A DNA stretch of 64,000 nt from Candidatus Hydrogenedentota bacterium (GTDB taxonomy: Bacteria > Hydrogenedentota > Hydrogenedentia > Hydrogenedentales > JAEUWI01). The position numbers and the translations under genes were made by a program. Shown piece after piece: positions 1-64,000 of this stretch (positions are counted from its first letter, which is position 1; each line of letters starts with the position of its first letter). Where the stretch lies: NCBI GenBank assembly GCA_016791475.1, contig JAEUWI010000001.1, positions 124,001 through 188,000 on the forward strand. The letters run 5' to 3'. The notes under the pieces are model-generated. The model was not told the DNA's origin and made no database searches. It was given only the letters and a program-made list of their open reading frames with translations.

Positions 1-216
1 ACCTTTGATTACCCGAAAGATATCGCCGAGGGCGGTGGCGAGATTCAGGTGCTCGAAGGTGTCACCGGTATGGCCCGAAAGATTCCCATCCTCGGCGATG
101 CGGCCAATCTGGTCAGCAAAGTATTCGGCGTTCCCATCAAAGTGTCGGGTACGGCGAAGGAGCCCAGCTTCGGCGTTGGCGTGGCCGCCCCGGTCAAGTC
201 GGGAAAGTCGCCCTGA
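1..216 (+). CDS. C-terminal end of an AsmA-like protein (partial)
   Basis: An open frame enters from the left edge and ends at TGA 214-216, giving the last 71 residues. The tail reads as a short linker, then a segment ending PIKVSGTAKEPS and a Gly/Ala/Val-rich end. AsmA-family proteins, which act in envelope lipid or outer-membrane assembly, often end with a similar 'P-[IL]-x-V-x-G-T-x-x-x-P' strand. That resemblance is the only basis for the name, because the N-terminal membrane anchor and body lie outside the window. It could be another repeat-rich envelope protein. The 227 bases to the next gene hold no supported feature. Confidence 0.35.
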   Translation, partial: TFDYPKDIAEGGGEIQVLEGVTGMARKIPILGDAANLVSKVFGVPIKVSGTAKEPSFGVGVAAPVKSGKSP

Positions 217-443
217 CGGATTTCTGCCGTTTCCGCGCTGGAAAAGACACCGATTTTAGTGGCGCAATTTCCTATCTTGTGCTACGCTCAATTTGAGAGC
301 AAACGAAGGATTGAGCAATCGTCGGCGGAGCGCAAACGTCGGCAAATCGGACACTGGTTTTCCCCCGACTCAAAGCCCATCACCGGCCGAATGGCGGCCC
401 GCAAGCGGCCGGGAGAACTTGCCCGCGTCCCGGAGTCCAGGCC

Positions 444-824
444 ATGGTCACCTTCTCAGAACACCGTGAGTACTCCCGGAGCCCCATTCACGCCAGGACC
501 GAAGTCCGCTTGGGCAATGGCATCACCGTGGAGGGCAAGGCCGTTGACGTCAGTCTGCGCGGCCTCATGTTCGTATCCGAAAACCGCCTCCCCATTGGGA
601 AGCCCGTGCGGGTCGTCTTGATCCTCGATGGCGATGCCGAACCCCGCCACATCAATGTCGGCGGTCAGATTGCCCGTCTCCACGATCAGGGCGTCGCCGT
701 CCAGTTCACGGATATCGATCTGGACAATACCGAGTATCTCCGCGAGGTTATCACCTTCAATGTGCCGGAACGGGACCGGGTCATGGCCGCGACTCCCGCA
801 CCCTTGAAGCCGCGCAAGAACTAG
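444..824 (+). CDS. PilZ-domain protein
   Basis: This 126-residue protein is essentially one PilZ domain, the usual receptor for cyclic di-GMP. Both ligand motifs are visible: RxxxR near the N-terminus (R8-E-Y-S-R12) and the D-x-S-x-x-G motif in DVSLRGL around residues 35-41. A beta-barrel-like run of alternating hydrophobic residues follows. There is no attached output domain, so it probably acts by binding a partner protein or as a stand-alone adaptor. An HD-GYP protein that could degrade the ligand is encoded at 31692-32897. The start ATG follows a GGAG about ten bases upstream. Membership of the family is clear; the process it controls is not. Confidence 0.85.
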   Translation: MVTFSEHREYSRSPIHARTEVRLGNGITVEGKAVDVSLRGLMFVSENRLPIGKPVRVVLILDGDAEPRHINVGGQIARLHDQGVAVQFTDIDLDNTEYLREVITFNVPERDRVMAATPAPLKPRKN

Positions 825-888
825 TGCATGGCGGGATCGGGCGTGCTATAGTCATGAGGCCGACATACGTTGCAATGGGAGTATGCTG

Positions 889-3111
889 ATGGCCTCTACC
901 GTAGCCCTGTCCATGACCAAATGGTCGCTGGACCTCGCTTCGCAGTTAATTCGGGCGGATGTTCGACTTCACAACCACGAGACCATCCGGGATGACATGG
1001 CGATTATCTTCGTCGTGAACCACTTTACCCGGCTGGAGACCCTCCTGCTGCCCTACGTCATCAACAAGTACACGGGCAAGGAAGTGTGGGGCCTCGCCGC
1101 CGCCCAGTTGTTCAAGGGCCGCATCGGCCAATTTCTGCGATCCACGGGCACGGTCTCCACGTCCGATCCCGATCGGGACCGTATCATCGTTCACTCCCTG
1201 CTGACGGGGGAACACCCCTGGATGATCTTTCCCGAAGGCGCGATGATCAAAGACAAGAAGGTCATCGACCATACGGGGAAGTTCAGCATCTACAGCGATG
1301 GCAAACGCCGCCCCCCCCACACCGGGGCCGCCGTGCTCGCCCTGCGCGCCGAGTTCTACCGCCACAAGATGTCCTGTCTCGACGCCCGTCCCGGCGGCGA
1401 CGCCGCACTTGCCCAGGCGATGGAACATTTCGCCCTGCCCCCGGATGCCGACGTGCTATCGAAGCGAACGGTGATCATTCCCGTCAACATAACCTATTTC
1501 CCCATCCGCGCCCGGGACAATTTTCTTCTGCGCACGGCCCGCCGCTTCGCGAAGGACCTTGGCGTGCGGGCGGTGGAGGAGCTCTCCGTGGAGGGTACGG
1601 TACTCTCCGAGGATACGGACATCGATATCACCCTGGGCGAGCCCATCGATGTTCATGATTATCTCAATGCGCCCGAGTACGCCGAAGTGATGGCCTGCGG
1701 CCTCAACGACATGCAGGCGCTGGAAACCGATCCGGGATCGGTCTTTAACGAGGCCGCGCGGAAATTGATGCTGCACTATATGCAGTCCATCTACCAGCTC
1801 ACGACCATCAATTACGATCATATCTTCGCCACGATTATCCGCCACCAGCAGGCCAAGTCCTTCACCGAGCGGGCCTATCGCAACCGGATCTTTCTGTGTG
1901 TGCACCAGATTAAGAAACTGGGCCGTCACCGCCTGCACGGAGTACTGGAGCATACCTACCGGGATATCGTGTTCGAGGATCCGAGCGAGAAGTTTCTGGA
2001 TTTCGCCCGGCTGTGCCTCCAGGAGGGGTTGATCGTTCGCGAGGGCAACGTCTACACCAAGAATACCGCGCTGGAACGGGGGCAAGCGGATTTTCACACC
2101 GTCCGCTTCCACGAACTCACCGAAGTAATCGCCAATGAAATCGAGCCGCTGCACGACGTCACGCGGATCGTCAAGAACATCGCCCAGATGCCCCGTCCTC
2201 AGTTGTCCCGGCGGATTCGCGAGATTTTCCTGGAGGAGGACGAGCGCTACTTCGAGGAGGACTACGCCGAATTCTACGACCCGAAGGACAGCAAAAGCCC
2301 CGATATCGGCCGGCCCTTCTTCCTCAAGCCCCTGCGCCCCAAGGCCGGCATCGTGCTGGCCCACGGCTACATGGCGGCGCCGGCGGAAGTCCGCGCCCTG
2401 GCGGATCACTTCTACCAGCAGGGTTATGCCGTGTACGGCGTGCGCCTGCGGGGCCACGGCACCTCGCCGGAAGATCTGTCCCGGCGCACCTGGGAGGACT
2501 GGTACCACTCTTTCAACCGCGGCTACGCCATCATCAAGAGCGTCACCGACCACATAATCGTCGGCGGCTTTTCCACCGGGGGGTGCCTGGCGCTCCTTGC
2601 CGCCGCCCGTAAGGGCGAGAAAATCCAGGCCGCCTTCTCCATCTGTGCGCCCCTTCAGGTCAACAACTATTCCGTGCGGCTGGTGCCGTCCATTGTCACG
2701 CTGAACGCACTCCTGAAAAAGCTCGGTCAGGGCCGGGAAGCCTGGGAATACGTGGTGAACGAGCCGGAGAACCGCCACATAAACTACGAGCGCAACCCCC
2801 TCAAGGGGATCAACGAACTCGTCAAGGTCATGAACGCCACCGAGGCCTGCCTGCCCGAAATCACCATCCCAACCCTTATCATACAGGCCTCCAAAGATCC
2901 CATCGTGAATCCCGAGAGTGGACGGCAGTTATTCGAGCAGATAGCCAGCCCCTTCAAGGAGTTGGTGATGGTGGAGCGCAGCCGCCACGGAATCGTAAAT
3001 GGGGAGGGGCGGGAAGACGTTTTTTCCCATGTACAGCATTTTCTGGGCCGCGCGCCGGTCCACGGTATCATGCTTCAAGAGGAGGGGCGCCTGGCGGAAT
3101 TGACCGGCTAA
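889..3111 (+). CDS. Fusion of PlsC-like acyltransferase and alpha/beta hydrolase
   Basis: The 740-residue product joins two lipid-type enzymes. Residues about 30-300 resemble the glycerolipid acyltransferase family: NHFTRLE stands in the HX4D/E position and FPEG is the third conserved block. The middle, about 300-480, has no domain I recognise. Residues about 485-725 are an alpha/beta hydrolase of the serine aminopeptidase / monoacylglycerol lipase type: LAHGY oxyanion region, RGHG turn, nucleophile in GFSTGG, acid in ASKDPIV, and a late His in SRHGIV. The pairing suggests acyl transfer and deacylation on one lipid, which is inference. ATG 889 has GGGAG seven bases upstream; the earlier ATG at 883 lies too close to that site. 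Confidence 0.8.
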   Translation: MASTVALSMTKWSLDLASQLIRADVRLHNHETIRDDMAIIFVVNHFTRLETLLLPYVINKYTGKEVWGLAAAQLFKGRIGQFLRSTGTVSTSDPDRDRIIVHSLLTGEHPWMIFPEGAMIKDKKVIDHTGKFSIYSDGKRRPPHTGAAVLALRAEFYRHKMSCLDARPGGDAALAQAMEHFALPPDADVLSKRTVIIPVNITYFPIRARDNFLLRTARRFAKDLGVRAVEELSVEGTVLSEDTDIDITLGEPIDVHDYLNAPEYAEVMACGLNDMQALETDPGSVFNEAARKLMLHYMQSIYQLTTINYDHIFATIIRHQQAKSFTERAYRNRIFLCVHQIKKLGRHRLHGVLEHTYRDIVFEDPSEKFLDFARLCLQEGLIVREGNVYTKNTALERGQADFHTVRFHELTEVIANEIEPLHDVTRIVKNIAQMPRPQLSRRIREIFLEEDERYFEEDYAEFYDPKDSKSPDIGRPFFLKPLRPKAGIVLAHGYMAAPAEVRALADHFYQQGYAVYGVRLRGHGTSPEDLSRRTWEDWYHSFNRGYAIIKSVTDHIIVGGFSTGGCLALLAAARKGEKIQAAFSICAPLQVNNYSVRLVPSIVTLNALLKKLGQGREAWEYVVNEPENRHINYERNPLKGINELVKVMNATEACLPEITIPTLIIQASKDPIVNPESGRQLFEQIASPFKELVMVERSRHGIVNGEGREDVFSHVQHFLGRAPVHGIMLQEEGRLAELTG

Positions 3112-3140
3112 TAGTGTGAAAGTCTAGGTCAGGGAATTCG

Positions 3141-3338
3141 TTGACACATCTTCGCCCCTTATGTTACCGTGATCACTGGATTTAGCGCAATTGAGGCCGG
3201 GAGGAGACTGATAGGTTTTATCAGTTTCGGTGCTTTGATTGGCTCCGGTGACACCATTGGGGTACAGCATGGAAACAGGGCTTAGGTGCCCGCAGCCCAC
3301 GCCTGACAGCAGGCCGGGAAATGATGGATAAGGATTAT
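3141..3338 (+). promoter_or_regulatory. Candidate leader of the secreted repeat protein gene
   Basis: The 228-base gap holds a TTGACA at 3141-3146, but a matching -10 is weak (TTACCG at 17-base spacing). Just before the start codon GATAA and TTATC (3326-3338) can pair, with GGA of the ribosome binding site in the loop. I see no known riboswitch consensus. This is weak evidence for regulated initiation. Confidence 0.2.
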
Positions 3339-3339
3339 C

Positions 3340-5055
3340 ATGACTGGTAAAACACAACTCCTTCGTCTCAGCGTGGTTCTTACTCTGGTAATCGCCATCG
3401 GCCCTGCCTCCGCCTGGGGTCCACGCGCCCAGCGCACTATCACCGGAATGGCCATCCAGGTCATTCAAAGCAAGTACCCCGGCACGTTCCGCCCGGGGGA
3501 CTCGGACTACACCCGCGATGTGCTCAAGGGCGCCGAAGCGGGCTGGTCGGTTATTGCCAAAGGCCTGCCGATTAATTCAGACGCCGAGGCGGTGCAGGCC
3601 GTGGCCAGCGAAATTGAGTTGCTGCGCGACGTCCGATCCTTCGGGGCCGGCTCCTACTTTGCCTACCGCATGGGCGCTCTTTCTTCGCTGATCGCGGACA
3701 TCATGCTTCCCTACGGCCTCGCATGGGACGAGACGGATAAGAGCATGAAGGCCAAGATCGACGTTGACATCGAGGAAAACCTGAATGCCTACCGCTACAC
3801 GAATTCCTCCACGGAGCGCGCGCTGATCTTGAATTCGAGCGAATATTTCGGCGCTCAGATGCATTTCTATCACGACAACAAATTGATCATCGCGGATGAC
3901 TACAAGCGGGGCCGTGGTTACAACGGCCTGCTCAAGCAGAGCAGCAAGGCCCATTTCGAAGCCGCGATCAGCGCCGTATCCGACGCCTGGTACACGATTT
4001 TGACCGCAGAGAGCAAGGGCAAGTCCACCAAGACCAGCGACCTGCTCGCCCGCTATTTCGTGGACGAGATCGCCTACCAGCTCGGCGAGAAGCAGAACTT
4101 CCACCAGGCCGGCGTGGTGTACGAAAATCTGGAAACCCTCAACTCCTCCAACGCCAGCTTCTTCGAAGAGATCGGCGACCTGTACTACGCCTTCGACACG
4201 AAGGAAAGCGCCGAGCGGAGCGTGAAGGAATGGAAGCGCGCCTTTGAACTCGGCGGCGACAACCGGGAAGCGGTATCCAAGAAGATTTCCGATCATTTCC
4301 TTCGCGAAGGCCGTACCTACCTGGAACTGGCCACCGAGAAGGGTGCCGGGGAGACCGAACTGCCCAGCGCGCTTGCGTCCTTCAAGGAAGCGCTCCAGTA
4401 TAACCGCACGAGCGAAGAAGCGGCCGACCTGATTCAGGACACCAACCTGAAGATCAAGGAGCGCAACGAGCGCCGCGAGATGATTGTTGACATCATCGCC
4501 ACGGCCCTGCAGGTTCAGGAAGAGGCCCAGAATCAGGCCACCGGCGGCAACTTCGGCAACGCCATCGGCGAATTCAACCGCGCCAAGGAAATTCTCAGCG
4601 CGGTGGACGACGAATTCACCGACCAGGCCGACATCGCCAAAGATATGGTGGATACGATCACGAAGAACGTGAGCAAGGCCATATCCGACGTTCAGGAGCA
4701 GGCCGGCGCGGCCATCGAAAAGGGCGAAGCGCTGGAAGAGCAGCATAAGTACGACGAGGCCATCCAGCAGTACACCCTCGTGCCGACCATCGTGAGCGTT
4801 ATCCCTGAAGATCACAACAACACGGCGACGCAGGACAAGAAGGACATCATTGTCCTTTCCGAAACCAAGATTGCCGAAGCGACCAACAATAAGGCGCGTT
4901 ACGAGGCCAGCCAGCAAGCCGGCGGAACACCTGGTGCGCCCGGCGCCGCCCCGGCCATGCAGGCTCCAGGTGCGGCGCCTGCAGCTGTGGGAGTCGCCGC
5001 TCCACCTGCACCTCGTTCGCCGGGTGACCGGAGGCGCGCGCGCGACGAAGAGTAA
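3340..5055 (+). CDS. Secreted helical-repeat protein with zinc-phospholipase/S1-nuclease-like N-terminus
   Basis: A 571-residue exported protein with a signal peptide (hydrophobic core about 9-20, cleavage likely after ASA at 25). The mature chain starts WGPRAQ. A mature N-terminal Trp followed by helices with His ligands is typical of the zinc-dependent phospholipase C / S1-P1 nuclease fold, and GAQMHFYHDN about 168-177 supplies possible ligands. The usual early His is Gln here, so activity is uncertain. Residues about 230-510 look like tetratricopeptide-type helical pairs (for example FEEIGDLYYAF and EALEEQHKYDEAIQQY). The tail, about 525-571, is Ala/Pro/Gly-rich and then basic. It probably acts in the periplasm or at the cell surface. 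Function is not known. Confidence 0.6.
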   Translation: MTGKTQLLRLSVVLTLVIAIGPASAWGPRAQRTITGMAIQVIQSKYPGTFRPGDSDYTRDVLKGAEAGWSVIAKGLPINSDAEAVQAVASEIELLRDVRSFGAGSYFAYRMGALSSLIADIMLPYGLAWDETDKSMKAKIDVDIEENLNAYRYTNSSTERALILNSSEYFGAQMHFYHDNKLIIADDYKRGRGYNGLLKQSSKAHFEAAISAVSDAWYTILTAESKGKSTKTSDLLARYFVDEIAYQLGEKQNFHQAGVVYENLETLNSSNASFFEEIGDLYYAFDTKESAERSVKEWKRAFELGGDNREAVSKKISDHFLREGRTYLELATEKGAGETELPSALASFKEALQYNRTSEEAADLIQDTNLKIKERNERREMIVDIIATALQVQEEAQNQATGGNFGNAIGEFNRAKEILSAVDDEFTDQADIAKDMVDTITKNVSKAISDVQEQAGAAIEKGEALEEQHKYDEAIQQYTLVPTIVSVIPEDHNNTATQDKKDIIVLSETKIAEATNNKARYEASQQAGGTPGAPGAAPAMQAPGAAPAAVGVAAPPAPRSPGDRRRARDEE

Positions 5056-5091
5056 CCCCCTGTATCAGACTTCGCGTCGGTTTGTAAGGTT

Positions 5092-5125
5092 CGCCCCCCG
5101 ATCCGAGGATAGGGGGGCGTTCTTA
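5092..5125 (+). terminator. Intrinsic terminator
   Basis: CGCCCCCC at 5092-5099 pairs perfectly with GGGGGGCG at 5112-5119 across a 12-base loop, followed by TTCTTATT. It lies 37 bases after the upstream stop codon and separates that gene from the convergent ABC ATPase gene. Confidence 0.75.
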
Positions 5126-5138
5126 TTGGTCCAGTCGA

Positions 5139-6647
5139 TCAAGCGGCGCTCGCGGTTCCCGAGCCCGTCGCCAGCTCCATGATGCGCTCCTGTGTGGCCG
5201 ACGCTCTGGGGACTTCACCGGCGATTCGGCCTTCATGCATCACCAGGATGCGGTCGCACATGCCCAGGATCTCCGGCAGCTCGCTGGAGATGACCAGAAC
5301 GGCCACCCCCTGGCGCACCAGTTCGTTCATCAGTTTGTAGATTTCCACTTTCGCGCCCACGTCAATGCCGCGGGTCGGCTCATCGAATATGAGCACACGG
5401 GACTTGGTGAACAGCCATTTGGCCAGAACGACCTTCTGCTGGTTTCCGCCGGAAAGATTTTGCACCATCTGCCCCGAGCCCGGGGTCTTGATGCGCAGCT
5501 CGTCGATGTAGCCCTGGGTGACGCTTCGCTCCCGGCCTCGGTTCATCAGAAAGCGCCCCGAAAGCGCCTTCAGATTGGCCAGCGTCGTATTCTCGGCCAC
5601 GGACATTCCCAGCACGAGGCCCTGATTCTTGCGGTCCTCCGTCAGCAGGCCGATGCCGTGCTGGATCGCGTCCCGAGGGCTGCCGATCACCACGGCCTCC
5701 CCGTTCAGCGATATCTGCCCCGCGTCGATGGCGTCGGCGCCAAAAATCGCCCGTGCTACTTCGGTGCGGCCGGCGCCCACCAGCCCCGTGAGGCCTACGA
5801 TCTCGCCGGTGTGCAGCGAAAAGCTCACATCCGAGAAGGCTCCCATGCGGCAGAGACCTTCCACCCGCAGCCGTTCCCCGCCCCTCGAAAAGATTTCCTT
5901 GGGAAACTCTTCCGTGAGCTCGCGGCCCACCATCATTTTGATGATGCTTTCGCGGGTGAGGTCGCACAGTTCGCTCGTGTTGATGTGCTCGCCGTCCCGC
6001 ATGATCGTGGCCCGATTGCCCACCTCGAAGACTTCTTCCAGTCGGTGGGAGATATAGACCAGCGCAATGCCCTGCTGCTTCAATGATTTGATGAGGGCAA
6101 ACAGGGCCTCCAGCTCGTGGTCGGTCAGCGTGGCCGAGGGCTCGTCCATCACGATGATTCTCGCGTTGACCGAGAGGGCCTTGGCGATCTCCACCATCTG
6201 CTGTTGCGCAATGCTCAACTCGTGCACGGGCCGCCGCACATCCATCGTCACGCGGATCCGCTCCAGCACCGCCTCCGCATCCCGGTACATCCGCTTCCAG
6301 TCCACGATCGGCGTGCGGCCCCGGCGGGGCTCCCGCCCGAGAAAGATGTTCTCCGCCACGCTCAAGTAGGGGCTGAGATTGAATTCCTGATAAATCATGC
6401 TGATGCCGAGTTCCCGCGCGTGGAGCGGCGACTCAATGATAACGGGCTCGCCGTCGATCAGGATCTCACCCTCGTCCAGGGGCTGTGCGCCCGCCAGAAT
6501 CTTCATCAGGGTCGATTTTCCCGCGCCGTTCTCGCCCAGCAGACAGTGGACCTCCGCGGGACGCAGAGAAAGGTTGGCGCCCTTCAGCGCGGTCACGCCG
6601 GGGAACCGTTTGGTAACCCCACGCATTTCAAGAATGTACTCGCCCAT
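5139..6647 (-). CDS. Sugar ABC transporter ATP-binding protein (RbsA/MglA type)
   Basis: This 502-residue protein carries two fused ABC ATPase domains, the layout of the ribose/galactose/xylose importer ATPases. The first has Walker A GENGAGKST, a Q-loop YQEFN, signature LSIAQQQM and Walker B IIVMDEPSA. The second has a degenerate P-loop region (GLVGAGRTE), signature LSGGNQQK and LIFDEPTRG. One strong and one degenerate site is normal in this family. The start is ATG 6647, with AGGAG six bases upstream; the reading frame is open further back but runs through an inverted repeat. No permease or sugar-binding gene lies next to it, so its partners must be elsewhere. A ribokinase is encoded at 36908-37831, but no link can be shown. 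Confidence 0.9.
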   Translation of the reverse strand: MGEYILEMRGVTKRFPGVTALKGANLSLRPAEVHCLLGENGAGKSTLMKILAGAQPLDEGEILIDGEPVIIESPLHARELGISMIYQEFNLSPYLSVAENIFLGREPRRGRTPIVDWKRMYRDAEAVLERIRVTMDVRRPVHELSIAQQQMVEIAKALSVNARIIVMDEPSATLTDHELEALFALIKSLKQQGIALVYISHRLEEVFEVGNRATIMRDGEHINTSELCDLTRESIIKMMVGRELTEEFPKEIFSRGGERLRVEGLCRMGAFSDVSFSLHTGEIVGLTGLVGAGRTEVARAIFGADAIDAGQISLNGEAVVIGSPRDAIQHGIGLLTEDRKNQGLVLGMSVAENTTLANLKALSGRFLMNRGRERSVTQGYIDELRIKTPGSGQMVQNLSGGNQQKVVLAKWLFTKSRVLIFDEPTRGIDVGAKVEIYKLMNELVRQGVAVLVISSELPEILGMCDRILVMHEGRIAGEVPRASATQERIMELATGSGTASAA

Positions 6648-6733
6648 GATCTCTCCTGACGGGTTGCTCATTGCCTTGAAGTATAGCGCAGTGTCGGGAA
6701 TGAACCAAAGCGGGGAAGCTTGCCGGGAGCGCC

Positions 6734-6794
6734 GGGCCGTATGGGTCCCGGAGTCATTGAAAGTTAAAAGACCCCTGCTGCGCCCATACGGCCC
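6734..6794. repeat. 12-bp perfect inverted repeat, CGTATGGG type
   Basis: GGGCCGTATGGG at 6734-6745 is matched by CCCATACGGCCC at 6783-6794, and a looser match extends outward on both sides (GGGAGCG and CGCTCCC). The words resemble the 9-bp arrays at 45413 and 53531, but here there is only about one unit per arm. It sits between two leftward genes. Confidence 0.65.
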
Positions 6795-6822
6795 ATCCCG
6801 CTCCCCGCCTGGGAAGGGGGAT

Positions 6823-7332
6823 TCACATTGAAGGGGCTGCGCCGTCCTTTTCACGCAAGCGTTTGAGCTGATGCTTGGCAAAAACCAGGTAAATCAGAAA
6901 GAAGACCCCACCCGCAATCTTCGGAACCAGACCGTCGCGGTCCGACACAATCGGATGGCCTATCGGCAGCCGGGTCAAGGTCTCGGTGAACGTGGGGATC
7001 ATGTGAAACAGGAAGGTAATCGAATAGCCCAGCATTTCCACCTTGCGCGACGCCCCGCCGAAGACCCGTGTCTTGCCTGCGAGCGCGGCGAGCCCCAGGA
7101 CAAGCAGGGTGACGACGCCGAGCATGTGCGCCTCGTTGAAGCCGCCGTGGCGGAAGATGCCGAAGCCGGTCAGGCAGGCCCCGACCGTTGCGGCGACATA
7201 GACCGTTCCCCAGAAACGGCTCGGGTGGATGTCGCCGTGGCGGGTCAATTCGACGATGCCCGCCGCCACGGCGATGAGACTGATGATGGTATGGATGAGC
7301 CCGAAGGGCGAGAGTTGGAGGGTTTCCAGCAT
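6823..7332 (-). CDS. Four-helix integral membrane protein
   Basis: A 169-residue hydrophobic protein with about four or five membrane segments (roughly 12-28, 43-62, 72-88, 103-120, 138-155). Polar residues near the membrane include H14, R31 H32, H36 and H71. The pattern resembles small DUF2306/SirB-like membrane proteins, but I cannot assign a family with confidence. It lies three bases downstream of the haloperoxidase-like gene on the same strand, so the two are probably co-transcribed. Nothing in the sequence shows a catalytic function. Confidence 0.6.
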   Translation of the reverse strand: MLETLQLSPFGLIHTIISLIAVAAGIVELTRHGDIHPSRFWGTVYVAATVGACLTGFGIFRHGGFNEAHMLGVVTLLVLGLAALAGKTRVFGGASRKVEMLGYSITFLFHMIPTFTETLTRLPIGHPIVSDRDGLVPKIAGGVFFLIYLVFAKHQLKRLREKDGAAPSM

Positions 7333-7335
7333 CGG

Positions 7336-8172
7336 TCACGCCTTAATAAAAGCCAGCAGGTCGCCGTTGAAATCGACTTCACCCGTCTGAGCCAGGCCGT
7401 GGGACGCGCCGGTATACACCTTCAGTGTCGCGTTCGGGATCAATTTCGCCGAGAGCAATGCGGAAGCCCCAATGGGCACAATCTGGTCGTCGTCGCCGTG
7501 GGCGATGAGCGTGGGCACGTCAAACTTCTTCAAATCCTCCGTAAAATCGGTCGCGGAGAATGCCGCGATGCAGTCGTAGGCCGGCTTGACGCCCACCTGC
7601 ATACTCCACATCCAGAAGGAATCGCGAATGCCCTGCGAGATCTTCGCCCCGGGCCGATTGTAGCCGTAGAAGGGCGTGGTGAGGTCTTTGTAGAACTGGG
7701 AGCGGTCCGCCAGCACGCCCGCGCGGATGCCGTCAAACACGTCAATCGGCAGACCGCCGGGATTGGCCTCGGTCTGGAGCATGATGGGGGGGACCGCGCC
7801 CAGCAACACGGCCTTGGCCACGCGCCCGGTGCCATGGCGGCCAATGTAGCGCGCCACTTCGCCGCCGCCCGTTGAATGGCCCACGTGGATGGCGTCTTTC
7901 AGGTCGAGGGCCGCCACAAGTTTCGCAAGATCGTCCGCGTAGGTGTTCATCTCGTTGCCCTCCCAGGTCTGGGTGGAGCGACCATGACCCCGACGGTCGT
8001 GGGCGATGACGCGGTAGCCATGATTCGCCAGGAACATCATCTGCTCGTCCCACACATCGGCGTTGAGGGGCCAACCGTGGGAGAAGACGACGGGCTGGCC
8101 GCTGCCCCAGTCCTTGTAGAAGATTTCGACGGGTTTGCCTTTTTCCTGGCCTACGGTGACAGTGCTGGTCAT
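7336..8172 (-). CDS. Alpha/beta hydrolase, non-heme chloroperoxidase / arylesterase type
   Basis: A 278-residue single-domain hydrolase of the cofactor-free haloperoxidase family. The pattern is complete: oxyanion segment [14 protein letters not shown] turn, nucleophile Ser in GHSTGGGE, acid in HGDDDQIVP and His in GASHGLAQT. Length and motifs match arylesterase/perhydrolase members, which act on small esters in the cytoplasm. ATG 8172 is preceded by GAGG about nine bases away; an upstream extension of the frame has no domain and was excluded. It is followed by a membrane protein gene at a three-base gap, which suggests a two-gene unit. The substrate cannot be read from sequence. Confidence 0.88.
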
Positions 8173-8381
8173 GGGGTGGGTCCTCTTCGCGCCCGCAGGC
8201 GCCTGGGTTGGTTTACGACACACGGAAAACCGGGCGGGCGAATAGGACGAGGTGCCAGGCGCTGCTGCACGCCTGAGATGCTGCCGATTATTCGCCGCCT
8301 GTACTACTGAAAACCCCGACGTAGTCAAGTTTAGCGTAAATGGGGGCGTAGGTAAAAGGGAGCGAGCTTGCTAGCGCATCT

Positions 8382-8453
8382 ATAGGACCGATAAGTCCGA
8401 TTGGACCGATTGTAGAAACCAATTCGTCCTATCCGTCGAATCGGTCGTATCCT
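8382..8453. repeat. 9-bp-period array, CGAT[AT]GGAC words, inverted pair
   Basis: A GAC or GTC triplet falls at 8386, 8395 and 8404, then inverted at 8426, 8435 and 8444, exactly nine bases apart in each arm. The intervening bases are variants of CGATAG. The two arms flank a short spacer and are imperfect inverted repeats. The array lies between the 3' end of the lipoprotein gene and the start of the hydrolase gene. Confidence 0.85.
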
Positions 8454-8462
8454 GCCATCGGG

Positions 8463-8951
8463 CTACCGCACCACTTGATTGGACCAGATTGCCCAGTAGA
8501 TGGGCGCGTCGCTGGGTTCCTTCTCGGCGTACTCGTTCACGATGCCGGCCATGCAGAAGTTGTCGATGGGCACATCGAGCGCAAGTCGGTGAAGGTCGCC
8601 CGTGCGGAAGCGGGTGACGTTGCCGCCGATTTCGCCGGAGCGCTCGTCCGCCGCTTCGGCGCGATTCTTGAGTGGATTGTACTGGCCCACGAAGATCGTG
8701 CCGCTGGCCTCGCCCCGGTGGACCTGGACGATTTCATATTTCATCACGTAGGCGTAGTCATAGATGTCGTTCGGCGGGAAGGCGCCGGGAATATCCACCA
8801 GTTTCGCGGTGACCTCGATAGTGCCCATGGCGGTGACCTTCGGGTCGGCGCCGTCGGTGGGGGCAGGCCCGCCGCAACCGGCCAGCAAAAGGAGCAAAGA
8901 TGCAAAGGGCGTAAGGGACAGAAAGGACGTGCTGCGAAGGCGACAGATCAT
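8463..8951 (-). CDS. Predicted lipoprotein of unknown function
   Basis: A 162-residue protein with a lipoprotein signal: a hydrophobic stretch, then lipobox LLAGC with the acylated Cys about residue 26. After a short Gly/Pro/Thr linker the mature part is a compact, strand-rich domain of about 125 residues containing VHRGEASGTIFVGQYNP. I do not recognise the family. Its start overlaps the stop of the TolB-like gene by four bases (8948-8951), so the two are translationally coupled and probably act together in the envelope. Confidence 0.6.
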   Translation of the reverse strand: MICRLRSTSFLSLTPFASLLLLLAGCGGPAPTDGADPKVTAMGTIEVTAKLVDIPGAFPPNDIYDYAYVMKYEIVQVHRGEASGTIFVGQYNPLKNRAEAADERSGEIGGNVTRFRTGDLHRLALDVPIDNFCMAGIVNEYAEKEPSDAPIYWAIWSNQVVR

Positions 8952-9991
8952 GGTTGGGCTATTTCCGTATAGGTCCAGTTGGGTTCCCAGCCGGCGGGCA
9001 GGGCAAGTACAGGGGCGGTCCTCGCATCGGGGTGGAGCTCGCGCAGTTCGGCGCTCTCGCCGCCAATGGCGGGCGAATCCGCGAGTCGCATGAGAAACAT
9101 GGGTGCGCCTTCCTTCTCAGAACCGCCTCCATCGGCCACGGATTTGGTGAAGAGCACATAGGCACCATCGGGCGAGACCTCGCCGCCGTAAATGTGGAAA
9201 CCGTCTTCGCCATAGACGAGCTGTTGTCCCGTTCCGTCGGCGTTGGCCATCCAGAGCTGGGTAACGCCGTAACCCTCCAGCGCCTTCTGCTTGTCCGGGC
9301 GCGAGGAATAAATCATGCGGGTGGAGTCGGCGAACCAGTTCGGGGTGCAGCTCTGGAAGACATGCACCGGGTTAACCTCGCCCGTTTCCGCGTTCATGCG
9401 CACCACGTTCCATGCGGCGTTCTTCACATTGCCCGTTCCGCAAAACCACTTGCCATCGGGGGAGGGGAAGAGCTGCTGGTAGATGCCGTTGCGCGGTATC
9501 TCGCGAACCGTCTCGCCGGTGGTGGCGTCAACAATCCGTATGCCCTGGCGATAGAGACAGGAGAGCTGCTTGCCGTCGGGCATCCACGCGGCCCACGGCA
9601 GCTCGCCCTCGGCGCCGACCACGCGGGGCTCGGTGCCGTCCGCATTTGCGATGACCAGTTCCCCGGAAAAGCCCCACTTGTCGTGATCGATCTTCGTCCC
9701 CTTCGCCAGCCGGCGGTAGAGGAGTTGGGTGCCGTCGGGCGAGAAGCGTGGCGCCGCCTCCTCGTGAAGGCGGGTATCGGTCAGCTTGCGCACATTGGAG
9801 CCATCGGGACGCATGGCGAAAAGGTCCCAGGTCTTCGTGTCCGAACGCGCGCCGTAGGCAATCCAGCCTTTGGCCGCGACTTCAGCCTTCAGAGCGTCTG
9901 TGGCCTCGTCGGCGGGAGTGGGGGCGATAGCTGCGACCATCGCAAGCGTCACTAGCACGCAACTCGGGACAAATGTCGATGGAGATCTCAT
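8948..9991 (-). CDS. Exported TolB/WD40-like beta-propeller protein
   Basis: A 347-residue protein with an N-terminal signal peptide (hydrophobic core about 10-25, ending near PADEA). The body is built of propeller blades of the TolB/PD40 type, recognisable by D-x-F-x-M-x-P-D-G-S (LFAMRPDG), PRFSPDGTQLLY, and later ANADGTE, FPSPDGKWF and GGEVSPDGAYVLF. Such proteins bind partners or ligands in the periplasm and often lack catalysis. ATG 9991 has GGGAG about ten bases upstream, and an upstream Met was rejected because it precedes the signal peptide by 14 polar residues. It is the first gene of a coupled pair with the lipoprotein. Confidence 0.75.
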   Translation of the reverse strand: MRSPSTFVPSCVLVTLAMVAAIAPTPADEATDALKAEVAAKGWIAYGARSDTKTWDLFAMRPDGSNVRKLTDTRLHEEAAPRFSPDGTQLLYRRLAKGTKIDHDKWGFSGELVIANADGTEPRVVGAEGELPWAAWMPDGKQLSCLYRQGIRIVDATTGETVREIPRNGIYQQLFPSPDGKWFCGTGNVKNAAWNVVRMNAETGEVNPVHVFQSCTPNWFADSTRMIYSSRPDKQKALEGYGVTQLWMANADGTGQQLVYGEDGFHIYGGEVSPDGAYVLFTKSVADGGGSEKEGAPMFLMRLADSPAIGGESAELRELHPDARTAPVLALPAGWEPNWTYTEIAQP

Positions 9992-10195
9992 TGCGGGGCA
10001 CTCCCGTTCTGTGGGCTTGTACTGGTTGACCACGATGCGAAGGCAGACGCCCTTCGGCCAGGCAATAGCCTACACCCTTGCCATGGGACGTTCAAGATTG
10101 AGGCGTCTCTGCGCATGGGAAGTATCTGAAAACGATCGAAGGCTAAGCCACGTTGGTCGCCCATGTCCAAGACACGGTTCCTATGCACGCTCGAG

Positions 10196-10924
10196 TCACG
10201 GCTCCATCGCCCGCGCTTCCACGTTGGCAATGTCAATCGTCGGGGCCGCGCGGGTGATCATGTCGAAGCCGAGTCCCGTGTAGTGGCCGGGCGTGATCTT
10301 GATAGCCGAAACATCCGGCAGGGTTATGGGCACCTCAAAGCGCTGCCAGGTTGTCGTCAGGTTGCAGATAGCCTTAGGATTCGGAGGGCCCTGGGCCACC
10401 GCCACCACGCCCGGCTCGCCGGAAGACTCGAAGAGCTGGTAACCTTCACCTTTTGTTGGGTTTGTCGGGTCGTAGCTGTGCCACATAATCGGCACGATGG
10501 GAAGGGTCGCTTCAGGGTTGTCCGATACGATGCGGGCGTAAAAAGACAGGCGCACGGTCTTTCCCGAGAAGAGGCGGACATCCTGCAGCCCGAAATACTC
10601 CAGAAAGGTGCCCCGAAAGGCATCGGTGTGCTGCGTCTCCCCCGAACTTGGCGGGGCGGTCCAGGCAATACGCAGGTGGCGTTTCGGACTGCCCGGTACT
10701 TCCGTCTGACCTTCGGGGAACGCGACCACGTCATAGGTCGCCGTCGCGCCCACACCGGGCCCGCCATACCAATGGGTGAAGAATTGCGCACGGTCCACGC
10801 CCACGGTCGTGGTGGTCAGGCCCTTGCCCGTGTAGGTGGGCCAGTCGCTGAAATCGCCATTGACGACGGCGTTGTCGCCTAGCGCGGAAACAAGAAGCAG
10901 GAGACAGATGAAATTCATGGTCAT
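10196..10924 (-). CDS. Secreted protein with carbohydrate-binding-like fold
   Basis: A 242-residue exported protein. A short signal peptide (about 4-15) is followed by VVNGDFSDW, the start seen in many CBM4/CBM16-like beta-sandwich modules ('NGDF' motif). The rest alternates short strands with aromatic residues, for example VRLSFYARI and WQRFEVPITLP near the end, the typical 'T-x-x-W-x-R-x-x-x' close of such modules. There is no catalytic domain. It may bind a polysaccharide at the cell surface. ATG at 10924 or 10918 are both possible. The function is inferred from fold-level resemblance only. Confidence 0.5.
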   Translation of the reverse strand: MTMNFICLLLLVSALGDNAVVNGDFSDWPTYTGKGLTTTTVGVDRAQFFTHWYGGPGVGATATYDVVAFPEGQTEVPGSPKRHLRIAWTAPPSSGETQHTDAFRGTFLEYFGLQDVRLFSGKTVRLSFYARIVSDNPEATLPIVPIMWHSYDPTNPTKGEGYQLFESSGEPGVVAVAQGPPNPKAICNLTTTWQRFEVPITLPDVSAIKITPGHYTGLGFDMITRAAPTIDIANVEARAMEP

Positions 10925-10933
10925 GGTTCCAAG

Positions 10934-11093
10934 TTCAAGGACTTAAGGGACGGAAAAGACGTAAGTGACAAGGCCAGTTCGATTTTACTGGTTTTTCGGC
11001 CAGGTGTTCGACCAGCAGCTTCGCGGTCGTTCTCCAAGAGTCCTTTAAGTCTTTCTTGTCCCTTAAGTCCTTTTCGTCCCTTAAGTCCTTCAA
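10934..11093. repeat. 9-bp-period array, TTAAGGGAC words, inverted pair
   Basis: The left arm has GAC at 10940, 10949, 10958 and 10967. The right arm has GTC at 11040, 11049, 11058, 11067, 11076 and 11085. The spacing is nine bases throughout, and the commonest unit, TTAAGGGAC, is the exact complement of GTCCCTTAA. About 70 bases of unique sequence separate the arms. The array fills most of the gap between two divergent genes. Confidence 0.9.
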
Positions 11094-11187
11094 CCCCCCA
11101 TCTTGACACCTCGGCACCCGTTTTTCCACAATAGCCCGAGAGCAGTTCAGGATTCTCAACCACCGTAACGCGGGGGCCACCTACACC

Positions 11188-11853
11188 ATGTTAGCGCGCG
11201 TACAATCGGCAGCCGTGCTCGGCATCGACGCCTTTACCGTGGCGATCGAGGTGGACAACACCGGTGGCCAGCAGAACCAGACTTGGATCGTGGGTCTGCC
11301 CGACGCGGCGGTTAAAGAGAGCGACAGCCGTGTGCGGAGCGCTCTGCGCAATTCAGGGTTCCGCTATCCCAGGGGCTACAACACCATTAACCTCGCACCC
11401 GCCGGAACACGCAAGGAAGGCAGCGCGCTGGATTTGCCCATCGCCCTCGGTCTCCTGGCCGCCAGCGCCCAGATTGGGGGTAACGCCTTCAACGAGTATG
11501 CCTTTGTGGGCGAACTCGCGCTGGACGGCTCCTTGCGACCCGTGGCGGGCGCCCTGGCCATGGCCATCAACGCGCGAAATCAGGGCCTGCGCGGTATCGT
11601 GCTGCCCGCCATGAATGCCGATGAGGCGGGCGTCGTCCAGGGCTGCGAGGTGATTCCCGTGCGCTCGCTGGAGCAGGCCACGGCCTTTCTGGCGGGCGAC
11701 GAAGAAATCCTTCCCCACGTTACCGAGGTGGATGAACTCTTTCACACCGCCCACCTGCGCGTGCCCGACTTGAGCGAAGTAAAGGGCCAGGGCCATGTGA
11801 AGCGCGCGCTCACCGTGGCCGCCGCGGGAGCGCACAATATCTTTATGTTGTAA
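11188..11853 (+). pseudogene. comM: comM (YifB family) 5' fragment, interrupted by integration
   Basis: This frame encodes residues 1-218 of a ComM/YifB Mg-chelatase-like AAA+ ATPase, then three residues and a stop supplied by the inserted element. The N-terminal domain is intact, with VGLPDAAVKES, NLAPAGTRKEG and FVGELALDG as landmarks. It stops at AHNI, just before the Walker A motif. The rest lies at 22423-23298. Joining 11188-11843 to 22422-23298 gives 1,533 bases, 511 codons in frame, close to the 506 residues of E. coli ComM. ComM is a hexameric helicase that aids branch migration during natural transformation in studied species. This fragment lacks all ATPase motifs, so the gene should be inactive until excision. 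Confidence 0.93.
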
Positions 11854-11865
11854 ACGGTTTACCCC
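11842..11865. other. attL: left junction of the integrated element
   Basis: comM sequence ends at ATC (11839-11841). The TT at 11842-11843 is the proposed crossover dinucleotide. A 22-base arm follows at 11844-11865, beginning TATGTTGTAAACGG and ending TTTACCCC. This arm is an inverted repeat of the arm at the right end, with 18 of 22 positions matching. The arm also supplies the TAA that ends the comM fragment. Confidence 0.88.
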
Positions 11866-12085
11866 ATCCACTCCGACCCGTTGGAGCGATGGATATGACC
11901 TACAAGACGCGACACGACAACCCCACAGCCCCACACGCCCAAACCCTGCGCTCACCATTGGGCGGTACCGTGTTTTACGGCCCCTCCCCATACCCACAGA
12001 CCAGCCGTCGCGCAAATCGCGGTGTAGGGCGCCCTAGAGGCTCGGCTCCCGTCAAGGGCTGTGGACCAGTTTGGGGGGCTGTCGC

Positions 12086-12793
12086 ATGATTTGTAAACGC
12101 CGAGACAAACGTAAACGCGCACCAGAGGACCTAGAGCCTGAGCAACCAGAAGCGGACCCAACCGAATATCTGACTAAGGCATCAACCCGACATCGACGCC
12201 AGCCGTTCGATGCCGTGATTCTCTACTACCGCGTATCGACCGGCAATCAACACCGCAATAACAACTACGCTTGGCAGGAGCGGTGTCTTCGGCGATACTG
12301 CAACGACTCTCGAATCGGCATTCTCGATGAGGTCTACGAAGCCGTCAATGGTAATGGTGTGACGGTCGATGCACGACCCGAACTGGCACAAGCCGTCGAC
12401 CTCGCAAAAGCACACTCGGTCCCGATTTTGGCGGCCGCCACGGACCGCTTTCTCCGACCCAAGGGGTTCAACAAGTACGACCAGTCGGCACAGCCCAGCG
12501 TTGCAGACTTCGAGGCACTTGTAGCCTTCGCCCCGGTACCCTTGCTCACGTTCGTCGCACCGGACAGTAAATGGAAGGATGTGAAGTCCCTTCAAAAAGT
12601 CGAGTCGGCCGGATGCAAACATCGGCAAAAACCGATGCGGCGACGCAAGCGCAAGGACATGCTGACTGGCGTGATTCGAGAGCTTGCGCGGTGTGGCCTT
12701 TCGTGTCGAGAGATAGCCGACGAACTCGTGGCCCGAGAGCTGCCAAAGGTCTCGCACAAGACGATATGGGAGTGGCTGAATGAGCCAACGTAA
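12086..12793 (+). CDS. Small serine recombinase (resolvase-like), divergent
   Basis: A 235-residue protein with the catalytic signature of serine recombinases: YYRVSTGNQ at about 47-55 gives Tyr, Arg and nucleophile Ser51, and ATDRFLRP about 129-136 matches the D-R-[LF]-x-R block. The usual central region is altered, with a longer insert between these blocks. The C-terminus (about 195-233) is a probable helix-turn-helix (SCREIADELV then SHKTIWEWL). The N-terminal 40 residues are charged and unlike resolvases. ATG 12086 follows GGGGG; an upstream TTG at 12071 is possible. As the first gene inside the left end it might resolve dimers or assist integration; no target site is recognised. Confidence 0.75.
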   Translation: MICKRRDKRKRAPEDLEPEQPEADPTEYLTKASTRHRRQPFDAVILYYRVSTGNQHRNNNYAWQERCLRRYCNDSRIGILDEVYEAVNGNGVTVDARPELAQAVDLAKAHSVPILAAATDRFLRPKGFNKYDQSAQPSVADFEALVAFAPVPLLTFVAPDSKWKDVKSLQKVESAGCKHRQKPMRRRKRKDMLTGVIRELARCGLSCREIADELVARELPKVSHKTIWEWLNEPT

Positions 12794-12812
12794 TCACTGT
12801 TACTTTTTGTTA

Positions 12813-12834
12813 GCTTACACCCCCATGCGTAAGC
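12813..12834. repeat. GCTTAC/GTAAGC dyad
   Basis: GCTTAC (12813-12818) pairs with GTAAGC (12829-12834) around a ten-base spacer, shortly after the recombinase stop. A related longer dyad with the same TAAGCCC word lies at 15769-15802, so the two bracket the methyltransferase-nuclease module. There is no T tract after it, so it is not a standard terminator. Confidence 0.4.
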
Positions 12835-12966
12835 CCTCGCCACCTGCGAAACATCCGCAAAATCGAGGGGTTCCGCTTTCCTAGAGCCGGAGCCAACAGC
12901 CAGCCATTAACCTAACGCAAATCGCAAAATCGTAACGCACAACGCACAACCACAGGAGTGCACCTT

Positions 12967-13278
12967 ATGTCGACCCCACAATTCACAGACAAAGCCAGAG
13001 CAGCATTTATCCTCCTCCTCGAAGAGTACGCAGCCAATCACGTCGACCCACCCGGCTTTGACGATGGCCAAGAGCAGTGGGACCACTTGAAGGCAGACCC
13101 CGACGCACTCGACCGGCAGATTGCATACATCATGAATGACGTATACGATATAGTCTATACTGAAATCGAGTTAGCCAACGATAAGAGACTCGAACAGGAG
13201 CGAGCCGAACGGGACAGGCTCATATGGGAGCAATACGAAAAGCAGAGAGCGCAGCTTCGCGGCGAGAGTGGTGCGTAG
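12967..13278 (+). CDS. Small acidic/helical protein of unknown function
   Basis: A 103-residue protein that I do not recognise. The first 60 residues are mostly helical and acidic (for example EQWDHLKADPD). The end, about 75-103, is a charged Glu/Arg/Gln-rich helix that could form a coiled coil (KRLEQERAERDRL). ATG 12967 is chosen because AGGAG stands eight bases upstream; a GTG at 12958 overlaps that site. It lies 68 bases before the methyltransferase gene and may be the first gene of the same transcript. A role as controller or inhibitor of the methyltransferase-nuclease pair is possible from position alone. Confidence 0.5.
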   Translation: MSTPQFTDKARAAFILLLEEYAANHVDPPGFDDGQEQWDHLKADPDALDRQIAYIMNDVYDIVYTEIELANDKRLEQERAERDRLIWEQYEKQRAQLRGESGA

Positions 13279-13346
13279 CGTGTTGGCAAGAGACGGAGGG
13301 CGGGCGACCCTTATCATATGTTCGCCTCCGATGAACCGGGATACCC

Positions 13347-14459
13347 ATGGACAAGAAGACGAAGAAGAAGACACTAAACCGCAGTCTGCACGCCGCCAAG
13401 GCTTCGAAGCAGGATGAGTTCTACACCCAGCTTTCCGACATCGAGAAGGAACTCAAGCACTACAAGCATCATTTCAAGGGCAAGACCGTCCTGTGCAACT
13501 GCGATGACCCCAAGGCCAGCAACTTCTTTCACTACTTCTCGCGGAAGTTCGACGACCTCAAGCTCAAGAAGCTAATCACCACCTGCTACCAAAGCCTAGA
13601 CCCCGAGTTATTTAGCAAGAACGACTCCAAGAAAGGGGTCTATTTGGAGTATGAAGGCGAGCGTACGCCCGGTGGCCGCGTCCCCACCCCCGGCCGTATC
13701 GGCATCCATCATTTCAAAGGCGATGGTGACTTCCGCAGCGATGAGTGCATCGAGCTACTGAAGCAAGCAGACATCGTTGTCACGAATCCGCCGTTCTCGC
13801 TGTTTCGAGAGTACGTAACACAGCTAGTCGAGCATAAGAAGAATTTTATTGTCTTGGCGAATCAGAACTCTCTGTCGACCAAGGACGTGTTCGGACTTGT
13901 CCGAGATGACAAGCTCTGGCTGGGTTACAACAATGGCGACATGGCATTCAGAGTCCCTGACCACTACGAGGCAAGAGCGACGCGTTTTTGGGTTGATGAG
14001 AGCGGTAACAAGTGGAGAAGCTTCGGCACCATGTGCTGGCTCACCAATCTTGACATAGCCAAACGACACGAAGATTTGATTCTCTACAAGACTTATGACC
14101 CGGAAGTGTACCCGACATATGACAACTTCGATGCTATCGACGTCAGTAAAGTCGATAGCATTCCAGTCGACTACTTTGGCACGATGGGGGTGCCCGGTGG
14201 GTTTCTCACCAAACATAACCCCGACCAGTTCGAGATTGTTGGGATTACGAAGACGTGGTGCGGCATGGCTTCGAAGAAGTATCCAAAGCAGATTCAGGTT
14301 GATGCTGACGGCACCAAAAGTGAGGTAACTAAGTTGAACGACGGTGCGGCGCTCAAATGGCCAACCCGCCCGACTGGTAAGACATACTACATCGTCGACG
14401 GGGAATACTTTACCCAGACTTATCCACGCCTTCTAATTCGGCGCAAGGAGCATCAATGA
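13347..14459 (+). CDS. Adenine-specific DNA methyltransferase, EcoRI family
   Basis: A 370-residue protein matching the EcoRI-type N6-adenine methyltransferases. Landmarks are DEFYTQ at 23-28, VLCNCDDPKASNF at about 48-60 (the cofactor-side motif typical of this family) and the catalytic NPPF at 147-150. The family includes M.EcoRI and many phage and mobile-element solitary enzymes, and would methylate adenine in a specific DNA site using S-adenosylmethionine. The N-terminus is Lys-rich (MDKKTKKK). It overlaps the following DUF262-HNH gene by four bases (ATGA), so the two are made together. No EcoRI-like restriction enzyme is present. Whether it protects against the neighbouring nuclease or marks DNA for it cannot be told from sequence. 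Confidence 0.9.
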   Translation: MDKKTKKKTLNRSLHAAKASKQDEFYTQLSDIEKELKHYKHHFKGKTVLCNCDDPKASNFFHYFSRKFDDLKLKKLITTCYQSLDPELFSKNDSKKGVYLEYEGERTPGGRVPTPGRIGIHHFKGDGDFRSDECIELLKQADIVVTNPPFSLFREYVTQLVEHKKNFIVLANQNSLSTKDVFGLVRDDKLWLGYNNGDMAFRVPDHYEARATRFWVDESGNKWRSFGTMCWLTNLDIAKRHEDLILYKTYDPEVYPTYDNFDAIDVSKVDSIPVDYFGTMGVPGGFLTKHNPDQFEIVGITKTWCGMASKKYPKQIQVDADGTKSEVTKLNDGAALKWPTRPTGKTYYIVDGEYFTQTYPRLLIRRKEHQ

Positions 14460-15550
14460 AGATCGAACTCCACAAAATCACGGTCGCCGAACTTTGCGAC
14501 GGCTTTATAGATACCGACGAAGAAGGCGTGAGGGCTTTTGGAGGCAAGCTCGATATTCGACCGCCATATCAGCGAGAGTTCATCTACAAGGACAAGCAGC
14601 GCAACGCCGTGATAGACACTGCGCAGAAAGACTTCCCGCTGAACGTGATGTATTGGGCGGTTCGGGAGGACGGCAACTATGAAGTCATCGACGGGCAGCA
14701 GCGCACCCTGTCAATCTGCCAGTACGTCAACGGGGACTACTCCGTCGATCGCCTGTATTTTGGCAATCTGAAAAAGGACCAACGGCAACAGCTTCTCGAT
14801 TACGTCTGCATGATTTACTTCTGCTCCGGCACCGACAGTGAAAAGCTAGAATGGTTCAAGACGATTAACATTGCCGGTGAGGAACTCACCGACCAGGAAC
14901 TCAGGAACGCGGTCTATGCCGGGCCATGGACCACCGATGCCAAACGCTATTTCAGCAAGACAGGCTGTGCGGCATATGGCCTCGCCGGAGAATACCTAAA
15001 TGGCGCGCCAATTCGACAGGAATACCTTGAGACAGCAATCGAGTGGCATGCCCAATTAAAGGGGTTGGCATCAATCGAGGAATACATGGGGCAGCACCAA
15101 CACGACGAGAACGCTACGCCGCTTTGGCAGTACTTCCAGCGAGTGATAGGGTGGGTGAAAGCCACATTTCCAAAGTACCGCAAAGAGATGAAGGGCGTGC
15201 AGTGGGGTCCGCTCTATAACCAGTTTAAGGACGCCACGCTTGACACAGACAAACTGGAGAAGCGGGTCGCGGAATTGATGGAGGATATTGATGTCACGCG
15301 CAAACCAGGAATTTATCAGTATGTGTTGAATGGTAATGAAAAGCACCTGAACGTCCGTGCGTTCACCCCACAAATGAAGCGGGAAGCCTACGAGCGCCAG
15401 AAGGGTATCTGCCCTGTATTCAAGAAGCACTTCGAGCTTGAGGAAATGGAAGCTGACCACATCACACCATGGCACGAGGGCGGGAAGACTACCGCGGAGA
15501 ATTGCCAGATGCTGTGCAAAGAAGCCAACAGAAGGAAGTCAGGGAAATAG
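14456..15550 (+). CDS. DUF262-HNH nuclease, coupled to the methyltransferase
   Basis: A 364-residue protein in two parts. Residues about 5-230 form a DUF262 domain, shown by IRPPYQREF at 34-42 and IDGQQR at 78-83. In GmrS, SspE and BrxU-type proteins this domain binds and hydrolyses nucleotide and senses DNA modification. Residues about 314-364 are an HNH endonuclease motif with DH at 334-335 and Asn349 and Asn358. The zinc ribbon is degraded: the expected Cys partners of C319 and C354 are F322 and A357. ATG 14456 overlaps the methyltransferase stop. A methyltransferase-linked restriction or modification-sensing defence role is inferred from the domains and coupling. Loss of zinc ligands might weaken or alter cleavage. 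Confidence 0.85.
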   Translation: MKIELHKITVAELCDGFIDTDEEGVRAFGGKLDIRPPYQREFIYKDKQRNAVIDTAQKDFPLNVMYWAVREDGNYEVIDGQQRTLSICQYVNGDYSVDRLYFGNLKKDQRQQLLDYVCMIYFCSGTDSEKLEWFKTINIAGEELTDQELRNAVYAGPWTTDAKRYFSKTGCAAYGLAGEYLNGAPIRQEYLETAIEWHAQLKGLASIEEYMGQHQHDENATPLWQYFQRVIGWVKATFPKYRKEMKGVQWGPLYNQFKDATLDTDKLEKRVAELMEDIDVTRKPGIYQYVLNGNEKHLNVRAFTPQMKREAYERQKGICPVFKKHFELEEMEADHITPWHEGGKTTAENCQMLCKEANRRKSGK

Positions 15551-15730
15551 AGGGCACCTGACCAACGCCTCCATACGCCACGCCACGCCCCGCCGACTGC
15601 CTACCAAAGCGAGCCTGATTTGCAGGAAATGATTACCACCCCGCCATCGCCCCCACTCACGACCACGACGATACGCCCGCCCCACAGCCCCGTCCTGTAA
15701 AGACCCAATCCGGACCCAATCCAACACCCC

Positions 15731-15757
15731 AGCCCCTTGGAAACATGGGGCTTTTTT
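15731..15757 (+). terminator. Intrinsic terminator after the methyltransferase-nuclease pair
   Basis: AGCCCC (15731-15736) pairs with GGGGCT (15747-15752) across a ten-base loop, and the T tract runs 15752-15757. The 331-base gap 15551-15881 otherwise holds a dyad at 15769 and no supported gene. Confidence 0.8.
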
Positions 15758-15768
15758 CATGCGCCCAA

Positions 15769-15802
15769 GTGTAAGCCCCCGTTTGTAATTCGGGCTTTAC
15801 AC
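15769..15802. repeat. GTGTAAGCCC...GGGCTTTACAC dyad
   Basis: GTGTAAGCCC (15769-15778) faces GGGCTTTACAC (15792-15802) with one extra base in the right arm. It stands 80 bases upstream of the Lys/Ala/Pro-tailed DNA-binding protein gene and could be its operator or a recombinase site. The same word occurs at 12829-12836. Confidence 0.5.
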
Positions 15803-15881
15803 CATCGACTGTGAGACTGTAGCATTGTGTGTACTAGGTTACTGATACACCAAACACCTACTCAACACAGGAGACCAGACA

Positions 15882-16226
15882 ATGAGCACCAAGACCGAGA
15901 AGAAGACGACCGAGAAGAAGACCACTACTGAGAAGCCCGCAGCGAAAGCCGCCACGAAGCCCGCAGCGACGCCCGAAGTAAAAGCCCCCACGAAGCCCGA
16001 AGCGAAGAAGCCCGCGAAGCCCAAGGCCGAACGGGACCGCTTTGGCTCACGCCCCACAACGGAGAGCGGCCAAATCAACGCTGCGATGACCACCAAGCCC
16101 CAAACGATTGAGGCCATCGCCAGCGCGACCAAGCTGAGCACGAGCCGAGTACGCAATCACATGAAGTGGCTCATGGACCGGGAGCACGTGACCAAGACCG
16201 AAGAAGGCTACAAGGTAGCCAAGTGA
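15882..16226 (+). CDS. Lys/Ala/Pro-tailed winged-helix-like DNA-binding protein
   Basis: A 114-residue protein. Residues 1-48 are low-complexity Lys, Thr, Ala, Pro and Glu with repeated 'KPAAK/KAPTKPEA' style units, like histone-H1-type nucleoid tails. Residues about 60-114 look like a small winged helix-turn-helix: TIEAIASATKLSTSRVRNHM then a wing near TKTEEGYKV. ATG 15882 has AGGAG (15868-15872) nine bases upstream. Such proteins coat or condense DNA or repress transcription. Within a mobile element it could regulate the element's genes or organise its DNA for packaging; both are inference. Confidence 0.65.
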   Translation: MSTKTEKKTTEKKTTTEKPAAKAATKPAATPEVKAPTKPEAKKPAKPKAERDRFGSRPTTESGQINAAMTTKPQTIEAIASATKLSTSRVRNHMKWLMDREHVTKTEEGYKVAK

Positions 16227-16331
16227 CGCCTCTGTGGGGCGACTTTGGCTACAGACCGTGTTGTGTGTAGGAGAGGAGCCCTAAAACTTGACAGCGACCA
16301 ATGGTGAGGCTACCAGCCCCAACCAAACGCG

Positions 16332-16357
16332 ACGCCCTACGGGATACCGTGGGGCGT
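16332..16357. other. 11-bp hairpin with GATA loop
   Basis: ACGCCCTACGG (16332-16342) and CCGTGGGGCGT (16347-16357) pair with one T-G wobble around GATA. It lies in the 156-base gap before the 58-residue gene. There is no T tract, so it is either a weak terminator or a structured leader. Confidence 0.55.
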
Positions 16358-16382
16358 TGGTCGTAGATAGGGAGAAAATCAA

Positions 16383-16559
16383 ATGCTCGAACAAAAACAG
16401 TGCCCAGCGTTCTTAATCGAATACGACCGCCGAGGGCAACGGGTCCTCAAAGAGTTTGACGACTATTACATCGGTCGCCGGTTCTACATTGCGAAGTGGA
16501 ATGCAGGTCGAAACCCCAAGGTCGTGAACCCCGCCAAGCGGGAGAAGGAGCAATCGTGA
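16383..16559 (+). CDS. 58-residue basic protein coupled to the second recombinase
   Basis: A short gene from ATG 16383, with AGGGAG about eight bases upstream, to TGA 16557-16559. The product starts MLEQKQCPAF, has an aromatic and acidic centre (EFDDYYIGRRFYIAKW) and a basic end. The stop shares one base with the recombinase ATG (TGATG), so translation is coupled. The family is not recognised. Small basic proteins beside recombinases are sometimes directionality factors or accessory proteins, and this is a candidate on position only. Confidence 0.6.
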   Translation: MLEQKQCPAFLIEYDRRGQRVLKEFDDYYIGRRFYIAKWNAGRNPKVVNPAKREKEQS

Positions 16560-17161
16560 TGCCCAAGCACATCGCCATCTACCTCAGAGTATCAAGCCGA
16601 CAGCAGGATACGAAGAGCCAGAAGCCCGACCTCGAACGATGGGCGGAAGCCCAGGACGAGCCAATCAAATGGTACGAAGACACCGCCACCGGAAAGAACA
16701 TGAACCGGCCCGGATGGAAGCAACTCGAAGACGCGATGCGAACCGGCAAGGTATCAGCCATCGTGGTATGGCGGTTGGACCGGTTGGGGCGGACAGTGAG
16801 CGGTTTGTCTACCCTGTTCGATGAACTCACCGAACGCAAAATCAATCTTGTCACCATCATGGATGGTATCAATCTCTCAACCGCAGCCGGACGAATGATG
16901 GCGAACGTTATCGCCAGCGTCGCACAGTACGAAACGGAGATGCGGGGGGAACGTGTGGCCGCAGGCCAAGCGGTGGCGAAAGCCAAGGGGGTGCGATGGG
17001 GAGGATGGACAGAGAAGCACAAGGCCAAAGTATCCCAACGAAAGGCCGACCTCATCATCAAGATGAAGAAGGACAAGGTCCCCATCGCCGAAATAGCTCG
17101 CGAGTTGGGGCTATCACGCCCCACCATCTACAAGGTGCTCGAACAGAAGCAAGAAGTGTAA
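16559..17161 (+). CDS. Serine recombinase, resolvase/invertase family
   Basis: A 200-residue, complete small serine recombinase. The catalytic domain has IYLRVSSRQQ (Tyr8, Arg10, Ser12), VVWRLDRLGR at about 76-85 and the E-helix region ending in AQYETEMRGERV. The C-terminus is a helix-turn-helix of the Hin/Tn3 resolvase type (IAELARELGLSRPTIYKVL-like, about 176-194). Length and order match DNA invertases and resolvases. The start is ATG 16559, overlapping the stop of the 58-residue gene; an upstream in-frame Met at 16496 lies inside that gene. I found no convincing pair of inverted sites that would make it a switch. Confidence 0.92.
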   Translation: MPKHIAIYLRVSSRQQDTKSQKPDLERWAEAQDEPIKWYEDTATGKNMNRPGWKQLEDAMRTGKVSAIVVWRLDRLGRTVSGLSTLFDELTERKINLVTIMDGINLSTAAGRMMANVIASVAQYETEMRGERVAAGQAVAKAKGVRWGGWTEKHKAKVSQRKADLIIKMKKDKVPIAEIARELGLSRPTIYKVLEQKQEV

Positions 17162-17239
17162 ACAATCTCTCTTGTGAATCATTTTTGACGATGCTATAAG
17201 TACACGCATTACAGCAGCGATAGCTAGTAAGGTGTGACA

Positions 17240-17623
17240 ATGACACAGCGACCATCAACACGAGAAGAGCGGAGGGCGAAGACCCCCGCAACGCTCCCGG
17301 AGCGATTTGAACCGAGGTTCTGGGAGACGACCGACCAGCGACAGGGGGTGGTGAAGGAGATACGCCGACGGCTCGAAGCACTGCGAGACGATGCAGGCGT
17401 GGACCGCGTCCAAAAGGAGATGCTGGTACGTCGGGCAATCTTTATCAGTATCCAACTCGAAACGATGGAAGTGCAGAGCGTCGAAGGCGGGGAGTTTCAG
17501 GCAGGCGTATACACGCAGATGACGAATGCCCTGTCGGGGCTTCTCAGTAAGCTCGGCTTGGAGCAGCAGACAACCAAGAAGGTGGTCAACCTCCATGAGT
17601 ACGTGAACGGGGGTGACAAGTGA
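17240..17623 (+). CDS. Probable small terminase subunit (TerS-like)
   Basis: A 127-residue, largely helical, basic protein placed directly before TerL, the usual position of the small terminase subunit. Residues about 30-110 fit a helical bundle (VVKEIRRRLEAL then VQKEMLVRRAIFISIQLETME and ALSGLLSKLGLEQQ). Proteins of similar size and pattern precede TerL in many tailed phages and normally recognise the packaging site. The N-terminal 30 residues are basic. ATG 17240 has AAGG seven bases upstream; the GTG at 17234 is less likely. Its stop TGA lies within the GTG start of TerL (GTGA). The name rests mostly on position. Confidence 0.55.
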   Translation: MTQRPSTREERRAKTPATLPERFEPRFWETTDQRQGVVKEIRRRLEALRDDAGVDRVQKEMLVRRAIFISIQLETMEVQSVEGGEFQAGVYTQMTNALSGLLSKLGLEQQTTKKVVNLHEYVNGGDK

Positions 17624-19023
17624 ACATCATCGAGGCAATCAAAGACGAGAACCTGTTTCGACCCTTTTTGGGCGAGGACCTCGAATCGTGGAAGCCGTGG
17701 TTGACCGCCTTACGAGCGATGTATGGATTGCCAATCAAGGCGAGCCAGAGCAAGCGCCTAGTCCGCCAGTGTACCGGACGTGATGTATCAACGATGCCCC
17801 AAGACGGTTTCGATACCGCCTTGTTCTTAACGGGCCGACGCAGCGGCAAGAGCCGCATCGCAGCGGTAATCGGGGCATACGAAGCCGCCATCGCCGGGCA
17901 CGAAAAGAAGCTCGCCAAAGGCGAACGCGGGATTGTGCCCATCATCGCCCCAACGAAGTCACAGGCACGTATCGTAACCAACTACCTCAAGGGCGTGTTC
18001 GCAACACCAATGCTTGCCCGCGAGGTGGAGAGCGAAACCCGAGAAGGGTTTGAGCTTCGCAACGGCACGATGATTGAAATACTCGCGGGCGACTGGCGGA
18101 CCATCCGGGGCTATACCTTGCTGGCGGCAATCGTTGACGAGGCGTGCTTTTTCGGTATCAGCGAGGAGAGCCGCATCCGAAGCGATACGGAACTGGTCCG
18201 GGCAATCGCTCCATCGCTTGCCACAGTAGGCGGGAAGCTGATAGCCATCTCGTCTCCGTATGCCCGCAAGGGATGGGCTCATAACCAATACAAGATGCAC
18301 CACGGCAACGACACTGGCGAAACGCTAGTGTGGAACTGCCCAAGCCGAACAATGAATTCCACCTTGCCCCAACGAATCGTTGACCGGGCACTCGCGGAGG
18401 ACCTGGCATCCGCCAAGAGCGAGTACCTGGGCGAATGGCGCGACGACGTGGCTTCGTTTATCCCACGGCAGGTGATTGAGGAACTTGTGGTGCCGGGCCG
18501 GGACCGCCTCAGCCACAACCACGAGAATAGATACTTCGCCTTCGTTGATATGTCGGGTGGTCGAAGCGATGACGCTGCCCTAGCGATAGCTCACAAGGAA
18601 GGTCGAACCGTTGTCATTGACCTCGCGAAGCGCTGGGCGCCGCCCTTCAATCCGCACCACGTTATTTCGGCGATGGCTGAAGAACTCAAGGCATACGGCC
18701 TTCGACGGGTCATAGGTGACAACTACGCAGCCGAGTTCACCGCCAGCGCCTTCGTTGAGAACGGCATCCGATATCGCAAGAGCGACAAGAACAAAAACAT
18801 CATCTACGCGGAGTTGTTGCCCCGGCTCTGCTCAGGTGACATCGAACTACTTGACGACGAGCGATTGGTATCCCAACTCGCATCACTTGAACGACGAACC
18901 CGCAGTGGAGGCCGAGACGTTATCGACCACCCGCCCGGGGGACACGATGACCTTGCAAACGCAGTTGCGGGTGTGGCGGTGGTCGCCGCAGCCGGATACC
19001 GAGTGGCCGGCGCACTCCAATAA
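17620..19023 (+). CDS. Phage terminase large subunit (TerL)
   Basis: A 467-residue protein with both terminase activities. The packaging ATPase has Walker A TGRRSGKSR at 71-79, Walker B AAIVDEACFF with D173-E174, and the coupling motif ISSPYARKG about 210-218. The nuclease domain has RNase-H-like acids at FVDMSGG (D310), VIGDNYA and HDDLANAVAG near the C-terminus. All key residues appear intact, so this does not look like a decayed gene. TerL pumps DNA into a prohead through the portal and cuts it. Translation starts at GTG 17620, overlapping the upstream stop. No portal gene follows, which is unusual, since terminase and portal genes are nearly always neighbours. Confidence 0.92.
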   Translation: MNIIEAIKDENLFRPFLGEDLESWKPWLTALRAMYGLPIKASQSKRLVRQCTGRDVSTMPQDGFDTALFLTGRRSGKSRIAAVIGAYEAAIAGHEKKLAKGERGIVPIIAPTKSQARIVTNYLKGVFATPMLAREVESETREGFELRNGTMIEILAGDWRTIRGYTLLAAIVDEACFFGISEESRIRSDTELVRAIAPSLATVGGKLIAISSPYARKGWAHNQYKMHHGNDTGETLVWNCPSRTMNSTLPQRIVDRALAEDLASAKSEYLGEWRDDVASFIPRQVIEELVVPGRDRLSHNHENRYFAFVDMSGGRSDDAALAIAHKEGRTVVIDLAKRWAPPFNPHHVISAMAEELKAYGLRRVIGDNYAAEFTASAFVENGIRYRKSDKNKNIIYAELLPRLCSGDIELLDDERLVSQLASLERRTRSGGRDVIDHPPGGHDDLANAVAGVAVVAAAGYRVAGALQ

Positions 19024-19043
19024 CCCAACGAAAGGAAAACATA

Positions 19044-19541
19044 ATGAACCCCACGCAAGCGATAAATGAGTTTGACGCCCGACACGGAGGAACAAGCGTC
19101 GCCGTGCAGTCAACCAACGGTAACTGGCTGTTGTATCCCGACGGTGCCCGCCGCGAGACGAACCCATACGGGAGGCTCATAAGCCCGCCATCAGCCGAGA
19201 TGTTGCAGTTGTATCCGTATAACGGCAACCAAGACCGGCTCGACCTCGACGCTATTGAGCGCCGGATTGACTACTGGGATGCCAAGGTCCACCACCTCGT
19301 TAAGGCCCACGAACAGCTCCGCAATTCGATGATGGGCAATGACTACTCCGATGACCAACTGAAAGAACTTGAGCGGCTCTCGGATGCCGTGAAAGTTGCC
19401 CGGCAGGCGTTGGACGAACTCAAGGACGAACGGTCTGAGAATCCGGCTGTGAAGGAATTTGAAGCCCGGAAGGAAGTCGAGGCCGAGCGTCAACAGCGTA
19501 TCAAAGATAAGGCCGCAGCACTCAACAAAATGAAGGTATGA
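19044..19541 (+). CDS. Coiled-coil protein in the packaging module, unknown
   Basis: A 165-residue protein at the place where a portal gene would be expected, but far too short to be one. The first 50 residues contain aromatic and Gly/Pro-rich sequence (NGNWLLYPDGARRET). Residues about 65-165 are continuous charged helix with a coiled-coil pattern (DLDAIERRIDYWDAKVHHLV, later VKEFEARKEVEAERQ). The length and helical nature would suit a scaffold, a head-completion adaptor or a DNA-binding accessory. It lies 20 bases after TerL and its stop overlaps the next gene's ATG (ATGA). No family is recognised. Confidence 0.6.
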   Translation: MNPTQAINEFDARHGGTSVAVQSTNGNWLLYPDGARRETNPYGRLISPPSAEMLQLYPYNGNQDRLDLDAIERRIDYWDAKVHHLVKAHEQLRNSMMGNDYSDDQLKELERLSDAVKVARQALDELKDERSENPAVKEFEARKEVEAERQQRIKDKAAALNKMKV

Positions 19542-20335
19542 CTATGAACACGTATGTATCCAACCACACCAACCTGTCCTTGAAGAAAGCTGGTGTTCGG
19601 GCCAGCTTCGGCGTTCAAACCAACGCACGCACCGCACCTCTCGAAGGCCGAACCCATTATGTCCTGCCGGTCACGATGCTCGTGGTTGGGGTGCATAACG
19701 GGAGCCAAGGCCCCATCACCTACACCGCCGACGAACTGCGGGCATCAGCCAAACTATGGAACGGGAGGCCCGTTGTGGTCTATCACCCGCAACTGAACGG
19801 ACAGGGCGTAAGTGCCGCTGACCCGGACATCACCAGCCGCCAGCGGATTGGGACCGTCTTCAACACCCAGTTCGACGGACACCGACTGAAAGCCGAAGCG
19901 TGGATTGATGCAGAACGTGTCGGACAGGTCGATGAACGGGTAGCCGATGCCATCCGCCTCAATCAGAAGATGGAGGTAAGCACGGGCCTCTACTTTGCCC
20001 TCGATGGTGAGATTGCCCGAAACCACCAACCCGACCACCTCGCCATCCTGCCCGACCTGATTGGGGCGTGCAGTGTGGCGGACGGATGCGGATTATTTCA
20101 AACCAACCAAGAGGAAGTCACAATGAACCAGCACGATGAAGATGTATTGCCAATGCCCACGATGGGCTATGCCCACGAAATGGTACCGACCGTCAACAAC
20201 GGCGGAGGTGACCGGGACGACAACTTGCTGCCGCTGCCCGCGATGAACTATCAAAGCCCCTGCGATTGCAGCCCGGTAGCGAACGCCGACGATGATATCT
20301 TACACTTGCCCAGCATGGATGGGCACGTTGCCTAA
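19538..20335 (+). CDS. DUF2213-like phage prohead protease/scaffold protein
   Basis: A 265-residue protein whose residues about 40-190 resemble DUF2213, a family found in phage head-assembly modules and thought to act as prohead maturation protease. Typical blocks are TADELRASAKLWNGRPVVV, then MEVSTGLYF and PDHLAILPDLIGACSVADGCG. The C-terminal 70 residues differ: three acidic copies of a D-[ED]-[DN]-[VLI]-L-[PH]-[ML]-P-x-M motif, at DEDVLPMPTM, DDNLLPLPAM and DDDILHLPSM. An internal start at 20123 could make this tail separately. ATG 19538 overlaps the upstream stop; ATG 19544 is an alternative. With no capsid gene here, its substrate would have to come from a helper phage. Confidence 0.7.
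   Translation: MTMNTYVSNHTNLSLKKAGVRASFGVQTNARTAPLEGRTHYVLPVTMLVVGVHNGSQGPITYTADELRASAKLWNGRPVVVYHPQLNGQGVSAADPDITSRQRIGTVFNTQFDGHRLKAEAWIDAERVGQVDERVADAIRLNQKMEVSTGLYFALDGEIARNHQPDHLAILPDLIGACSVADGCGLFQTNQEEVTMNQHDEDVLPMPTMGYAHEMVPTVNNGGGDRDDNLLPLPAMNYQSPCDCSPVANADDDILHLPSMDGHVA
20123..20335 (+). CDS. Possible nested scaffold-like product (internal start)
   Basis: GAGGAAG at 20111-20117 lies five bases before an in-frame ATG at 20123, a better ribosome site than that of the full gene. Translation here would give 70 residues, exactly the acidic tail with the three LPxPxM-type repeats. In lambda and other phages the scaffold is made from an internal start in the protease gene, so the arrangement is plausible. 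No protein evidence exists in the sequence. Confidence 0.4.
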   Translation: MNQHDEDVLPMPTMGYAHEMVPTVNNGGGDRDDNLLPLPAMNYQSPCDCSPVANADDDILHLPSMDGHVA

Positions 20336-20345
20336 TCCTTTCGTG

Positions 20346-20409
20346 GAGGGCGACCCGGCGCGGATTGATCCCCGCGCCGTGTGGCTAGCCGACCGGCCCG
20401 GTCGCCCTC
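20346..20409. other. Branched inverted-repeat structure before the integrase
   Basis: GAGGGCGACC (20346-20355) pairs perfectly with GGTCGCCCTC (20400-20409). Inside, CGGCGCGG (20356-20363) pairs with CCGCGCCG (20372-20379), and GGCTAGCC (20383-20390) is a palindrome. Together they can form a three-way junction occupying most of the 110-base gap between the DUF2213-like gene and the integrase. It may be a terminator, a packaging or replication site, or an integrase regulatory structure. Confidence 0.65.
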
Positions 20410-20445
20410 TCCTTTACACCACGGTTGGCAGAAAGAAGGTCGGCT

Positions 20446-22398
20446 ATGACAATGAAAGTACCACGAGGACGACCCAAACCGAGGGTCTACTCATACATCC
20501 GCTTCTCAACCCCAGAGCAAGAGAAGGGAGACTCCCTGCGTCGGCAGAGAGAGTGGCGAGACAACTACGTCAACGCGAATGGCTATCACCTCGACACGAG
20601 TTTCAAGCTTCTCGACAAAGGTCGTAGTGCGTTCAAGGGGGAGCACCTTCGCGGCAAGGGGACACTCGGAATATTTCTCGACGCGGTGAAAAGTGGCATG
20701 GTGCCGTCGGGGAGCATCTTGCTCGTTGAGAGCATCGACCGGCTAACACGACTGGAGCCAATAGAGGCTATCGAGATGGTCTGCTTTGGACTGCTAAAGC
20801 ATGGCATCACGGTAAAGACGACTGTTGCCGAGTACCCGCCCGATGCGGTGAATGATGGTCGAATACATGGCTTGATTGCTGAGATACAACGGGCATATCA
20901 GGAATCCAAACGCAAGAGCGAGTTGATTGGTGCGGCCCGAGAGACGGCCCGCCAGAAGGCTCGTGACGAGAAGAAGATTATCACAGCCCAATGCCCCGCA
21001 TGGCTCACGAAAGAGGGTGACAAGTTCGTAGTAATCCCCGAGGCGGAGGAAGCAATACGCCGCCTCTTTGACCTCAAGCTCAAGGGGCTATCAACGCGCG
21101 CCATAGAGCGCAAGCTAAACGAAGAAGGGACTTGGACGGCACCGCCGAGGGAGAATCAGATAACGACGGGTTGGCGTGCCAGCTATATCACGAAGATAGT
21201 CCGCAACCGAGCGGTAATCGGTGAGTACCAACCATTCAAAAAAGTGAACGGCAAGCGGGAACCGAAAGGCGAAGCCATCAAAGGGTACTACCCGATTGTG
21301 GTTGAGCCGCCGTGCTTCTTTGCCGTACAGGAGATACTATCCCGCAATCAGGGCACTGGCGGACGGGCGGACCAGTTCAGCAATATTTTCAAGAGCATGA
21401 TGATTTGTAAGTATTGCGGTGGCCCAATGAGTTTTGACAACAAGGGCGAACGTACCAAGGGGGGCCTCCGGTTCGTTTGCTACAACGGGCAACGGAACGC
21501 CGGGTGTCGCCACCCGAGCCCTTACGCGATTCGATTCGATGACATCGCGGACTGTGTACTGGACAACTGCCCGAAGCTGAAACCGGAACAGGTATTGCCC
21601 GAACCGGATGAGCAGGCGAAGCGATGCCAAGCACTCACCGAGCATATCCAAGGGTTGAATGCTCAGCTTACGGATATCGAACGGAAGCAGAAGAACCTCC
21701 TTAAATCGATTGCGAAAGAGGACCGTGATGCCCTCCGAAAGGCCCTAGCTGATGAATGGGACTCCATGCAGCAACAGCACGCTGACATTGAACACGCCAT
21801 CGCCGAGCGCGAAAGCGAACTACAGCAAGCCGAACGTGACACCAAATCATTTGCGACTTGGCAACGCGACCTCAAACAGTTGCGAGAGAGCATCGAAGGC
21901 CGAGACCAAACGGCCATCGAAATGCGTATGCGGCTCAACGCCCATCTGCGGGAACTGATAAAGAGCATCGAAGTGTTCGCCGAGGGGTACGCGAAAGGCA
22001 CAGAGAAGACGGACGACAACACGCTGCCCAAGCGGGGGCGGACGGTGAAGGATAACGGACGGCTCCGATACATCCCGGCACCGATACCGACCGAGGATGA
22101 CTTCTACGACGCGATGATGGCTCAAGCCGACGATGACCTGTGGCGCGACAAGATGTTCAGGGGCTTCATTAAACAAATCGCCGAACAGCGACGGACCAAG
22201 AAGGGTCGGTTTGTACGCGTTCACTTCACGACCGGGGCTGTGGTAGACTTAGTTCCAGAGGGTAGCTTGGCATCCGGAGTGCAGATGACGAAGGATGCCA
22301 GACGCCAAGCCGGTTGGCGTTTTGTGAACCCGAAGCTTGACCGAATGTGGCGAGACTGGAAGACAGAATACAACAAGAAGGCGGCGAAGAAGCGGTAG
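20446..22398 (+). CDS. Large serine integrase
   Basis: A 650-residue large serine recombinase. The catalytic domain has YSYIRFSTPEQ (nucleophile Ser21), then ESIDRLTRLEP about 95-105. The recombinase domain follows (GLSTRAIERKLNEEGTW and WRASYITKIVRNRAVIGEY, about 215-261). A zinc ribbon uses C321, C324, C345 and C354. A long coiled coil (about 385-465) precedes the C-terminus. This order matches phage and ICE integrases that recombine attP with attB at a two-base core. The gene ends one base into the right attachment arm, the usual place for an integrase. ATG 20446 follows AAGAAGG at seven bases; TTG 20425 is less likely. Confidence 0.95.
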   Translation: MTMKVPRGRPKPRVYSYIRFSTPEQEKGDSLRRQREWRDNYVNANGYHLDTSFKLLDKGRSAFKGEHLRGKGTLGIFLDAVKSGMVPSGSILLVESIDRLTRLEPIEAIEMVCFGLLKHGITVKTTVAEYPPDAVNDGRIHGLIAEIQRAYQESKRKSELIGAARETARQKARDEKKIITAQCPAWLTKEGDKFVVIPEAEEAIRRLFDLKLKGLSTRAIERKLNEEGTWTAPPRENQITTGWRASYITKIVRNRAVIGEYQPFKKVNGKREPKGEAIKGYYPIVVEPPCFFAVQEILSRNQGTGGRADQFSNIFKSMMICKYCGGPMSFDNKGERTKGGLRFVCYNGQRNAGCRHPSPYAIRFDDIADCVLDNCPKLKPEQVLPEPDEQAKRCQALTEHIQGLNAQLTDIERKQKNLLKSIAKEDRDALRKALADEWDSMQQQHADIEHAIAERESELQQAERDTKSFATWQRDLKQLRESIEGRDQTAIEMRMRLNAHLRELIKSIEVFAEGYAKGTEKTDDNTLPKRGRTVKDNGRLRYIPAPIPTEDDFYDAMMAQADDDLWRDKMFRGFIKQIAEQRRTKKGRFVRVHFTTGAVVDLVPEGSLASGVQMTKDARRQAGWRFVNPKLDRMWRDWKTEYNKKAAKKR

Positions 22399-22421
22399 GG
22401 GTAAACTGTACTCAACATATT
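22398..22421. other. attR: right junction of the integrated element
   Basis: A 22-base arm at 22398-22419, starting GGGGTAAACTG and ending CTCAACATA, is followed by the TT core at 22420-22421, then comM sequence GATGGTCGGC. The first base of the arm is the last base of the integrase stop codon. Reverse-complemented, it matches the left arm at 18 of 22 positions. Confidence 0.88.
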
Positions 22422-22422
22422 G

Positions 22423-23298
22423 ATGGTCGGCCCGCCCGGCACCGGCAAGACCATGCTGGCCTCCCGCATTCCCGGCATCCTCCCGCCCATGAGCTTCGAC
22501 GAGTCCCTGGAGACCACGCGGGTCTACAGCGTGTGCCCCGTGGAGACAAGGAAGGAATCGCTCATCGTCACGAGGCCCTTCCGGAGTCCCCACCACACCT
22601 CCACCACGGTTTCCATTGCGGGCGGCGGCCAGCATGCCCACCCCGGCGAGGTGAGTCTGGCGCACAACGGCGTGCTCTTTCTCGATGAGCTGCCCGAGTT
22701 CAATCGCGCCGCGCTGGAGGTGTTGCGCCAGCCCCTCGAAGAGGGACTCGTCCACATCCGCCGCGCGAACTATTCCGTAACCTATCCGAGCCGCTTCATG
22801 CTGGTGGTGGCGATGAACCCCTGCCCCTGCGGTTGCCGCACCGACCCGCGCAGGCAGTGCCGCTGCAGCACGAACGACGTGCAGCGCTACATCGGAAGGC
22901 TCTCGGGACCGTTGCTCGATCGCATCGATATCCATGTGGACGTACCCGCGCTAAGCTTCGACGATCTGACCGACAGCCGGATCAGCGGACCCACGACGGA
23001 GGAAGTGCGAGCGCAGGTCCTCGCCGCCCGCGAGCGCCAGCGCGCCCGGTGCAACGGCACAACGCGCTACAACGCCCACCTCGACAGCAAGACCCTGCGC
23101 CACTATTGCAAGCTCAACGATGCGAGCAAGACCCTCCTGGAGCGGGCCCTCAATGCCCTCGGCCTGAGCGCCCGCGCCTACGATAAAATCCTCCGCATCG
23201 CCCGCACCCTCGCGGACCTGGAAGACAAGGACGACATTACAGAACACCACGTTGCGGAGGCCGTGCAATACCGGAGCCTGGACAAGTCGGTGCTATAG
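22423..23298 (+). pseudogene. comM: comM (YifB family) 3' fragment
   Basis: This frame holds the rest of comM: Walker A GPPGTGKT right at the start, the Mg-chelatase core with FLDELPEF (Walker B) and MVVAMNPCPCG, the RCSTNDVQRYIGRLSGPLLDRIDIHV block, and the C-terminal helical domain. The TTG codon for Leu219 is rebuilt from the TT core and the following G. An ATG stands at 22423, but no good ribosome binding site precedes it, so separate expression is doubtful. No frameshift or stop is visible, so the split appears recent or selectively maintained, and clean excision would restore the gene. Confidence 0.93.
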
Positions 23299-23362
23299 GG
23301 ACCGGCGCGGAATTGCGAAGCCAACTCATTCTCCGGCGTGTCCGCGTCAGTCCCTGCACGTA

Positions 23363-24007
23363 CTATTCATACTCGCCGCCCGATCCCACCTTGAAGGCCG
23401 TGCCGATTCCGAGGGCAAAGAATAAGAGGTCCATCGGTCCGAGGGAGCCGATAAACACTTCGCTCATCGGTATCCCGTCTGCGAGCAGCGCCTCGGACTC
23501 CGCATTTGCCTCGGCCTGCCACGTCTCGAAGGTGGGAGGCGCGGTGCTCCACTCCCGAAGCATGGGCACTTGGAATTCTTTGAAGTCGTCGACCTCCCCC
23601 TGACCCACTTCGGGGGCCGTCGCCGCTTCGGTGTAGCCATGAGAGACCATGAAGGCCGGGTATTCCGCTTCGGACCCGAGCGCGGCAAAATCGGCGGCGT
23701 CGGCTTTCAATTCGTTGTAATATTCTTCAGAGAAGCTCGTGTCGGCGATTTGGGTCAGTTCCTGGTTCACGAAGTGATGAATGACCATGTATTTCCCGCT
23801 GAGAATCGCGACGGCCGCCAGCAGGGCGCAGACGATGCCTGAGGTCTTTCCCCGGCCTTCCAGGGCATAGGCGCCATAGCCCACCGCGCCGCCCACGCCC
23901 CAGGCGATCCATCCAATTTCATAGCCTGTCGAAACGGCGATTACCGCCCAAACGATTGCGCCCACAATGGCTCCCGCTACCGCACCAAGAATTGCATTGA
24001 TTTCCAC
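23363..24007 (-). CDS. Membrane protein of unknown function
   Basis: A 214-residue protein starting at GTG 24007, with GGGAG eight bases upstream. The N-terminal 75 residues contain two or three Gly/Ala-rich membrane segments (AILGAVAGAIVGAIVWAVIAV, then a Gly-rich pair, then GIVCALLAAVAIL). A soluble acidic region of about 110 residues follows, and a last hydrophobic stretch, GPMDLLFFALGIGTAF, lies near the C-terminus. I do not recognise the family. It stands alone between comM and a leftward sulfatase, so context gives no clue. Confidence 0.6.
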   Translation of the reverse strand: MEINAILGAVAGAIVGAIVWAVIAVSTGYEIGWIAWGVGGAVGYGAYALEGRGKTSGIVCALLAAVAILSGKYMVIHHFVNQELTQIADTSFSEEYYNELKADAADFAALGSEAEYPAFMVSHGYTEAATAPEVGQGEVDDFKEFQVPMLREWSTAPPTFETWQAEANAESEALLADGIPMSEVFIGSLGPMDLLFFALGIGTAFKVGSGGEYE

Positions 24008-24170
24008 GCGATTTCTCCCTGTTTCCGGTTGAATACCAGGAATACAGCGCCCGGGGGAACGAGTGATGCCCCTGTTACTGCCGCCATGCCCTGCTTCATA
24101 AATTCCAATGAGCAGCATACTACGACAGCGCGCGAAGATTTTCAAGGAGAAATATCGGGTCCTGTCCGCG

Positions 24171-25538
24171 TCAATCCCTCGGTTGCCAGGGCACGGCCCC
24201 GGCGCGGTTGATGTGCTCGCGGAGAGCGGTAAAGAGTTCGCGGTGCATCTCGTGGTCTTCGGGCAGCGGGGTGGTCTCCGCCGGATCTTCGGCGAGGTTG
24301 TAGAGCCGCAGCGGCTCAAAGGGACCGTTCTGCAGCAACTTCCAGGGGCCGCGCCGGATGGCGTGGTAGTCCCGGCCGCCGTAGGGGCCGCCTTCGCGGC
24401 GTACCCAGATAAGGGTGCGGTCGGGATCGACCGTGCCCGCGCCGGTGAGCGTGGGGAGGAGGCTGAGGCCGTCGATGTTGCGGTCAAATGGCAGCCCGGC
24501 GAGGTCGCAGAGGGTGGGGTAGAGGTCCATGGTCATCGCGGGGGAGTCGCAGCGCTGTCCTGACGCGATTTTTTCGGGCCAGACCGCGCACATCGGCGAT
24601 TTGATGCCACCTTCAAGCATGTCCTGCTTGCCGCCGTTGAGCGCACCGCTCGTGCCGCCCGCGCGGAGGTCGCCACCATTGTCGGAGCAGAAGAGAATCA
24701 AGGTTTGCTCATACTGACCTGTATCTTTCAGCGTCTGCACCACGCGGCCAATGCCGTCGTCCATGTGTTCGATGAGCGCGGCGAGTTTCGCCCGTTGCTC
24801 GGGCAGGGCGGGGTCACGCGTCTGCACTTTCCGGAACCAATCCTCCGGCGGCTCGATGGGCGAGTGGGGCGCGTTGTAGGCGAGGTAGAGGAAGAAGGGC
24901 GCTTCTTCGACCTGCTGTTTCTGAACGTAATCCACGGACCACTGGGTGAAGAGATCGGTGGCGTGGCCTTCGGCTTCGATTGCCTCGGCATTGTGGCGCA
25001 GGTAATTGATGCCGTGACGCCGGTGGGTGTAGTAGTCGTCCATCATATCGCCGAGGAAACCGTGGAAGAGGTCGAAGCCGCGCTCATTCGGCGTATTGGG
25101 CGATTCCAGGCCGAGGTGCCACTTGCCCACCAGGGCCGTGTGGTAGCCGCCGCGACGCAGCACGGCGGGGAGCAGGTCGATGTCTTCGCGCAGGTGGCCC
25201 CAACTGTTCTCGCGGTGGGTGCGAATGACGCCGGGCACCCCCGCGAGGTCCGGATAGCGCCCGCTGAGCAGGGCCGCGCGCGTGGGCGAGCACACGGGGC
25301 TGTTCGCGTAGAAATTGTCGAAGCGCATGCCCGCGCTCATCAGCGCATCAATGTGGGGCGTCTGAATATCCGCCGCACCCATGCAGGAAAGGTCGCCGTA
25401 GCCCAGATCGTCCGCGAGAATAACGAGGATGTTTGGCTGTCCCTGGCGCACATCGGCGGGTCGCGCTTCGGCGGGTAGCGCACCGAGCGCGAGGGCACTC
25501 GCGGTGGCTTTCAAGAAGGCGCGTCGGTTCTGAAACAT
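24171..25538 (-). CDS. Exported sulfatase, formylglycine type
   Basis: A 455-residue arylsulfatase-family enzyme. The N-terminus is a Tat-type signal (NRRAFLKATASALALG). Metal-binding NILVILADDLGYGD follows, then the sulfatase signature CSPTRAALLSGR, in which the Cys is converted to formylglycine. GKWHLG, CSDNGGD and a C-terminal WKLLQNG strand complete the family pattern. It would remove sulfate from a polysaccharide or other sulfate ester in the periplasm. No formylglycine-generating enzyme is encoded in the window, so maturation depends on a gene elsewhere. It is divergent from a second sulfatase, with a 9-bp array in the space between. The precise substrate cannot be inferred. Confidence 0.93.
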   Translation of the reverse strand: MFQNRRAFLKATASALALGALPAEARPADVRQGQPNILVILADDLGYGDLSCMGAADIQTPHIDALMSAGMRFDNFYANSPVCSPTRAALLSGRYPDLAGVPGVIRTHRENSWGHLREDIDLLPAVLRRGGYHTALVGKWHLGLESPNTPNERGFDLFHGFLGDMMDDYYTHRRHGINYLRHNAEAIEAEGHATDLFTQWSVDYVQKQQVEEAPFFLYLAYNAPHSPIEPPEDWFRKVQTRDPALPEQRAKLAALIEHMDDGIGRVVQTLKDTGQYEQTLILFCSDNGGDLRAGGTSGALNGGKQDMLEGGIKSPMCAVWPEKIASGQRCDSPAMTMDLYPTLCDLAGLPFDRNIDGLSLLPTLTGAGTVDPDRTLIWVRREGGPYGGRDYHAIRRGPWKLLQNGPFEPLRLYNLAEDPAETTPLPEDHEMHRELFTALREHINRAGAVPWQPRD

Positions 25539-25641
25539 GGTAGAGTCTCTCCGGTTGGCTTGTGTCATGGACACGGCGTGCGGCATGCTACGGGCCTGCC
25601 ATGGTGAGCGGCGCAGCCCGCGAAAATCAAGTGCGTGATAG

Positions 25642-25698
25642 GACGGGCAGGTCTGATAGGACCGATGACAGTAAACGGTCCTATCGGACTTATTCGTC
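25642..25698. repeat. 9-bp-period array, CGATAGGAC words, inverted pair
   Basis: GAC/GTC triplets lie at 25642, 25651 and 25660, then at 25678, 25687 and 25696, nine bases apart in each arm. The words match those at 8382 and 49143. The array fills the 189-base space between two divergent sulfatase starts, so a terminator role is unlikely here. Confidence 0.88.
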
Positions 25699-25727
25699 CT
25701 ATTCAAGGGAGAAGGGAGTTCCCAAAA

Positions 25728-27086
25728 ATGTACCGAATCGTCTTGCTCTCGCTGGCGCTTCTCCTGGCAGCGCTCTCGGCAAAGGCTGCGCCGAAAAACA
25801 TCGTGCTCTATGTCACCGACGACCAGGGCAGCACCGACGCCGGCTGCTACGGAAACCCGGTTATCAAGACACCCGGCCTGGACACCCTTGCGGCGTCGGG
25901 CACGCGCTTCACCCGGGCCTTCTGCACCACGCCATCGTGCAGTGCGAGCCGTTCGGTGATTCTCACCGGTCTGCTGAACCATGCCAACGGCCAGTACGGC
26001 CACGAGCACGACTATCATCACTTTCGAACTTTCGAGACGGTCAAGAGCCTGCCGAACCGCCTGAACGAAGCGGGCTACCGGACCATCTCCCTCGGCAAGC
26101 TCCATGTGGGCCCGCCGGAGGCCTATGATTTCGCGTCGTGGGGCGTCGATTTCATGGATGAGAAGAAGAGCATCCTGCCGGGGGACTTGGCGGCGGCCGC
26201 CGAGGCCTTTATCCTGGCCGACGATTCACAGCCCTTCTTCATGTACTTCTGCACCGTGGAGCCGCACCGGCCCTTCAAGCGGGAAACGGCCGATGCGGTC
26301 AACCCGAAAGATGTGATCGTGCCGTCCTTCCTGCCGGACAACGCCGCGACGCGCGAGGAGCTTGCGGCTTACTACGCCTCCGTGCAGCAGGCGGACAGCG
26401 GCCTTGTGCGGCTTATCCAGTCGTTGAAGGACACGGGCCACTGGGAAGACACGCTCATCATTTATGTTTCCGACAACGGCATGGCCTTTCCCGGCGCGAA
26501 GACCAACTGCTACGAGCCGGGGGTGCGCCTGCCCTGCGTGGTGCGCAATCCCGAGGCCGCGCGGGAGGGCGTGGTGACCGATGCCATGATCACGTGGGCC
26601 GACATCACGCCGACGATTCTGGATTATGCCGGTATCGCGACGAAGCCCGAGGAATTCCACGGGCGTTCTTTTCTCTCCGTGCTGGAGCAGGAATCGCCCG
26701 AAGGGTGGGACAGCGTGTTTCTGAGCCATACCTTTCACGAAGTGACCATGTACTACCCCGTGCGGGTGTTGCGCGACGAACGCTACAAGCTCATGTGGAA
26801 CATGGCCAGCGGCCTGTCTTTTCCCTTCGCCTCCGACTTGTGGGAATCCAAAACCTGGCAATATCTCGTATTGACCAACGCCACCCACTTCGCGAAGCGT
26901 CCAGTTCATGACTATCTCCACCGCGCGCCATTTGAGTTATACGACCTCGAGCAGGACCCGGACGAGCTCCATAACCTCGCGGACATACCGGTCTATCAGG
27001 AGCGCCTCGCGGAAATGAAGGCCCGGCTGAAGGCGCACCAGGAACGGACCAACGACCCCTGGATTCTGAAGTGGGAGCACGAATAA
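25728..27086 (+). CDS. Exported sulfatase with CSASR active site
   Basis: A 452-residue sulfatase with a Sec signal peptide (cleavage near AKAA). NIVLYVTDDQG gives metal ligands, and the signature is CSASRSVILTG, with Ala in place of the usual Pro at the third position. That Cys-x-Ala-x-Arg form occurs in the heparan N-sulfatase-like and related clades and should still be modified to formylglycine. Later landmarks are GKLHVG, FFMYFCTVEPHRPF and YVSDNGMAF. ATG 25728 is nine bases after GGGAG. The next gene starts two bases after its stop, so it is expressed with the sulfatase-like lipoprotein. Confidence 0.92.
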   Translation: MYRIVLLSLALLLAALSAKAAPKNIVLYVTDDQGSTDAGCYGNPVIKTPGLDTLAASGTRFTRAFCTTPSCSASRSVILTGLLNHANGQYGHEHDYHHFRTFETVKSLPNRLNEAGYRTISLGKLHVGPPEAYDFASWGVDFMDEKKSILPGDLAAAAEAFILADDSQPFFMYFCTVEPHRPFKRETADAVNPKDVIVPSFLPDNAATREELAAYYASVQQADSGLVRLIQSLKDTGHWEDTLIIYVSDNGMAFPGAKTNCYEPGVRLPCVVRNPEAAREGVVTDAMITWADITPTILDYAGIATKPEEFHGRSFLSVLEQESPEGWDSVFLSHTFHEVTMYYPVRVLRDERYKLMWNMASGLSFPFASDLWESKTWQYLVLTNATHFAKRPVHDYLHRAPFELYDLEQDPDELHNLADIPVYQERLAEMKARLKAHQERTNDPWILKWEHE

Positions 27087-27087
27087 G

Positions 27088-28476
27088 ATGCGAATCTGGA
27101 TACTACCGTTCATCGGTCTCTTCGTTGTCAGCGGCTGCGGCGAAGCGCCCAAGCCGATTGCGCCACCTTCGGCCCGTCCGAATATCGTCCTGATTGTCAT
27201 GGACACCCTCCGAGCGGACCGTATCGATGCCCGGCGCAAAGGTAAGCCTGTCATGCCATTTCTATCGCGGATGGCGGAGGAGGGCGACAACTATCGCAAT
27301 GCCATCAGTCCCAGCAGTTGGACCAAACCCGCATTGGCCTCGGTGCTGACCGGCGTCTACTCCAACCGTCATGGCGTGCGGCATAGTGCGCGGATTGAGG
27401 ATCCGGAGCATCCCACGAGCGACGTGCTGGGTGATTCGTGGACAACCCTCGCCGAGTGGCTGGTCGCGCAGGGCTACACGCCCTGGGCTTTTCAGACGAA
27501 CGCCAATCTGACAAGGGCCCTCGGATTTGCCCAGGGCTATGAGGAGCGCCAGTACCGCTTCAGCAACGGCGCGCCCGCCAGCGAGGTGACCCGTGCCGCG
27601 CTGGAATCGTTCCCCCAGCTTCCCGCGCCCTTCTTCCTTTACGCTCACTATATGGACCCCCACGCGCCTTACCGTCCGGTGCCGGAGCTTGCGGAGGCCC
27701 TGGGTGCGGAGCCTGTGATGAGCGACGAAGACCGGGCGATTCTGGACGATGATGGGCGTTTCATGGACTACTATCTGGATCAGGTAAAGACGGCCATAGG
27801 ACTACAGAGTGCTCACACCCTGCCCGATCTCGGCAAGGGGGCCAAAGAAGCGGTGCGTCACCGATATGATCTGGAGTGCCTGGCCATGGATCGGGCCATC
27901 GAGGAACTGGTCACGGCGGTCCGGGAGAAGCACCCCGATACCGTATTTGTGTTTCTCTCCGATCATGGCGAAGAGTTCTGGGAGCGGGGCGGCATGGGCC
28001 ACGGCGTCACCCTTTTTCAGGAGCAGGTGCGCGTGCCTCTGATTGTCGTTGACGGCCAGGCGCCGGGAAATGTCCACGAAGGAATGACAAGCACCATGGC
28101 GATCCTGCCCTGGCTGGCGAAGCGCCTGGGTGTTCCTCCCCTCGAATCATGGAGTCAGTTGGACAACGGGGCGGTGTTCTCCGAGACGTGGGGGCCCTGG
28201 CCCTCGTTGGGCGTGCACCAGTCGGCGGTTTTCAGCGAAGGCCACAGTTTCATTAGGAATCATGGAGCCAACAAGAGCGAACTCTTCGGCCTTGAGCGCG
28301 ATCCCGAAGAATGGGCGGACGTGTCGGTAAGTGATCCGGCGCGGGCCCTCTCCATGGGCGCAATGCTCAATTCCTATCTTGCGGAGTCCGTTGCGAGCGA
28401 AAGCGCCACCGTACCGTTGGCTCCCGAGGACGTTGAGGTGCTTGAAGCGATTGGCTACGGCGACTCGGGGCACTGA
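27088..28476 (+). CDS. Sulfatase-like lipoprotein without formylglycine cysteine
   Basis: A 462-residue member of the alkaline phosphatase/sulfatase superfamily with a lipoprotein signal (VVSGCGEAP, lipid Cys about residue 15). PNIVLIVMDTLRADR carries the metal ligands and FLSDHGEEFWERGGMGHG the second set. At the nucleophile position the sequence is SPSSWTKPALASVLTG: there is no Cys-x-Pro-x-Arg, and the Thr or a Ser must serve instead. This form is common in membrane-anchored superfamily members that act as phosphotransferases or phosphodiesterases, so sulfatase activity should not be assumed. It follows the CSASR sulfatase by one base and probably works on the same material. Confidence 0.88.
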   Translation: MRIWILPFIGLFVVSGCGEAPKPIAPPSARPNIVLIVMDTLRADRIDARRKGKPVMPFLSRMAEEGDNYRNAISPSSWTKPALASVLTGVYSNRHGVRHSARIEDPEHPTSDVLGDSWTTLAEWLVAQGYTPWAFQTNANLTRALGFAQGYEERQYRFSNGAPASEVTRAALESFPQLPAPFFLYAHYMDPHAPYRPVPELAEALGAEPVMSDEDRAILDDDGRFMDYYLDQVKTAIGLQSAHTLPDLGKGAKEAVRHRYDLECLAMDRAIEELVTAVREKHPDTVFVFLSDHGEEFWERGGMGHGVTLFQEQVRVPLIVVDGQAPGNVHEGMTSTMAILPWLAKRLGVPPLESWSQLDNGAVFSETWGPWPSLGVHQSAVFSEGHSFIRNHGANKSELFGLERDPEEWADVSVSDPARALSMGAMLNSYLAESVASESATVPLAPEDVEVLEAIGYGDSGH

Positions 28477-28826
28477 GGGCGCGATCGTACGAAAATGTGC
28501 GGCATCCAAAGGGCGTACCGGACCATTTTCGGCGATCCGGCCCCGATCCATTGGGTATTCGGGGTGCCGTGTCCGGGCAAAGTGGCGGGGGCTCAACAAA
28601 ATTGTACGCGGCCTCCTTGCTTCGCATTATTTGTACAAATTTGGACCCGACATAGGATGTTTTCGGGCCCTGGGAACGCTTTGAAGGGCCTCTTTGATGG
28701 GTAAGTCATTGTAGTGTAGGCAGTTAGATGGATGGGTTTGTTCTTGGCATGGGAATGGCTTTAGGTAATCTGTTGACAGTTAAACAGCAGCCCAAGAGCC
28801 TCCATGAAGGAACAGAAAGGTCCGAA
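28477..28826. other. Intergenic stretch without a supported gene
   Basis: About 350 bases follow the sulfatase-like gene. The base composition is lower in GC than the neighbours, with runs such as AATTGTACGCGG and TTTGTACAAATTT. A TTGACA occurs near 28771, but no convincing -10 stands at proper spacing. I see no RNA gene or repeat. Confidence 0.4.
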
Positions 28827-29021
28827 ATGAGCCCGCTAATGCCCGAAGCCATCCGCACACAGTCCCCGATCAAAGCCTGGTATCTTGCCACCTTTCGCGG
28901 CAAGAAGGTGTTCACCACCATCTGCCAGCCGACCCTGTGCATCTTCGGCGTTATCCTCTATCAGTATAGCTGGGTCCTGGTCAGCACGGAGCAACCCGCA
29001 TCCGTGATGGCAGCCTTCTAA
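28827..29021 (+). CDS. Possible small protein with one membrane segment
   Basis: A 64-residue frame from ATG 28827, with AAAGG about six bases upstream. The product has a polar N-terminus, a basic patch (FRGKKVF) and a hydrophobic run, LCIFGVILYQYSWVLV, that could cross the membrane once. A strong terminator 118 bases after the stop shows that something here is transcribed. The frame can be read from an earlier start at 28728. No family is recognised and coding is uncertain. Confidence 0.35.
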   Translation: MSPLMPEAIRTQSPIKAWYLATFRGKKVFTTICQPTLCIFGVILYQYSWVLVSTEQPASVMAAF

Positions 29022-29138
29022 GTTTTTTATGCGCAAGAAGAGGTCCGGAAACGCACCCCGGCCTGCAAGACAGTCGAGTGCCTTCGGCACATGCCGTTCT
29101 GCCCCAAGTCAGACGGATTAAGGCACACCCCCCACCAT

Positions 29139-29187
29139 GGTGCGCAGCGCGGCCCACACCACCGCGCTGCGCACCCCCTCCTTTTTT
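29139..29187 (+). terminator. Strong intrinsic terminator
   Basis: GGTGCGCAGCGCGG (29139-29152) pairs perfectly over 14 bases with CCGCGCTGCGCACC (29162-29175), loop of nine bases, then CCCTCC and TTTTTT at 29182-29187. It ends transcription from the left just before the DUF115-like gene. Confidence 0.85.
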
Positions 29188-29263
29188 CCAGTGGCCCGCG
29201 GGTGGTGGAATGAGCTTGCCTCCACCGCAACGAACCTGCTTCAATACGGCAGGAGCCGCCCGG

Positions 29264-30445
29264 ATGAATCCTTATTACGCCTGCCTTCCCGAAGGTGAGT
29301 CGCCCTATCTGCTGGAATGCTGGCTGCGCACCCTTCCGCCCGAAGCGCGGGTGGTCCTGCTGCCCTCCGATGTTCACGGCGCTCCGGAGCAAGCCGCCCT
29401 TCCCGCCGATCCCCGACTCACCCTTGCGCGGGAATTCGACGCCGTCGCGGCTCGGGACTGCCCCCGGATCCACATCCCGGTATCTCTCGAACGGGTCCCC
29501 ATGCGGTACCGCGCGGGCGTGTCCCTGCCCGAGGTGTCTTCCCGCTATGCGCTGTTGCCCCCGCTCTGGCGGCGCGGCTTCAGGGAGGCTGTATTTGTGG
29601 ATCACGGGGGCGCGACGGTCCTGCCCATGCCCCACCTGCTGGACGGCTTCCACCATCGCCATCGGGGCGAACGCTGTTTTGTAGTGGGGAATGGGCCGAG
29701 TCTGAACGACATTGATATGACGAAGCTGAAAGGCGAGCTGACCCTGGGTTCGAACCGATGCTTCCTGGGCTATGAGTCGTGGGGCTTCCCCTTCAGTTAC
29801 TGGGGGGTATACGACAAGTACCAGATAGAGACCTACCACCCGGTTTATGAATCGGCCGTGCCCGCCGACACGGTGAAGTTTTTTCCGGCGGAGTACTGGC
29901 CCGTGATGCGCGTGGCGCAAGGATGCCCGGTGAACAGCGCGTGGCCCGATCCCTTCCCCCGCGCTTTTTCAGACTGTCCGTCGCGGGTCTATCGCGGATT
30001 CACGGTAACCTTCATGCTGCTGCAGATTGCGGCGATCATGGGCTGCGACCCCATCATCCTTATCGGCGCCGACCATCGCTACGAATTATCGCGGCGGGGC
30101 TACTCGCCGATTCTGCGGCGCGCATGGCGCGGTGTGGCGCGGCGCCTGCGCGGCGGGCGGGTCTATGAGACCGCACTTGCCGCGCAACGCGCCTGGACGA
30201 AGGGGAGCCGCTCCGGCGATGCGGCGCTCTGGACGACGGCGGACGCCACCCGCGCGACCCACTTCACCTCGGACTACACGGATGGCGGGAAGAACCGCTT
30301 CCTGCCGCCGGAGCCCGAAGAAGCGGAGCGGGACTTTGACTGCGCCCGGCGCTGGGCCGAGGGAAGTGGCCGCAGGATTCTGAACGCCACCCCGGGTACG
30401 GCGCTGGAGAGCTTTCCCGAGGTGGACTTCGGTCGCCTCTTCTGA
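29264..30445 (+). CDS. DUF115 / MptE-like protein, glycan-associated
   Basis: A 393-residue protein. Residues about 135-270 match the DUF115 (6-hydroxymethylpterin pyrophosphokinase MptE-like) region: CFVVGNGPSLNDIDMTKLKGE, LGSNRCFL, then TVTFMLLQIAAIMGCDPIILIGADHRY. In bacteria such domains occur in motility-accessory and surface-glycan proteins and are often linked with sialic or legionaminic acid transfer (the Maf proteins). The first 130 residues have no domain I recognise. ATG 29264 has AGGAG eight bases upstream; the open frame before it runs through the terminator hairpin and was excluded. Confidence 0.7.
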   Translation: MNPYYACLPEGESPYLLECWLRTLPPEARVVLLPSDVHGAPEQAALPADPRLTLAREFDAVAARDCPRIHIPVSLERVPMRYRAGVSLPEVSSRYALLPPLWRRGFREAVFVDHGGATVLPMPHLLDGFHHRHRGERCFVVGNGPSLNDIDMTKLKGELTLGSNRCFLGYESWGFPFSYWGVYDKYQIETYHPVYESAVPADTVKFFPAEYWPVMRVAQGCPVNSAWPDPFPRAFSDCPSRVYRGFTVTFMLLQIAAIMGCDPIILIGADHRYELSRRGYSPILRRAWRGVARRLRGGRVYETALAAQRAWTKGSRSGDAALWTTADATRATHFTSDYTDGGKNRFLPPEPEEAERDFDCARRWAEGSGRRILNATPGTALESFPEVDFGRLF

Positions 30446-30463
30446 CCGAAACCTACGGCGGGC

Positions 30464-31714
30464 CTATCCGCGAACAGGCTTGGCGGGAGAGCAGCGCTCC
30501 CACCAGGCGCCGATCCGATCCGCGTATCCCAGGTTTTCGAGATAGGCCATGTCGAGCTCCGCTTTCACCCCGTCCCCGGATTCATGCTCTTCGGAGAAGT
30601 AATTGGCGGCGTGCAGTGCGGTCAGGGCGGTGAAGGCGGCCTCTTCCGGCACGTGATAGCCGGATTCCTGGAGGCTGTAGTCTTCCGCGGGGCAGGCCGA
30701 GGGATAGATGTGAAAGGCGATAGCCTCCACCACGGGGTCGGGCAGTCCCCAGAGTTCCAGGAGATAACTTCCCACCTGACTGTGCGTGGCGCCCAGGACC
30801 TGAATCTCCGCGTCAACCAGGGAGATCTGCTTTTCATCCGCGTAGCGGATGGCCGTGGCGAATTCATCCGTAAGTTGCGATGCCAGGATCAACTGGCCAA
30901 TTTCGTGGAGCAAACCCGCGGTAAAGGCGCGGTCGATGATCTTCTTGTCGCCGGTTTCCGCGGCCGCGATCTGGCGCGCGCCTTCGCCCACGGTCAGGCT
31001 GTGATTCCAGAGCGCGCCCAGGTTGAAACTTGCGGGAAGTTTCCGTCCTTTCGGCAGCTCGAAGACCTCCGCCATGAGCACGACATTCTTAAGGCTCTCC
31101 AGACCGAGCATGGAGCAGGCCTGGACCAGATTGGAGACGGGATTTCGCACGCCCATATAGGCGGAGTTGACGATCTGGAGTACCTTGATGCTCAGCGCCG
31201 GATCCTGTTCGATCAGTTTGCCCACGCGCGCGACCGAGGTGTCGTCGAGCATCATTTCCTGCAGGATCTGATTGTATACGACGGGAAGGGCCGGGAGTTT
31301 GCCCATGCGGTGCAGCAGGCTCTTGATGGCGCCCCCGTTGAGTTGCTCGCGGAGCGCGAAGGCCCGGGCCACCGCGTGGTACAGCTTCTGGGGGTCGCAG
31401 GGCTTGCCCATGAACTGGTGGGCGACGTTGGCGACCTTCAGGATCATCTGGGCGTCCGTGCTGCCCGACAGGACGAAGCGAACGGTGTTTGGAAATTCCT
31501 CGCGAACTTTCATCAGGAAGTCCACACCGCTCATGCCGTGCATGTTGAGGTCCGTGACCACCACGTCGAAATCGGGAAACTTCCGCATGGCGTCCAGCGC
31601 GTCTTCACCGGACTGGGCGAAGCTCATGCTCCAATCGCGGGCCACGCTCCGGAGCATGCGCTTCAGTCCGTTCAGGACGTTGATTTCATCGTCAACGAAT
31701 AGGACTCGTTTCAT
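30464..31714 (-). CDS. Response regulator with HDOD output domain
   Basis: A 416-residue two-domain signalling protein. Residues 1-120 are a receiver with acidic pair D8-D9, phosphoacceptor Asp55 in VVVTDLNMHG and Lys in GKPCDP. Residues about 135-340 are an HDOD domain, related to HD phosphohydrolases but without the catalytic His-Asp; the core includes LPALPVVYNQIL and SIKVLQIVNSAYMG. HDOD proteins act as regulatory scaffolds, often with cyclic di-GMP or motility systems. The gene overlaps the upstream HD-GYP gene by 23 bases, which indicates tight coupling. It is the last gene of a three-gene operon with the histidine kinase. Confidence 0.9.
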   Translation of the reverse strand: MKRVLFVDDEINVLNGLKRMLRSVARDWSMSFAQSGEDALDAMRKFPDFDVVVTDLNMHGMSGVDFLMKVREEFPNTVRFVLSGSTDAQMILKVANVAHQFMGKPCDPQKLYHAVARAFALREQLNGGAIKSLLHRMGKLPALPVVYNQILQEMMLDDTSVARVGKLIEQDPALSIKVLQIVNSAYMGVRNPVSNLVQACSMLGLESLKNVVLMAEVFELPKGRKLPASFNLGALWNHSLTVGEGARQIAAAETGDKKIIDRAFTAGLLHEIGQLILASQLTDEFATAIRYADEKQISLVDAEIQVLGATHSQVGSYLLELWGLPDPVVEAIAFHIYPSACPAEDYSLQESGYHVPEEAAFTALTALHAANYFSEEHESGDGVKAELDMAYLENLGYADRIGAWWERCSPAKPVRG

Positions 31715-32897
31715 AGGGTTCCCCCGCGCTTTCCTGCTCGGCGAAGTCTCGCCGAATGGTTTCGAAGGCTTCGACCACGAGTTCAAAAGCATCGTAGACT
31801 TCCGGCGAGAAGTGGGTGCCGCGGGTGGCGCGCATGGTTGCCACCGTCTGGTCCACCGTGAAGGCGGGCTTGTAGGCCCGCACCGACCGGAGGGCGTCAT
31901 AGACATCCGCGATGGCCACGATCTGCCCGGATATGGGAATGTCGTGCCCGCTCAGGCCGCGGGGATAGCCCCCACCGTCCCACCGCTCGTGATGGGAGAG
32001 GGCAATTTCGGCGGCCAGGAGGCGCAGTTCATCGCCCCCGTTCATATTCGAAGCGCCCGCGCCCGTATAGAAAGCCTGTCCGAACCGGTCGGACTTTCCC
32101 TCCTGCGGTACTTCCAGCAGAATCGCCGCGCCGATCTCGCAATGCCGCTCCATGAACTGGCGCTCCTCGGGCGTCAGTTTGCCGGGTTTGAAGAGAATAC
32201 CGTCCGGCACGCCGATTTTTCCGATGTCGTGGAGCGGGCTCGTGATGAAAATGGCGTGGCAGAACTGGAGGTCGAGATTCATCGCCTCGGCGAGGGCGCG
32301 GCTGCACGCGGCGACGCGCATGACATGCTCGCCCGTGTCCTGGTCTCGAAATTCGCCCGCTTTGGCCAGGCGCCAGATGATGTCCTGGCGCGAATGTTCC
32401 AGGGCGGCGGTTCTCTCGCGGACCTTCTGCTCGAGCACGGCGTTTTGTTCGCGAAGGCGGTCTTCATACTCCTTGATGCGAAGGGCGCTGCGAACGCGCG
32501 CGGTGAGGTCTTCCATATTGACCGGCTTGTTGAGCAGGTCGTCCGCACCCAGGTCGAGGCCGCGACGTTTGAGGTCGTTCTCCGCATTTCCCGTGAGAAT
32601 AATGACCGGGATGTCCCGCGTCTCGGGGTTGCCCTTCAGGGCGGTCAGCAGGTCGAAGCCCGTCTTGCGCGGCATGTTCACATCGGAAACGATGGTGTCG
32701 ATTCGCTCCCGCTTGACCAGCTCCAGCGCTTCGTCGGCGCCACCGGCGAAATACAGATCCCACTGGTCGCGTTGACCCCGGAGCATCCGGCGCAGGCCCG
32801 CGAGGAAGTTGGGCTCGTCGTCGACGAAAAGCACCTTTTTCCTTGCGGGTTCCGCGCTCCCGGCTTGCGGTTCTATCGTATAGCTGGCGTCGGTCAT
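31692..32897 (-). CDS. Response regulator with HD-GYP phosphodiesterase domain
   Basis: A 401-residue regulator. The receiver (about 20-140) has D26-D27, phosphoacceptor Asp72 in IVSDVNMPRK and Lys in LNKPVN. A coiled linker (about 142-172) leads to the HD-GYP domain: His191 in TGEHVMR, HDIGKIG at 223-229, HHERWDGGGYPRGL for the GYP motif, and DALRSVRAYKPAF. All expected metal and signature residues are present, so cyclic di-GMP hydrolysis is likely. There is an N-terminal extension of 18 polar residues before the receiver. The gene starts directly after the kinase stop and overlaps the HDOD gene. A PilZ receptor encoded at 444-824 could respond to the same second messenger. Confidence 0.93.
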   Translation of the reverse strand: MTDASYTIEPQAGSAEPARKKVLFVDDEPNFLAGLRRMLRGQRDQWDLYFAGGADEALELVKRERIDTIVSDVNMPRKTGFDLLTALKGNPETRDIPVIILTGNAENDLKRRGLDLGADDLLNKPVNMEDLTARVRSALRIKEYEDRLREQNAVLEQKVRERTAALEHSRQDIIWRLAKAGEFRDQDTGEHVMRVAACSRALAEAMNLDLQFCHAIFITSPLHDIGKIGVPDGILFKPGKLTPEERQFMERHCEIGAAILLEVPQEGKSDRFGQAFYTGAGASNMNGGDELRLLAAEIALSHHERWDGGGYPRGLSGHDIPISGQIVAIADVYDALRSVRAYKPAFTVDQTVATMRATRGTHFSPEVYDAFELVVEAFETIRRDFAEQESAGEPYETSPIR

Positions 32898-34160
32898 TTA
32901 AGTTTCCTGCGCTTCTTCCGTTCCCTGCGTGTTCTGGGGGTCTCCCAGCGGGAGGCGCAGTAGAAAGCGGGTGCCCTCCCCGGGGGTAGAATCGACTTCG
33001 ATCGCCCCCTTCATACGTTCCACAATGACGGCATGGGTCAGAGCGAGCCCCTGCCCGGTCCCCTTCCCCACGTCTTTGGTGGTGAAAAAGGGCTCGAAAA
33101 TCCGGCTGACGATCTCGGCGGGGATCCCGCAGCCGTTATCTCCCACAACGACCTCCACCGCGTCCTCTCGAAGTGCGCTGGAGATGGAAATGAGTCCCTT
33201 GCCGCCATTCCCGTGGCGATCGGCGATGGCGTGAGACGCGTTCACGACGAGATTGAGGAGGACCTGATTGAAAGAACTCGGGTAGCAATGGACGGGCGGC
33301 AAGTGGTCCGTCAGGTGCAGCGCGATGGCGGCGACGTTCTTCCATTCGCCCCGGGAAACGGCGAGCGTGTTCTCGATGGCGTGATTGATGTCCAGCGGCG
33401 TGAGTTCTTCGTCGCCGGGGTGGGCAAACTCCTTCATGGCCCGCACGATGTCGGCGACCCGGTCCCGACCCTCCAGGGATTGTTCGATTGCCAGGGGAAT
33501 TTCCACCTTCAGGAAATCCCAGTCGATTTCCCGCCGCAGCGTTTCGAGTCCGTCGAGGATTTCGGGGGGGATGGCGGCGCCCCGTCCCGCTTCGCAGGCG
33601 GCGGCGCTCGCCTCGACAAGCCGCATCAGGCCCGCCGTGGCCTGAAGGAGGAATTGGATATTGTCGCCAATATATTGAATGGGCGTATTGATCTCGTGGG
33701 CGATACCGGCCGCCAACTCGCCGATGGCTTCCATTTTCTGCAGGTGCCCCAACTGCGCCTCCAGCTTCGCTTCGTCCGAGGTGTCGCGGGAGAAAAAACT
33801 GTAGCCCGCGATGGCGCCGTCGGGCTCCAGGATGGGTGCCGCGAAACTGCGCGAGCGATACGCGCTTCCATCCTTTCGGCCCACGGACAGCCGGTCGGAC
33901 CAGCGTTCACCGGAAGTCAGGCGCCGCCAGATGTCGGCATAGAAGGCGTCGTCATAATTGGTGGTTCGCAGAATTTCGATGGATGCGCCGATGGCGTCCT
34001 GGGGCGTGTAGCCCGTCAGGCGGGTGAAGGCGTCGTTTACAAAAGTGATGATTCCGCAGCCATCGGTAATGGCCGCGGCAAACTCCGCCTGGGCGAACGC
34101 CATGGCGGGCAGCGCCTGCGCCGCAGGCACGCCACCACTGTTCCCCGTACAATCTGACAT
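32898..34160 (-). CDS. PAS-domain sensor histidine kinase
   Basis: A 420-residue soluble kinase with no membrane segment. A PAS domain spans about 22-130 (CGIITFVNDAFTRLTGYTPQDAIG and a later FFSRDTSDEAK). The phosphoacceptor His155 lies in AAGIAHEINTPIQYI, the form shared with HAMP-less PAS kinases. The ATPase part has NLVVNASHAIAD (N box), GDNGCGIP and FEPFFTTKDVGKGTGQGL (G boxes). ATG 34160 has GGAGGGG just upstream. The kinase is the first gene of an operon with two response regulators, so it probably phosphorylates both the HD-GYP and the HDOD protein. The input signal is cytoplasmic and unknown. Confidence 0.93.
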   Translation of the reverse strand: MSDCTGNSGGVPAAQALPAMAFAQAEFAAAITDGCGIITFVNDAFTRLTGYTPQDAIGASIEILRTTNYDDAFYADIWRRLTSGERWSDRLSVGRKDGSAYRSRSFAAPILEPDGAIAGYSFFSRDTSDEAKLEAQLGHLQKMEAIGELAAGIAHEINTPIQYIGDNIQFLLQATAGLMRLVEASAAACEAGRGAAIPPEILDGLETLRREIDWDFLKVEIPLAIEQSLEGRDRVADIVRAMKEFAHPGDEELTPLDINHAIENTLAVSRGEWKNVAAIALHLTDHLPPVHCYPSSFNQVLLNLVVNASHAIADRHGNGGKGLISISSALREDAVEVVVGDNGCGIPAEIVSRIFEPFFTTKDVGKGTGQGLALTHAVIVERMKGAIEVDSTPGEGTRFLLRLPLGDPQNTQGTEEAQET

Positions 34161-34294
34161 AGTCCCCTCCGATCCCCTGCAAGGACCAGCGTGATTCTTC
34201 CAACCCATCCCGTCCTAGCCCGAGCTAAGCATAGCACAGTGCTGCACCCATTCCCAGCACCGAGTTGCCATTGTTAGCGTATGGTTAGGGTTTG

Positions 34295-34924
34295 CTAGGG
34301 CGCCATGGGGCCGCGATTGATACCCCACCGGGAGATATTGAGTCGACCGCATTCGGTGCAGAGATAGGCGAAGCGCCCGGTCTGGAGGTTGATGGAACGC
34401 TCGCCGCACTCGTCGCAGGCGGAGGGAAGGTTTCGCGCGATCCGCTGCCCCAGAAGGGCGAGGGGTGGAGCCAACAGAAGGGCGCCGACGTACACCATGA
34501 TGCCGTCGTACGGTTCTGCGCGCCGCCCGGCTTCGAAGCCGAGCAGGATGCCCACGCCAAAACCGCCGAAGACGAGCATGAAGGTCAGCAGTATGTGTAG
34601 ACCCGCGGGGACAGCAGGGATCGTCTCTCGCGCGGCGTCCTGCCGCAGTGTTTCCCACACCAGATTGGCGCGCCAGTCGCCCCCGCCGTGAAAGAAATCG
34701 ACAAACAGACCCGCGAGGGCCGACTCGGGGACGCCGGGGGAGGATTGCTGCCAGGTGCGCCCGTTCCAATAGATCAGCCGGTAGTCCCGCCCGCGGGCGT
34801 GGAGGGCGACCAGCGCGGTGCCGGGGCCACGCAGGGCCACGAGGGGCGCGGGCCGTTGAAGGATACGCGCCAGGCGGGAGGCGTCGACGCTGGTGCGCGT
34901 CCCATCGGAAGTTTCGAGGTGCAT
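34295..34924 (-). CDS. Membrane protein with C-terminal zinc ribbon
   Basis: A 209-residue protein. A cytoplasmic-like N-terminal half of about 105 residues is followed by two membrane segments (LHILLTFMLVFGGFGVGILLG and IMVYVGALLLAPPLALLG). A C-terminal CDEC...CTEC pair with 16 residues between forms a likely zinc ribbon. I do not recognise the family. ATG 34924 is preferred; an upstream ATG adds eight residues. It stands alone between the kinase operon and the divergent radical SAM gene. Confidence 0.55.
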   Translation of the reverse strand: MHLETSDGTRTSVDASRLARILQRPAPLVALRGPGTALVALHARGRDYRLIYWNGRTWQQSSPGVPESALAGLFVDFFHGGGDWRANLVWETLRQDAARETIPAVPAGLHILLTFMLVFGGFGVGILLGFEAGRRAEPYDGIMVYVGALLLAPPLALLGQRIARNLPSACDECGERSINLQTGRFAYLCTECGRLNISRWGINRGPMAP

Positions 34925-35092
34925 AGGTCGGGTTCCACCATCGGGCATGCTGCCTGCCCGTACTGTCGCAGTTCGTACCGGTGTCGGGGCCGGTGGTAGA
35001 ATAGAAGGCGCGCCGGTTGATTGCAAACACCGGTGAGATTCTTCCACCCGCGTCACCGCTTCGGTCGGCCGACGCGACAAAGGCAGCCGAGC

Positions 35093-36262
35093 ATGAGCGG
35101 AAATGGCGCGAGCCGATTCCAGTTGGCAAGACTTTACGACTTCGCACAGCGGATGTACAGCGAGGTGCCGTACCGCTATATGCAATCGGGCTATTCCTTC
35201 CCGGCCTGGCATTATTTTATTGAGGTGACGCGGCGCTGCAACCTTCGCTGCAAGATGTGCCAGTACATCGACTGGCTCGAGAACGTGCCCATTAAGGAGC
35301 AAAAGCGGGGCGAACTCTCCACGCGGGAGTGGCTGGACGTGCTGGCCCAGATCCCTCGCTTCAGCCTGATCACCTTCACCGGCGGCGAAGCCTTCGTGCG
35401 CAAGGACTTCATGGAGCTGCTGACTTTTGCCAGCCGGCGCTCTCGAACTCATTTTATTTCGAATACGACCATGCTGCCCGAAGATCGGGCGGAAGCCATC
35501 GTGGCGCTGGCGCCCCGACACACGGGAGGCGTGGGCTTCAACTTTGCCGGCACGTCCATTGAGGGACCGGGGGACCGTCACGACGAAATTCGCAAGATGA
35601 AGGGTGCATGGGAACGGAGCATGGCGGGCATTCGCCTTTTGCGCCATTTTCGAGACGCAAGCGGGAAATCCTGCCCCCATATTCACGTGACCACGGTGAT
35701 CCAGCGGGACAACATCGACGTGCTCCATCTCATGCCCCGCATGGTGAAAGAGGCCGGGGTGGATGTGCTCAATCTCGTCACGGAAACGCGGATGCACGAT
35801 CTGCCGGGCTTCGGGGAAAAGCCCCCAACCCTCTTCAACCACGAAGATATCGACTGGCCGCGAATCAATCGCTCCGAGCTATCCATCGCCCTGAATCGGA
35901 CCTTGGACGAGGCGAAGTCGGTCGGCGTTGAAGTGCGGCTGCCGCGCATGCCCCGTCAGGATCTGCTCGATTACTATGACGGGCGGGGCATTGATCTGAA
36001 GGCGTATCAGTGCCGAAACGCCTGGAACACCCTCATTATCGGTCGCCTCGGCGACGCCTATCCCTGCTGGCTCCAGAAAGTGGGCAATGTGCGGGAGAAC
36101 TCCCTTAAGGAGCTGTGGCACAACGCGGAAATGCGCGACTTCCGGCAGACATGCCAGAAGAAGCTCTTCGCGCCCTGCCCCGGTTGCTGTTTCCTCGAAC
36201 ACCGTGGCGAGCAAATTGCCGCGCGGCCCATCGTGGCGGGTGTGGCGGCAGGCAATGCCTAG
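35093..36262 (+). CDS. Radical SAM protein with SPASM-like C-terminus
   Basis: A 389-residue radical SAM enzyme. The cluster motif is CNLRCKMC (CxxxCxxC) near residue 50, preceded by IEVTRR, and ITFTGGEAFVRKDF gives the GGE cofactor motif. The C-terminal part has Cys residues at AYQCRNAW, DAYPCWLQ and FAPCPGCCF, as in SPASM/twitch domains that hold auxiliary iron-sulfur clusters. The wording around IGRLGDAYPCW is typical of SPASM members that mature peptides or work in glycan clusters. ATG 35093 is used; the upstream frame is open but has no domain. The next gene overlaps its stop, so they form an operon. Confidence 0.87.
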   Translation: MSGNGASRFQLARLYDFAQRMYSEVPYRYMQSGYSFPAWHYFIEVTRRCNLRCKMCQYIDWLENVPIKEQKRGELSTREWLDVLAQIPRFSLITFTGGEAFVRKDFMELLTFASRRSRTHFISNTTMLPEDRAEAIVALAPRHTGGVGFNFAGTSIEGPGDRHDEIRKMKGAWERSMAGIRLLRHFRDASGKSCPHIHVTTVIQRDNIDVLHLMPRMVKEAGVDVLNLVTETRMHDLPGFGEKPPTLFNHEDIDWPRINRSELSIALNRTLDEAKSVGVEVRLPRMPRQDLLDYYDGRGIDLKAYQCRNAWNTLIIGRLGDAYPCWLQKVGNVRENSLKELWHNAEMRDFRQTCQKKLFAPCPGCCFLEHRGEQIAARPIVAGVAAGNA

Positions 36263-36911
36263 GAAGATGCCGGCCCGCAATCAGGTCACGGTGTCGAGCG
36301 CTGGGCTCGTCCGCGATACCGATCTCAACGCCTTCCTTCAGCCCGACGAGACGATAGACTTTCTTCACCCCGCCGTGTCCGCGTTGGCGAAGACCTTGCG
36401 CGCCTCCGAGGATGACTCCGTTGCCACGGCGCGGGCCTGCTTCGAATGGGTGCGCGACGAGATCCGGCATAGCGTGGACTATCGGATGAACCCCGTGACG
36501 TGCAGCGCCTCGGAAGTGTTGGCGGCGGGCACGGGCTATTGCTACGCCAAGGCGCACCTGCTCGCGGCGCTGCTCCGCGCCAACGGCATTCCGGCCGGGC
36601 TGGTTTATCAGCGCCTGAGCATCGGCATCTGCGGGCCACCGTACTGCACCCACGGCCTCAACGCCGTCTACCTGCCGGTGTACGGCTGGTATCGCATTGA
36701 TCCCCGAGGCAACAAGCCGGGTGTCGATGCACAATTCACCCCGCCCGTGGAGCGGCTCGCCTTCCCGCTGCAGGACTCCGAAGAGTACATTTTTGACGAA
36801 ATTCATGCCACGCCGCTGCCCGAAATTGTAAGAGCCCTGCGGCGCTGGAAAACCTGGGACGCGTTCTACGCCCGCCTGCCCGATGTGCAGGGGCGCAAGA
36901 GGAAACCATGA
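36255..36911 (+). CDS. Transglutaminase-like cysteine protease-fold protein
   Basis: A 218-residue protein with a transglutaminase-like core. The catalytic Cys lies in GTGYCYAKAHLLAALLRANGIP, His in CTHGLNAVYLP and Asp in YRIDPRGN, so the triad is intact. Domains of this kind hydrolyse or transfer amide bonds. Size and pattern fit bacterial stand-alone members. The start overlaps the radical SAM stop by eight bases, and its own stop overlaps the ribokinase start (ATGA), making a tight three-gene unit. A joint role with the radical SAM protein in peptide or amide modification is possible but not shown. Confidence 0.83.
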   Translation: MPRKMPARNQVTVSSAGLVRDTDLNAFLQPDETIDFLHPAVSALAKTLRASEDDSVATARACFEWVRDEIRHSVDYRMNPVTCSASEVLAAGTGYCYAKAHLLAALLRANGIPAGLVYQRLSIGICGPPYCTHGLNAVYLPVYGWYRIDPRGNKPGVDAQFTPPVERLAFPLQDSEEYIFDEIHATPLPEIVRALRRWKTWDAFYARLPDVQGRKRKP

Positions 36912-37831
36912 CCCCTCGCAATATTCTCGTTATCGGCAGTGCCAACATTGATCTCGTCGCGCGCGTTTCGCGCATCCCCCGACCGGGGGAAACCCTCATG
37001 GGCCAGACCTTCGCAACCATCTGCGGGGGCAAAGGGGCAAATCAGGCCGTTGCCGCCGCCCGATTGGGCGGAAACGTGTCGTTCCTCGGCTGTGTGGGCG
37101 ACGACGCCTTCGGGGTGCAGCAGAAAGAAAGCCTTCGCGCCGCCGGGGTGAAGCTGGACTTGCTGAAGACGGTCTCCGGCACGCCCACGGGTACCGCCAT
37201 CATCGAAGTAAGCGACGAGGGCGAGAATTCCATCGTGGTCATTCCGGGAGCTAATTTTAAACTGACGCCGGAAGATATTCTTGCCTGCCGCGCGGCTTTC
37301 GAAGCGGCGGATGCGGTGCTGATGCAGCTCGAAGTGCCTGTTGCCGTGGTCGAGGCCGCGCTGGATCTCGCGCGGGAGACGGATACCTTGTCCATCCTCG
37401 ATATCGGCTCGGATCAACCCGTCTCCGAGGCGGTCATCGGAAAGGCTACCGTGGTAACGCCCAATACGAGCGAGGCGGAGCGCCTGACGGGCATGACCAT
37501 AGAAAGCGATGCCGATGTCGAGGCTGCGGCCGCGCGGTTGCTGAGTTTTGGTTCCAGCCATGTTGTCATGAAGTTGGGGAGCCGTGGATCGCGATATTTT
37601 GGCGAAGGCGCGCGCTTTGACGCGCAGCCCTTCAAGGTGGAAGTGGTGGACACGACGGCTGCGGGCGATGCCTTCACCGGGGCACTCGGCGTGGGCTGGA
37701 ATGAGGGTGCGATAGCGGAGACACTGCGCTTTGCCAATGCCGTGGGCGCCCTGGCGACGACGAAAGCGGGGGCCCAGCCGTCGCTGCCGTTTGCGGAGGA
37801 TGTAACGCGGATCTTGAACCAGCAGCGCTGA
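36908..37831 (+). CDS. rbsK: Ribokinase (PfkB family)
   Basis: A 307-residue PfkB-family sugar kinase with ribokinase landmarks: GSANIDLVARVSRIPRPGET near the N-terminus, GGKGANQAVAAARLGG at about 39-54, NTSEAERLTG and the catalytic DTTAAGDAFTGAL, in which the Asp acts as base. It would phosphorylate D-ribose or a related sugar with ATP in the cytoplasm. ATG 36908 overlaps the stop of the transglutaminase-like gene. A RbsA-type ATPase is encoded 30 kb away, but no ribose-binding or permease gene lies here. A pentose-phosphate epimerase-like gene follows after 166 bases. Confidence 0.92.
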   Translation: MTPRNILVIGSANIDLVARVSRIPRPGETLMGQTFATICGGKGANQAVAAARLGGNVSFLGCVGDDAFGVQQKESLRAAGVKLDLLKTVSGTPTGTAIIEVSDEGENSIVVIPGANFKLTPEDILACRAAFEAADAVLMQLEVPVAVVEAALDLARETDTLSILDIGSDQPVSEAVIGKATVVTPNTSEAERLTGMTIESDADVEAAAARLLSFGSSHVVMKLGSRGSRYFGEGARFDAQPFKVEVVDTTAAGDAFTGALGVGWNEGAIAETLRFANAVGALATTKAGAQPSLPFAEDVTRILNQQR

Positions 37832-37997
37832 GCAGGATTGGTCACAGGGACGACAGGAAACCAGACCGATGAGTCCCTCCGTCTACGGTGGCTCGGTTGT
37901 CCCTGCTTGCAAGTTGGAATTTCTCTGACTGGCCGCGATCCGGCCCCCTGTGATACAGTACCGGCCTGCATAATCCATCGTCCAAAGGAGTATCCCC

Positions 37998-38684
37998 GTG
38001 GCCAATCTGATCTGTGCCGCAGACCTGAAACAATTCAATCCACTCCGGTTGGAGTCCGTCATTCGCACGCTGGAGGCCCAGGGCATTGACGAATTGCACT
38101 TCGACGGCGCCGACGGGAAGTTCATCCCCCGCTACGGCATGGCCCCGTCGGCAGTGGCTGCCGCAAAGGACCTGACGAAGCTGCCCTGCCACTACCACCT
38201 GCTGGTGGAGCAGCCCGACCTCATGCTGTCGGAAATCCTGAAGAGCCGCGCGGATACGATCTCGATTCACCTGGAAACGTGTGTCCACATCCACCGCACG
38301 CTGGCCGCCATCCATGATGCGGGTCATGTGGCGGGTGTTGCGGTGTCGCCCACGACTTCCCTTACGAAGATTAACTACCTGCTGCCCCAGATTGGCCGCT
38401 TGTTACTGGTGGGTGCGGATCCGGTGGCGCCTGGGCGGGCCATGCCCCGGGCTGCCTTTGACCGGGTCCGAATTGCCTGCGAGAACATACGGTATCATGA
38501 GTACACCGTGGCCGTGGAAACGGAAGGCCCCATGGGTCCCGAGGACGCCGCCCGCTGCCAGCGTTTTGGAGGGGTGCGGATTGTAGTCGGTCCGAAGGAC
38601 GTGCCGGGGCTTGGCGATCCCGCCGCGCCGGAGGCCCTGCGGGAGTACCGCGCCGCTGCTGCTTCGGCCGTGCATACGGTATAG
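37998..38684 (+). CDS. Ribulose-phosphate 3-epimerase-like protein
   Basis: A 228-residue TIM-barrel protein related to Rpe. Matching blocks are ICAADL, LHFDGADGKFIP (His and Asp ligands kept), YHLLVEQPD (His ligand kept) and AGVAVSPTTSL. Two blocks differ from standard Rpe: the 'NPGFGGQ' phosphate loop reads DPVAPGRAM, and the catalytic/metal Asp of 'VDGG' is replaced within VETEG. It may therefore act on a different phosphosugar than ribulose 5-phosphate. GTG 37998 has AGGAG seven bases upstream. Following ribokinase, it fits a sugar-phosphate pathway, but the substrate is open. Confidence 0.78.
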   Translation: MANLICAADLKQFNPLRLESVIRTLEAQGIDELHFDGADGKFIPRYGMAPSAVAAAKDLTKLPCHYHLLVEQPDLMLSEILKSRADTISIHLETCVHIHRTLAAIHDAGHVAGVAVSPTTSLTKINYLLPQIGRLLLVGADPVAPGRAMPRAAFDRVRIACENIRYHEYTVAVETEGPMGPEDAARCQRFGGVRIVVGPKDVPGLGDPAAPEALREYRAAAASAVHTV

Positions 38685-38726
38685 GTGCGGTCCGAGTCCA
38701 ACTCGGGAAATCAGGGAGACTTCATC

Positions 38727-40121
38727 GTGCAGGAAACGGGCCGCCTGGCCGCATCATTCCGCGATCCCAGCGGTTTCGTTTTTCGCGATGACCAGGGCGT
38801 CTTGCTGCGGCAGGTCAATGCCGTCTATGGGCCGCACTATGACCAGCTCATGGATTCCGGGCTTTACGCGAAGCTGGTGAAGCGGGGGCTGCTGGTATCC
38901 CATGAGGAAATCTCGCTGGAGCGCGCGCTGACGTCGGAGGCCGTCCGGGTGCTGGCGCCGGAACCGATCAAGTTTATCTCTTACCCTTATGAATGGTGCG
39001 CGGGGCAACTCCGCGACGCGGCGCTGCTGACACTCGATATTCAATCCATCGCCATGGAGCATGGCCTGTCCCTGAAAGACGCCAGCGCCTTTAATGTTCA
39101 GTTCCAGGGTGCGCGCGCTGTATTCATCGACACCCTGTCCTTCGAGCCCTATGTGGAAGGTAAGCCCTGGATCGCCTATGGCCAGTTCTGCCGCCACTTT
39201 CTCGCGCCCCTCGCCCTTATGCACTATGGCGAGGCCGGCATGGCGCGCTTGATGCGCGGATACATCGACGGAATACCTCTGCCGCTTGCGGCGCGGGCCC
39301 TGCCCTGGCGCTCGAAACTCAAGCCGGGCTTGCTCCTCCATCTGCACCTGCTGGCCCGGGCCGAGCGTGCCCAGTTGAATCAGGAGGGACCGGGCGGCGC
39401 CGCGAAAGCCGTCAAGGTCTCCAGGCAGGGACTGCTGGGGATCATCGATAATCTCCGATCCACCATCCGCGGGCTGGACCGGAAGTCGGACAAGACCACC
39501 TGGGGCGACTACTACGCCCACACCAACTACAGCGACGCGGGCGCCCGGGCGAAGGAGGCGCTGGTGCGGGACTATCTCGGCCAGATCGCTCCCGAGACCG
39601 TCTGGGATCTCGGCGCGAACACGGGGGTCTATAGCGCGTTGGCGGCGGAATGCGGCGCGGTGACCGTTGCGATGGATCTGGATTACGGTGCGGTGGAAGC
39701 CCTCTACCTGCGGGAGAAAGCGTCGCTCAGGGGCGTGCTGCCGCTGGTGATGGATCTGTCCAACCCGAGTCCCGCGCTGGGTTGGGCCCATGAAGAGCGT
39801 GCCAGCCTGCTCCAGCGCGGTCCGGCGGACTGCGCCATGGCCCTGGCGCTTATCCACCACCTATGCATCGGCAACAACGTCCCCCTTCCGCAGGCGGCCG
39901 CCTTCTTTGCCCGGACCTGCCGGCATTTGATCATCGAATTCGTGCCGAAGGAAGACAGCATGGTGAACCGCATGCTGGCCACGCGGGAGGATGTCTTTCC
40001 GGGCTATACCCGAGAGGGTTTCGAGGCGGCCTTCGGCGCGTACTTTGTCATCGAGGCCCAGTCGCCGGTAGACGATACGCTGCGGACGCTGTATCGGATG
40101 AAAAACCGAACCCAACCCTGA
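38727..40121 (+). CDS. SAM-dependent methyltransferase with N-terminal kinase-like region
   Basis: A 464-residue protein whose C-terminal half (about 270-460) is a class I methyltransferase: VWDLGANTGVYSAL is the cofactor motif and VAMDLDYGAVE the acidic loop. The N-terminal half (about 1-200) contains VYGPHYDQL, FISYPYEWC and FIDTLSFEPY and is of a type seen in nodulation-related and surface-glycan methyltransferases. The start at GTG 38727, eight bases after GGGAG, is preferred over GTG 38685. The next gene begins ten bases after the stop. The product probably methylates a lipid or glycan precursor; the acceptor is unknown. Confidence 0.78.
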   Translation: MQETGRLAASFRDPSGFVFRDDQGVLLRQVNAVYGPHYDQLMDSGLYAKLVKRGLLVSHEEISLERALTSEAVRVLAPEPIKFISYPYEWCAGQLRDAALLTLDIQSIAMEHGLSLKDASAFNVQFQGARAVFIDTLSFEPYVEGKPWIAYGQFCRHFLAPLALMHYGEAGMARLMRGYIDGIPLPLAARALPWRSKLKPGLLLHLHLLARAERAQLNQEGPGGAAKAVKVSRQGLLGIIDNLRSTIRGLDRKSDKTTWGDYYAHTNYSDAGARAKEALVRDYLGQIAPETVWDLGANTGVYSALAAECGAVTVAMDLDYGAVEALYLREKASLRGVLPLVMDLSNPSPALGWAHEERASLLQRGPADCAMALALIHHLCIGNNVPLPQAAAFFARTCRHLIIEFVPKEDSMVNRMLATREDVFPGYTREGFEAAFGAYFVIEAQSPVDDTLRTLYRMKNRTQP

Positions 40122-40131
40122 GGCGTCGCCC

Positions 40132-41622
40132 ATGCATGGAAAAGGCTTTCCCTGGTACCCGCTGCTCTTCGGCTTTTTCCCAGCCCTTTCGCTTCTGAGC
40201 CGCAATATTGGCGACGCCCATTTTGCCGAAGTGTGGCTGCCCTGTGCGGTCGTGGCGGCGATTGCCAGTTTGCTCTGGGGATTGCTGTATGCCCTGCTGC
40301 GCGATCACCACAAGTGCGCGCTGCTTATCGCGGCTTTCTGGGTGCCCTTTCACGCCTATGGCGCCCTGGCCGACGGACTGAAGGCGGCCCTGCGCGCCGG
40401 TGCGTCACCCTTGCCTGTCCTTGCTGTTGTCGCGCTGATCGCTCTGGGGGGCGCGGCGCTGTTCGTGTGGCTCTGGCGGACCCGCCGCGATCTGGCGGGG
40501 CTGACGAAGGGGCTGAATTTACTCGGGGCGTGCCTGTTGGTGGTGCCCCTGACGACCTACGGTCTGGCCCGCATCAGGCAGGAGGCGCCCGCCGCCACCA
40601 CCCAGTCCGCGGGCGCGGCCAACCTTTCCCCCGAGGCGCTCGCGGCCCTTCCGGACATCTACTATATCATTCCTGATTCCTACCCTCGGGCCGATGTGCT
40701 GCGCGATACCTTTGGTCATGACAACACGCCGTTCCTCGATGCACTGAAGGAGCGGGGCTTCCATGTGGTGGAAGATGCCCACTCGAACTACCCCAAGACT
40801 CAGATGTCTCTCGCATCGTCCATGAACCTCGACTACCTTGATCCCGGTCGGCTCGAGGCCCAGTGGAATCAGGCCCTGCCCGATTTCGTGGCCCAGATCT
40901 GGGACAACAAAGTCATGGACTTCCTGGCGGGCTATGGCTATGAGTTCCCGACCTTTTCCTCGGGCGTAGCGGCCACCGAGATCAACGCGGGACGCTTTGT
41001 AAAGCCCGACACCTTTCTCCTCACGGAATTGCAGCAGGTTTACCTCGCCATGACGCCCCTGCGTTCGCCGGTGGAGCGCATGTCGCGATCCAACGAGGCC
41101 AACCGGGTCTTGTTTGTGCTGGACGGTCTCGGGAAGGTGCGCCGGGGCGACAAGCCCATGTTTGTGTTCGCCCATATGATGGCGCCGCACATGCCCCACA
41201 ACTTTGATGCGGAAGGCAAACCGCGTACCGAAACGCCCCCGTACTACGAGGGCTTTCGGGATGCCGTGAAGTGTATCAACGGGCGCCTGCTTACAATGGT
41301 CGACCGAATCCGCGAGCGCCAACCCAATTCGGTAATCATCATTCAGGGCGACCACGGCTGCCGTTCAGACTGGCAGAGCACCGCGGGCACGGACCTGATC
41401 CCCTGGAAGGGCACGCGCGACGAATACATTCGCGACTACACGGCCGTGCTGAACACGATCTACTTTCCCGATGGCGACTACAGCGCCTTTTATCCCGGCA
41501 TCACGCCGGTGAACACCTTTCGGATCGTGTTCAACAAGTATTTCGGCACCAAATACGAACTGCTGCCCGACAAGACCTTTATGAGCTTTCCGGGCAGCAG
41601 TGAAATTGAACAGGTGCGGTAA
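40132..41622 (+). CDS. Membrane-anchored sulfatase/phosphatase-superfamily protein
   Basis: A 496-residue protein. The first 150 residues contain about four membrane segments (for example LLIAAFWVPFHAYGAL and PVLAVVALIALGGAALFVWL). The rest is a periplasmic alkaline phosphatase-superfamily domain: PDIYYIIPDSYPRADVL, a nucleophile region SNYPKTQMSLASSMN without a formylglycine Cys, and VIIIQGDHGCRSDW with metal ligands. The layout resembles LtaS- or EptA-like phosphotransferases. It likely transfers or removes a phosphate-linked group on a surface polymer. It is convergent with dapF, with only four bases between the stops and no visible terminator. Confidence 0.82.
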   Translation: MHGKGFPWYPLLFGFFPALSLLSRNIGDAHFAEVWLPCAVVAAIASLLWGLLYALLRDHHKCALLIAAFWVPFHAYGALADGLKAALRAGASPLPVLAVVALIALGGAALFVWLWRTRRDLAGLTKGLNLLGACLLVVPLTTYGLARIRQEAPAATTQSAGAANLSPEALAALPDIYYIIPDSYPRADVLRDTFGHDNTPFLDALKERGFHVVEDAHSNYPKTQMSLASSMNLDYLDPGRLEAQWNQALPDFVAQIWDNKVMDFLAGYGYEFPTFSSGVAATEINAGRFVKPDTFLLTELQQVYLAMTPLRSPVERMSRSNEANRVLFVLDGLGKVRRGDKPMFVFAHMMAPHMPHNFDAEGKPRTETPPYYEGFRDAVKCINGRLLTMVDRIRERQPNSVIIIQGDHGCRSDWQSTAGTDLIPWKGTRDEYIRDYTAVLNTIYFPDGDYSAFYPGITPVNTFRIVFNKYFGTKYELLPDKTFMSFPGSSEIEQVR

Positions 41623-41626
41623 TCCC

Positions 41627-42478
41627 TCACGCCATCGGGATGGGATGATCCCAGATGCCGGAGTAGGCCTCAGTTGCGGGGCCTTCCTGGTAGACGCAGC
41701 CGTCTTCGGCCCATTCGATGGCCAGGACTCCGTAAACCAGGTGCACGTTGACACGACGTTCCACGCGATCCGTGATCATCGACGCCAGCGCGGAACCGCA
41801 GGAGCCACTGCCGCTGGCCATGGTGATCCCGCTGCCCCGTTCCCAAATCCGCATCACGATATTCTGGCGGTCAACAACGTTGACGAATTCTACATTGGTC
41901 CGGGCCGGGAAGCTGGGGTGGTGTTCGATTTTCGGGCCGATTTCCGTGAGTTTCACGGCCGTGGCGTCGTCCACGAAGAACACCGCATGGGGATTGCCGA
42001 TATTCGCGCAGGTCACGTGGAGAATCTGCCCGTCGATGTCGATGGGCTCTTCTTTCACCTCGCCCGGCGCGCCGAGCATCGGGATTTCGGCGCGCTCGAA
42101 TCGGGGCCGGCCCATGTTGGAGCGGACGGACAAAACCTTGCCACCTTCGGTCTTGAGCACCACAGCGTTGGGCCCCGCGAGGGTACCGATCACAAACTCG
42201 GTCTTGCTCGTGAGGCCGCGTTCGAAGACATATTTGGCGAAGCAGCGGATGCCGTTGCCGCAGGTCTCCGCCTCGCTGCCGTCGGCGTTGAAAATGCGCA
42301 TGTCAAAGTCATGCTGCTCGCTCGGCTGGATTAGGATAATGCCGTCGGAACCCGCGCCGAGGTGGCGGTGACTCATCTGGCGGGAAAGCTCGGGCCAGTC
42401 GACGCCGGGATACTTCGCGGCTTCGATGAAGTGATAGTCGTTTCCCAGGCCGTGGAGCTTGGTGAAGGCGATGCTCAT
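41627..42478 (-). CDS. dapF: Diaminopimelate epimerase
   Basis: A 283-residue epimerase that interconverts LL- and meso-diaminopimelate for lysine and peptidoglycan synthesis in the cytoplasm. The start FTKLHGLGNDYHFIEA is the family hallmark. The two catalytic Cys are present, in ETCGNGIRCF and in ASGSGSCGSAL; the latter differs from the common 'ACGTGA' wording, but the Cys is kept. GPNAV and NPHAVFF are further family blocks. The length is normal. It implies a Gram-negative-type diaminopimelate cell wall. It stands alone, and its upstream region carries 10-bp and 9-bp word repeats. Confidence 0.93.
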   Translation of the reverse strand: MSIAFTKLHGLGNDYHFIEAAKYPGVDWPELSRQMSHRHLGAGSDGIILIQPSEQHDFDMRIFNADGSEAETCGNGIRCFAKYVFERGLTSKTEFVIGTLAGPNAVVLKTEGGKVLSVRSNMGRPRFERAEIPMLGAPGEVKEEPIDIDGQILHVTCANIGNPHAVFFVDDATAVKLTEIGPKIEHHPSFPARTNVEFVNVVDRQNIVMRIWERGSGITMASGSGSCGSALASMITDRVERRVNVHLVYGVLAIEWAEDGCVYQEGPATEAYSGIWDHPIPMA

Positions 42479-42596
42479 GTATGGAATCCTTTAGTGGGGG
42501 AATGGGAAGGGGGATCAAGTCATATTGCTCTTAAACGAGGGCATATGCGCAGGCGGGCATTTTAGCATACGCATAAGCACTGGGAAAATGGTTTCC

Positions 42597-42708
42597 CACA
42601 GATGGACGCAAATGGACACAGATAGGAATTGAAAAACGATTAACCGCAAAGAACGCAAAGAGCACAAAAGAAAGACCTTTCTCTGTGCTCTCTGCGTTCT
42701 TTGTGGTT
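42597..42708. repeat. CACAGAT half-array joined to a CGCAAAGAA hairpin array
   Basis: CACAGAT/CGCAAAT words start at 42597, 42607 and 42617, ten bases apart, with no inverted partner. Then a 25-base arm at 42642-42666, built of 9-bp CGCAAAGA[AG] words, pairs with 42684-42708 at 23 of 25 positions, so a long hairpin is possible. The whole fills the gap between the divergent... start of dapF and the end of the glycosidase-like gene on the same strand. Confidence 0.88.
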
Positions 42709-42721
42709 CAATTCTTCATTG

Positions 42722-44239
42722 TCAGATTGATGGCTCCACCCGCACTTCCGCCCAGACGATCTGTTGCCCCGCGGGCTGCTGCGCGGTAAACACATTCCCG
42801 CCATCCTTCACCGCGTCCAGCGGACAGTCGAAGGCGAGCGCCCTTACCGCGCCGGGGAACTGGGCGGGATTCTCCACATCCACCGCCGCTGCGCAAGCCG
42901 TGCCGTTGACCGTTGCCGTGTAGGCAGCCTCGGCGACGCCGGGCTTCTCGCCCAGACCGATGATGAAGCGTACCGTGCCCGCAGCGGGCCTGGGGCCGGT
43001 GTTGATGGTGAAGCTCGCCTCGGCGCCTTCCGCCGGAAGCACCACGCCGCTAGGGAAGCCGGAGGGCACGGTGTCGCGGAAGCACTGCAGATGGCGGCGC
43101 GGCTGGGTAAAAACCACGTCCTTGCCGAGGCCCTGTTCCACGAGGATGCGGTAGTCCGAGGTGCTCACGGGAATGGTCTCGGAGTCCATGTAGTTGAAGA
43201 GGTAGATCTGGTCCGCGCCGCGCTGCCAGGCGCTCGCCGCAAATCCCCGGGTGGAGGCGAGATCATTGGCCATGGGCGCGCCGCCGTGCCAGGCCCGGGA
43301 ATTAAACTCCAGTCCCGGTGCCAGCTTTACAGCGGCCCCTTCCACGCCCATTTGCTCGCGCCAGAGCTCTACGGGAATGTCGAAATCGGAACTCAGCCAG
43401 AAGGGGCAGGGGATGAGCAGGTCCACGAGTCCTTCCTTCGCCCAGCGCACCCCGTCCATGCCCAGGCCTTTGGCGGCATCCGGGTGAGCGGGAACCCGCG
43501 CGGCAAGTTGGATGGCGTGTCCGCGCTTTTCACCCCACTCGATGGTGAGCTGGCGCACCTGGCGCATGAACTGGGTCAAGAGCTCGGCGCCGGCCGCTTC
43601 TTCTCCGTCCTTGAAATGCCAGCCAAAGCGCATCCAGTCCAGCTCCAGGCCGTCCGCGTCGTAGCGTTCCAACAGTTCCTTGACGAAGTCCATGGCATGG
43701 GCGCGCACTTCCGGGTGGCCGAAATCCAGGGCACGGGTGGTCCAGCCGCCGCTGGGATCGTTGGGCACGCGCCAGAACTGGGGATTCTTTACCCAGAACG
43801 TGCTGTGCATGTAGCTCGTGGGATCCGGCACATCGTGAATGTCGTTCATCCGCATGGAAATCCAGGGGGAAATGCCCTTCTCCCGGGCGCGGGCAATCCA
43901 GATGGCGTAGGGGTCCAGGCCCTGTTCGTGCAGCAGGCGCGCATTGTCCATCCACTTCTTGCCGGCGCCCTCGGGCATCTTCTGCTCGCCCAGTTCCCAG
44001 ATGGCATCGCGCGTGGCGCTCTTGAAACTCGCCTTCATGGAATTGGCGTTCAGGAAGAGGTGGGACACTTTGGTCCCGGCATATTGATCGATGAAGGCGT
44101 TCAGGCCTTCAAGATTCATCATTTCCGCCGGCCGCGAGGTGAAATAGTGGCTGTTGTCCTCGTTGATGATAATGCCGGGTTCGGCGTTGGCGACAGGGGC
44201 CAGACAGAGGATAGCCAGCAGGGTGCTGATGTGTTTCAT
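42722..44239 (-). CDS. Exported glycoside-hydrolase-like protein
   Basis: A 505-residue protein with a signal peptide (cleavage near ANA, about 19). The central 350 residues look like a TIM-barrel of the glycosyl-hydrolase-like (GHL10/DUF-type) group: ISPWISMRMNDIHD, then RYDADGLELDWMRFGWHF, where Glu-Leu-Asp sits at a barrel strand end, and AARVPAHPDAAKGLGMD. The C-terminal 100 residues form a beta-rich module. The likely acid residues fit carbohydrate hydrolysis in the periplasm or outside the cell, but no standard family signature is certain. It starts 73 bases from a divergent glycosyltransferase. Confidence 0.65.
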   Translation of the reverse strand: MKHISTLLAILCLAPVANAEPGIIINEDNSHYFTSRPAEMMNLEGLNAFIDQYAGTKVSHLFLNANSMKASFKSATRDAIWELGEQKMPEGAGKKWMDNARLLHEQGLDPYAIWIARAREKGISPWISMRMNDIHDVPDPTSYMHSTFWVKNPQFWRVPNDPSGGWTTRALDFGHPEVRAHAMDFVKELLERYDADGLELDWMRFGWHFKDGEEAAGAELLTQFMRQVRQLTIEWGEKRGHAIQLAARVPAHPDAAKGLGMDGVRWAKEGLVDLLIPCPFWLSSDFDIPVELWREQMGVEGAAVKLAPGLEFNSRAWHGGAPMANDLASTRGFAASAWQRGADQIYLFNYMDSETIPVSTSDYRILVEQGLGKDVVFTQPRRHLQCFRDTVPSGFPSGVVLPAEGAEASFTINTGPRPAAGTVRFIIGLGEKPGVAEAAYTATVNGTACAAAVDVENPAQFPGAVRALAFDCPLDAVKDGGNVFTAQQPAGQQIVWAEVRVEPSI

Positions 44240-44311
44240 GGTTTGTGCTCCAGGTTGAGGGAGTAGCATAGCGGGTGGACTATACCGGAGGCCAATCCGT
44301 ACAATCGCGCC

Positions 44312-45394
44312 ATGCGCATCGTCTTCTTCGGGAACGCCTCCAACCGTATTGCCGCCATCCGCTACCGCATCGGAACTTTCGCCCGCATGCTTGAGGCGGA
44401 GGGCCACCGCAGCACCGTGTGCCTGCCCATGTCGATGGCGGAGGAAGAGCACTATTACAGCGGGGCATCGAAACCGGGCAAGCTCTGGATGCTTTTTCAG
44501 GTCGTGTTGCGGCGATTGGCGCAACTGCGTCACGTGCCCCGCGCTGATGTGGTGTACTTTCGAGGCCCGCTGCTACCCTATGGTCCGCCCGTGCTGGAGC
44601 GACTCATCCGGTGGATGAATCCGCGCCTCGTCTTTGATATCGACGACGCCATCTGGGAGCCACCGGCCCATGTGGAGAGCCTCTTTCTGCGTTGGGTGGA
44701 CTACGGCTGGACACGGAAGATGTCGGGCTTGTGCGCCCATGCGGTTGTAGGAAATGGGCTGTTGCGGGACTATGTTGCCCGCCTGAATCCAAGTGTGACC
44801 ATCATCCCCACGTGCATCGATATGGAGTTGCACACGCAGAAGGAGTACACCGGACGGGAAGCCGCGATACTCGGCTGGACCGGTCTGAAAGACAACCTGG
44901 GCTATCTCGCGCCGATTGAAGGCGTCCTGAGGGGACTGGCGGGCGAATACGGCATCACCCTGCACATTGCCACGGGAAAACCCTACGCATTGCAGGGGGT
45001 GACGGTGGAAAACGAACACTGGACCCTGGAACACGAAATCGAGTACCTGCAACACGCCGACATCGGCCTCATGCCGCTCCACGATACGCCCCGCGCCCGG
45101 GGCAAGTGCGCCTTCAAGGCGCTGCAATATATGGCCGTGGGTACCCCTGTGGTTCTTTCGCCCGTGGGTATGAACGCGGAAGTGGTGGAGGATGGTGTCA
45201 GCGGCTTCCTGGCGGACTCGCCTGAGGAATGGAAGGAAAAGCTTGCGCGGCTCATCACCGATCAGGCGCTGCGCGAGCGCATGGGCCGTGCGGCCCGCGC
45301 ACGGGTGCAGGCGCGCTACAGCCATGCGGTATACTTTCCCGTGCTGAAGCGGGTATTGGAAAGGGTTGCGCGTGGTGAAAAAGAGCGGTGGTGA
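44312..45394 (+). CDS. Glycosyltransferase, GT4-like
   Basis: A 360-residue GT-B glycosyltransferase. The N-terminal domain begins MRIVFFGN and has FDIDDAIWEPP, common in group 1 enzymes. The C-terminal nucleotide-sugar domain has ILGWTGLKDNLGYL, ADIGLMPLHDTPRARGKCAFKALQYMAVGTPVV and VEDGVSGFLA, with the charged helix typical of the E-x7-E region changed to a Lys-containing KCAFKALQ form seen in GT4 relatives. It transfers a sugar to a surface glycan intermediate in the cytoplasm. Donor and acceptor are unknown. A 9-bp array follows the stop. Confidence 0.88.
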   Translation: MRIVFFGNASNRIAAIRYRIGTFARMLEAEGHRSTVCLPMSMAEEEHYYSGASKPGKLWMLFQVVLRRLAQLRHVPRADVVYFRGPLLPYGPPVLERLIRWMNPRLVFDIDDAIWEPPAHVESLFLRWVDYGWTRKMSGLCAHAVVGNGLLRDYVARLNPSVTIIPTCIDMELHTQKEYTGREAAILGWTGLKDNLGYLAPIEGVLRGLAGEYGITLHIATGKPYALQGVTVENEHWTLEHEIEYLQHADIGLMPLHDTPRARGKCAFKALQYMAVGTPVVLSPVGMNAEVVEDGVSGFLADSPEEWKEKLARLITDQALRERMGRAARARVQARYSHAVYFPVLKRVLERVARGEKERW

Positions 45395-45412
45395 GATCGT
45401 GTTGAGAAATGG

Positions 45413-45508
45413 GTCTTATGGGTCTTATGGGTCCTATGGGTCTTATGATGAAAAAGTTGCGAATACCCGCCACGACGACCAGTGGCCCATTGGCCCCATA
45501 CGACCCAT
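45413..45508. repeat. 9-bp-period array, GTCTTATGG words, inverted pair
   Basis: GTC lies at 45413, 45422, 45431 and 45440, units GTCTTATGG with one variant base. The facing arm has CCCAT at 45486, 45495 and 45504, again nine apart, the complement of the ATGGG in the left units. It occupies the 126-base gap between two rightward glycan genes. Confidence 0.88.
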
Positions 45509-45520
45509 TGAGCCAGCCCC

Positions 45521-46726
45521 ATGCCCATGACCCCCTCCAATGATCCCGATATCGCGCTGGCCCAGGAGTGGCTCGGCGAACTCGAAGCCTGGCTTGCGGC
45601 CCACGGTACGGTTGGCTACGATCCCTTCGACATCAAGGCCCACCCGCGCATCCGCGCGTTGCAGGAGCGGCCCTTCCTCCGAAAGACGAGCACGGTGCTG
45701 TGCGATGCCTTCCCCCGAGCATCGCGCCGGTTGCTGGGCATCTCGCCTACGGAAAATCCGAAGACCCACGCGCTCCTCGCCATCGGGCGGCTGCGCTTCC
45801 ACCAGATCGCGGGCGACAATGGGTCGCTGAAGGCCGCGCATACACACCTGAAGTGGCTGCGCGATCATTCATGGACAGGCTCGAGCGGCTTGTGCTGGGG
45901 TTACCCCTTTTGGGTTTACGGCGCGGGCGTCGATATCCCGACTCGCTCTCCGATTGCCGTGGTAAGCGCCATCGCGGGCGAAGCTTTTCTGCTGGCGCAC
46001 AACATCACCGGCGCAATGGAACACCTGGAGGCCGCGCAATCCATTGCGCGACACTTCATGGAAGATCTCCCGCGCATTGGTGAGACTGACAGATCTTTTT
46101 GCTTTGCTTACGGACTTGCGGATCATCGCGCCGTGCACAATGCGAACTTGCTCGTGGCGCAGCACCTGCTCGAAGTCGCCGTGGCGACGGATGATGAAGC
46201 CATGGCGCGCACGGCCCTGCGTTCGGTGCAGTTCTCGCTTGACGCGCAACGGCCCGACGGCGCTTTTCCCTATGGCGCGATGCTGCCCGGCTCGCGGCAA
46301 GAAGCGGCGCTGATGGCTCTCGTGGATCACCACCACACCGGTTTCGTGTTGCGCTCGCTGACCGCCATCAACGCGCACGCACAAAACCCGATCATCAAAG
46401 ACGCCCTCAAACGGGGCTACGCCTTCTACCGAACCCTGCTTGATTCCAGCGGCATGCCCCATGGCGAACATGGCACGTATCCCGTTGATATCCACGCCTG
46501 CGCCGAAGCGATTCTGTGCCACGCGACGCTGGAGAAGGACTTCATGGGCGCGCGTCAACAGTCGGTGATTGCGCTGCGTTGGGCCTGGGCCTACATGCGC
46601 GACGTGAAGGATGGCGCGCCTCACTACCGGAAGTACAAGGGCTTTACCTCGAAGATGCCTTATCCCAGGTGGGGCGTGGCCTGGATGTATCGGGCGTTGG
46701 CGGAATATGTGTGGCGGATAGGGTGA
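45521..46726 (+). CDS. Predicted alpha/alpha-barrel protein of glycan cluster
   Basis: A 401-residue soluble protein. Repeated helical pairs with Gly, His and aromatic residues, such as CWGYPFWVYGAGVDIPT, NANLLVAQHLLEVA, DGAFPYG and DIHACAEAILCHATL, suggest an alpha/alpha toroid of the terpenoid-cyclase or polysaccharide-modifying type. Related proteins occur in surface-polysaccharide clusters, where they are usually left as hypothetical. There is no clear catalytic signature. It lies between two glycosyltransferase genes and probably has a role in glycan synthesis or modification. That role is inferred from context alone. Confidence 0.65.
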   Translation: MPMTPSNDPDIALAQEWLGELEAWLAAHGTVGYDPFDIKAHPRIRALQERPFLRKTSTVLCDAFPRASRRLLGISPTENPKTHALLAIGRLRFHQIAGDNGSLKAAHTHLKWLRDHSWTGSSGLCWGYPFWVYGAGVDIPTRSPIAVVSAIAGEAFLLAHNITGAMEHLEAAQSIARHFMEDLPRIGETDRSFCFAYGLADHRAVHNANLLVAQHLLEVAVATDDEAMARTALRSVQFSLDAQRPDGAFPYGAMLPGSRQEAALMALVDHHHTGFVLRSLTAINAHAQNPIIKDALKRGYAFYRTLLDSSGMPHGEHGTYPVDIHACAEAILCHATLEKDFMGARQQSVIALRWAWAYMRDVKDGAPHYRKYKGFTSKMPYPRWGVAWMYRALAEYVWRIG

Positions 46727-46750
46727 TTGACGCGTCGCTTCAGTCACCGC

Positions 46751-46792
46751 ACCCACAAGCTGATGGCCGCCCGAGGCGGCCCGCGTGTGGGT
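46751..46792. other. Hairpin downstream of the alpha/alpha-barrel gene
   Basis: ACCCACA (46751-46757) pairs with TGTGGGT (46786-46792). Inside, GGCCGCC (46765-46771) pairs with GGCGGCC (46775-46781) around CGA. It stands 24 bases after the stop, but no T tract follows. It could act as a factor-dependent terminator or a stability hairpin. Confidence 0.55.
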
Positions 46793-46844
46793 CGGAGATC
46801 CGTCGCAGGAGGATGGCGCCCGTGATGATCGTTGAGATATCTCC

Positions 46845-46889
46845 GTCGAACTTGTCCACTCGGTCCACCTCGTCCACTCCGTCCACAAA
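46845..46889. repeat. 9-bp-period array, GTCCACTC words, single arm
   Basis: GTC occurs at 46845, 46854, 46863, 46872 and 46881, exactly nine bases apart, with units GTCCACTCG, GTCCACCTC, GTCCACTCC and GTCCACAAA. I see no inverted partner nearby, so this is a one-armed member of the family. Confidence 0.9.
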
Positions 46890-46967
46890 TCCCTTTGCAT
46901 CCCCACGGTCCCGCCACGTACCATGTGCCCCGTCACACGCCGCCATCGGGAATGAGGGACATCGCGC

Positions 46968-49235
46968 ATGAAGCAAGTGCTGGTCAAAGGGGGCAGGGTG
47001 CATCTGGAAACCGTGCCGCCTCCCGCCATCGGGCTCGGAATGGCACTGGTTCGGGTGTCCTATTCCCTCATCAGCTCGGGCACGGAATCCTCTTTTGTTT
47101 CCAGCGGCGGTACGGCCGCCTACGCGCTCAAGAAGGCAAAAGATCCCCTCAACATAGAAAAGGTGAAGCGGAAGCTCGCGACGGTGGGGGTGAAGGGCAC
47201 CCTCGACATCGTCCGCGGCAAACTCCTCGAATTTCAGGCGCCGGGCTACAGCACTTCGGGCGTAATCGTGGCCTGCGGCGCCGACGTGCCCGGCTTTCGC
47301 GTGGGCGATCGGGTGGCCTGCGCGGGCGTGGGCTACGCCTGCCACGCCGAGTTCAACGCCGTGCCCCACCAACTCCTGACACCCCTACCCGACGGCGTGG
47401 ATTTTGACGCGGGCGCCTTTGTGGCCCTGGGCGCGATCGCCATGCAGGGCGTGCGCCGGGCGCAGCCAACCTTCGGCGAGACGATCGTCGTAATCGGGTT
47501 GGGGCTGGTCGGTCTCCTTGCGGCGCAGGTCGTCCGGGCCGCCGGTTGTCGCGTCATCGGCTGCGACCCCGTGGTGACGCGTCGCAACCTCGCATTGGAA
47601 TTGGGCGTTGAAGCCGCGTGCGCGCCGGACGAGCTCGAAGGTGTCGTCCATGAGTGGAGCGCGGGCTATGGCGCGGATGCCGTCATCGTGTGCGCCGCCT
47701 CCAAAGACAGCGCCATCGCGAATCAGGCCATTGATCTGTGCCGTCCGCGCGGCCGCGTCTCCGTGGTGGGCGCTGTCGGCATGCACCTCGAGCGCGAGGG
47801 ACTCTTTCGAAAAGAAGTCGATTTTTCGCTGTCCTGCTCCTATGGTCCGGGCCGCTACGATACGGCCTATGAAGAAAATGGACTTGACTATCCCATCGGC
47901 CACGTGCGCTGGACCGAGGGCCGCAATATGGCGGAGTTCTTGCGCATGGTCGCAGAGGGCAAGGTACGGGTGTCGTCGCTTATTTCGCGCATCGATTCCG
48001 TCGACGACGCCGCCAGCGCGTATGACGCGATCACGCGGGGCGACGGCGATACGATAGCCGCACTGCTGCGTTACTCTATTTCAAACGAAGATCGCCTGGG
48101 CGTTCACCCCCCCTTCCCCCCCGTCCACCTTCGGCGCATCTTCGACAGCGGGGGGATGGACCCCGTGCTCAATCTCCGTTCCATCAATCCCCCCGCAGGC
48201 AGCATCGGCGTGGCCGTAGTCGGCGCGGGGGCCTTCGCCCAGGCCTTTCACCTGCCGAATCTTCAGCGTATCGAAGGCTGTCACCTCGAAGCCGTTGCCG
48301 CGCGCACCGGCAGCTCGGCGAAACAGACTGGGGAGCGCTTCGGGGCCCGGTACTGCACAACCGATATCGATGTGATTCTGGCGGACCCGAAAGTCCACGC
48401 GGTGGTGATTGCGACACGTCACAACCTTCACGCGGCACAAGCCCTCGCGGCCCTTGATGCGGGCAAGCACGTCTTTGTGGAAAAGCCCATGGCGCTGACA
48501 GTGGCGGATTGCGAGGCGATCTGCGCGAAAGCGTCTGAAACCGGTCTGCTTGTGACCGTGGGATACAACCGGGTCTCTTCGCCCCATGCCCGCGCGGCCA
48601 AAGCGGCGCTGGCGAAGGTGTCGGGGCCAACGCAGGTAATTTATCGTTGCAACGCGGGACCTCGCCCGGCGGACCACTGGTCGCTCGATCCTGAGGAGGG
48701 CGGCGGTCGCATCCTGGGCGAGGCGGTGCACTTCTACGATTTCTGTTGCTGGTTGCTCAACGCCGATCCGGTTTCGGTCATCGCACAAGCGGCGGGTATT
48801 GCGCCGGACTGGAATGACCTCACCACGCTCCTGCGCTTTCCCGATGGATCTCTGGCCACGGTGATCTACTGCACCACGGGCTCGCTGAATTCGGGCAAGG
48901 AACGTATCGAGATCTACAGGGGCGGCGGATCGATCGTCATCGAAGATTATCGCGGCGTTCGCTTCGATGGCCTGCCGGGGAAGAGCGTCAAGCCAGGCCG
49001 CGAGGACAAAGGTCAATTCGGGCTCCTCCAGAATTTCATTCGCGCCGTACGCGGCGAAGAGCCACTTGAGGTGACGGCGGCACATGGCCTCCGTGCGACT
49101 CGGATCGCCCTGGAGGCTTTGGCCTCGGCGCGGGGAACCAGTAGGACGAATTGGACCGATAGGACGGATGAGGGAGATCGAACAAATCCGTCCTATCGGT
49201 CCTATCCGTCGAATTCCCCGGAACCCACGCCGTGA
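46968..49235 (+). CDS. Bi-domain oxidoreductase (zinc dehydrogenase plus Gfo/Idh/MocA)
   Basis: A 755-residue fusion. Residues about 1-370 are a medium-chain dehydrogenase: GVGYACHAEFNAVP, VIGLGLVGLLAAQVVRAAG (nucleotide fold) and ALLRY at the end. Residues about 400-730 are a Gfo/Idh/MocA oxidoreductase: VAVVGAGAFAQAFHLPNL, VVIATRHNLHAAQALAALDAGKHVFVEKPMAL. This fusion is a known family in polysaccharide clusters. It probably oxidises and reduces a nucleotide sugar with NAD. The last 24 residues (RTNWTDRTDEGDRTN and SYRSYPSN) are coded by a 9-bp inverted array and are unlike any enzyme tail. The stop overlaps the GTG of the next glycosyltransferase. Confidence 0.9.
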   Translation: MKQVLVKGGRVHLETVPPPAIGLGMALVRVSYSLISSGTESSFVSSGGTAAYALKKAKDPLNIEKVKRKLATVGVKGTLDIVRGKLLEFQAPGYSTSGVIVACGADVPGFRVGDRVACAGVGYACHAEFNAVPHQLLTPLPDGVDFDAGAFVALGAIAMQGVRRAQPTFGETIVVIGLGLVGLLAAQVVRAAGCRVIGCDPVVTRRNLALELGVEAACAPDELEGVVHEWSAGYGADAVIVCAASKDSAIANQAIDLCRPRGRVSVVGAVGMHLEREGLFRKEVDFSLSCSYGPGRYDTAYEENGLDYPIGHVRWTEGRNMAEFLRMVAEGKVRVSSLISRIDSVDDAASAYDAITRGDGDTIAALLRYSISNEDRLGVHPPFPPVHLRRIFDSGGMDPVLNLRSINPPAGSIGVAVVGAGAFAQAFHLPNLQRIEGCHLEAVAARTGSSAKQTGERFGARYCTTDIDVILADPKVHAVVIATRHNLHAAQALAALDAGKHVFVEKPMALTVADCEAICAKASETGLLVTVGYNRVSSPHARAAKAALAKVSGPTQVIYRCNAGPRPADHWSLDPEEGGGRILGEAVHFYDFCCWLLNADPVSVIAQAAGIAPDWNDLTTLLRFPDGSLATVIYCTTGSLNSGKERIEIYRGGGSIVIEDYRGVRFDGLPGKSVKPGREDKGQFGLLQNFIRAVRGEEPLEVTAAHGLRATRIALEALASARGTSRTNWTDRTDEGDRTNPSYRSYPSNSPEPTP
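49143..49216. repeat. 9-bp-period array inside the 3' end of the oxidoreductase gene
   Basis: GAC falls at 49145, 49154 and 49163, and GTC at 49190, 49199 and 49208, nine apart. Words are the CGATAGGAC type seen at 8382 and 25642. The arms pair almost fully around about 15 bases. Because nine is a multiple of three, the array stays open and is read as repeating Arg-Thr-Asp and Ser-Tyr-Arg tripeptides. Confidence 0.9.
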
Positions 49236-50374
49236 AGATTTGTATCCTCAACGTGCTCCACGGTCCTTTCGACAAGCGTATGTTTCACAAAGTGGGTATG
49301 TCGCTCGTCGCCGCGGGCCACGAGGTTGTGTCCATCTGTCCGCGCGGTGAATTTAGCGGCCCTGAGCGCGACGGCATTCACTTTCACTACATCCCGGCGT
49401 CGGGCTCAAAGGTTCACCGGCTGAGGGCGCTGGCGTATCTCTTCTGGCTGGGCCGCCGGGCGCGTGCGGACCTGTATCTCGCGCCCGAGCCCGAATCGTG
49501 GGTGGCGGCGCTGCTAATCAAGTGCACGCGCCGCTGTCGTGTCGTTTTTGACATGCACGAACATGTGCCCACGGAGTTCGCGAAATTCTTTCCCGCGTTC
49601 CTGCGGGAGGGCGTCGTCTGGCTCACGCGCCGCGCGATGCGGGGCATGGCGCGTTTTACCGACTACATCATCCTCACGCGGGAGAGCTTCGACTTCGAGT
49701 GGGACGGGCTCTCCACACCGCGCGGCGTGGTCATAAATTCCAACCACGTCCAGCCCCGCTGCAACGAAGTGCCGGACGCCATTCGCAAACGCATTGGCGA
49801 GGGTCCCGTCGTGCTGCATCAGGGGACCTTCGGCACAATCCGCGGTTCATGGCAACTGCTCAACGCCATGAAGATCGTCCGTAAGAAAGTGCCCGGCGTC
49901 CGCTGCGTTGTGCTGGGGCACTATGCCTACGGCGATTTCGACAAGTACAAGCGCGCCATTGAGCGGACGGGACTCTCGGAAAATTTCCAGCTCGTGGACA
50001 CCGTGCCCTACGAAGAGGTGCCGGCCTGGATCGCGGCCTGCGACGTGGGGCTCATTCTTTTTCAACCGGGGCTCGTAAATCACACCCTGGCCATGCCCCA
50101 TAAGCTTTTCGATTATATGCGCGAGGCGAAGCCCGTGGTCGCGCCGGATTTCGCCATTGAAGTGGCCCGAATTGTGGATGACGCCGCGTGCGGTGTGCTG
50201 GTGGAGGTGACCGAGGCCAGGGCCATCGCGAAGGCCATCGTGCGGCTCCTGAGCGACCCCGCGCTCGCGCGGCGGCTCGGTGAAAGCGGTCGCAAAGCCG
50301 TGGAAGATCGCTATAACTGGCAGCACGAAGAGGCGAAGCTCCTCGCCGCGATTCAGTCGCTGGAGCGGGGCTAG
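49232..50374 (+). CDS. Glycosyltransferase, GT4-like
   Basis: A 380-residue GT-B enzyme. It starts MKICILNVLHGPFDKRMFHKVGMSL at GTG 49232, overlapping the upstream stop. Further landmarks are LYLAPEPESW and FDMHEHVP in the acceptor domain, then VVLHQGTFGTIRGSWQLL, ACDVGLILFQPG and MPHKLFDYMREAKPVVAPDF in the donor domain. It acts in the cytoplasm on a lipid-linked glycan. The tail is followed after three bases by the asparagine synthase gene, so these genes are one operon. The sugar specificity is unknown. Confidence 0.9.
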   Translation: MKICILNVLHGPFDKRMFHKVGMSLVAAGHEVVSICPRGEFSGPERDGIHFHYIPASGSKVHRLRALAYLFWLGRRARADLYLAPEPESWVAALLIKCTRRCRVVFDMHEHVPTEFAKFFPAFLREGVVWLTRRAMRGMARFTDYIILTRESFDFEWDGLSTPRGVVINSNHVQPRCNEVPDAIRKRIGEGPVVLHQGTFGTIRGSWQLLNAMKIVRKKVPGVRCVVLGHYAYGDFDKYKRAIERTGLSENFQLVDTVPYEEVPAWIAACDVGLILFQPGLVNHTLAMPHKLFDYMREAKPVVAPDFAIEVARIVDDAACGVLVEVTEARAIAKAIVRLLSDPALARRLGESGRKAVEDRYNWQHEEAKLLAAIQSLERG

Positions 50375-50377
50375 TCC

Positions 50378-52240
50378 ATGTGTGGCATCGCTGGCATCGC
50401 TGGAAATCAGAGCCCCGCTCTGATCGAGCGCATGACCCGGTTTCTTGCGCATCGAGGCCCCGATGGCGAGGGGTTTCACGTGGGCGCGGGCATCGCACTG
50501 GGCCATCGTCGCCTGGTGGTGCTGGATCGCGAGGGCGGCGCCCAACCCATGCACGACGCCACGGGGCGTTACACGCTGGTCTACAATGGCGAGATCTACA
50601 ACTACCGCGCACTGCGCGAGGCGCTGCGCGCGGAGGGATACCTGTTCCATACCCAGTGTGACACGGAAGTGGTGCTGGCCGCCCTGATTCACTGGGGCGA
50701 GGCCGCGCTGCGGCGGCTTCAGGGCATGTTTGCCTTTGCCCTGTGGGACCAGGCCGAAGAGCGATTGCTGCTGGCCCGGGATCCCCTGGGGGTGAAGCCT
50801 CTTTATTACGCCCGAGTCCAGAACGGTCTCTATTTTGCATCGGAAATGAAGTCCATCCTGTGCTGCCCCGAAGTTTCCCGGGAGATGGATTCGGAGGGGC
50901 TGGAGGACTACCTCACCTTTCTTTACACCGTGCCACCTCGAACGATTTATCGCGATATTTGTCAGCTTCCGGCGGGCCATTGCGCCACGTGGCGTTCGGG
51001 CGAGTGGCGGGAGCGGCGCTACTGGCACTGGCCCATGAGCATGCCCGAGGCCGACGAAGCCGCTTGGCTGGAGCGATTGGGATCGCACCTGGAAACCCAC
51101 ATGCCGCACTATGCGGAGGCCGACGTGCCCGTCGGCGCGCTGCTCAGCGGCGGACTGGATTCCGCCTGCATTGTGGCGCAACTCGCGCGCACGACTTCTC
51201 CCCAGACATTTTCTATCGGCTTCGGCGCGGAGGGCGGGCGGCTGGACGAGACACAGGCGGCGCGAGCGTCGGCGCGGCACTTTGGTTCGACCCATCGCGA
51301 GCTGCGCGCCGAGGCCGATGTCGCCGCGCTGCTACCTGCGATGGTGCGTCACTTCGACGAACCCTTCGGCAATCCGACCGCGCTGCTCACGTATGTACTC
51401 GCCGAAGAAGTGCGGAAGTACGTTACCGTGGTGCTGTCCGGCGACGGCGGCGACGAGGTCTTCGGCGGCTATCGACGCTATCAGGGCATTGCGTTGTCGG
51501 ATCGACTGGCTTGGGCGCCGCGCGCGATCTGGCGGGGCAGCGCCGCATTAATGAGTCTATTCCCATCGGGCACAAGTAGTCCCGCGAGTATTCGACGTCT
51601 CCAGGGCTTCGTGACGGCGCAGGGCCGCGATCCCGTTGCGCGATATGCGGCGTGGACCGTCTATCATGACCGGGCATCGCTCGACGGGCTTTATGCGCCC
51701 GAATTGCGGCGGCAACTCGCCGGGCGCGATCCCCTGGCGCATCTTCGCGCGCTGGCGACGGAGTCGGCCTCGCTCGGCCCGGTGAATCAGGCCATGTACC
51801 TCGATCTGAACACTTTCTTGCCGAACAACGTGCTGCGCTATGGTGACCGCATGAGCATGGCTCACGGCTTGGAGTTGCGTGTTCCCCTGGCCGATCCCGT
51901 GCTTGCATCTACATTTCTGTCGATGCCTGTACGTTTCAAAGTCGACGGAGGTACAACGAAGGTGCTGCTGCGCGAGCACCTCAAAGGCCGCGTGCCCGAC
52001 GGGGTGATAACGCGGCCAAAGCTCGGCTTGAATCCCCCCATGGGTGCCTGGCTCAACGACGCATTGCGCCCGATACTGGAGGACCATCTGTCGGAGGCTT
52101 GCTTGAAGCAGCGCGGCTGTTTCGCGCCCGCGGCGGTGGCAAAATTGATGGAGGAGCATCGGCGCGGTTGGCGGGATCACACTTGGCGCTTGTGGTCGCT
52201 GATTGTGTTTGAAGAATGGCGCCGGGCCTATATGGACTGA
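50378..52240 (+). CDS. asnB: Asparagine synthase (glutamine-hydrolysing)
   Basis: A 620-residue AsnB-type amidotransferase. Cys2 of MCGIAGIAG is the glutaminase nucleophile and RGPDGEG is intact. The synthetase half has the ATP-binding loop LLSGGLDSACIVAQLA, SIGFG and VVLSGDGGDEVFGGYRRY. It makes asparagine from aspartate, or in glycan clusters amidates a sugar acid or attached amino acid, using glutamine nitrogen. Its place between two glycosyltransferases favours the second use, which is inference. The length is normal, with no defect visible. The gap after it holds a CACAGAT repeat. Confidence 0.92.
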   Translation: MCGIAGIAGNQSPALIERMTRFLAHRGPDGEGFHVGAGIALGHRRLVVLDREGGAQPMHDATGRYTLVYNGEIYNYRALREALRAEGYLFHTQCDTEVVLAALIHWGEAALRRLQGMFAFALWDQAEERLLLARDPLGVKPLYYARVQNGLYFASEMKSILCCPEVSREMDSEGLEDYLTFLYTVPPRTIYRDICQLPAGHCATWRSGEWRERRYWHWPMSMPEADEAAWLERLGSHLETHMPHYAEADVPVGALLSGGLDSACIVAQLARTTSPQTFSIGFGAEGGRLDETQAARASARHFGSTHRELRAEADVAALLPAMVRHFDEPFGNPTALLTYVLAEEVRKYVTVVLSGDGGDEVFGGYRRYQGIALSDRLAWAPRAIWRGSAALMSLFPSGTSSPASIRRLQGFVTAQGRDPVARYAAWTVYHDRASLDGLYAPELRRQLAGRDPLAHLRALATESASLGPVNQAMYLDLNTFLPNNVLRYGDRMSMAHGLELRVPLADPVLASTFLSMPVRFKVDGGTTKVLLREHLKGRVPDGVITRPKLGLNPPMGAWLNDALRPILEDHLSEACLKQRGCFAPAAVAKLMEEHRRGWRDHTWRLWSLIVFEEWRRAYMD

Positions 52241-52283
52241 ATCAGCGAAGGGTTGACGCCGTCTTTGGCCGCGAGCAAAGAGT

Positions 52284-52452
52284 TTCCCACAGATCTACAC
52301 AGATCCGCACAGATAAAACAGAGATACTCCGTGGCCTCTTGCCTGGCAAACTTCCGCCTTGAATACTCTCCTCAACCGTATACCACAAACGGGTTGTTTT
52401 GTTGCGACTATTCTTCCTCCTGTCTGTGCTGATCTGTGAAAATCTGTGGGAA
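52284..52452. repeat. 10-bp-period CACAGAT array, inverted pair
   Basis: CACAGAT starts at 52288, 52298 and 52308, and TCTGTG at 52423, 52433 and 52443, ten bases apart. The 30-base arms (52284-52313 and 52423-52452) match at 27 of 30 positions when inverted. About 110 bases lie between the arms. It fills the 315-base gap between asnB and the next glycosyltransferase, which holds nothing else I can support. Confidence 0.9.
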
Positions 52453-52555
52453 GGCATCTTTGCATAGGCCGCAAAAGGACAAGAACTCCAGGAAAATGAC
52501 TTCCGGTGCTCCGTGGTGTACTATTGGCGTAACCCCGATCCATCAGGCGAAAAGC

Positions 52556-53521
52556 ATGAACAAACTGATCATCCAGATACCGTGCTACAACGAAGAATGC
52601 GCCCTGCCCGTCACGCTTCAGGAGCTCCCACGGGAGGTCCCTGGATTCGACGTGGTGGAGTGGCTCGTTATCGACGATGGATCGACCGACGACACGGTGC
52701 AGGTCGCGCGCGACCATGGGGTCGACCATATCCTGCGCTTGAGCGTCCATCGCGGGCTGGCGAGGGCTTTCACGGCGGGGCTGGACTATGCCATCAAGGC
52801 GGGGGCCGACGTGATCGTCAATACCGACGCCGACAACCAATACAACGCGACGGACATCCCCGTGCTGGTGTTGCCCATACTGGAAGGCACGGCGGAATTC
52901 GTGGTGGGCGCGCGCCCCATCGACACTATTCAGCATTTCTCCGTCACGAAGAAGGTGTTGCAACGACTCGGGTCATGGGTTGTGCGCGTGGCGAGTGGCA
53001 CGGACATTCCCGACGCGCCGAGCGGCTTTCGCGCCATGACGCGCGACGTGGCCATGGGCCTGAACGTCTTCGACAGCTATACCTACACGCTGGAGACCGT
53101 AATACAGGCCGGGCGAAAGAACATGGCCATCACCTCGGTGCCGATTCGTACCAATCGTGATCTGCGCCCCTCGCGACTGATGAGGAGTCCGGCGCATTAC
53201 ATTGGCAAGTCCATCGTGACGACGATCCGCATCTTTATGACCTACCGCCCCTTTCGGTTCTTTGTGATTCCGGGGATGATTCTGTTTGTGCTGGCGCTGG
53301 TCCCGAGTCTGCGCTATGTCTGGCTTCACGTCACTGGACACGGTGGCGGCAATATTCAGTCGCTTATCGCGGCGGCGGTCATGTTTTCGGGCAGCTTCGT
53401 GCTGGTCGTGGCTGGATTCCTGGCGGAGCTAATCGGCGTGAACCGGCAACTGCTCGAAGATCTCCGCTGGCGCATGCGCGAGCGCGAGTATCAGGAGCAC
53501 CGCGCGCGCAAGGGGAAGTAG
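52556..53521 (+). CDS. Glycosyltransferase family 2 with C-terminal membrane segments
   Basis: A 321-residue GT-A enzyme. NKLIIQIPCYNEE opens the fold, VIDDGSTDDT binds the nucleotide, NTDADNQYN is the DxD-like metal site, and DAPSGFRAMTRD follows. Two membrane segments come near the C-terminus (FFVIPGMILFVLALVPSL and AAAVMFSGSFVLVVAGFLAELIG). This matches dolichol/undecaprenyl-phosphate sugar transferases (DPM1-like) that load sugars on lipid carriers. ATG 52556 follows a weak AGG; the upstream frame runs through the CACAGAT repeat and was not used. It is the last gene of the glycan region. Confidence 0.9.
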   Translation: MNKLIIQIPCYNEECALPVTLQELPREVPGFDVVEWLVIDDGSTDDTVQVARDHGVDHILRLSVHRGLARAFTAGLDYAIKAGADVIVNTDADNQYNATDIPVLVLPILEGTAEFVVGARPIDTIQHFSVTKKVLQRLGSWVVRVASGTDIPDAPSGFRAMTRDVAMGLNVFDSYTYTLETVIQAGRKNMAITSVPIRTNRDLRPSRLMRSPAHYIGKSIVTTIRIFMTYRPFRFFVIPGMILFVLALVPSLRYVWLHVTGHGGGNIQSLIAAAVMFSGSFVLVVAGFLAELIGVNRQLLEDLRWRMREREYQEHRARKGK

Positions 53522-53530
53522 GGGGAATGG

Positions 53531-53555
53531 GCCGTATGAGTCGTATGAGTCGTAT
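53531..53555. repeat. 9-bp-period array, GTCGTATGA words, single arm
   Basis: CGTAT recurs at 53533, 53542 and 53551 and GTC at 53540 and 53549, nine bases apart. It is a short one-armed array in the 70-base convergent gap between the GT2 gene and pepE. Confidence 0.8.
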
Positions 53556-53591
53556 GTTTCCAACGGATACCTGCAATCACTGTGAATTCCA

Positions 53592-54296
53592 CTAGTGAGC
53601 GCCACTACTAAGGTGGACATTCAACGGGCCTGGGGCAAGGCGCAGGGCCTCTTTCTCCTGTTGAAACCACATCGCCGCTTTGCCTTCCAACGTGAACTTA
53701 CGTTCCTCGACCGATAGCAGTGAGCCTTCCGGCATACCCAGCACGGGGAGCTCAGGGTTGCGAATCAGGAATTCTTTGATCCGTTGCACGCGGGACTCGC
53801 CGGCATGGCCTTGAGGCGCTTCCGCAATAAAATGCGGATTGATTTGAAAGGGGATCAGTCCCAAAGCCTCCAGTCCCCTCGGGGACTCGATGGGCATGTC
53901 GTTGGTCGTCTTGATGGTGGGGCAGGCCAGATTGGCCCCGGCACTCCAGCCGACATATTTTGCGCCCGCCGCGACCGCCGCGCGAATCGCATCAAGCAGT
54001 CCCTCTTCCTGGCAACGACACAGCAGAGAGAAGGTGTTGCCGCCCCCCACGACGATGCAGTCCGCATTGGAAATCGCCGCAGCTTTTTCAGGCGCCGTGT
54101 GAATTCCGACGATGCGCTCCATGCCCAGTCCCGTGTTCACGCGGGCCGTGTAGTCATCATAGGAGATGTCCACGGCGGCATAGGGGATGAAGACAATATT
54201 CTCGACGCCCTCAAGGAAAGGGTCGAGCCAGGGCCGAGTCCAGGCGAGGTAGGGTTCGCCCGCCATGGTGGAATTGCTGAAGAGAAGGAGGGACAT
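53592..54296 (-). CDS. pepE: Peptidase E-like serine dipeptidase (S51)
   Basis: A 234-residue S51-family peptidase, cytoplasmic, cutting after N-terminal Asp in dipeptides. The nucleophile Ser is in VGWSAGANLA, after VVGGGNTFSLL. The later INPHFIAEAP holds the His, and LGMPEGSLL matches the family. The length equals E. coli PepE (229 residues). ATG 54296 has GGAGG just upstream. It lies 25 bases after the uridine-kinase-like gene on the same strand and may be part of one transcript with DUF4202. Confidence 0.9.
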   Translation of the reverse strand: MSLLLFSNSTMAGEPYLAWTRPWLDPFLEGVENIVFIPYAAVDISYDDYTARVNTGLGMERIVGIHTAPEKAAAISNADCIVVGGGNTFSLLCRCQEEGLLDAIRAAVAAGAKYVGWSAGANLACPTIKTTNDMPIESPRGLEALGLIPFQINPHFIAEAPQGHAGESRVQRIKEFLIRNPELPVLGMPEGSLLSVEERKFTLEGKAAMWFQQEKEALRLAPGPLNVHLSSGAH

Positions 54297-54321
54297 GAGG
54301 GAGATCCTGTTGATGCAGCAT

Positions 54322-54933
54322 TCATTTCAACTCCAGCCGCGCTAAAATGAGCTCCACCGACTTCTCCACCGGCGCTTCGCCGGACAACACCAGATCGGCC
54401 ACGTTTTTGCAGGGCTCCACGTAAAGCTCATGCATGGGTCGCACCTGGGCGAGGTACTGGGCAATCACGCTTTCTGCAGTCCGCCCTCGTTCGGCCACGT
54501 CGCGGCGGAGCCGCCGGATGAATCGAATGTCGGCCGGGGCGTCCACATAGACCGTCAGATCGCACCGCGCGCGTAATCCCTCGTGGGCCAGTGCATTGAT
54601 CCCCTCCACCACGAGCCAGGAGCAGGGTGCAACGAGCACGGTGTCCGGACGGCGCGTATGGGTGGCGAAGTCGTACTGGGGCGCTTCCACAGGCAGGCCT
54701 GCGCGTAGTGTTTCCAGATGGGTCACCAGCAAATCTGTCTCCTGCGCGTCTGGATGGTCGTAGTTGAGCGCCGCGCGTTCCTCGGGCGACAATGCGGACT
54801 GATCGCGATAGTACCAGTCCTGCTGGAGCAGCGTCGCCAGCGGGCCCAGGCGCTCCATCAGCGCGGCGGTGACCGTAGTCTTTCCCGAGCCACTCCCGCC
54901 CGCAATGCCCACAATGCGCGGTGCGTCAGCCAT
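54322..54933 (-). CDS. Uridine kinase-like P-loop kinase
   Basis: A 203-residue kinase with Walker A GIAGGSGSGKTTV, QQDWYYRDQS, NYDHPDA and VVEGINALAHEGLR, all as in uridine/cytidine kinase. IRRLRRDVAERGRTAE is the lid region. It would phosphorylate a nucleoside or related substrate with ATP. ATG 54933 overlaps the DUF4202 stop by eight bases. Such a kinase beside DUF4202 suggests a linked function that I cannot name. Phosphoribulokinase-type alternatives are less likely given the short length. Confidence 0.85.
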   Translation of the reverse strand: MADAPRIVGIAGGSGSGKTTVTAALMERLGPLATLLQQDWYYRDQSALSPEERAALNYDHPDAQETDLLVTHLETLRAGLPVEAPQYDFATHTRRPDTVLVAPCSWLVVEGINALAHEGLRARCDLTVYVDAPADIRFIRRLRRDVAERGRTAESVIAQYLAQVRPMHELYVEPCKNVADLVLSGEAPVEKSVELILARLELK

Positions 54934-55516
54934 TTGCCAGGGCCTCGCCGAGGAGTGCGGATACCTCAGGGGCATAGTCCAGCTTCAGCGCGAACTCGTG
55001 ACCCCGATCCGACATCTTCCGCCAGGTCTTTCGGATGATGCCGATCATCTTCTCGCGATCTGTCTTCGCGGAAAAATCGCCAATATGGTGCTCCAGAAAA
55101 ACGAGGCAGGCCGCGTCTTCCAGCGCCTGCGTATCGGCGTCGTCGTGCAGTTGTTTCTTGTGCAACAGAAACGAGACCCGCTCGATCATGGCAGCGTCGA
55201 CGCCGGCCGTTGCCATGATAGCGCCGACCTGCTCCGCGTGAAACGTGTAAAGTCCCCGACGCCAGGCCAGGTAGCCCTTGCGGTCCATGGGATATTCTTC
55301 CCGCGGGTGCTCCCAGCGCCGGATGTGCTGGGCACGCGCGGCAATTTGCAACGCGGCGTCCGCATCCGGTCGGAGGCGCGCGAGCCACTGGCTCATTCGG
55401 CGCCCGTAAAGCAATTCCCGAGGCAGGTACTCGCCCGCTTCGATATCGCTGTTGGGATCCTGGCGGTTGGCTTGATCGATGGCCTCCAGTATCTTCTCCA
55501 GTTCGTCCTGGGTCAT
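54926..55516 (-). CDS. DUF4202 protein
   Basis: A 196-residue protein of the DUF4202 family. Matching blocks are AIDQANRQDPN, LPRELLYGRRMSQWL, LQIAARAQHIRRWEHPREEYPMDRKGYLAWRR, and FLEHHIGDFSAKTDREKM. The conserved His and Asp residues resemble a metal-dependent HD-like fold, so a hydrolase is conceivable, but no activity is established to my knowledge. It is the first gene of a leftward group with the uridine-kinase-like protein and pepE. Confidence 0.88.
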   Translation of the reverse strand: MTQDELEKILEAIDQANRQDPNSDIEAGEYLPRELLYGRRMSQWLARLRPDADAALQIAARAQHIRRWEHPREEYPMDRKGYLAWRRGLYTFHAEQVGAIMATAGVDAAMIERVSFLLHKKQLHDDADTQALEDAACLVFLEHHIGDFSAKTDREKMIGIIRKTWRKMSDRGHEFALKLDYAPEVSALLGEALANG

Positions 55517-55813
55517 TGTGGCGGAATCCCTTTTGGGTTGGATTGACGGCTACGGGATTGTATCCCCCGGCCTGCCCGAAAGGGAAGAAAGTTGTCCGTT
55601 CGGGCCGCCCGCATAGCATGCTGAATCGGTGGAAAGTGCGCTGAATTTCGCGGAATTCTGGAATGGCGCGCGCTCCATCAGGTACCATGTGCGGCGTTCG
55701 AAATTCGCTGGGCCCTTGGCCGCTTCCGCGGCGGGGTTGCCGCAGTACACGGGGCCTCCTCAAGGCCAGGAGCAGCGCAAAGGCGGACTAGCACAAGGAG
55801 GTTTGCCGCGCTT

Positions 55814-56521
55814 ATGAGCACCACATCCATTTCCGGCAGCCGGTTTTCGACCACCGTCGGCAAGGAACTCATTGTCGGCGTGACCGGCGTTCTACTGGTC
55901 GCGTTCATTCTCATGCACCTGATGGGCAACTTGCTCATCCTGCTCGGGCCGGGTGCCTTCAACGATTACGCGGAGAAGCTCCACAGCCTGGGCGAGCTCG
56001 TCTGGATCGCGCGACTCGGCCTGATTGTCATGTTCACTGCCCACATCAGCATGGCCATCTCCCTCGCCCGCGCCAATGCGGCGGCCCGGGGCGGCCAGCG
56101 CTACGAGGTGGAGAAGTCCGCCGGCCGCAAGACGGTGGCAACCCGCCTTATGGCCCTCAGCGGCATCGCCATCCTCTGCTTCGTTCTCTTCCACGTCTAT
56201 GACTTCACCATCACCGGCGATCGCGAAGGCGCCCGCTCCTTTGTGGACGGTATGAGCGAAGACAGCATGGGGCTCTACGGGGTCGTATTCAACTCGTTTG
56301 CCAACCCCGTGCGCTCCCTGTTCTACATCATCGCGGTGTGCGCCGTGGGGCTCCACCTGAGCCACGCGATTTCGAGCGTGGTGGTTACTCTGGGCTTCCT
56401 GGCCGACAAGAGCACGGACCGGGCGGAACTCGCAGCCAAGGCCATCGGCCTGATCGTGGCGCTGGGTTTCTCATCCATTCCCCTTTTCGTGCTCTTCCGC
56501 GCCCATGTGATAGGAGTCTGA
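55814..56521 (+). CDS. sdhC: Succinate dehydrogenase cytochrome b subunit (b558 family)
   Basis: A 235-residue membrane anchor with five predicted helices (about 18-40, 66-88, 112-132, 158-182, 205-228). It belongs to the single-subunit b558-type family that binds two hemes; candidate His ligands are H36, H77, H123 and H179-H183 in GLHLSHA. It passes electrons from SdhB to quinone in the inner membrane. There is no separate SdhD, as expected for this type. AAGGAGG stands 12 bases before ATG 55814. It is the first gene of sdhCAB, three bases from sdhA. Confidence 0.9.
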   Translation: MSTTSISGSRFSTTVGKELIVGVTGVLLVAFILMHLMGNLLILLGPGAFNDYAEKLHSLGELVWIARLGLIVMFTAHISMAISLARANAAARGGQRYEVEKSAGRKTVATRLMALSGIAILCFVLFHVYDFTITGDREGARSFVDGMSEDSMGLYGVVFNSFANPVRSLFYIIAVCAVGLHLSHAISSVVVTLGFLADKSTDRAELAAKAIGLIVALGFSSIPLFVLFRAHVIGV

Positions 56522-56524
56522 GCC

Positions 56525-58434
<1,910 letters not shown>

Positions 58435-58435
<1 letters not shown>

Positions 58436-59196
58436 TGTCCGGCAAGACCATCAACATCACGTTGAAAGTATGGCGCCAGGCGGACAAGAACGCCCGGGGC
58501 TCCTTCGCCTCCTATAGCGTCAAGAACGTTTCCACGGACGCCTCCTTTCTGGAGATGCTCGATATCGTGAATACGGGCCTGGAAAAGGATGACAAAGAGC
58601 CGATCGTCTTCGATCACGACTGCCGCGAAGGCATTTGCGGCATGTGTGGCGCCGTGGTGAACGGCGTGGCCCACGGGCCCCAGTCCGCCACCACCCTGTG
58701 CCAGTTGCATATGCGCAAGTTCCACGACGGCGACATCATCGTGGTGGAACCCTGGCGCTCCGCGGCCTTCCCCGTCATCAAGGATCTCGCCGTGGACCGC
58801 AGCGCCTTCGACCGGATCATCCAGGCGGGGGGCTATGTCTCGGTGAAAACCGGCCAGGCACCCGATGCCCACGCCATTCCTGTGCCTAAGGACAAGGCCG
58901 ACGCCGCCATGGATGCCGCCTCCTGCATTGGCTGCGGCGCTTGCGTTGCCGCATGCCCCAATGCCTCCGCGAGCCTCTTCACCGCGGCCAAGGTGACTCA
59001 GCTTGCCAAGCTGCCCCAGGGCGGCCCCGAGCGTCGCCGACGCGTCATCGCCATGGTCGAGCAGATGGACCGCGAGGGTTTCGGCAGTTGCTCCAAGCAC
59101 TATGAGTGCGAGGCCGCCTGCCCGAAAGAGATCAAGGTGGAGAACATCACCATCATGAACCGTGAATACATGCGGGCCCTCGCCACGCGGGACTAA
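58435..59196 (+). CDS. sdhB: Succinate dehydrogenase iron-sulfur subunit
   Basis: A 253-residue iron-sulfur protein. The N-terminal ferredoxin-like domain has [15 protein letters not shown] and later TLCQLH for the [2Fe-2S] cluster. The C-terminal domain has [15 protein letters not shown] and [15 protein letters not shown] for the [4Fe-4S] and [3Fe-4S] clusters. It links SdhA to SdhC on the inner face of the membrane. ATG 58435 shares a base with the sdhA stop. A clear terminator follows the operon. Confidence 0.95.
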
Positions 59197-59220
59197 GCCG
59201 AAAATTCCATCCAATTCCTC

Positions 59221-59253
59221 ACGAGCGCCAGCCCTCCGGCTGGCGCTCGTTTT
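59221..59253 (+). terminator. Intrinsic terminator of sdhCAB
   Basis: ACGAGCGCCAGCC (59221-59233) pairs perfectly with GGCTGGCGCTCGT (59238-59250) around CTCC, followed by TTTT. The 13-base stem lies 25 bases after the sdhB stop. Confidence 0.9.
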
Positions 59254-59278
59254 GCCGTATGGGGGAGTGCGGCGGGCG

Positions 59279-59343
59279 CCGAAATTTCGGCTGGCGCCGC
59301 TCGAACACCGTTGTATACGACATCGGGGGATGTCTGGCATAAT
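59279..59343 (+). promoter_or_regulatory. Candidate promoter/operator of the receptor kinase gene
   Basis: CCGAAATTTCGG (59279-59290) is a perfect 12-base palindrome. GACATC...GATGTC (59319-59334) is a second dyad. CATAAT at 59338-59343 could be a -10, but a good -35 at 17 bases is missing. Together they suggest a regulated start about 90 bases before the kinase ATG. Confidence 0.35.
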
Positions 59344-59430
59344 AGCGGACATGCAGAGGCCGTAGTGGGAGGGTAGCCATCAGGCTAAGCCACTCCCAGG
59401 GACTTTCCGAGTGTGCGACGGAAGCCGGTA

Positions 59431-61563
59431 ATGAGCAGTGGCAATGGGTCTTCGATAACGTCTGAGAAGTACCAGGTGATCCGGGAACTGGGCCGGGGGG
59501 GCATGGGCGTCGTGTATCTGGCCGAAGACCGCCAGTTGCGGCGGCAGGTTGCCCTCAAGGTGCTCTATGACTACCTGAATCGCGATAGCGCCTTTGTGGA
59601 ACGCTTCCAGGAAGAGGCGTGCAGCGTTTCCACCCTTCACCACCCCAATATCGTGTGCGTTCACGGACTGGAGCGGGCCGGCGATGTCGTCGCCATCGAT
59701 ATGGAATTCGTGGAGGGCGCTTCCCTCGATCAACTGGGCGCCGTCACACCCCACCTCGCCGCCGGGATCGCACGGGACGTGCTCGGCGGCCTCGCGGCAT
59801 GCCACCAGATCGGCGTGGTCCACCGCGATATCAAGCCCAGCAATATCCTGCTCAATAGCGTGGGCCAGGCAAAAATTACAGATTTCGGGCTGGCGACGGC
59901 CTACGCCAACCACATGGAAGCCACTATACAGGGCGTCAGCTCCTCGGGCTTCTATATGGGCACGCCGCGCTACATGCCGATTCAGGCATGGGAGGGGGGT
60001 AACCCGGAGCCCTTCTGGGACCTATACTCTTTCGGTGTCGTCCTCCACGAATTGATCTCGGGCAAGCCAGCGTTCAAGGGGGACAACCCCATTGCGGTAA
60101 TGCGAAAGCAGCTTGTGGAAACCCTGCCGCGCCTGGACGAGGGCAACGCAAATATCTCTCCCGAGTTCGCCCGGCTTGTGGACGTCCTCTTGGCCGCCTG
60201 CCGGGATGGGGCGTCCGAAATCACAGCCACCAGTGCGATGGAATGTCTGCGGAGTACGCCCGAGTATCGGGAGCTGAAAGAGAGCGACATCGCGACCACG
60301 ATCACGCTGCCTCCGAGGAAGATGACTGCGAATCGGCCCCGGAACGGTTCCGGCCTTTCCAGACGGTGGAAGTTGCTCGCCGCCGCGGGCGCATTGGCCG
60401 CCACCTCCTTTGGTGTGGTCGCGTACTACCGCACACTTCCGGAGCCCCCGCCCCCCGTGGCGCCAGACGCACCGGATTCCTCCATCCATTCACAGGCCGT
60501 ACGCCAAGGGCCCTACAGGTTCTTTGACATCACCGCCATCAATACGGACGATGTCGGAACCGGTTCCTGGATGGTTGAGTGCGACAGCAGCGGACAACCC
60601 GCACGCATCACCGGATTCTTACCGCTGGAACTGTGGGCCATCGACGTCGGTCCCAGGGGCGACGGCGGGCGCCATACGCTCAAGGGTTCCTGGGGTGCCT
60701 GTCTGTCCTCGCACAACTCGACTTCCCGTCATGGCACCCTTATGGGCCATATGGTCTGGGAACCCGAGGTCGGCAGGTTCTCGCTCTCCGTCGATCGTAC
60801 GCGTTCCCACGACAACGTTCCAGAGGAAATCAGTCTGGTCGGCCGATCGAAGGACAGCCCCTATGACAAGGCGGCCTTCTTGAAGGAACTGGAATCCAAC
60901 ATTGCGCTGCAGGCCCTGCTCTACCGGGAGCTCCTGCCGCGAACCTTGCCCTGGGCTGTGGAGCTGGAAGCCAGATTTCCCGCCTTCGCCAATGGCCGGG
61001 CGACGGTGCCCTACACGGATCAGGCGCTCACGCTCGACGGCAAGCTTCTCGAACCGCTGTGGACAACGCAATTCAACGCGCGGGGACGGGTTGGCGAGCT
61101 CGCCGCCCAGTCATCCCAAGGCGCGGATCCGCTCATGATTCGGTGGGACAGCGACGCCCTCTATCTGGGCGCGCGCGCCAAAGGGTGTGGCCCGGCTACC
61201 CGATTTGAACTGGGCTTGCTGCCCGCACTGGAGCTGTCCCCCGCCCTGTCCGGGCGTTTCTATGGGAGTCTCGGCGAAGGGGGAGTAGAGAACACCCGCT
61301 ATCTCGTGAATGCTCGGGAACAGCCATGGGCCTGCGATTGGGAAGGGGCCATGACCATTGAGGATGGCGAAGCTCAGGTTGAGCTGCGCATCCCCCTCCA
61401 ACTCCTGGAGGATTCGGCGCGCATTAAGGCCGGAAAACGCTGGCGGATTAACGCTCAGATTACCGCGAGCGCCCCGGATGGCAGCCGCAGAACCGTCGTG
61501 GACTGGGGGGGGGCGGAGCATGAAGAGCTTGAACATGGCGCGCTTCTGGAATTTGAGCGATGA
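59431..61563 (+). CDS. Receptor-like Ser/Thr kinase with CBM9-like extracellular domain
   Basis: A 710-residue protein in three parts. Residues about 14-280 are an Hanks-type kinase: GRGGMGVVYLA loop, Lys43, HRDIKPSN with Asp133 and DFG at 151. All catalytic residues are present. A membrane segment lies at about 313-333. The outer part of about 370 residues ends in a CBM9-like region (about 520-710: TLDGKLLEPLW, then MIRWDSDALYLGARAKG and VELRIPLQLL). CBM9 modules bind sugar chain ends, so a glycan-sensing kinase is a fair guess. ATG 59431 follows GGAAG. It is followed by an ELWxxDGT propeller gene on the same strand. Confidence 0.87.
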   Translation: MSSGNGSSITSEKYQVIRELGRGGMGVVYLAEDRQLRRQVALKVLYDYLNRDSAFVERFQEEACSVSTLHHPNIVCVHGLERAGDVVAIDMEFVEGASLDQLGAVTPHLAAGIARDVLGGLAACHQIGVVHRDIKPSNILLNSVGQAKITDFGLATAYANHMEATIQGVSSSGFYMGTPRYMPIQAWEGGNPEPFWDLYSFGVVLHELISGKPAFKGDNPIAVMRKQLVETLPRLDEGNANISPEFARLVDVLLAACRDGASEITATSAMECLRSTPEYRELKESDIATTITLPPRKMTANRPRNGSGLSRRWKLLAAAGALAATSFGVVAYYRTLPEPPPPVAPDAPDSSIHSQAVRQGPYRFFDITAINTDDVGTGSWMVECDSSGQPARITGFLPLELWAIDVGPRGDGGRHTLKGSWGACLSSHNSTSRHGTLMGHMVWEPEVGRFSLSVDRTRSHDNVPEEISLVGRSKDSPYDKAAFLKELESNIALQALLYRELLPRTLPWAVELEARFPAFANGRATVPYTDQALTLDGKLLEPLWTTQFNARGRVGELAAQSSQGADPLMIRWDSDALYLGARAKGCGPATRFELGLLPALELSPALSGRFYGSLGEGGVENTRYLVNAREQPWACDWEGAMTIEDGEAQVELRIPLQLLEDSARIKAGKRWRINAQITASAPDGSRRTVVDWGGAEHEELEHGALLEFER

Positions 61564-61642
61564 TTCCGTCCCGGTACCAGCGCTTTGGTGCGCGATCCGG
61601 CTCCAACCCAGTCGGTGAGTCGAAGGCTACAAGGAGTTACTG

Positions 61643-63808
61643 ATGATGATGCGATCCACCCCGGGTGCGCGATTCCTGCTTATTCCGCTTCTTCTATGGG
61701 GCGCCCACCTGAGTTCCACCGCCCAGAATCAGTACCAGCCCCCGTCGTCAAACCCGGAGAATCTGTGCGTTTTCGGCGATTACGTCTACTTCTCAGCGGA
61801 TGATGGAATCCGCGGGCGCGAATTGTGGCGGGTCAATGCTTCCGGGAATCCGGAAATGGTTTTCGACATCACCCCTGGGCCGGAGGGGGCAACCATTGAC
61901 AATCTGTTCGTATTCAAGGAACGGCTGTACTTTCGGGTGGCCGACGAGAATCGCCCCGGTGATCTCTGGCGCACGGACGGTACCGCCCAGGGCACGGAGC
62001 TGGTTCGCGCCTTCGGCTCCCCCACCGGAGAGTCGGGGCTCAGTGTTATCATACGCGGACAGGCCGACCGACTTTTCTTCACGGTGGGCGATTCCGAGGG
62101 GACCAGCCAACTGTGGTCTACGGACGGTAGCGTGGAAGGTACCCGCGTGCTGAAGGCGATCGAAAATGACTATCCCCTCCTGTTGAATCACTATACCGGC
62201 TGCATACTTGGTGGAATACACTATGTGAGCGCCCGACAGTATGCCGAACCCGGGTTGTGGCGAACGGATGGGACTCCGGAGGGGACCTATTGTGTCAGGC
62301 AATTCTCGGTTCCACCCGGGGTAATGTTTCCTCTGGATGAGCAGCGCTTTATTTTCGCCGCCGAATATGGAGAAATTGGCCACGAACTCTGGATATCCGG
62401 AGGCACGCCAGAAACCACCACCCTGCTAAAGGACATTTATCCGGGGCCCGAGTCCTCTGGAATCAGTGATTGCTCGCGTTTCATGAGTCCCACAGGTCGG
62501 CCAAGCGTCGTATTTGCGGCAACCAGTCCCGATGCTGGCCGGGAACTGTGGGTAACGGATGGCACCCCCGAGGGTACGCAGCTTCGCGCCGATTTGATTC
62601 CGGGTTCGGGAACCTCCAGTCCGTCGAGTATGTTTGACGTGAGGGGTGCTCAGTATCTTGTGGCCGTCGGGGACGGAATCGGAAAGGAACTCTGGCGCTA
62701 CGTCGCGGAGACGGACCTTTTCGAGCCGCCCATGGACATCTACAGCGGCATTTCCGGATCCGAGCCCTACGAGCTTTGTGGATCCGGGGAATCCCTGTTC
62801 TTCAGCGCGCTCCACCCCGACACCGGCGAAGAACTCTGGTGCGTTCGAAACTTCCGGTCGGCGCCCGAGATCTTTGCGGATTTCAACCCTGGGCCTGAAA
62901 GCTCGTTTCCCTACTACACCGTCGAGTTCAAGGGGCGCGTGGTCACCGTGGCAACCAGCCCGGTTTATGGACGTGAGTTGTGGATCTCAAATCTACTGAA
63001 TAAGGAAATGGTTCTGCTTGCCGATATCAACACGGATTTCAGCGTAAATCCATCCTCCTACCCCGACCACTTCACTTCGGCCGGAAATATACTTTTTTTC
63101 ACTGCCAACGATATCGCACATGGAACGGAACTCTGGCGCACGGACGGGACCAAAGACGGGACGCGGATGGTCAAGGATATTTTTCCCGACATCCCCGGCA
63201 GCAATCCGGAGAACCTCGTCTCCCTCGGCACATTGCTCTATTTCACTGCGGACGACGGGATAAACGGTGTGGAGTTGTGGCGTTCCGACGGAAGCGCGGA
63301 AGGCACCTCTATTGTAAAAGACATCCATCCCGATGGTGACGCGAGACCCGGCAATCTCATCGTTTTCAAGGGCCGACTCCTCTTCAGCGCCTTCGAGCCA
63401 ATTCAGGGCGAGGAACTCTGGACCCTCGAGGCGGGCGGACAACCCAAGCTGCTGAAAGGCATCGCCGAGGGCGAAGCGTCCAGCTCGCCGGACAAGTTCT
63501 TCGTCTGGAAGGACTTTCTCTATTTCCAAGCGGACAACGGCGTCCACGGCAGGGAGTTGTGGCGCACCGATGGCACGGCGGTGGGCACCGTCATGGTAAG
63601 CGATATTGTGGATGCCCCTTTCCAGAGTGGCGGACTCCTGTCTCCGACCGAGCATCAGGGCAAGATTTATTTTGCCGCCGATCTCGATGGTCTGGGCACG
63701 GAGCTCTGGGCCCTCGACGGTACTCCGCCGCGCTTCTCTCTTGTGCGCGACATTGTAAACGGGAATGCGTATGATGTACTCCAATCGCCGGTCGTGGACA
63801 GGCGATAG
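61643..63808 (+). CDS. Secreted ELWxxDGT-repeat beta-propeller
   Basis: A 721-residue exported protein with a signal peptide (about 1-28, ending STAQ). It consists of about fourteen repeats of the ELWxxDGT type, each roughly 45-50 residues, for example DLWRTDGTAQGTEL, ELWVTDGTPEGT and ELWRTDGTKDGT. Several copies are degenerate (ELWRYVAET, ELWCVRN). Such proteins fold as propellers and are common in Planctomycetes and Myxobacteria as surface or secreted binding proteins. No enzyme domain or C-terminal sorting motif is seen. It lies 79 bases after the receptor kinase gene and might be its partner. Confidence 0.9.
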   Translation: MMMRSTPGARFLLIPLLLWGAHLSSTAQNQYQPPSSNPENLCVFGDYVYFSADDGIRGRELWRVNASGNPEMVFDITPGPEGATIDNLFVFKERLYFRVADENRPGDLWRTDGTAQGTELVRAFGSPTGESGLSVIIRGQADRLFFTVGDSEGTSQLWSTDGSVEGTRVLKAIENDYPLLLNHYTGCILGGIHYVSARQYAEPGLWRTDGTPEGTYCVRQFSVPPGVMFPLDEQRFIFAAEYGEIGHELWISGGTPETTTLLKDIYPGPESSGISDCSRFMSPTGRPSVVFAATSPDAGRELWVTDGTPEGTQLRADLIPGSGTSSPSSMFDVRGAQYLVAVGDGIGKELWRYVAETDLFEPPMDIYSGISGSEPYELCGSGESLFFSALHPDTGEELWCVRNFRSAPEIFADFNPGPESSFPYYTVEFKGRVVTVATSPVYGRELWISNLLNKEMVLLADINTDFSVNPSSYPDHFTSAGNILFFTANDIAHGTELWRTDGTKDGTRMVKDIFPDIPGSNPENLVSLGTLLYFTADDGINGVELWRSDGSAEGTSIVKDIHPDGDARPGNLIVFKGRLLFSAFEPIQGEELWTLEAGGQPKLLKGIAEGEASSSPDKFFVWKDFLYFQADNGVHGRELWRTDGTAVGTVMVSDIVDAPFQSGGLLSPTEHQGKIYFAADLDGLGTELWALDGTPPRFSLVRDIVNGNAYDVLQSPVVDRR

Positions 63809-63877
63809 CGCCCCGCGTCTGTCCACCTTGGCCGTGGACGCACAGCACGGTATCGGCAGGATCACAAGGAATTGCAC

Positions 63878-64000
63878 ATGAATCTCTCCAACGTTTATAA
63901 GCTCAATCGAAGGCAGATGCTGCAGGCCGCCGCTGGTCTGGCGGTCGGTGTAACCGTCACGGCCCGTTCCGGCCAGGCCGCCCCCATGCCCCAGGTCCGC
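63878..64000 (+). CDS. N-terminus of a Tat-exported protein (partial)
   Basis: The last 41 codons begin at ATG 63878, with AAGGA eight bases upstream, and run off the edge. The sequence has a twin-arginine signal, NRRQMLQAAAGLAVGV, and a likely cleavage region SGQAA. Proteins with this start in such genomes are often sulfatases, DUF1501 or Gfo/Idh/MocA proteins, but the mature part is missing. It lies 69 bases after the propeller gene on the same strand. Confidence 0.7.
   Translation, partial: MNLSNVYKLNRRQMLQAAAGLAVGVTVTARSGQAAPMPQVR

Follow-up and report, generated by a model that had tools for sequence, protein, structure and literature searches.

A 10.6-kb integrative element interrupts comM

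The window analysed here, a 64,000-nucleotide stretch of a contig from an uncultured Candidatus Hydrogenedentota bacterium, carries an integrated element inside comM, a yifB-like Mg-chelatase/AAA gene whose 5′ part (11188..11850, + strand) and 3′ part (22423..23298, +) flank it. When base 11850 is joined to base 22423, ComM reads through again as a single open frame of 513 aa, and this empty-site reconstruction sizes the insert at 10,572 bp (11851..22422). Both ends are exact, with TTG cores at attL (11848-11850) and attR (22420-22422), and the comM flanks are intact. Composition also sets the element apart, which has a GC content of 55.8% against 61-62% in the flanks, roughly 5-6 points lower. 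A large serine recombinase gene (20425..22398, +; PF00239, PF07508, PF13408) stops 24 bp short of the right end and, judged from its domains, likely encodes the integrase. Mobile elements are known to target comM; cells that lose the gene transform less well and may also be less able to rid themselves of these elements (PMC11472951).

The other genes of the element also lie on the + strand. They include a 240-aa protein with a partial resolvase N-terminal domain and a helix-turn-helix (12071..12793; PF00239, 1.8e-7), a 106-aa ORF for which no relatives were found (12958..13278), and a small winged-helix-like protein with weak ArsR/TrmB-type matches that is a possible regulator (15882..16226). 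A small serine recombinase of the resolvase/invertase type (16559..17161; PF00239, 3.7e-38; PF02796, 1.7e-8) starts at an ATG at 16559 preceded by a Shine-Dalgarno (SD) sequence, within a reading frame that is open from 16496. An EcoRI-type adenine methyltransferase (13347..14459; PF13651, 4.7e-128) and a GmrSD_N (DUF262) protein with an HNH endonuclease domain (14456..15550; PF03235, 2e-18; PF01844, 1.5e-9) are encoded by genes that share a 4-bp overlap, and this methylase and HNH pair would represent defence-type cargo. None of the reading frames in the element is broken.

The original prediction had claimed that portal, capsid, tail and replication genes are missing, and Pfam and PHROG scans together with a comparison with capsid and portal proteins detected none of them in the element. 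The ORFs left without assignment, of 106, 114 and 165 aa, are without counterparts in the TerL loci that were compared, and none is portal-sized. Neither a PICI-type primase/replication module nor an AlpA/Stl-type regulator was matched in the element, where the weak winged helix at 15882-16226 was the only candidate. The locus thus differs from a tailed prophage, which has portal, capsid and tail genes, and has the general make-up of a satellite: a complete integrative element with packaging genes and without a full particle set. PF04860 and PF05065 gave zero matches in the whole 7.7-Mb MAG (96% complete), which thus shows no sign of a helper with either type of gene. A search of plasmid DNA for the element gave no match.

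The element encodes a terminase pair and a short prohead protease

The predicted combination of TerS-like, TerL and protease-like genes was located at 17234-20335. The 129-aa protein at 17234..17623 (+) belongs to a family whose members immediately precede TerL at about 15 loci, and this synteny makes it the probable terminase small subunit. It has no Pfam or PHROG match, is named by no library, and its structural model gives weak, non-significant fold matches to P27-type small terminases. The 467-aa protein that follows (17620..19023, +; phrog_2, 1.2e-28) is a terminase large subunit whose profile matches PDB TerL/gp17 chains. In an alignment of 20 homologues, the Walker A motif GRRSGKS, the Walker B glutamate and the aspartates of the RNaseH-type nuclease are conserved, bearing out the view that TerL is intact. 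The overlapping start and stop codons described earlier are 4-base overlaps in two gene pairs, TerS/TerL and the 165-aa ORF with the protease gene. This ORF lies between TerL and the protease (19044..19541, +) and has no relatives that we could find; its second half is charged and, judged by eye, probably coiled-coil.

The 265-aa product of 19538..20335 (+) had been described as DUF2213-like. DUF2213 itself was not recovered in Pfam at E < 1, but assignment to a prohead protease of the phrog_760/DUF2213 type held (phrog_760, E 4e-18). It shares 41% identity with a protein of Brevundimonas phage StAshley (7e-26) and 31% with Salmonella and Escherichia proteins labelled prohead protease or coat protein. 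Residues 30-190 were modelled with pLDDT mostly above 90, and the best match of the modelled fold was the T4 gp21 prohead protease (5jbl, probability 1.00), with herpesvirus assemblins also found. H83, S148 and D166-H167 do not vary across 40 sequences; the gp21/assemblin fold of the model and the conserved His and Ser are thus those expected of a prohead protease. In a profile scan of 291 genomes, the element copy alone was matched.

What sets this protein apart is what it lacks. The phage relatives that share its protease domain are protease-scaffold fusions and in many cases close with a conserved tail peptide; they include those of StAshley, ES18 (gp7) and Pocitis76, and Pa193 gp24 is also counted here. 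The 74 full-length homologues that could be used range in length over 397-847 aa (one 6-aa reading was set aside as an extraction error), in contrast to 265 aa in the element, where no long scaffold follows the protease. Phage fusions of this kind are also followed by decoration and capsid genes, unlike the element's protease; in StAshley, ST1UNAM, ES18 and Pocitis76 the gene order runs from the homologue to a decoration or small protein and on to the capsid protein. Beyond the protease domain the element's protein has only a tail of 70-80 aa, which is modelled with low confidence and is probably disordered. The family profile also matches Pa193 gp24 (E 6e-4), described as a putative scaffold that contacts the five-fold vertex through residues 286-326; the resolved contact with the capsid is made by two helices in the middle of the protein and not by the tail (PMC11042391).

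The protease tail repeats a scaffold peptide behind a predicted nested start

A peptide like EEPLPMPTMNF forms the C-terminus of many phage homologues. Its strict form was seen within the final 40 aa in a minority of homologues, 17 out of 72, though at about ten-fold the rate in the gene body, and it occurs three times in the element's protease (shuffle p 0.00025). The copies, all on the + strand, are DEDVLPMPTMGY (20135..20170), DDNLLPLPAMNY (20216..20251) and DDDILHLPSMDG (20288..20323), the last of which is C-terminal, as in the phage homologues. Since the three share only 50-67% DNA identity with one another, the repeats are old rather than a fresh duplication, and the peptide has been kept. 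Read from its sequence, the protein is one in which the scaffold part is replaced by three copies of the phage scaffold tail peptide. The original prediction, which treated the head protein as a maturation protein only, was right about the protease and missed this more telling triplication.

An internal in-frame ATG at 20123 would open a nested gene (20123..20335, +) for a 70-aa mini-scaffold that contains little beyond the three motifs. It lies seven bases past an SD-like GAGGA (20111-20115, +) and 11 codons past the DGCG that closes the protease. Among the homologues, combinations of an SD sequence and a start codon peak 3-20 codons past the DGxG (present in 34 of 136 bins there and in 69 of 1224 bins elsewhere; Fisher p 1e-11, with kinship among homologues ignored), and the element's ATG falls inside this peak. 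Given the peak, these phages would seem as a rule to translate their scaffold from within the protease gene, and the element appears to keep the arrangement with a miniature predicted product. Nested scaffold starts were also seen in many IMG/VR protease homologues.

TerL relatives include complete small elements

A single-sequence TerL scan of viral contigs gave zero matches, and alignment-based profiles were needed; these yielded about 60 loci with TerL identities of 33-43%. We counted as complete only those relatives that are bounded by att repeats or circular, and left out many short IMG/VR contigs with this TerL (e.g. L019, L024 and L032) that encode a portal or connectors and could be pieces of phage genomes. 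In three complete relatives the 3′ end of a tRNA recurs as an exact repeat at both boundaries: L006 (15.4 kb, 46-bp repeats) on a Ca. Aminicenantes chromosome, L013 (8.4 kb, 46 bp) and L025 (14.1 kb, 49 bp). Another three, L018 (9,338 bp), L109 (9,705 bp) and L027 (7,747 bp), are circular through terminal overlap. For the gene-order check suggested earlier, a search with the recombinase gave only three 31% matches in one distant genome, and a sister element in comM was not found.

These relatives keep TerS-TerL and an integrase, but not the element's protease. They lack full head-tail sets, and the fragments that they do carry differ, from none to a capsid protein only or tail genes only. In L027 an integrase and an excisionase accompany a probable replication protein and the TerS-TerL pair, and no structural gene was recognised, while L013 has TerS, TerL and an HK97-type capsid protein alone. 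Shared by L018 and L109 are an integrase, an O-like replication protein, TerS and TerL, together with a neck-type protein and a tape measure. L006 combines a phrog_2115 protein of the tail-assembly type with a large protein that looks tape-measure-like by eye and matches no library. L025 encodes an 847-aa head-type protein (phrog_684) with no assigned role and for this reason was not counted among the clear cases without a portal. Across the six, PHROG scans and a comparison with 19 reference capsid and portal proteins, a narrow set, recognised no portal, and a capsid gene in L013 only.

L018 and L109 stem from different metagenomes and match in gene set. Their dN/dS is 0.08 for TerL, 0.11 each for TerS, the tape measure and the integrase, and 0.12-0.26 for the others (dS 0.09-0.56), which indicates that a reduced gene set is being kept in these two relatives, the values being measured on them and not on the element copy. 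In the TerL tree, the six complete relatives and the element entail five changes of state; small elements therefore arose several times, or phages re-arose. The element's TerL groups (97/96) with a TerL that comes from its own host order.

A probable satellite with its own packaging motor

We consider it fairly probable that the element is a satellite that brings its own terminase and a mini-scaffold and uses the shell, portal and tail of a helper. In such a cycle, the large serine recombinase would integrate the element at comM and excise it, in keeping with the anatomy of the site, and TerS and TerL, a coupled pair with an intact TerL sequence, would cut and package the element's own DNA. 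The protease gene, as its anatomy suggests, would give both a prohead protease and the nested-start 70-aa mini-scaffold with its three tail peptides. By analogy with CpmB of SaPI1, these products may bind the helper's capsid protein and compete with the full scaffold, so that small proheads suited to 10.6 kb would be favoured and then matured. TerS and TerL would fill the resulting proheads, and the helper phage, as the absence of these genes from the element suggests, would supply shell, portal, neck and tail. Where the original prediction had left the choice between a satellite and a reduced prophage open, the complete att-bounded or circular relatives, and the purifying selection in two of them, thus favour a satellite with its own motor; packaging, use of a helper and redirection of its proheads are the inferred part of that reading.

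The other side of that choice, a formerly complete prophage stripped of its portal, capsid and tail genes and whose remainder is not selected as a unit, we regard as unlikely. It had been proposed that close relatives with full head and tail genes would expose the element as a deletion remnant, and phages with head genes and the same TerL type do exist (L021 and L110); at about 40% identity they are not close, and in the TerL tree they interleave with the complete small elements. Repeated losses would also produce the five changes of state, and the protease is shorter than every phage homologue. The loci were retrieved through TerL, and scattered decay would likewise give a random mix of other phage genes, so random leftovers beside TerL are to be expected from such a search; the argument against decay accordingly rests on the completeness of the relatives and on selection, not on the gene mix. 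A remnant would hardly be expected to have unbroken frames with 4-bp coupled overlaps, exact att sites and an intact recombinase, or relatives of the same size whose completeness is given by att repeats or circularity and two of which have in common a reduced gene set that is under purifying selection. Deletion, moreover, would not produce three diverged tail-peptide copies behind a nested start.

A different role, in which the protease and mini-scaffold poison the assembly of invading phages and transfer in particles is secondary or absent, would suit the restriction-type methylase/HNH cargo, and multivalent tail peptides could jam capsid assembly. Pure defence, however, has no need of a TerS-TerL pair, and it is this pair and the integrase, not the element's protease, that the relatives retain, which makes such an interference island distinctly improbable. 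We give very little credence to a capsid-forming element with a capsid and portal too divergent to recognise. The relative-less 165-aa ORF between TerL and the protease, or another ORF, would be the place to seek a structural protein, but nothing portal-sized is left unassigned. Major capsid proteins usually exceed 250 aa, and the unassigned ORFs are all below that size.

Comparison with known satellites

The satellite reading gains definition from known systems. The element resembles the cfPICI in being an integrated satellite of comparable scale with its own head protease, TerL and, as far as synteny identifies it, TerS; in contrast to it, cfPICI encode a major capsid protein, portal and connectors (PMC10690885). 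Classical PICIs contribute TerS at most, whereas the element also has TerL, and SaPIs likewise use the helper's TerL with at most a TerS of their own, while the element encodes TerL and a protease. The 80alpha scaffold and CpmB of SaPI1 (72 aa) have a C-terminal RIIK motif in common, and CpmB, which binds the capsid protein nearly as that scaffold does, competes with it, giving small capsids (PMC5644958). The element's predicted product is of similar length (70 aa) and also bears a phage scaffold C-terminal motif; unlike in SaPI1, the motif is present in three copies and nested inside a protease gene. P4 with Sid offers a precedent for a satellite-encoded scaffold that acts on helper shells, as proposed here (PMC10690885), but Sid is a different scaffold, and the P2 terminase packages P4. 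MulchRoom and MiniFlayer have their own terminase pair, as the element does, but encode portal and capsid (PMC10690885). Virus Rctr16k (KX853514, 16.7 kb) shares the order TerL, 197-aa ORF, head protease and has no annotated capsid or portal; it differs in a very distant TerL, another protease family and the presence of tail genes, and its record is labelled partial. The literature searched yielded no account of a satellite that has TerL and lacks a capsid, though reports on VEIME, cfPICI and tycheposons may contain TerL-only ones.

A broader possibility, which we put forward tentatively and regard as finely balanced, is a class of satellites built on one TerS-TerL lineage in distant bacteria, each with the motor and a single variant assembly piece and taking the rest from a helper; the version described here would act via a nested 70-aa, three-headed scaffold mimic. 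The variant pieces in this proposed class are a mini protease-scaffold, a lone capsid protein, and tail genes without a head.

The satellites known so far depend on the TerL of their helper or come with a whole head, and a motor combined with a shrunken scaffold-protease without a shell would add a third strategy. Scaffold mimicry of the SaPI1 CpmB kind may, as the three-headed tail peptide suggests, have been reached by a second route through different sequences. Lambda C/Nu3 and herpesvirus UL26/UL26.5 make their scaffolds from a nested start, and a nested scaffold start in the phage relatives of the element's protease would extend this logic to these phages.

The window element (11851-22422) encodes two resolvase-type proteins (12071-12793 and 16559-17161), one of which has only a partial catalytic domain, in addition to its likely integrase, a large serine recombinase (20425-22398). 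A large serine recombinase with 31% identity to that of the window is present three times in a single distant genome (G090: C3, C4 and C13). The element also carries overlapping genes for an EcoRI-type methylase and a GmrSD_N-HNH nuclease (13347-15550), a pair that possibly represents restriction-like cargo.

Among the TerL relatives, L013 contains a complete 8.4-kb element at a tRNA-Arg site (51-8481) that carries TerS, TerL and a single HK97-type capsid protein, and in which no portal or protease was found. The whole contigs L018 and L109 are circular elements of 9.3 kb and 9.7 kb, respectively, each with its own terminase, a neck-type protein and a tape measure. In contrast to capsid-forming PICIs, they show the reverse arrangement, as neither capsid nor portal was found in these contigs. 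L014, an 8.65-kb and possibly incomplete contig without capsid or portal, encodes TerL and an integrase beside a protease-like protein (388-1473; phrog_617 match, 8e-11). The 16.7-kb virus record Rctr16k (KX853514) includes a distant TerL, a head protease and a tape measure; portal and capsid are not among its annotated genes.

In the phage protease-scaffold genes homologous to the window protease (loci L145-L224), the combination of a ribosome-binding site and an in-frame start peaks directly 3' of the protease domain. This peak points to a scaffold that would be made separately in these phages.
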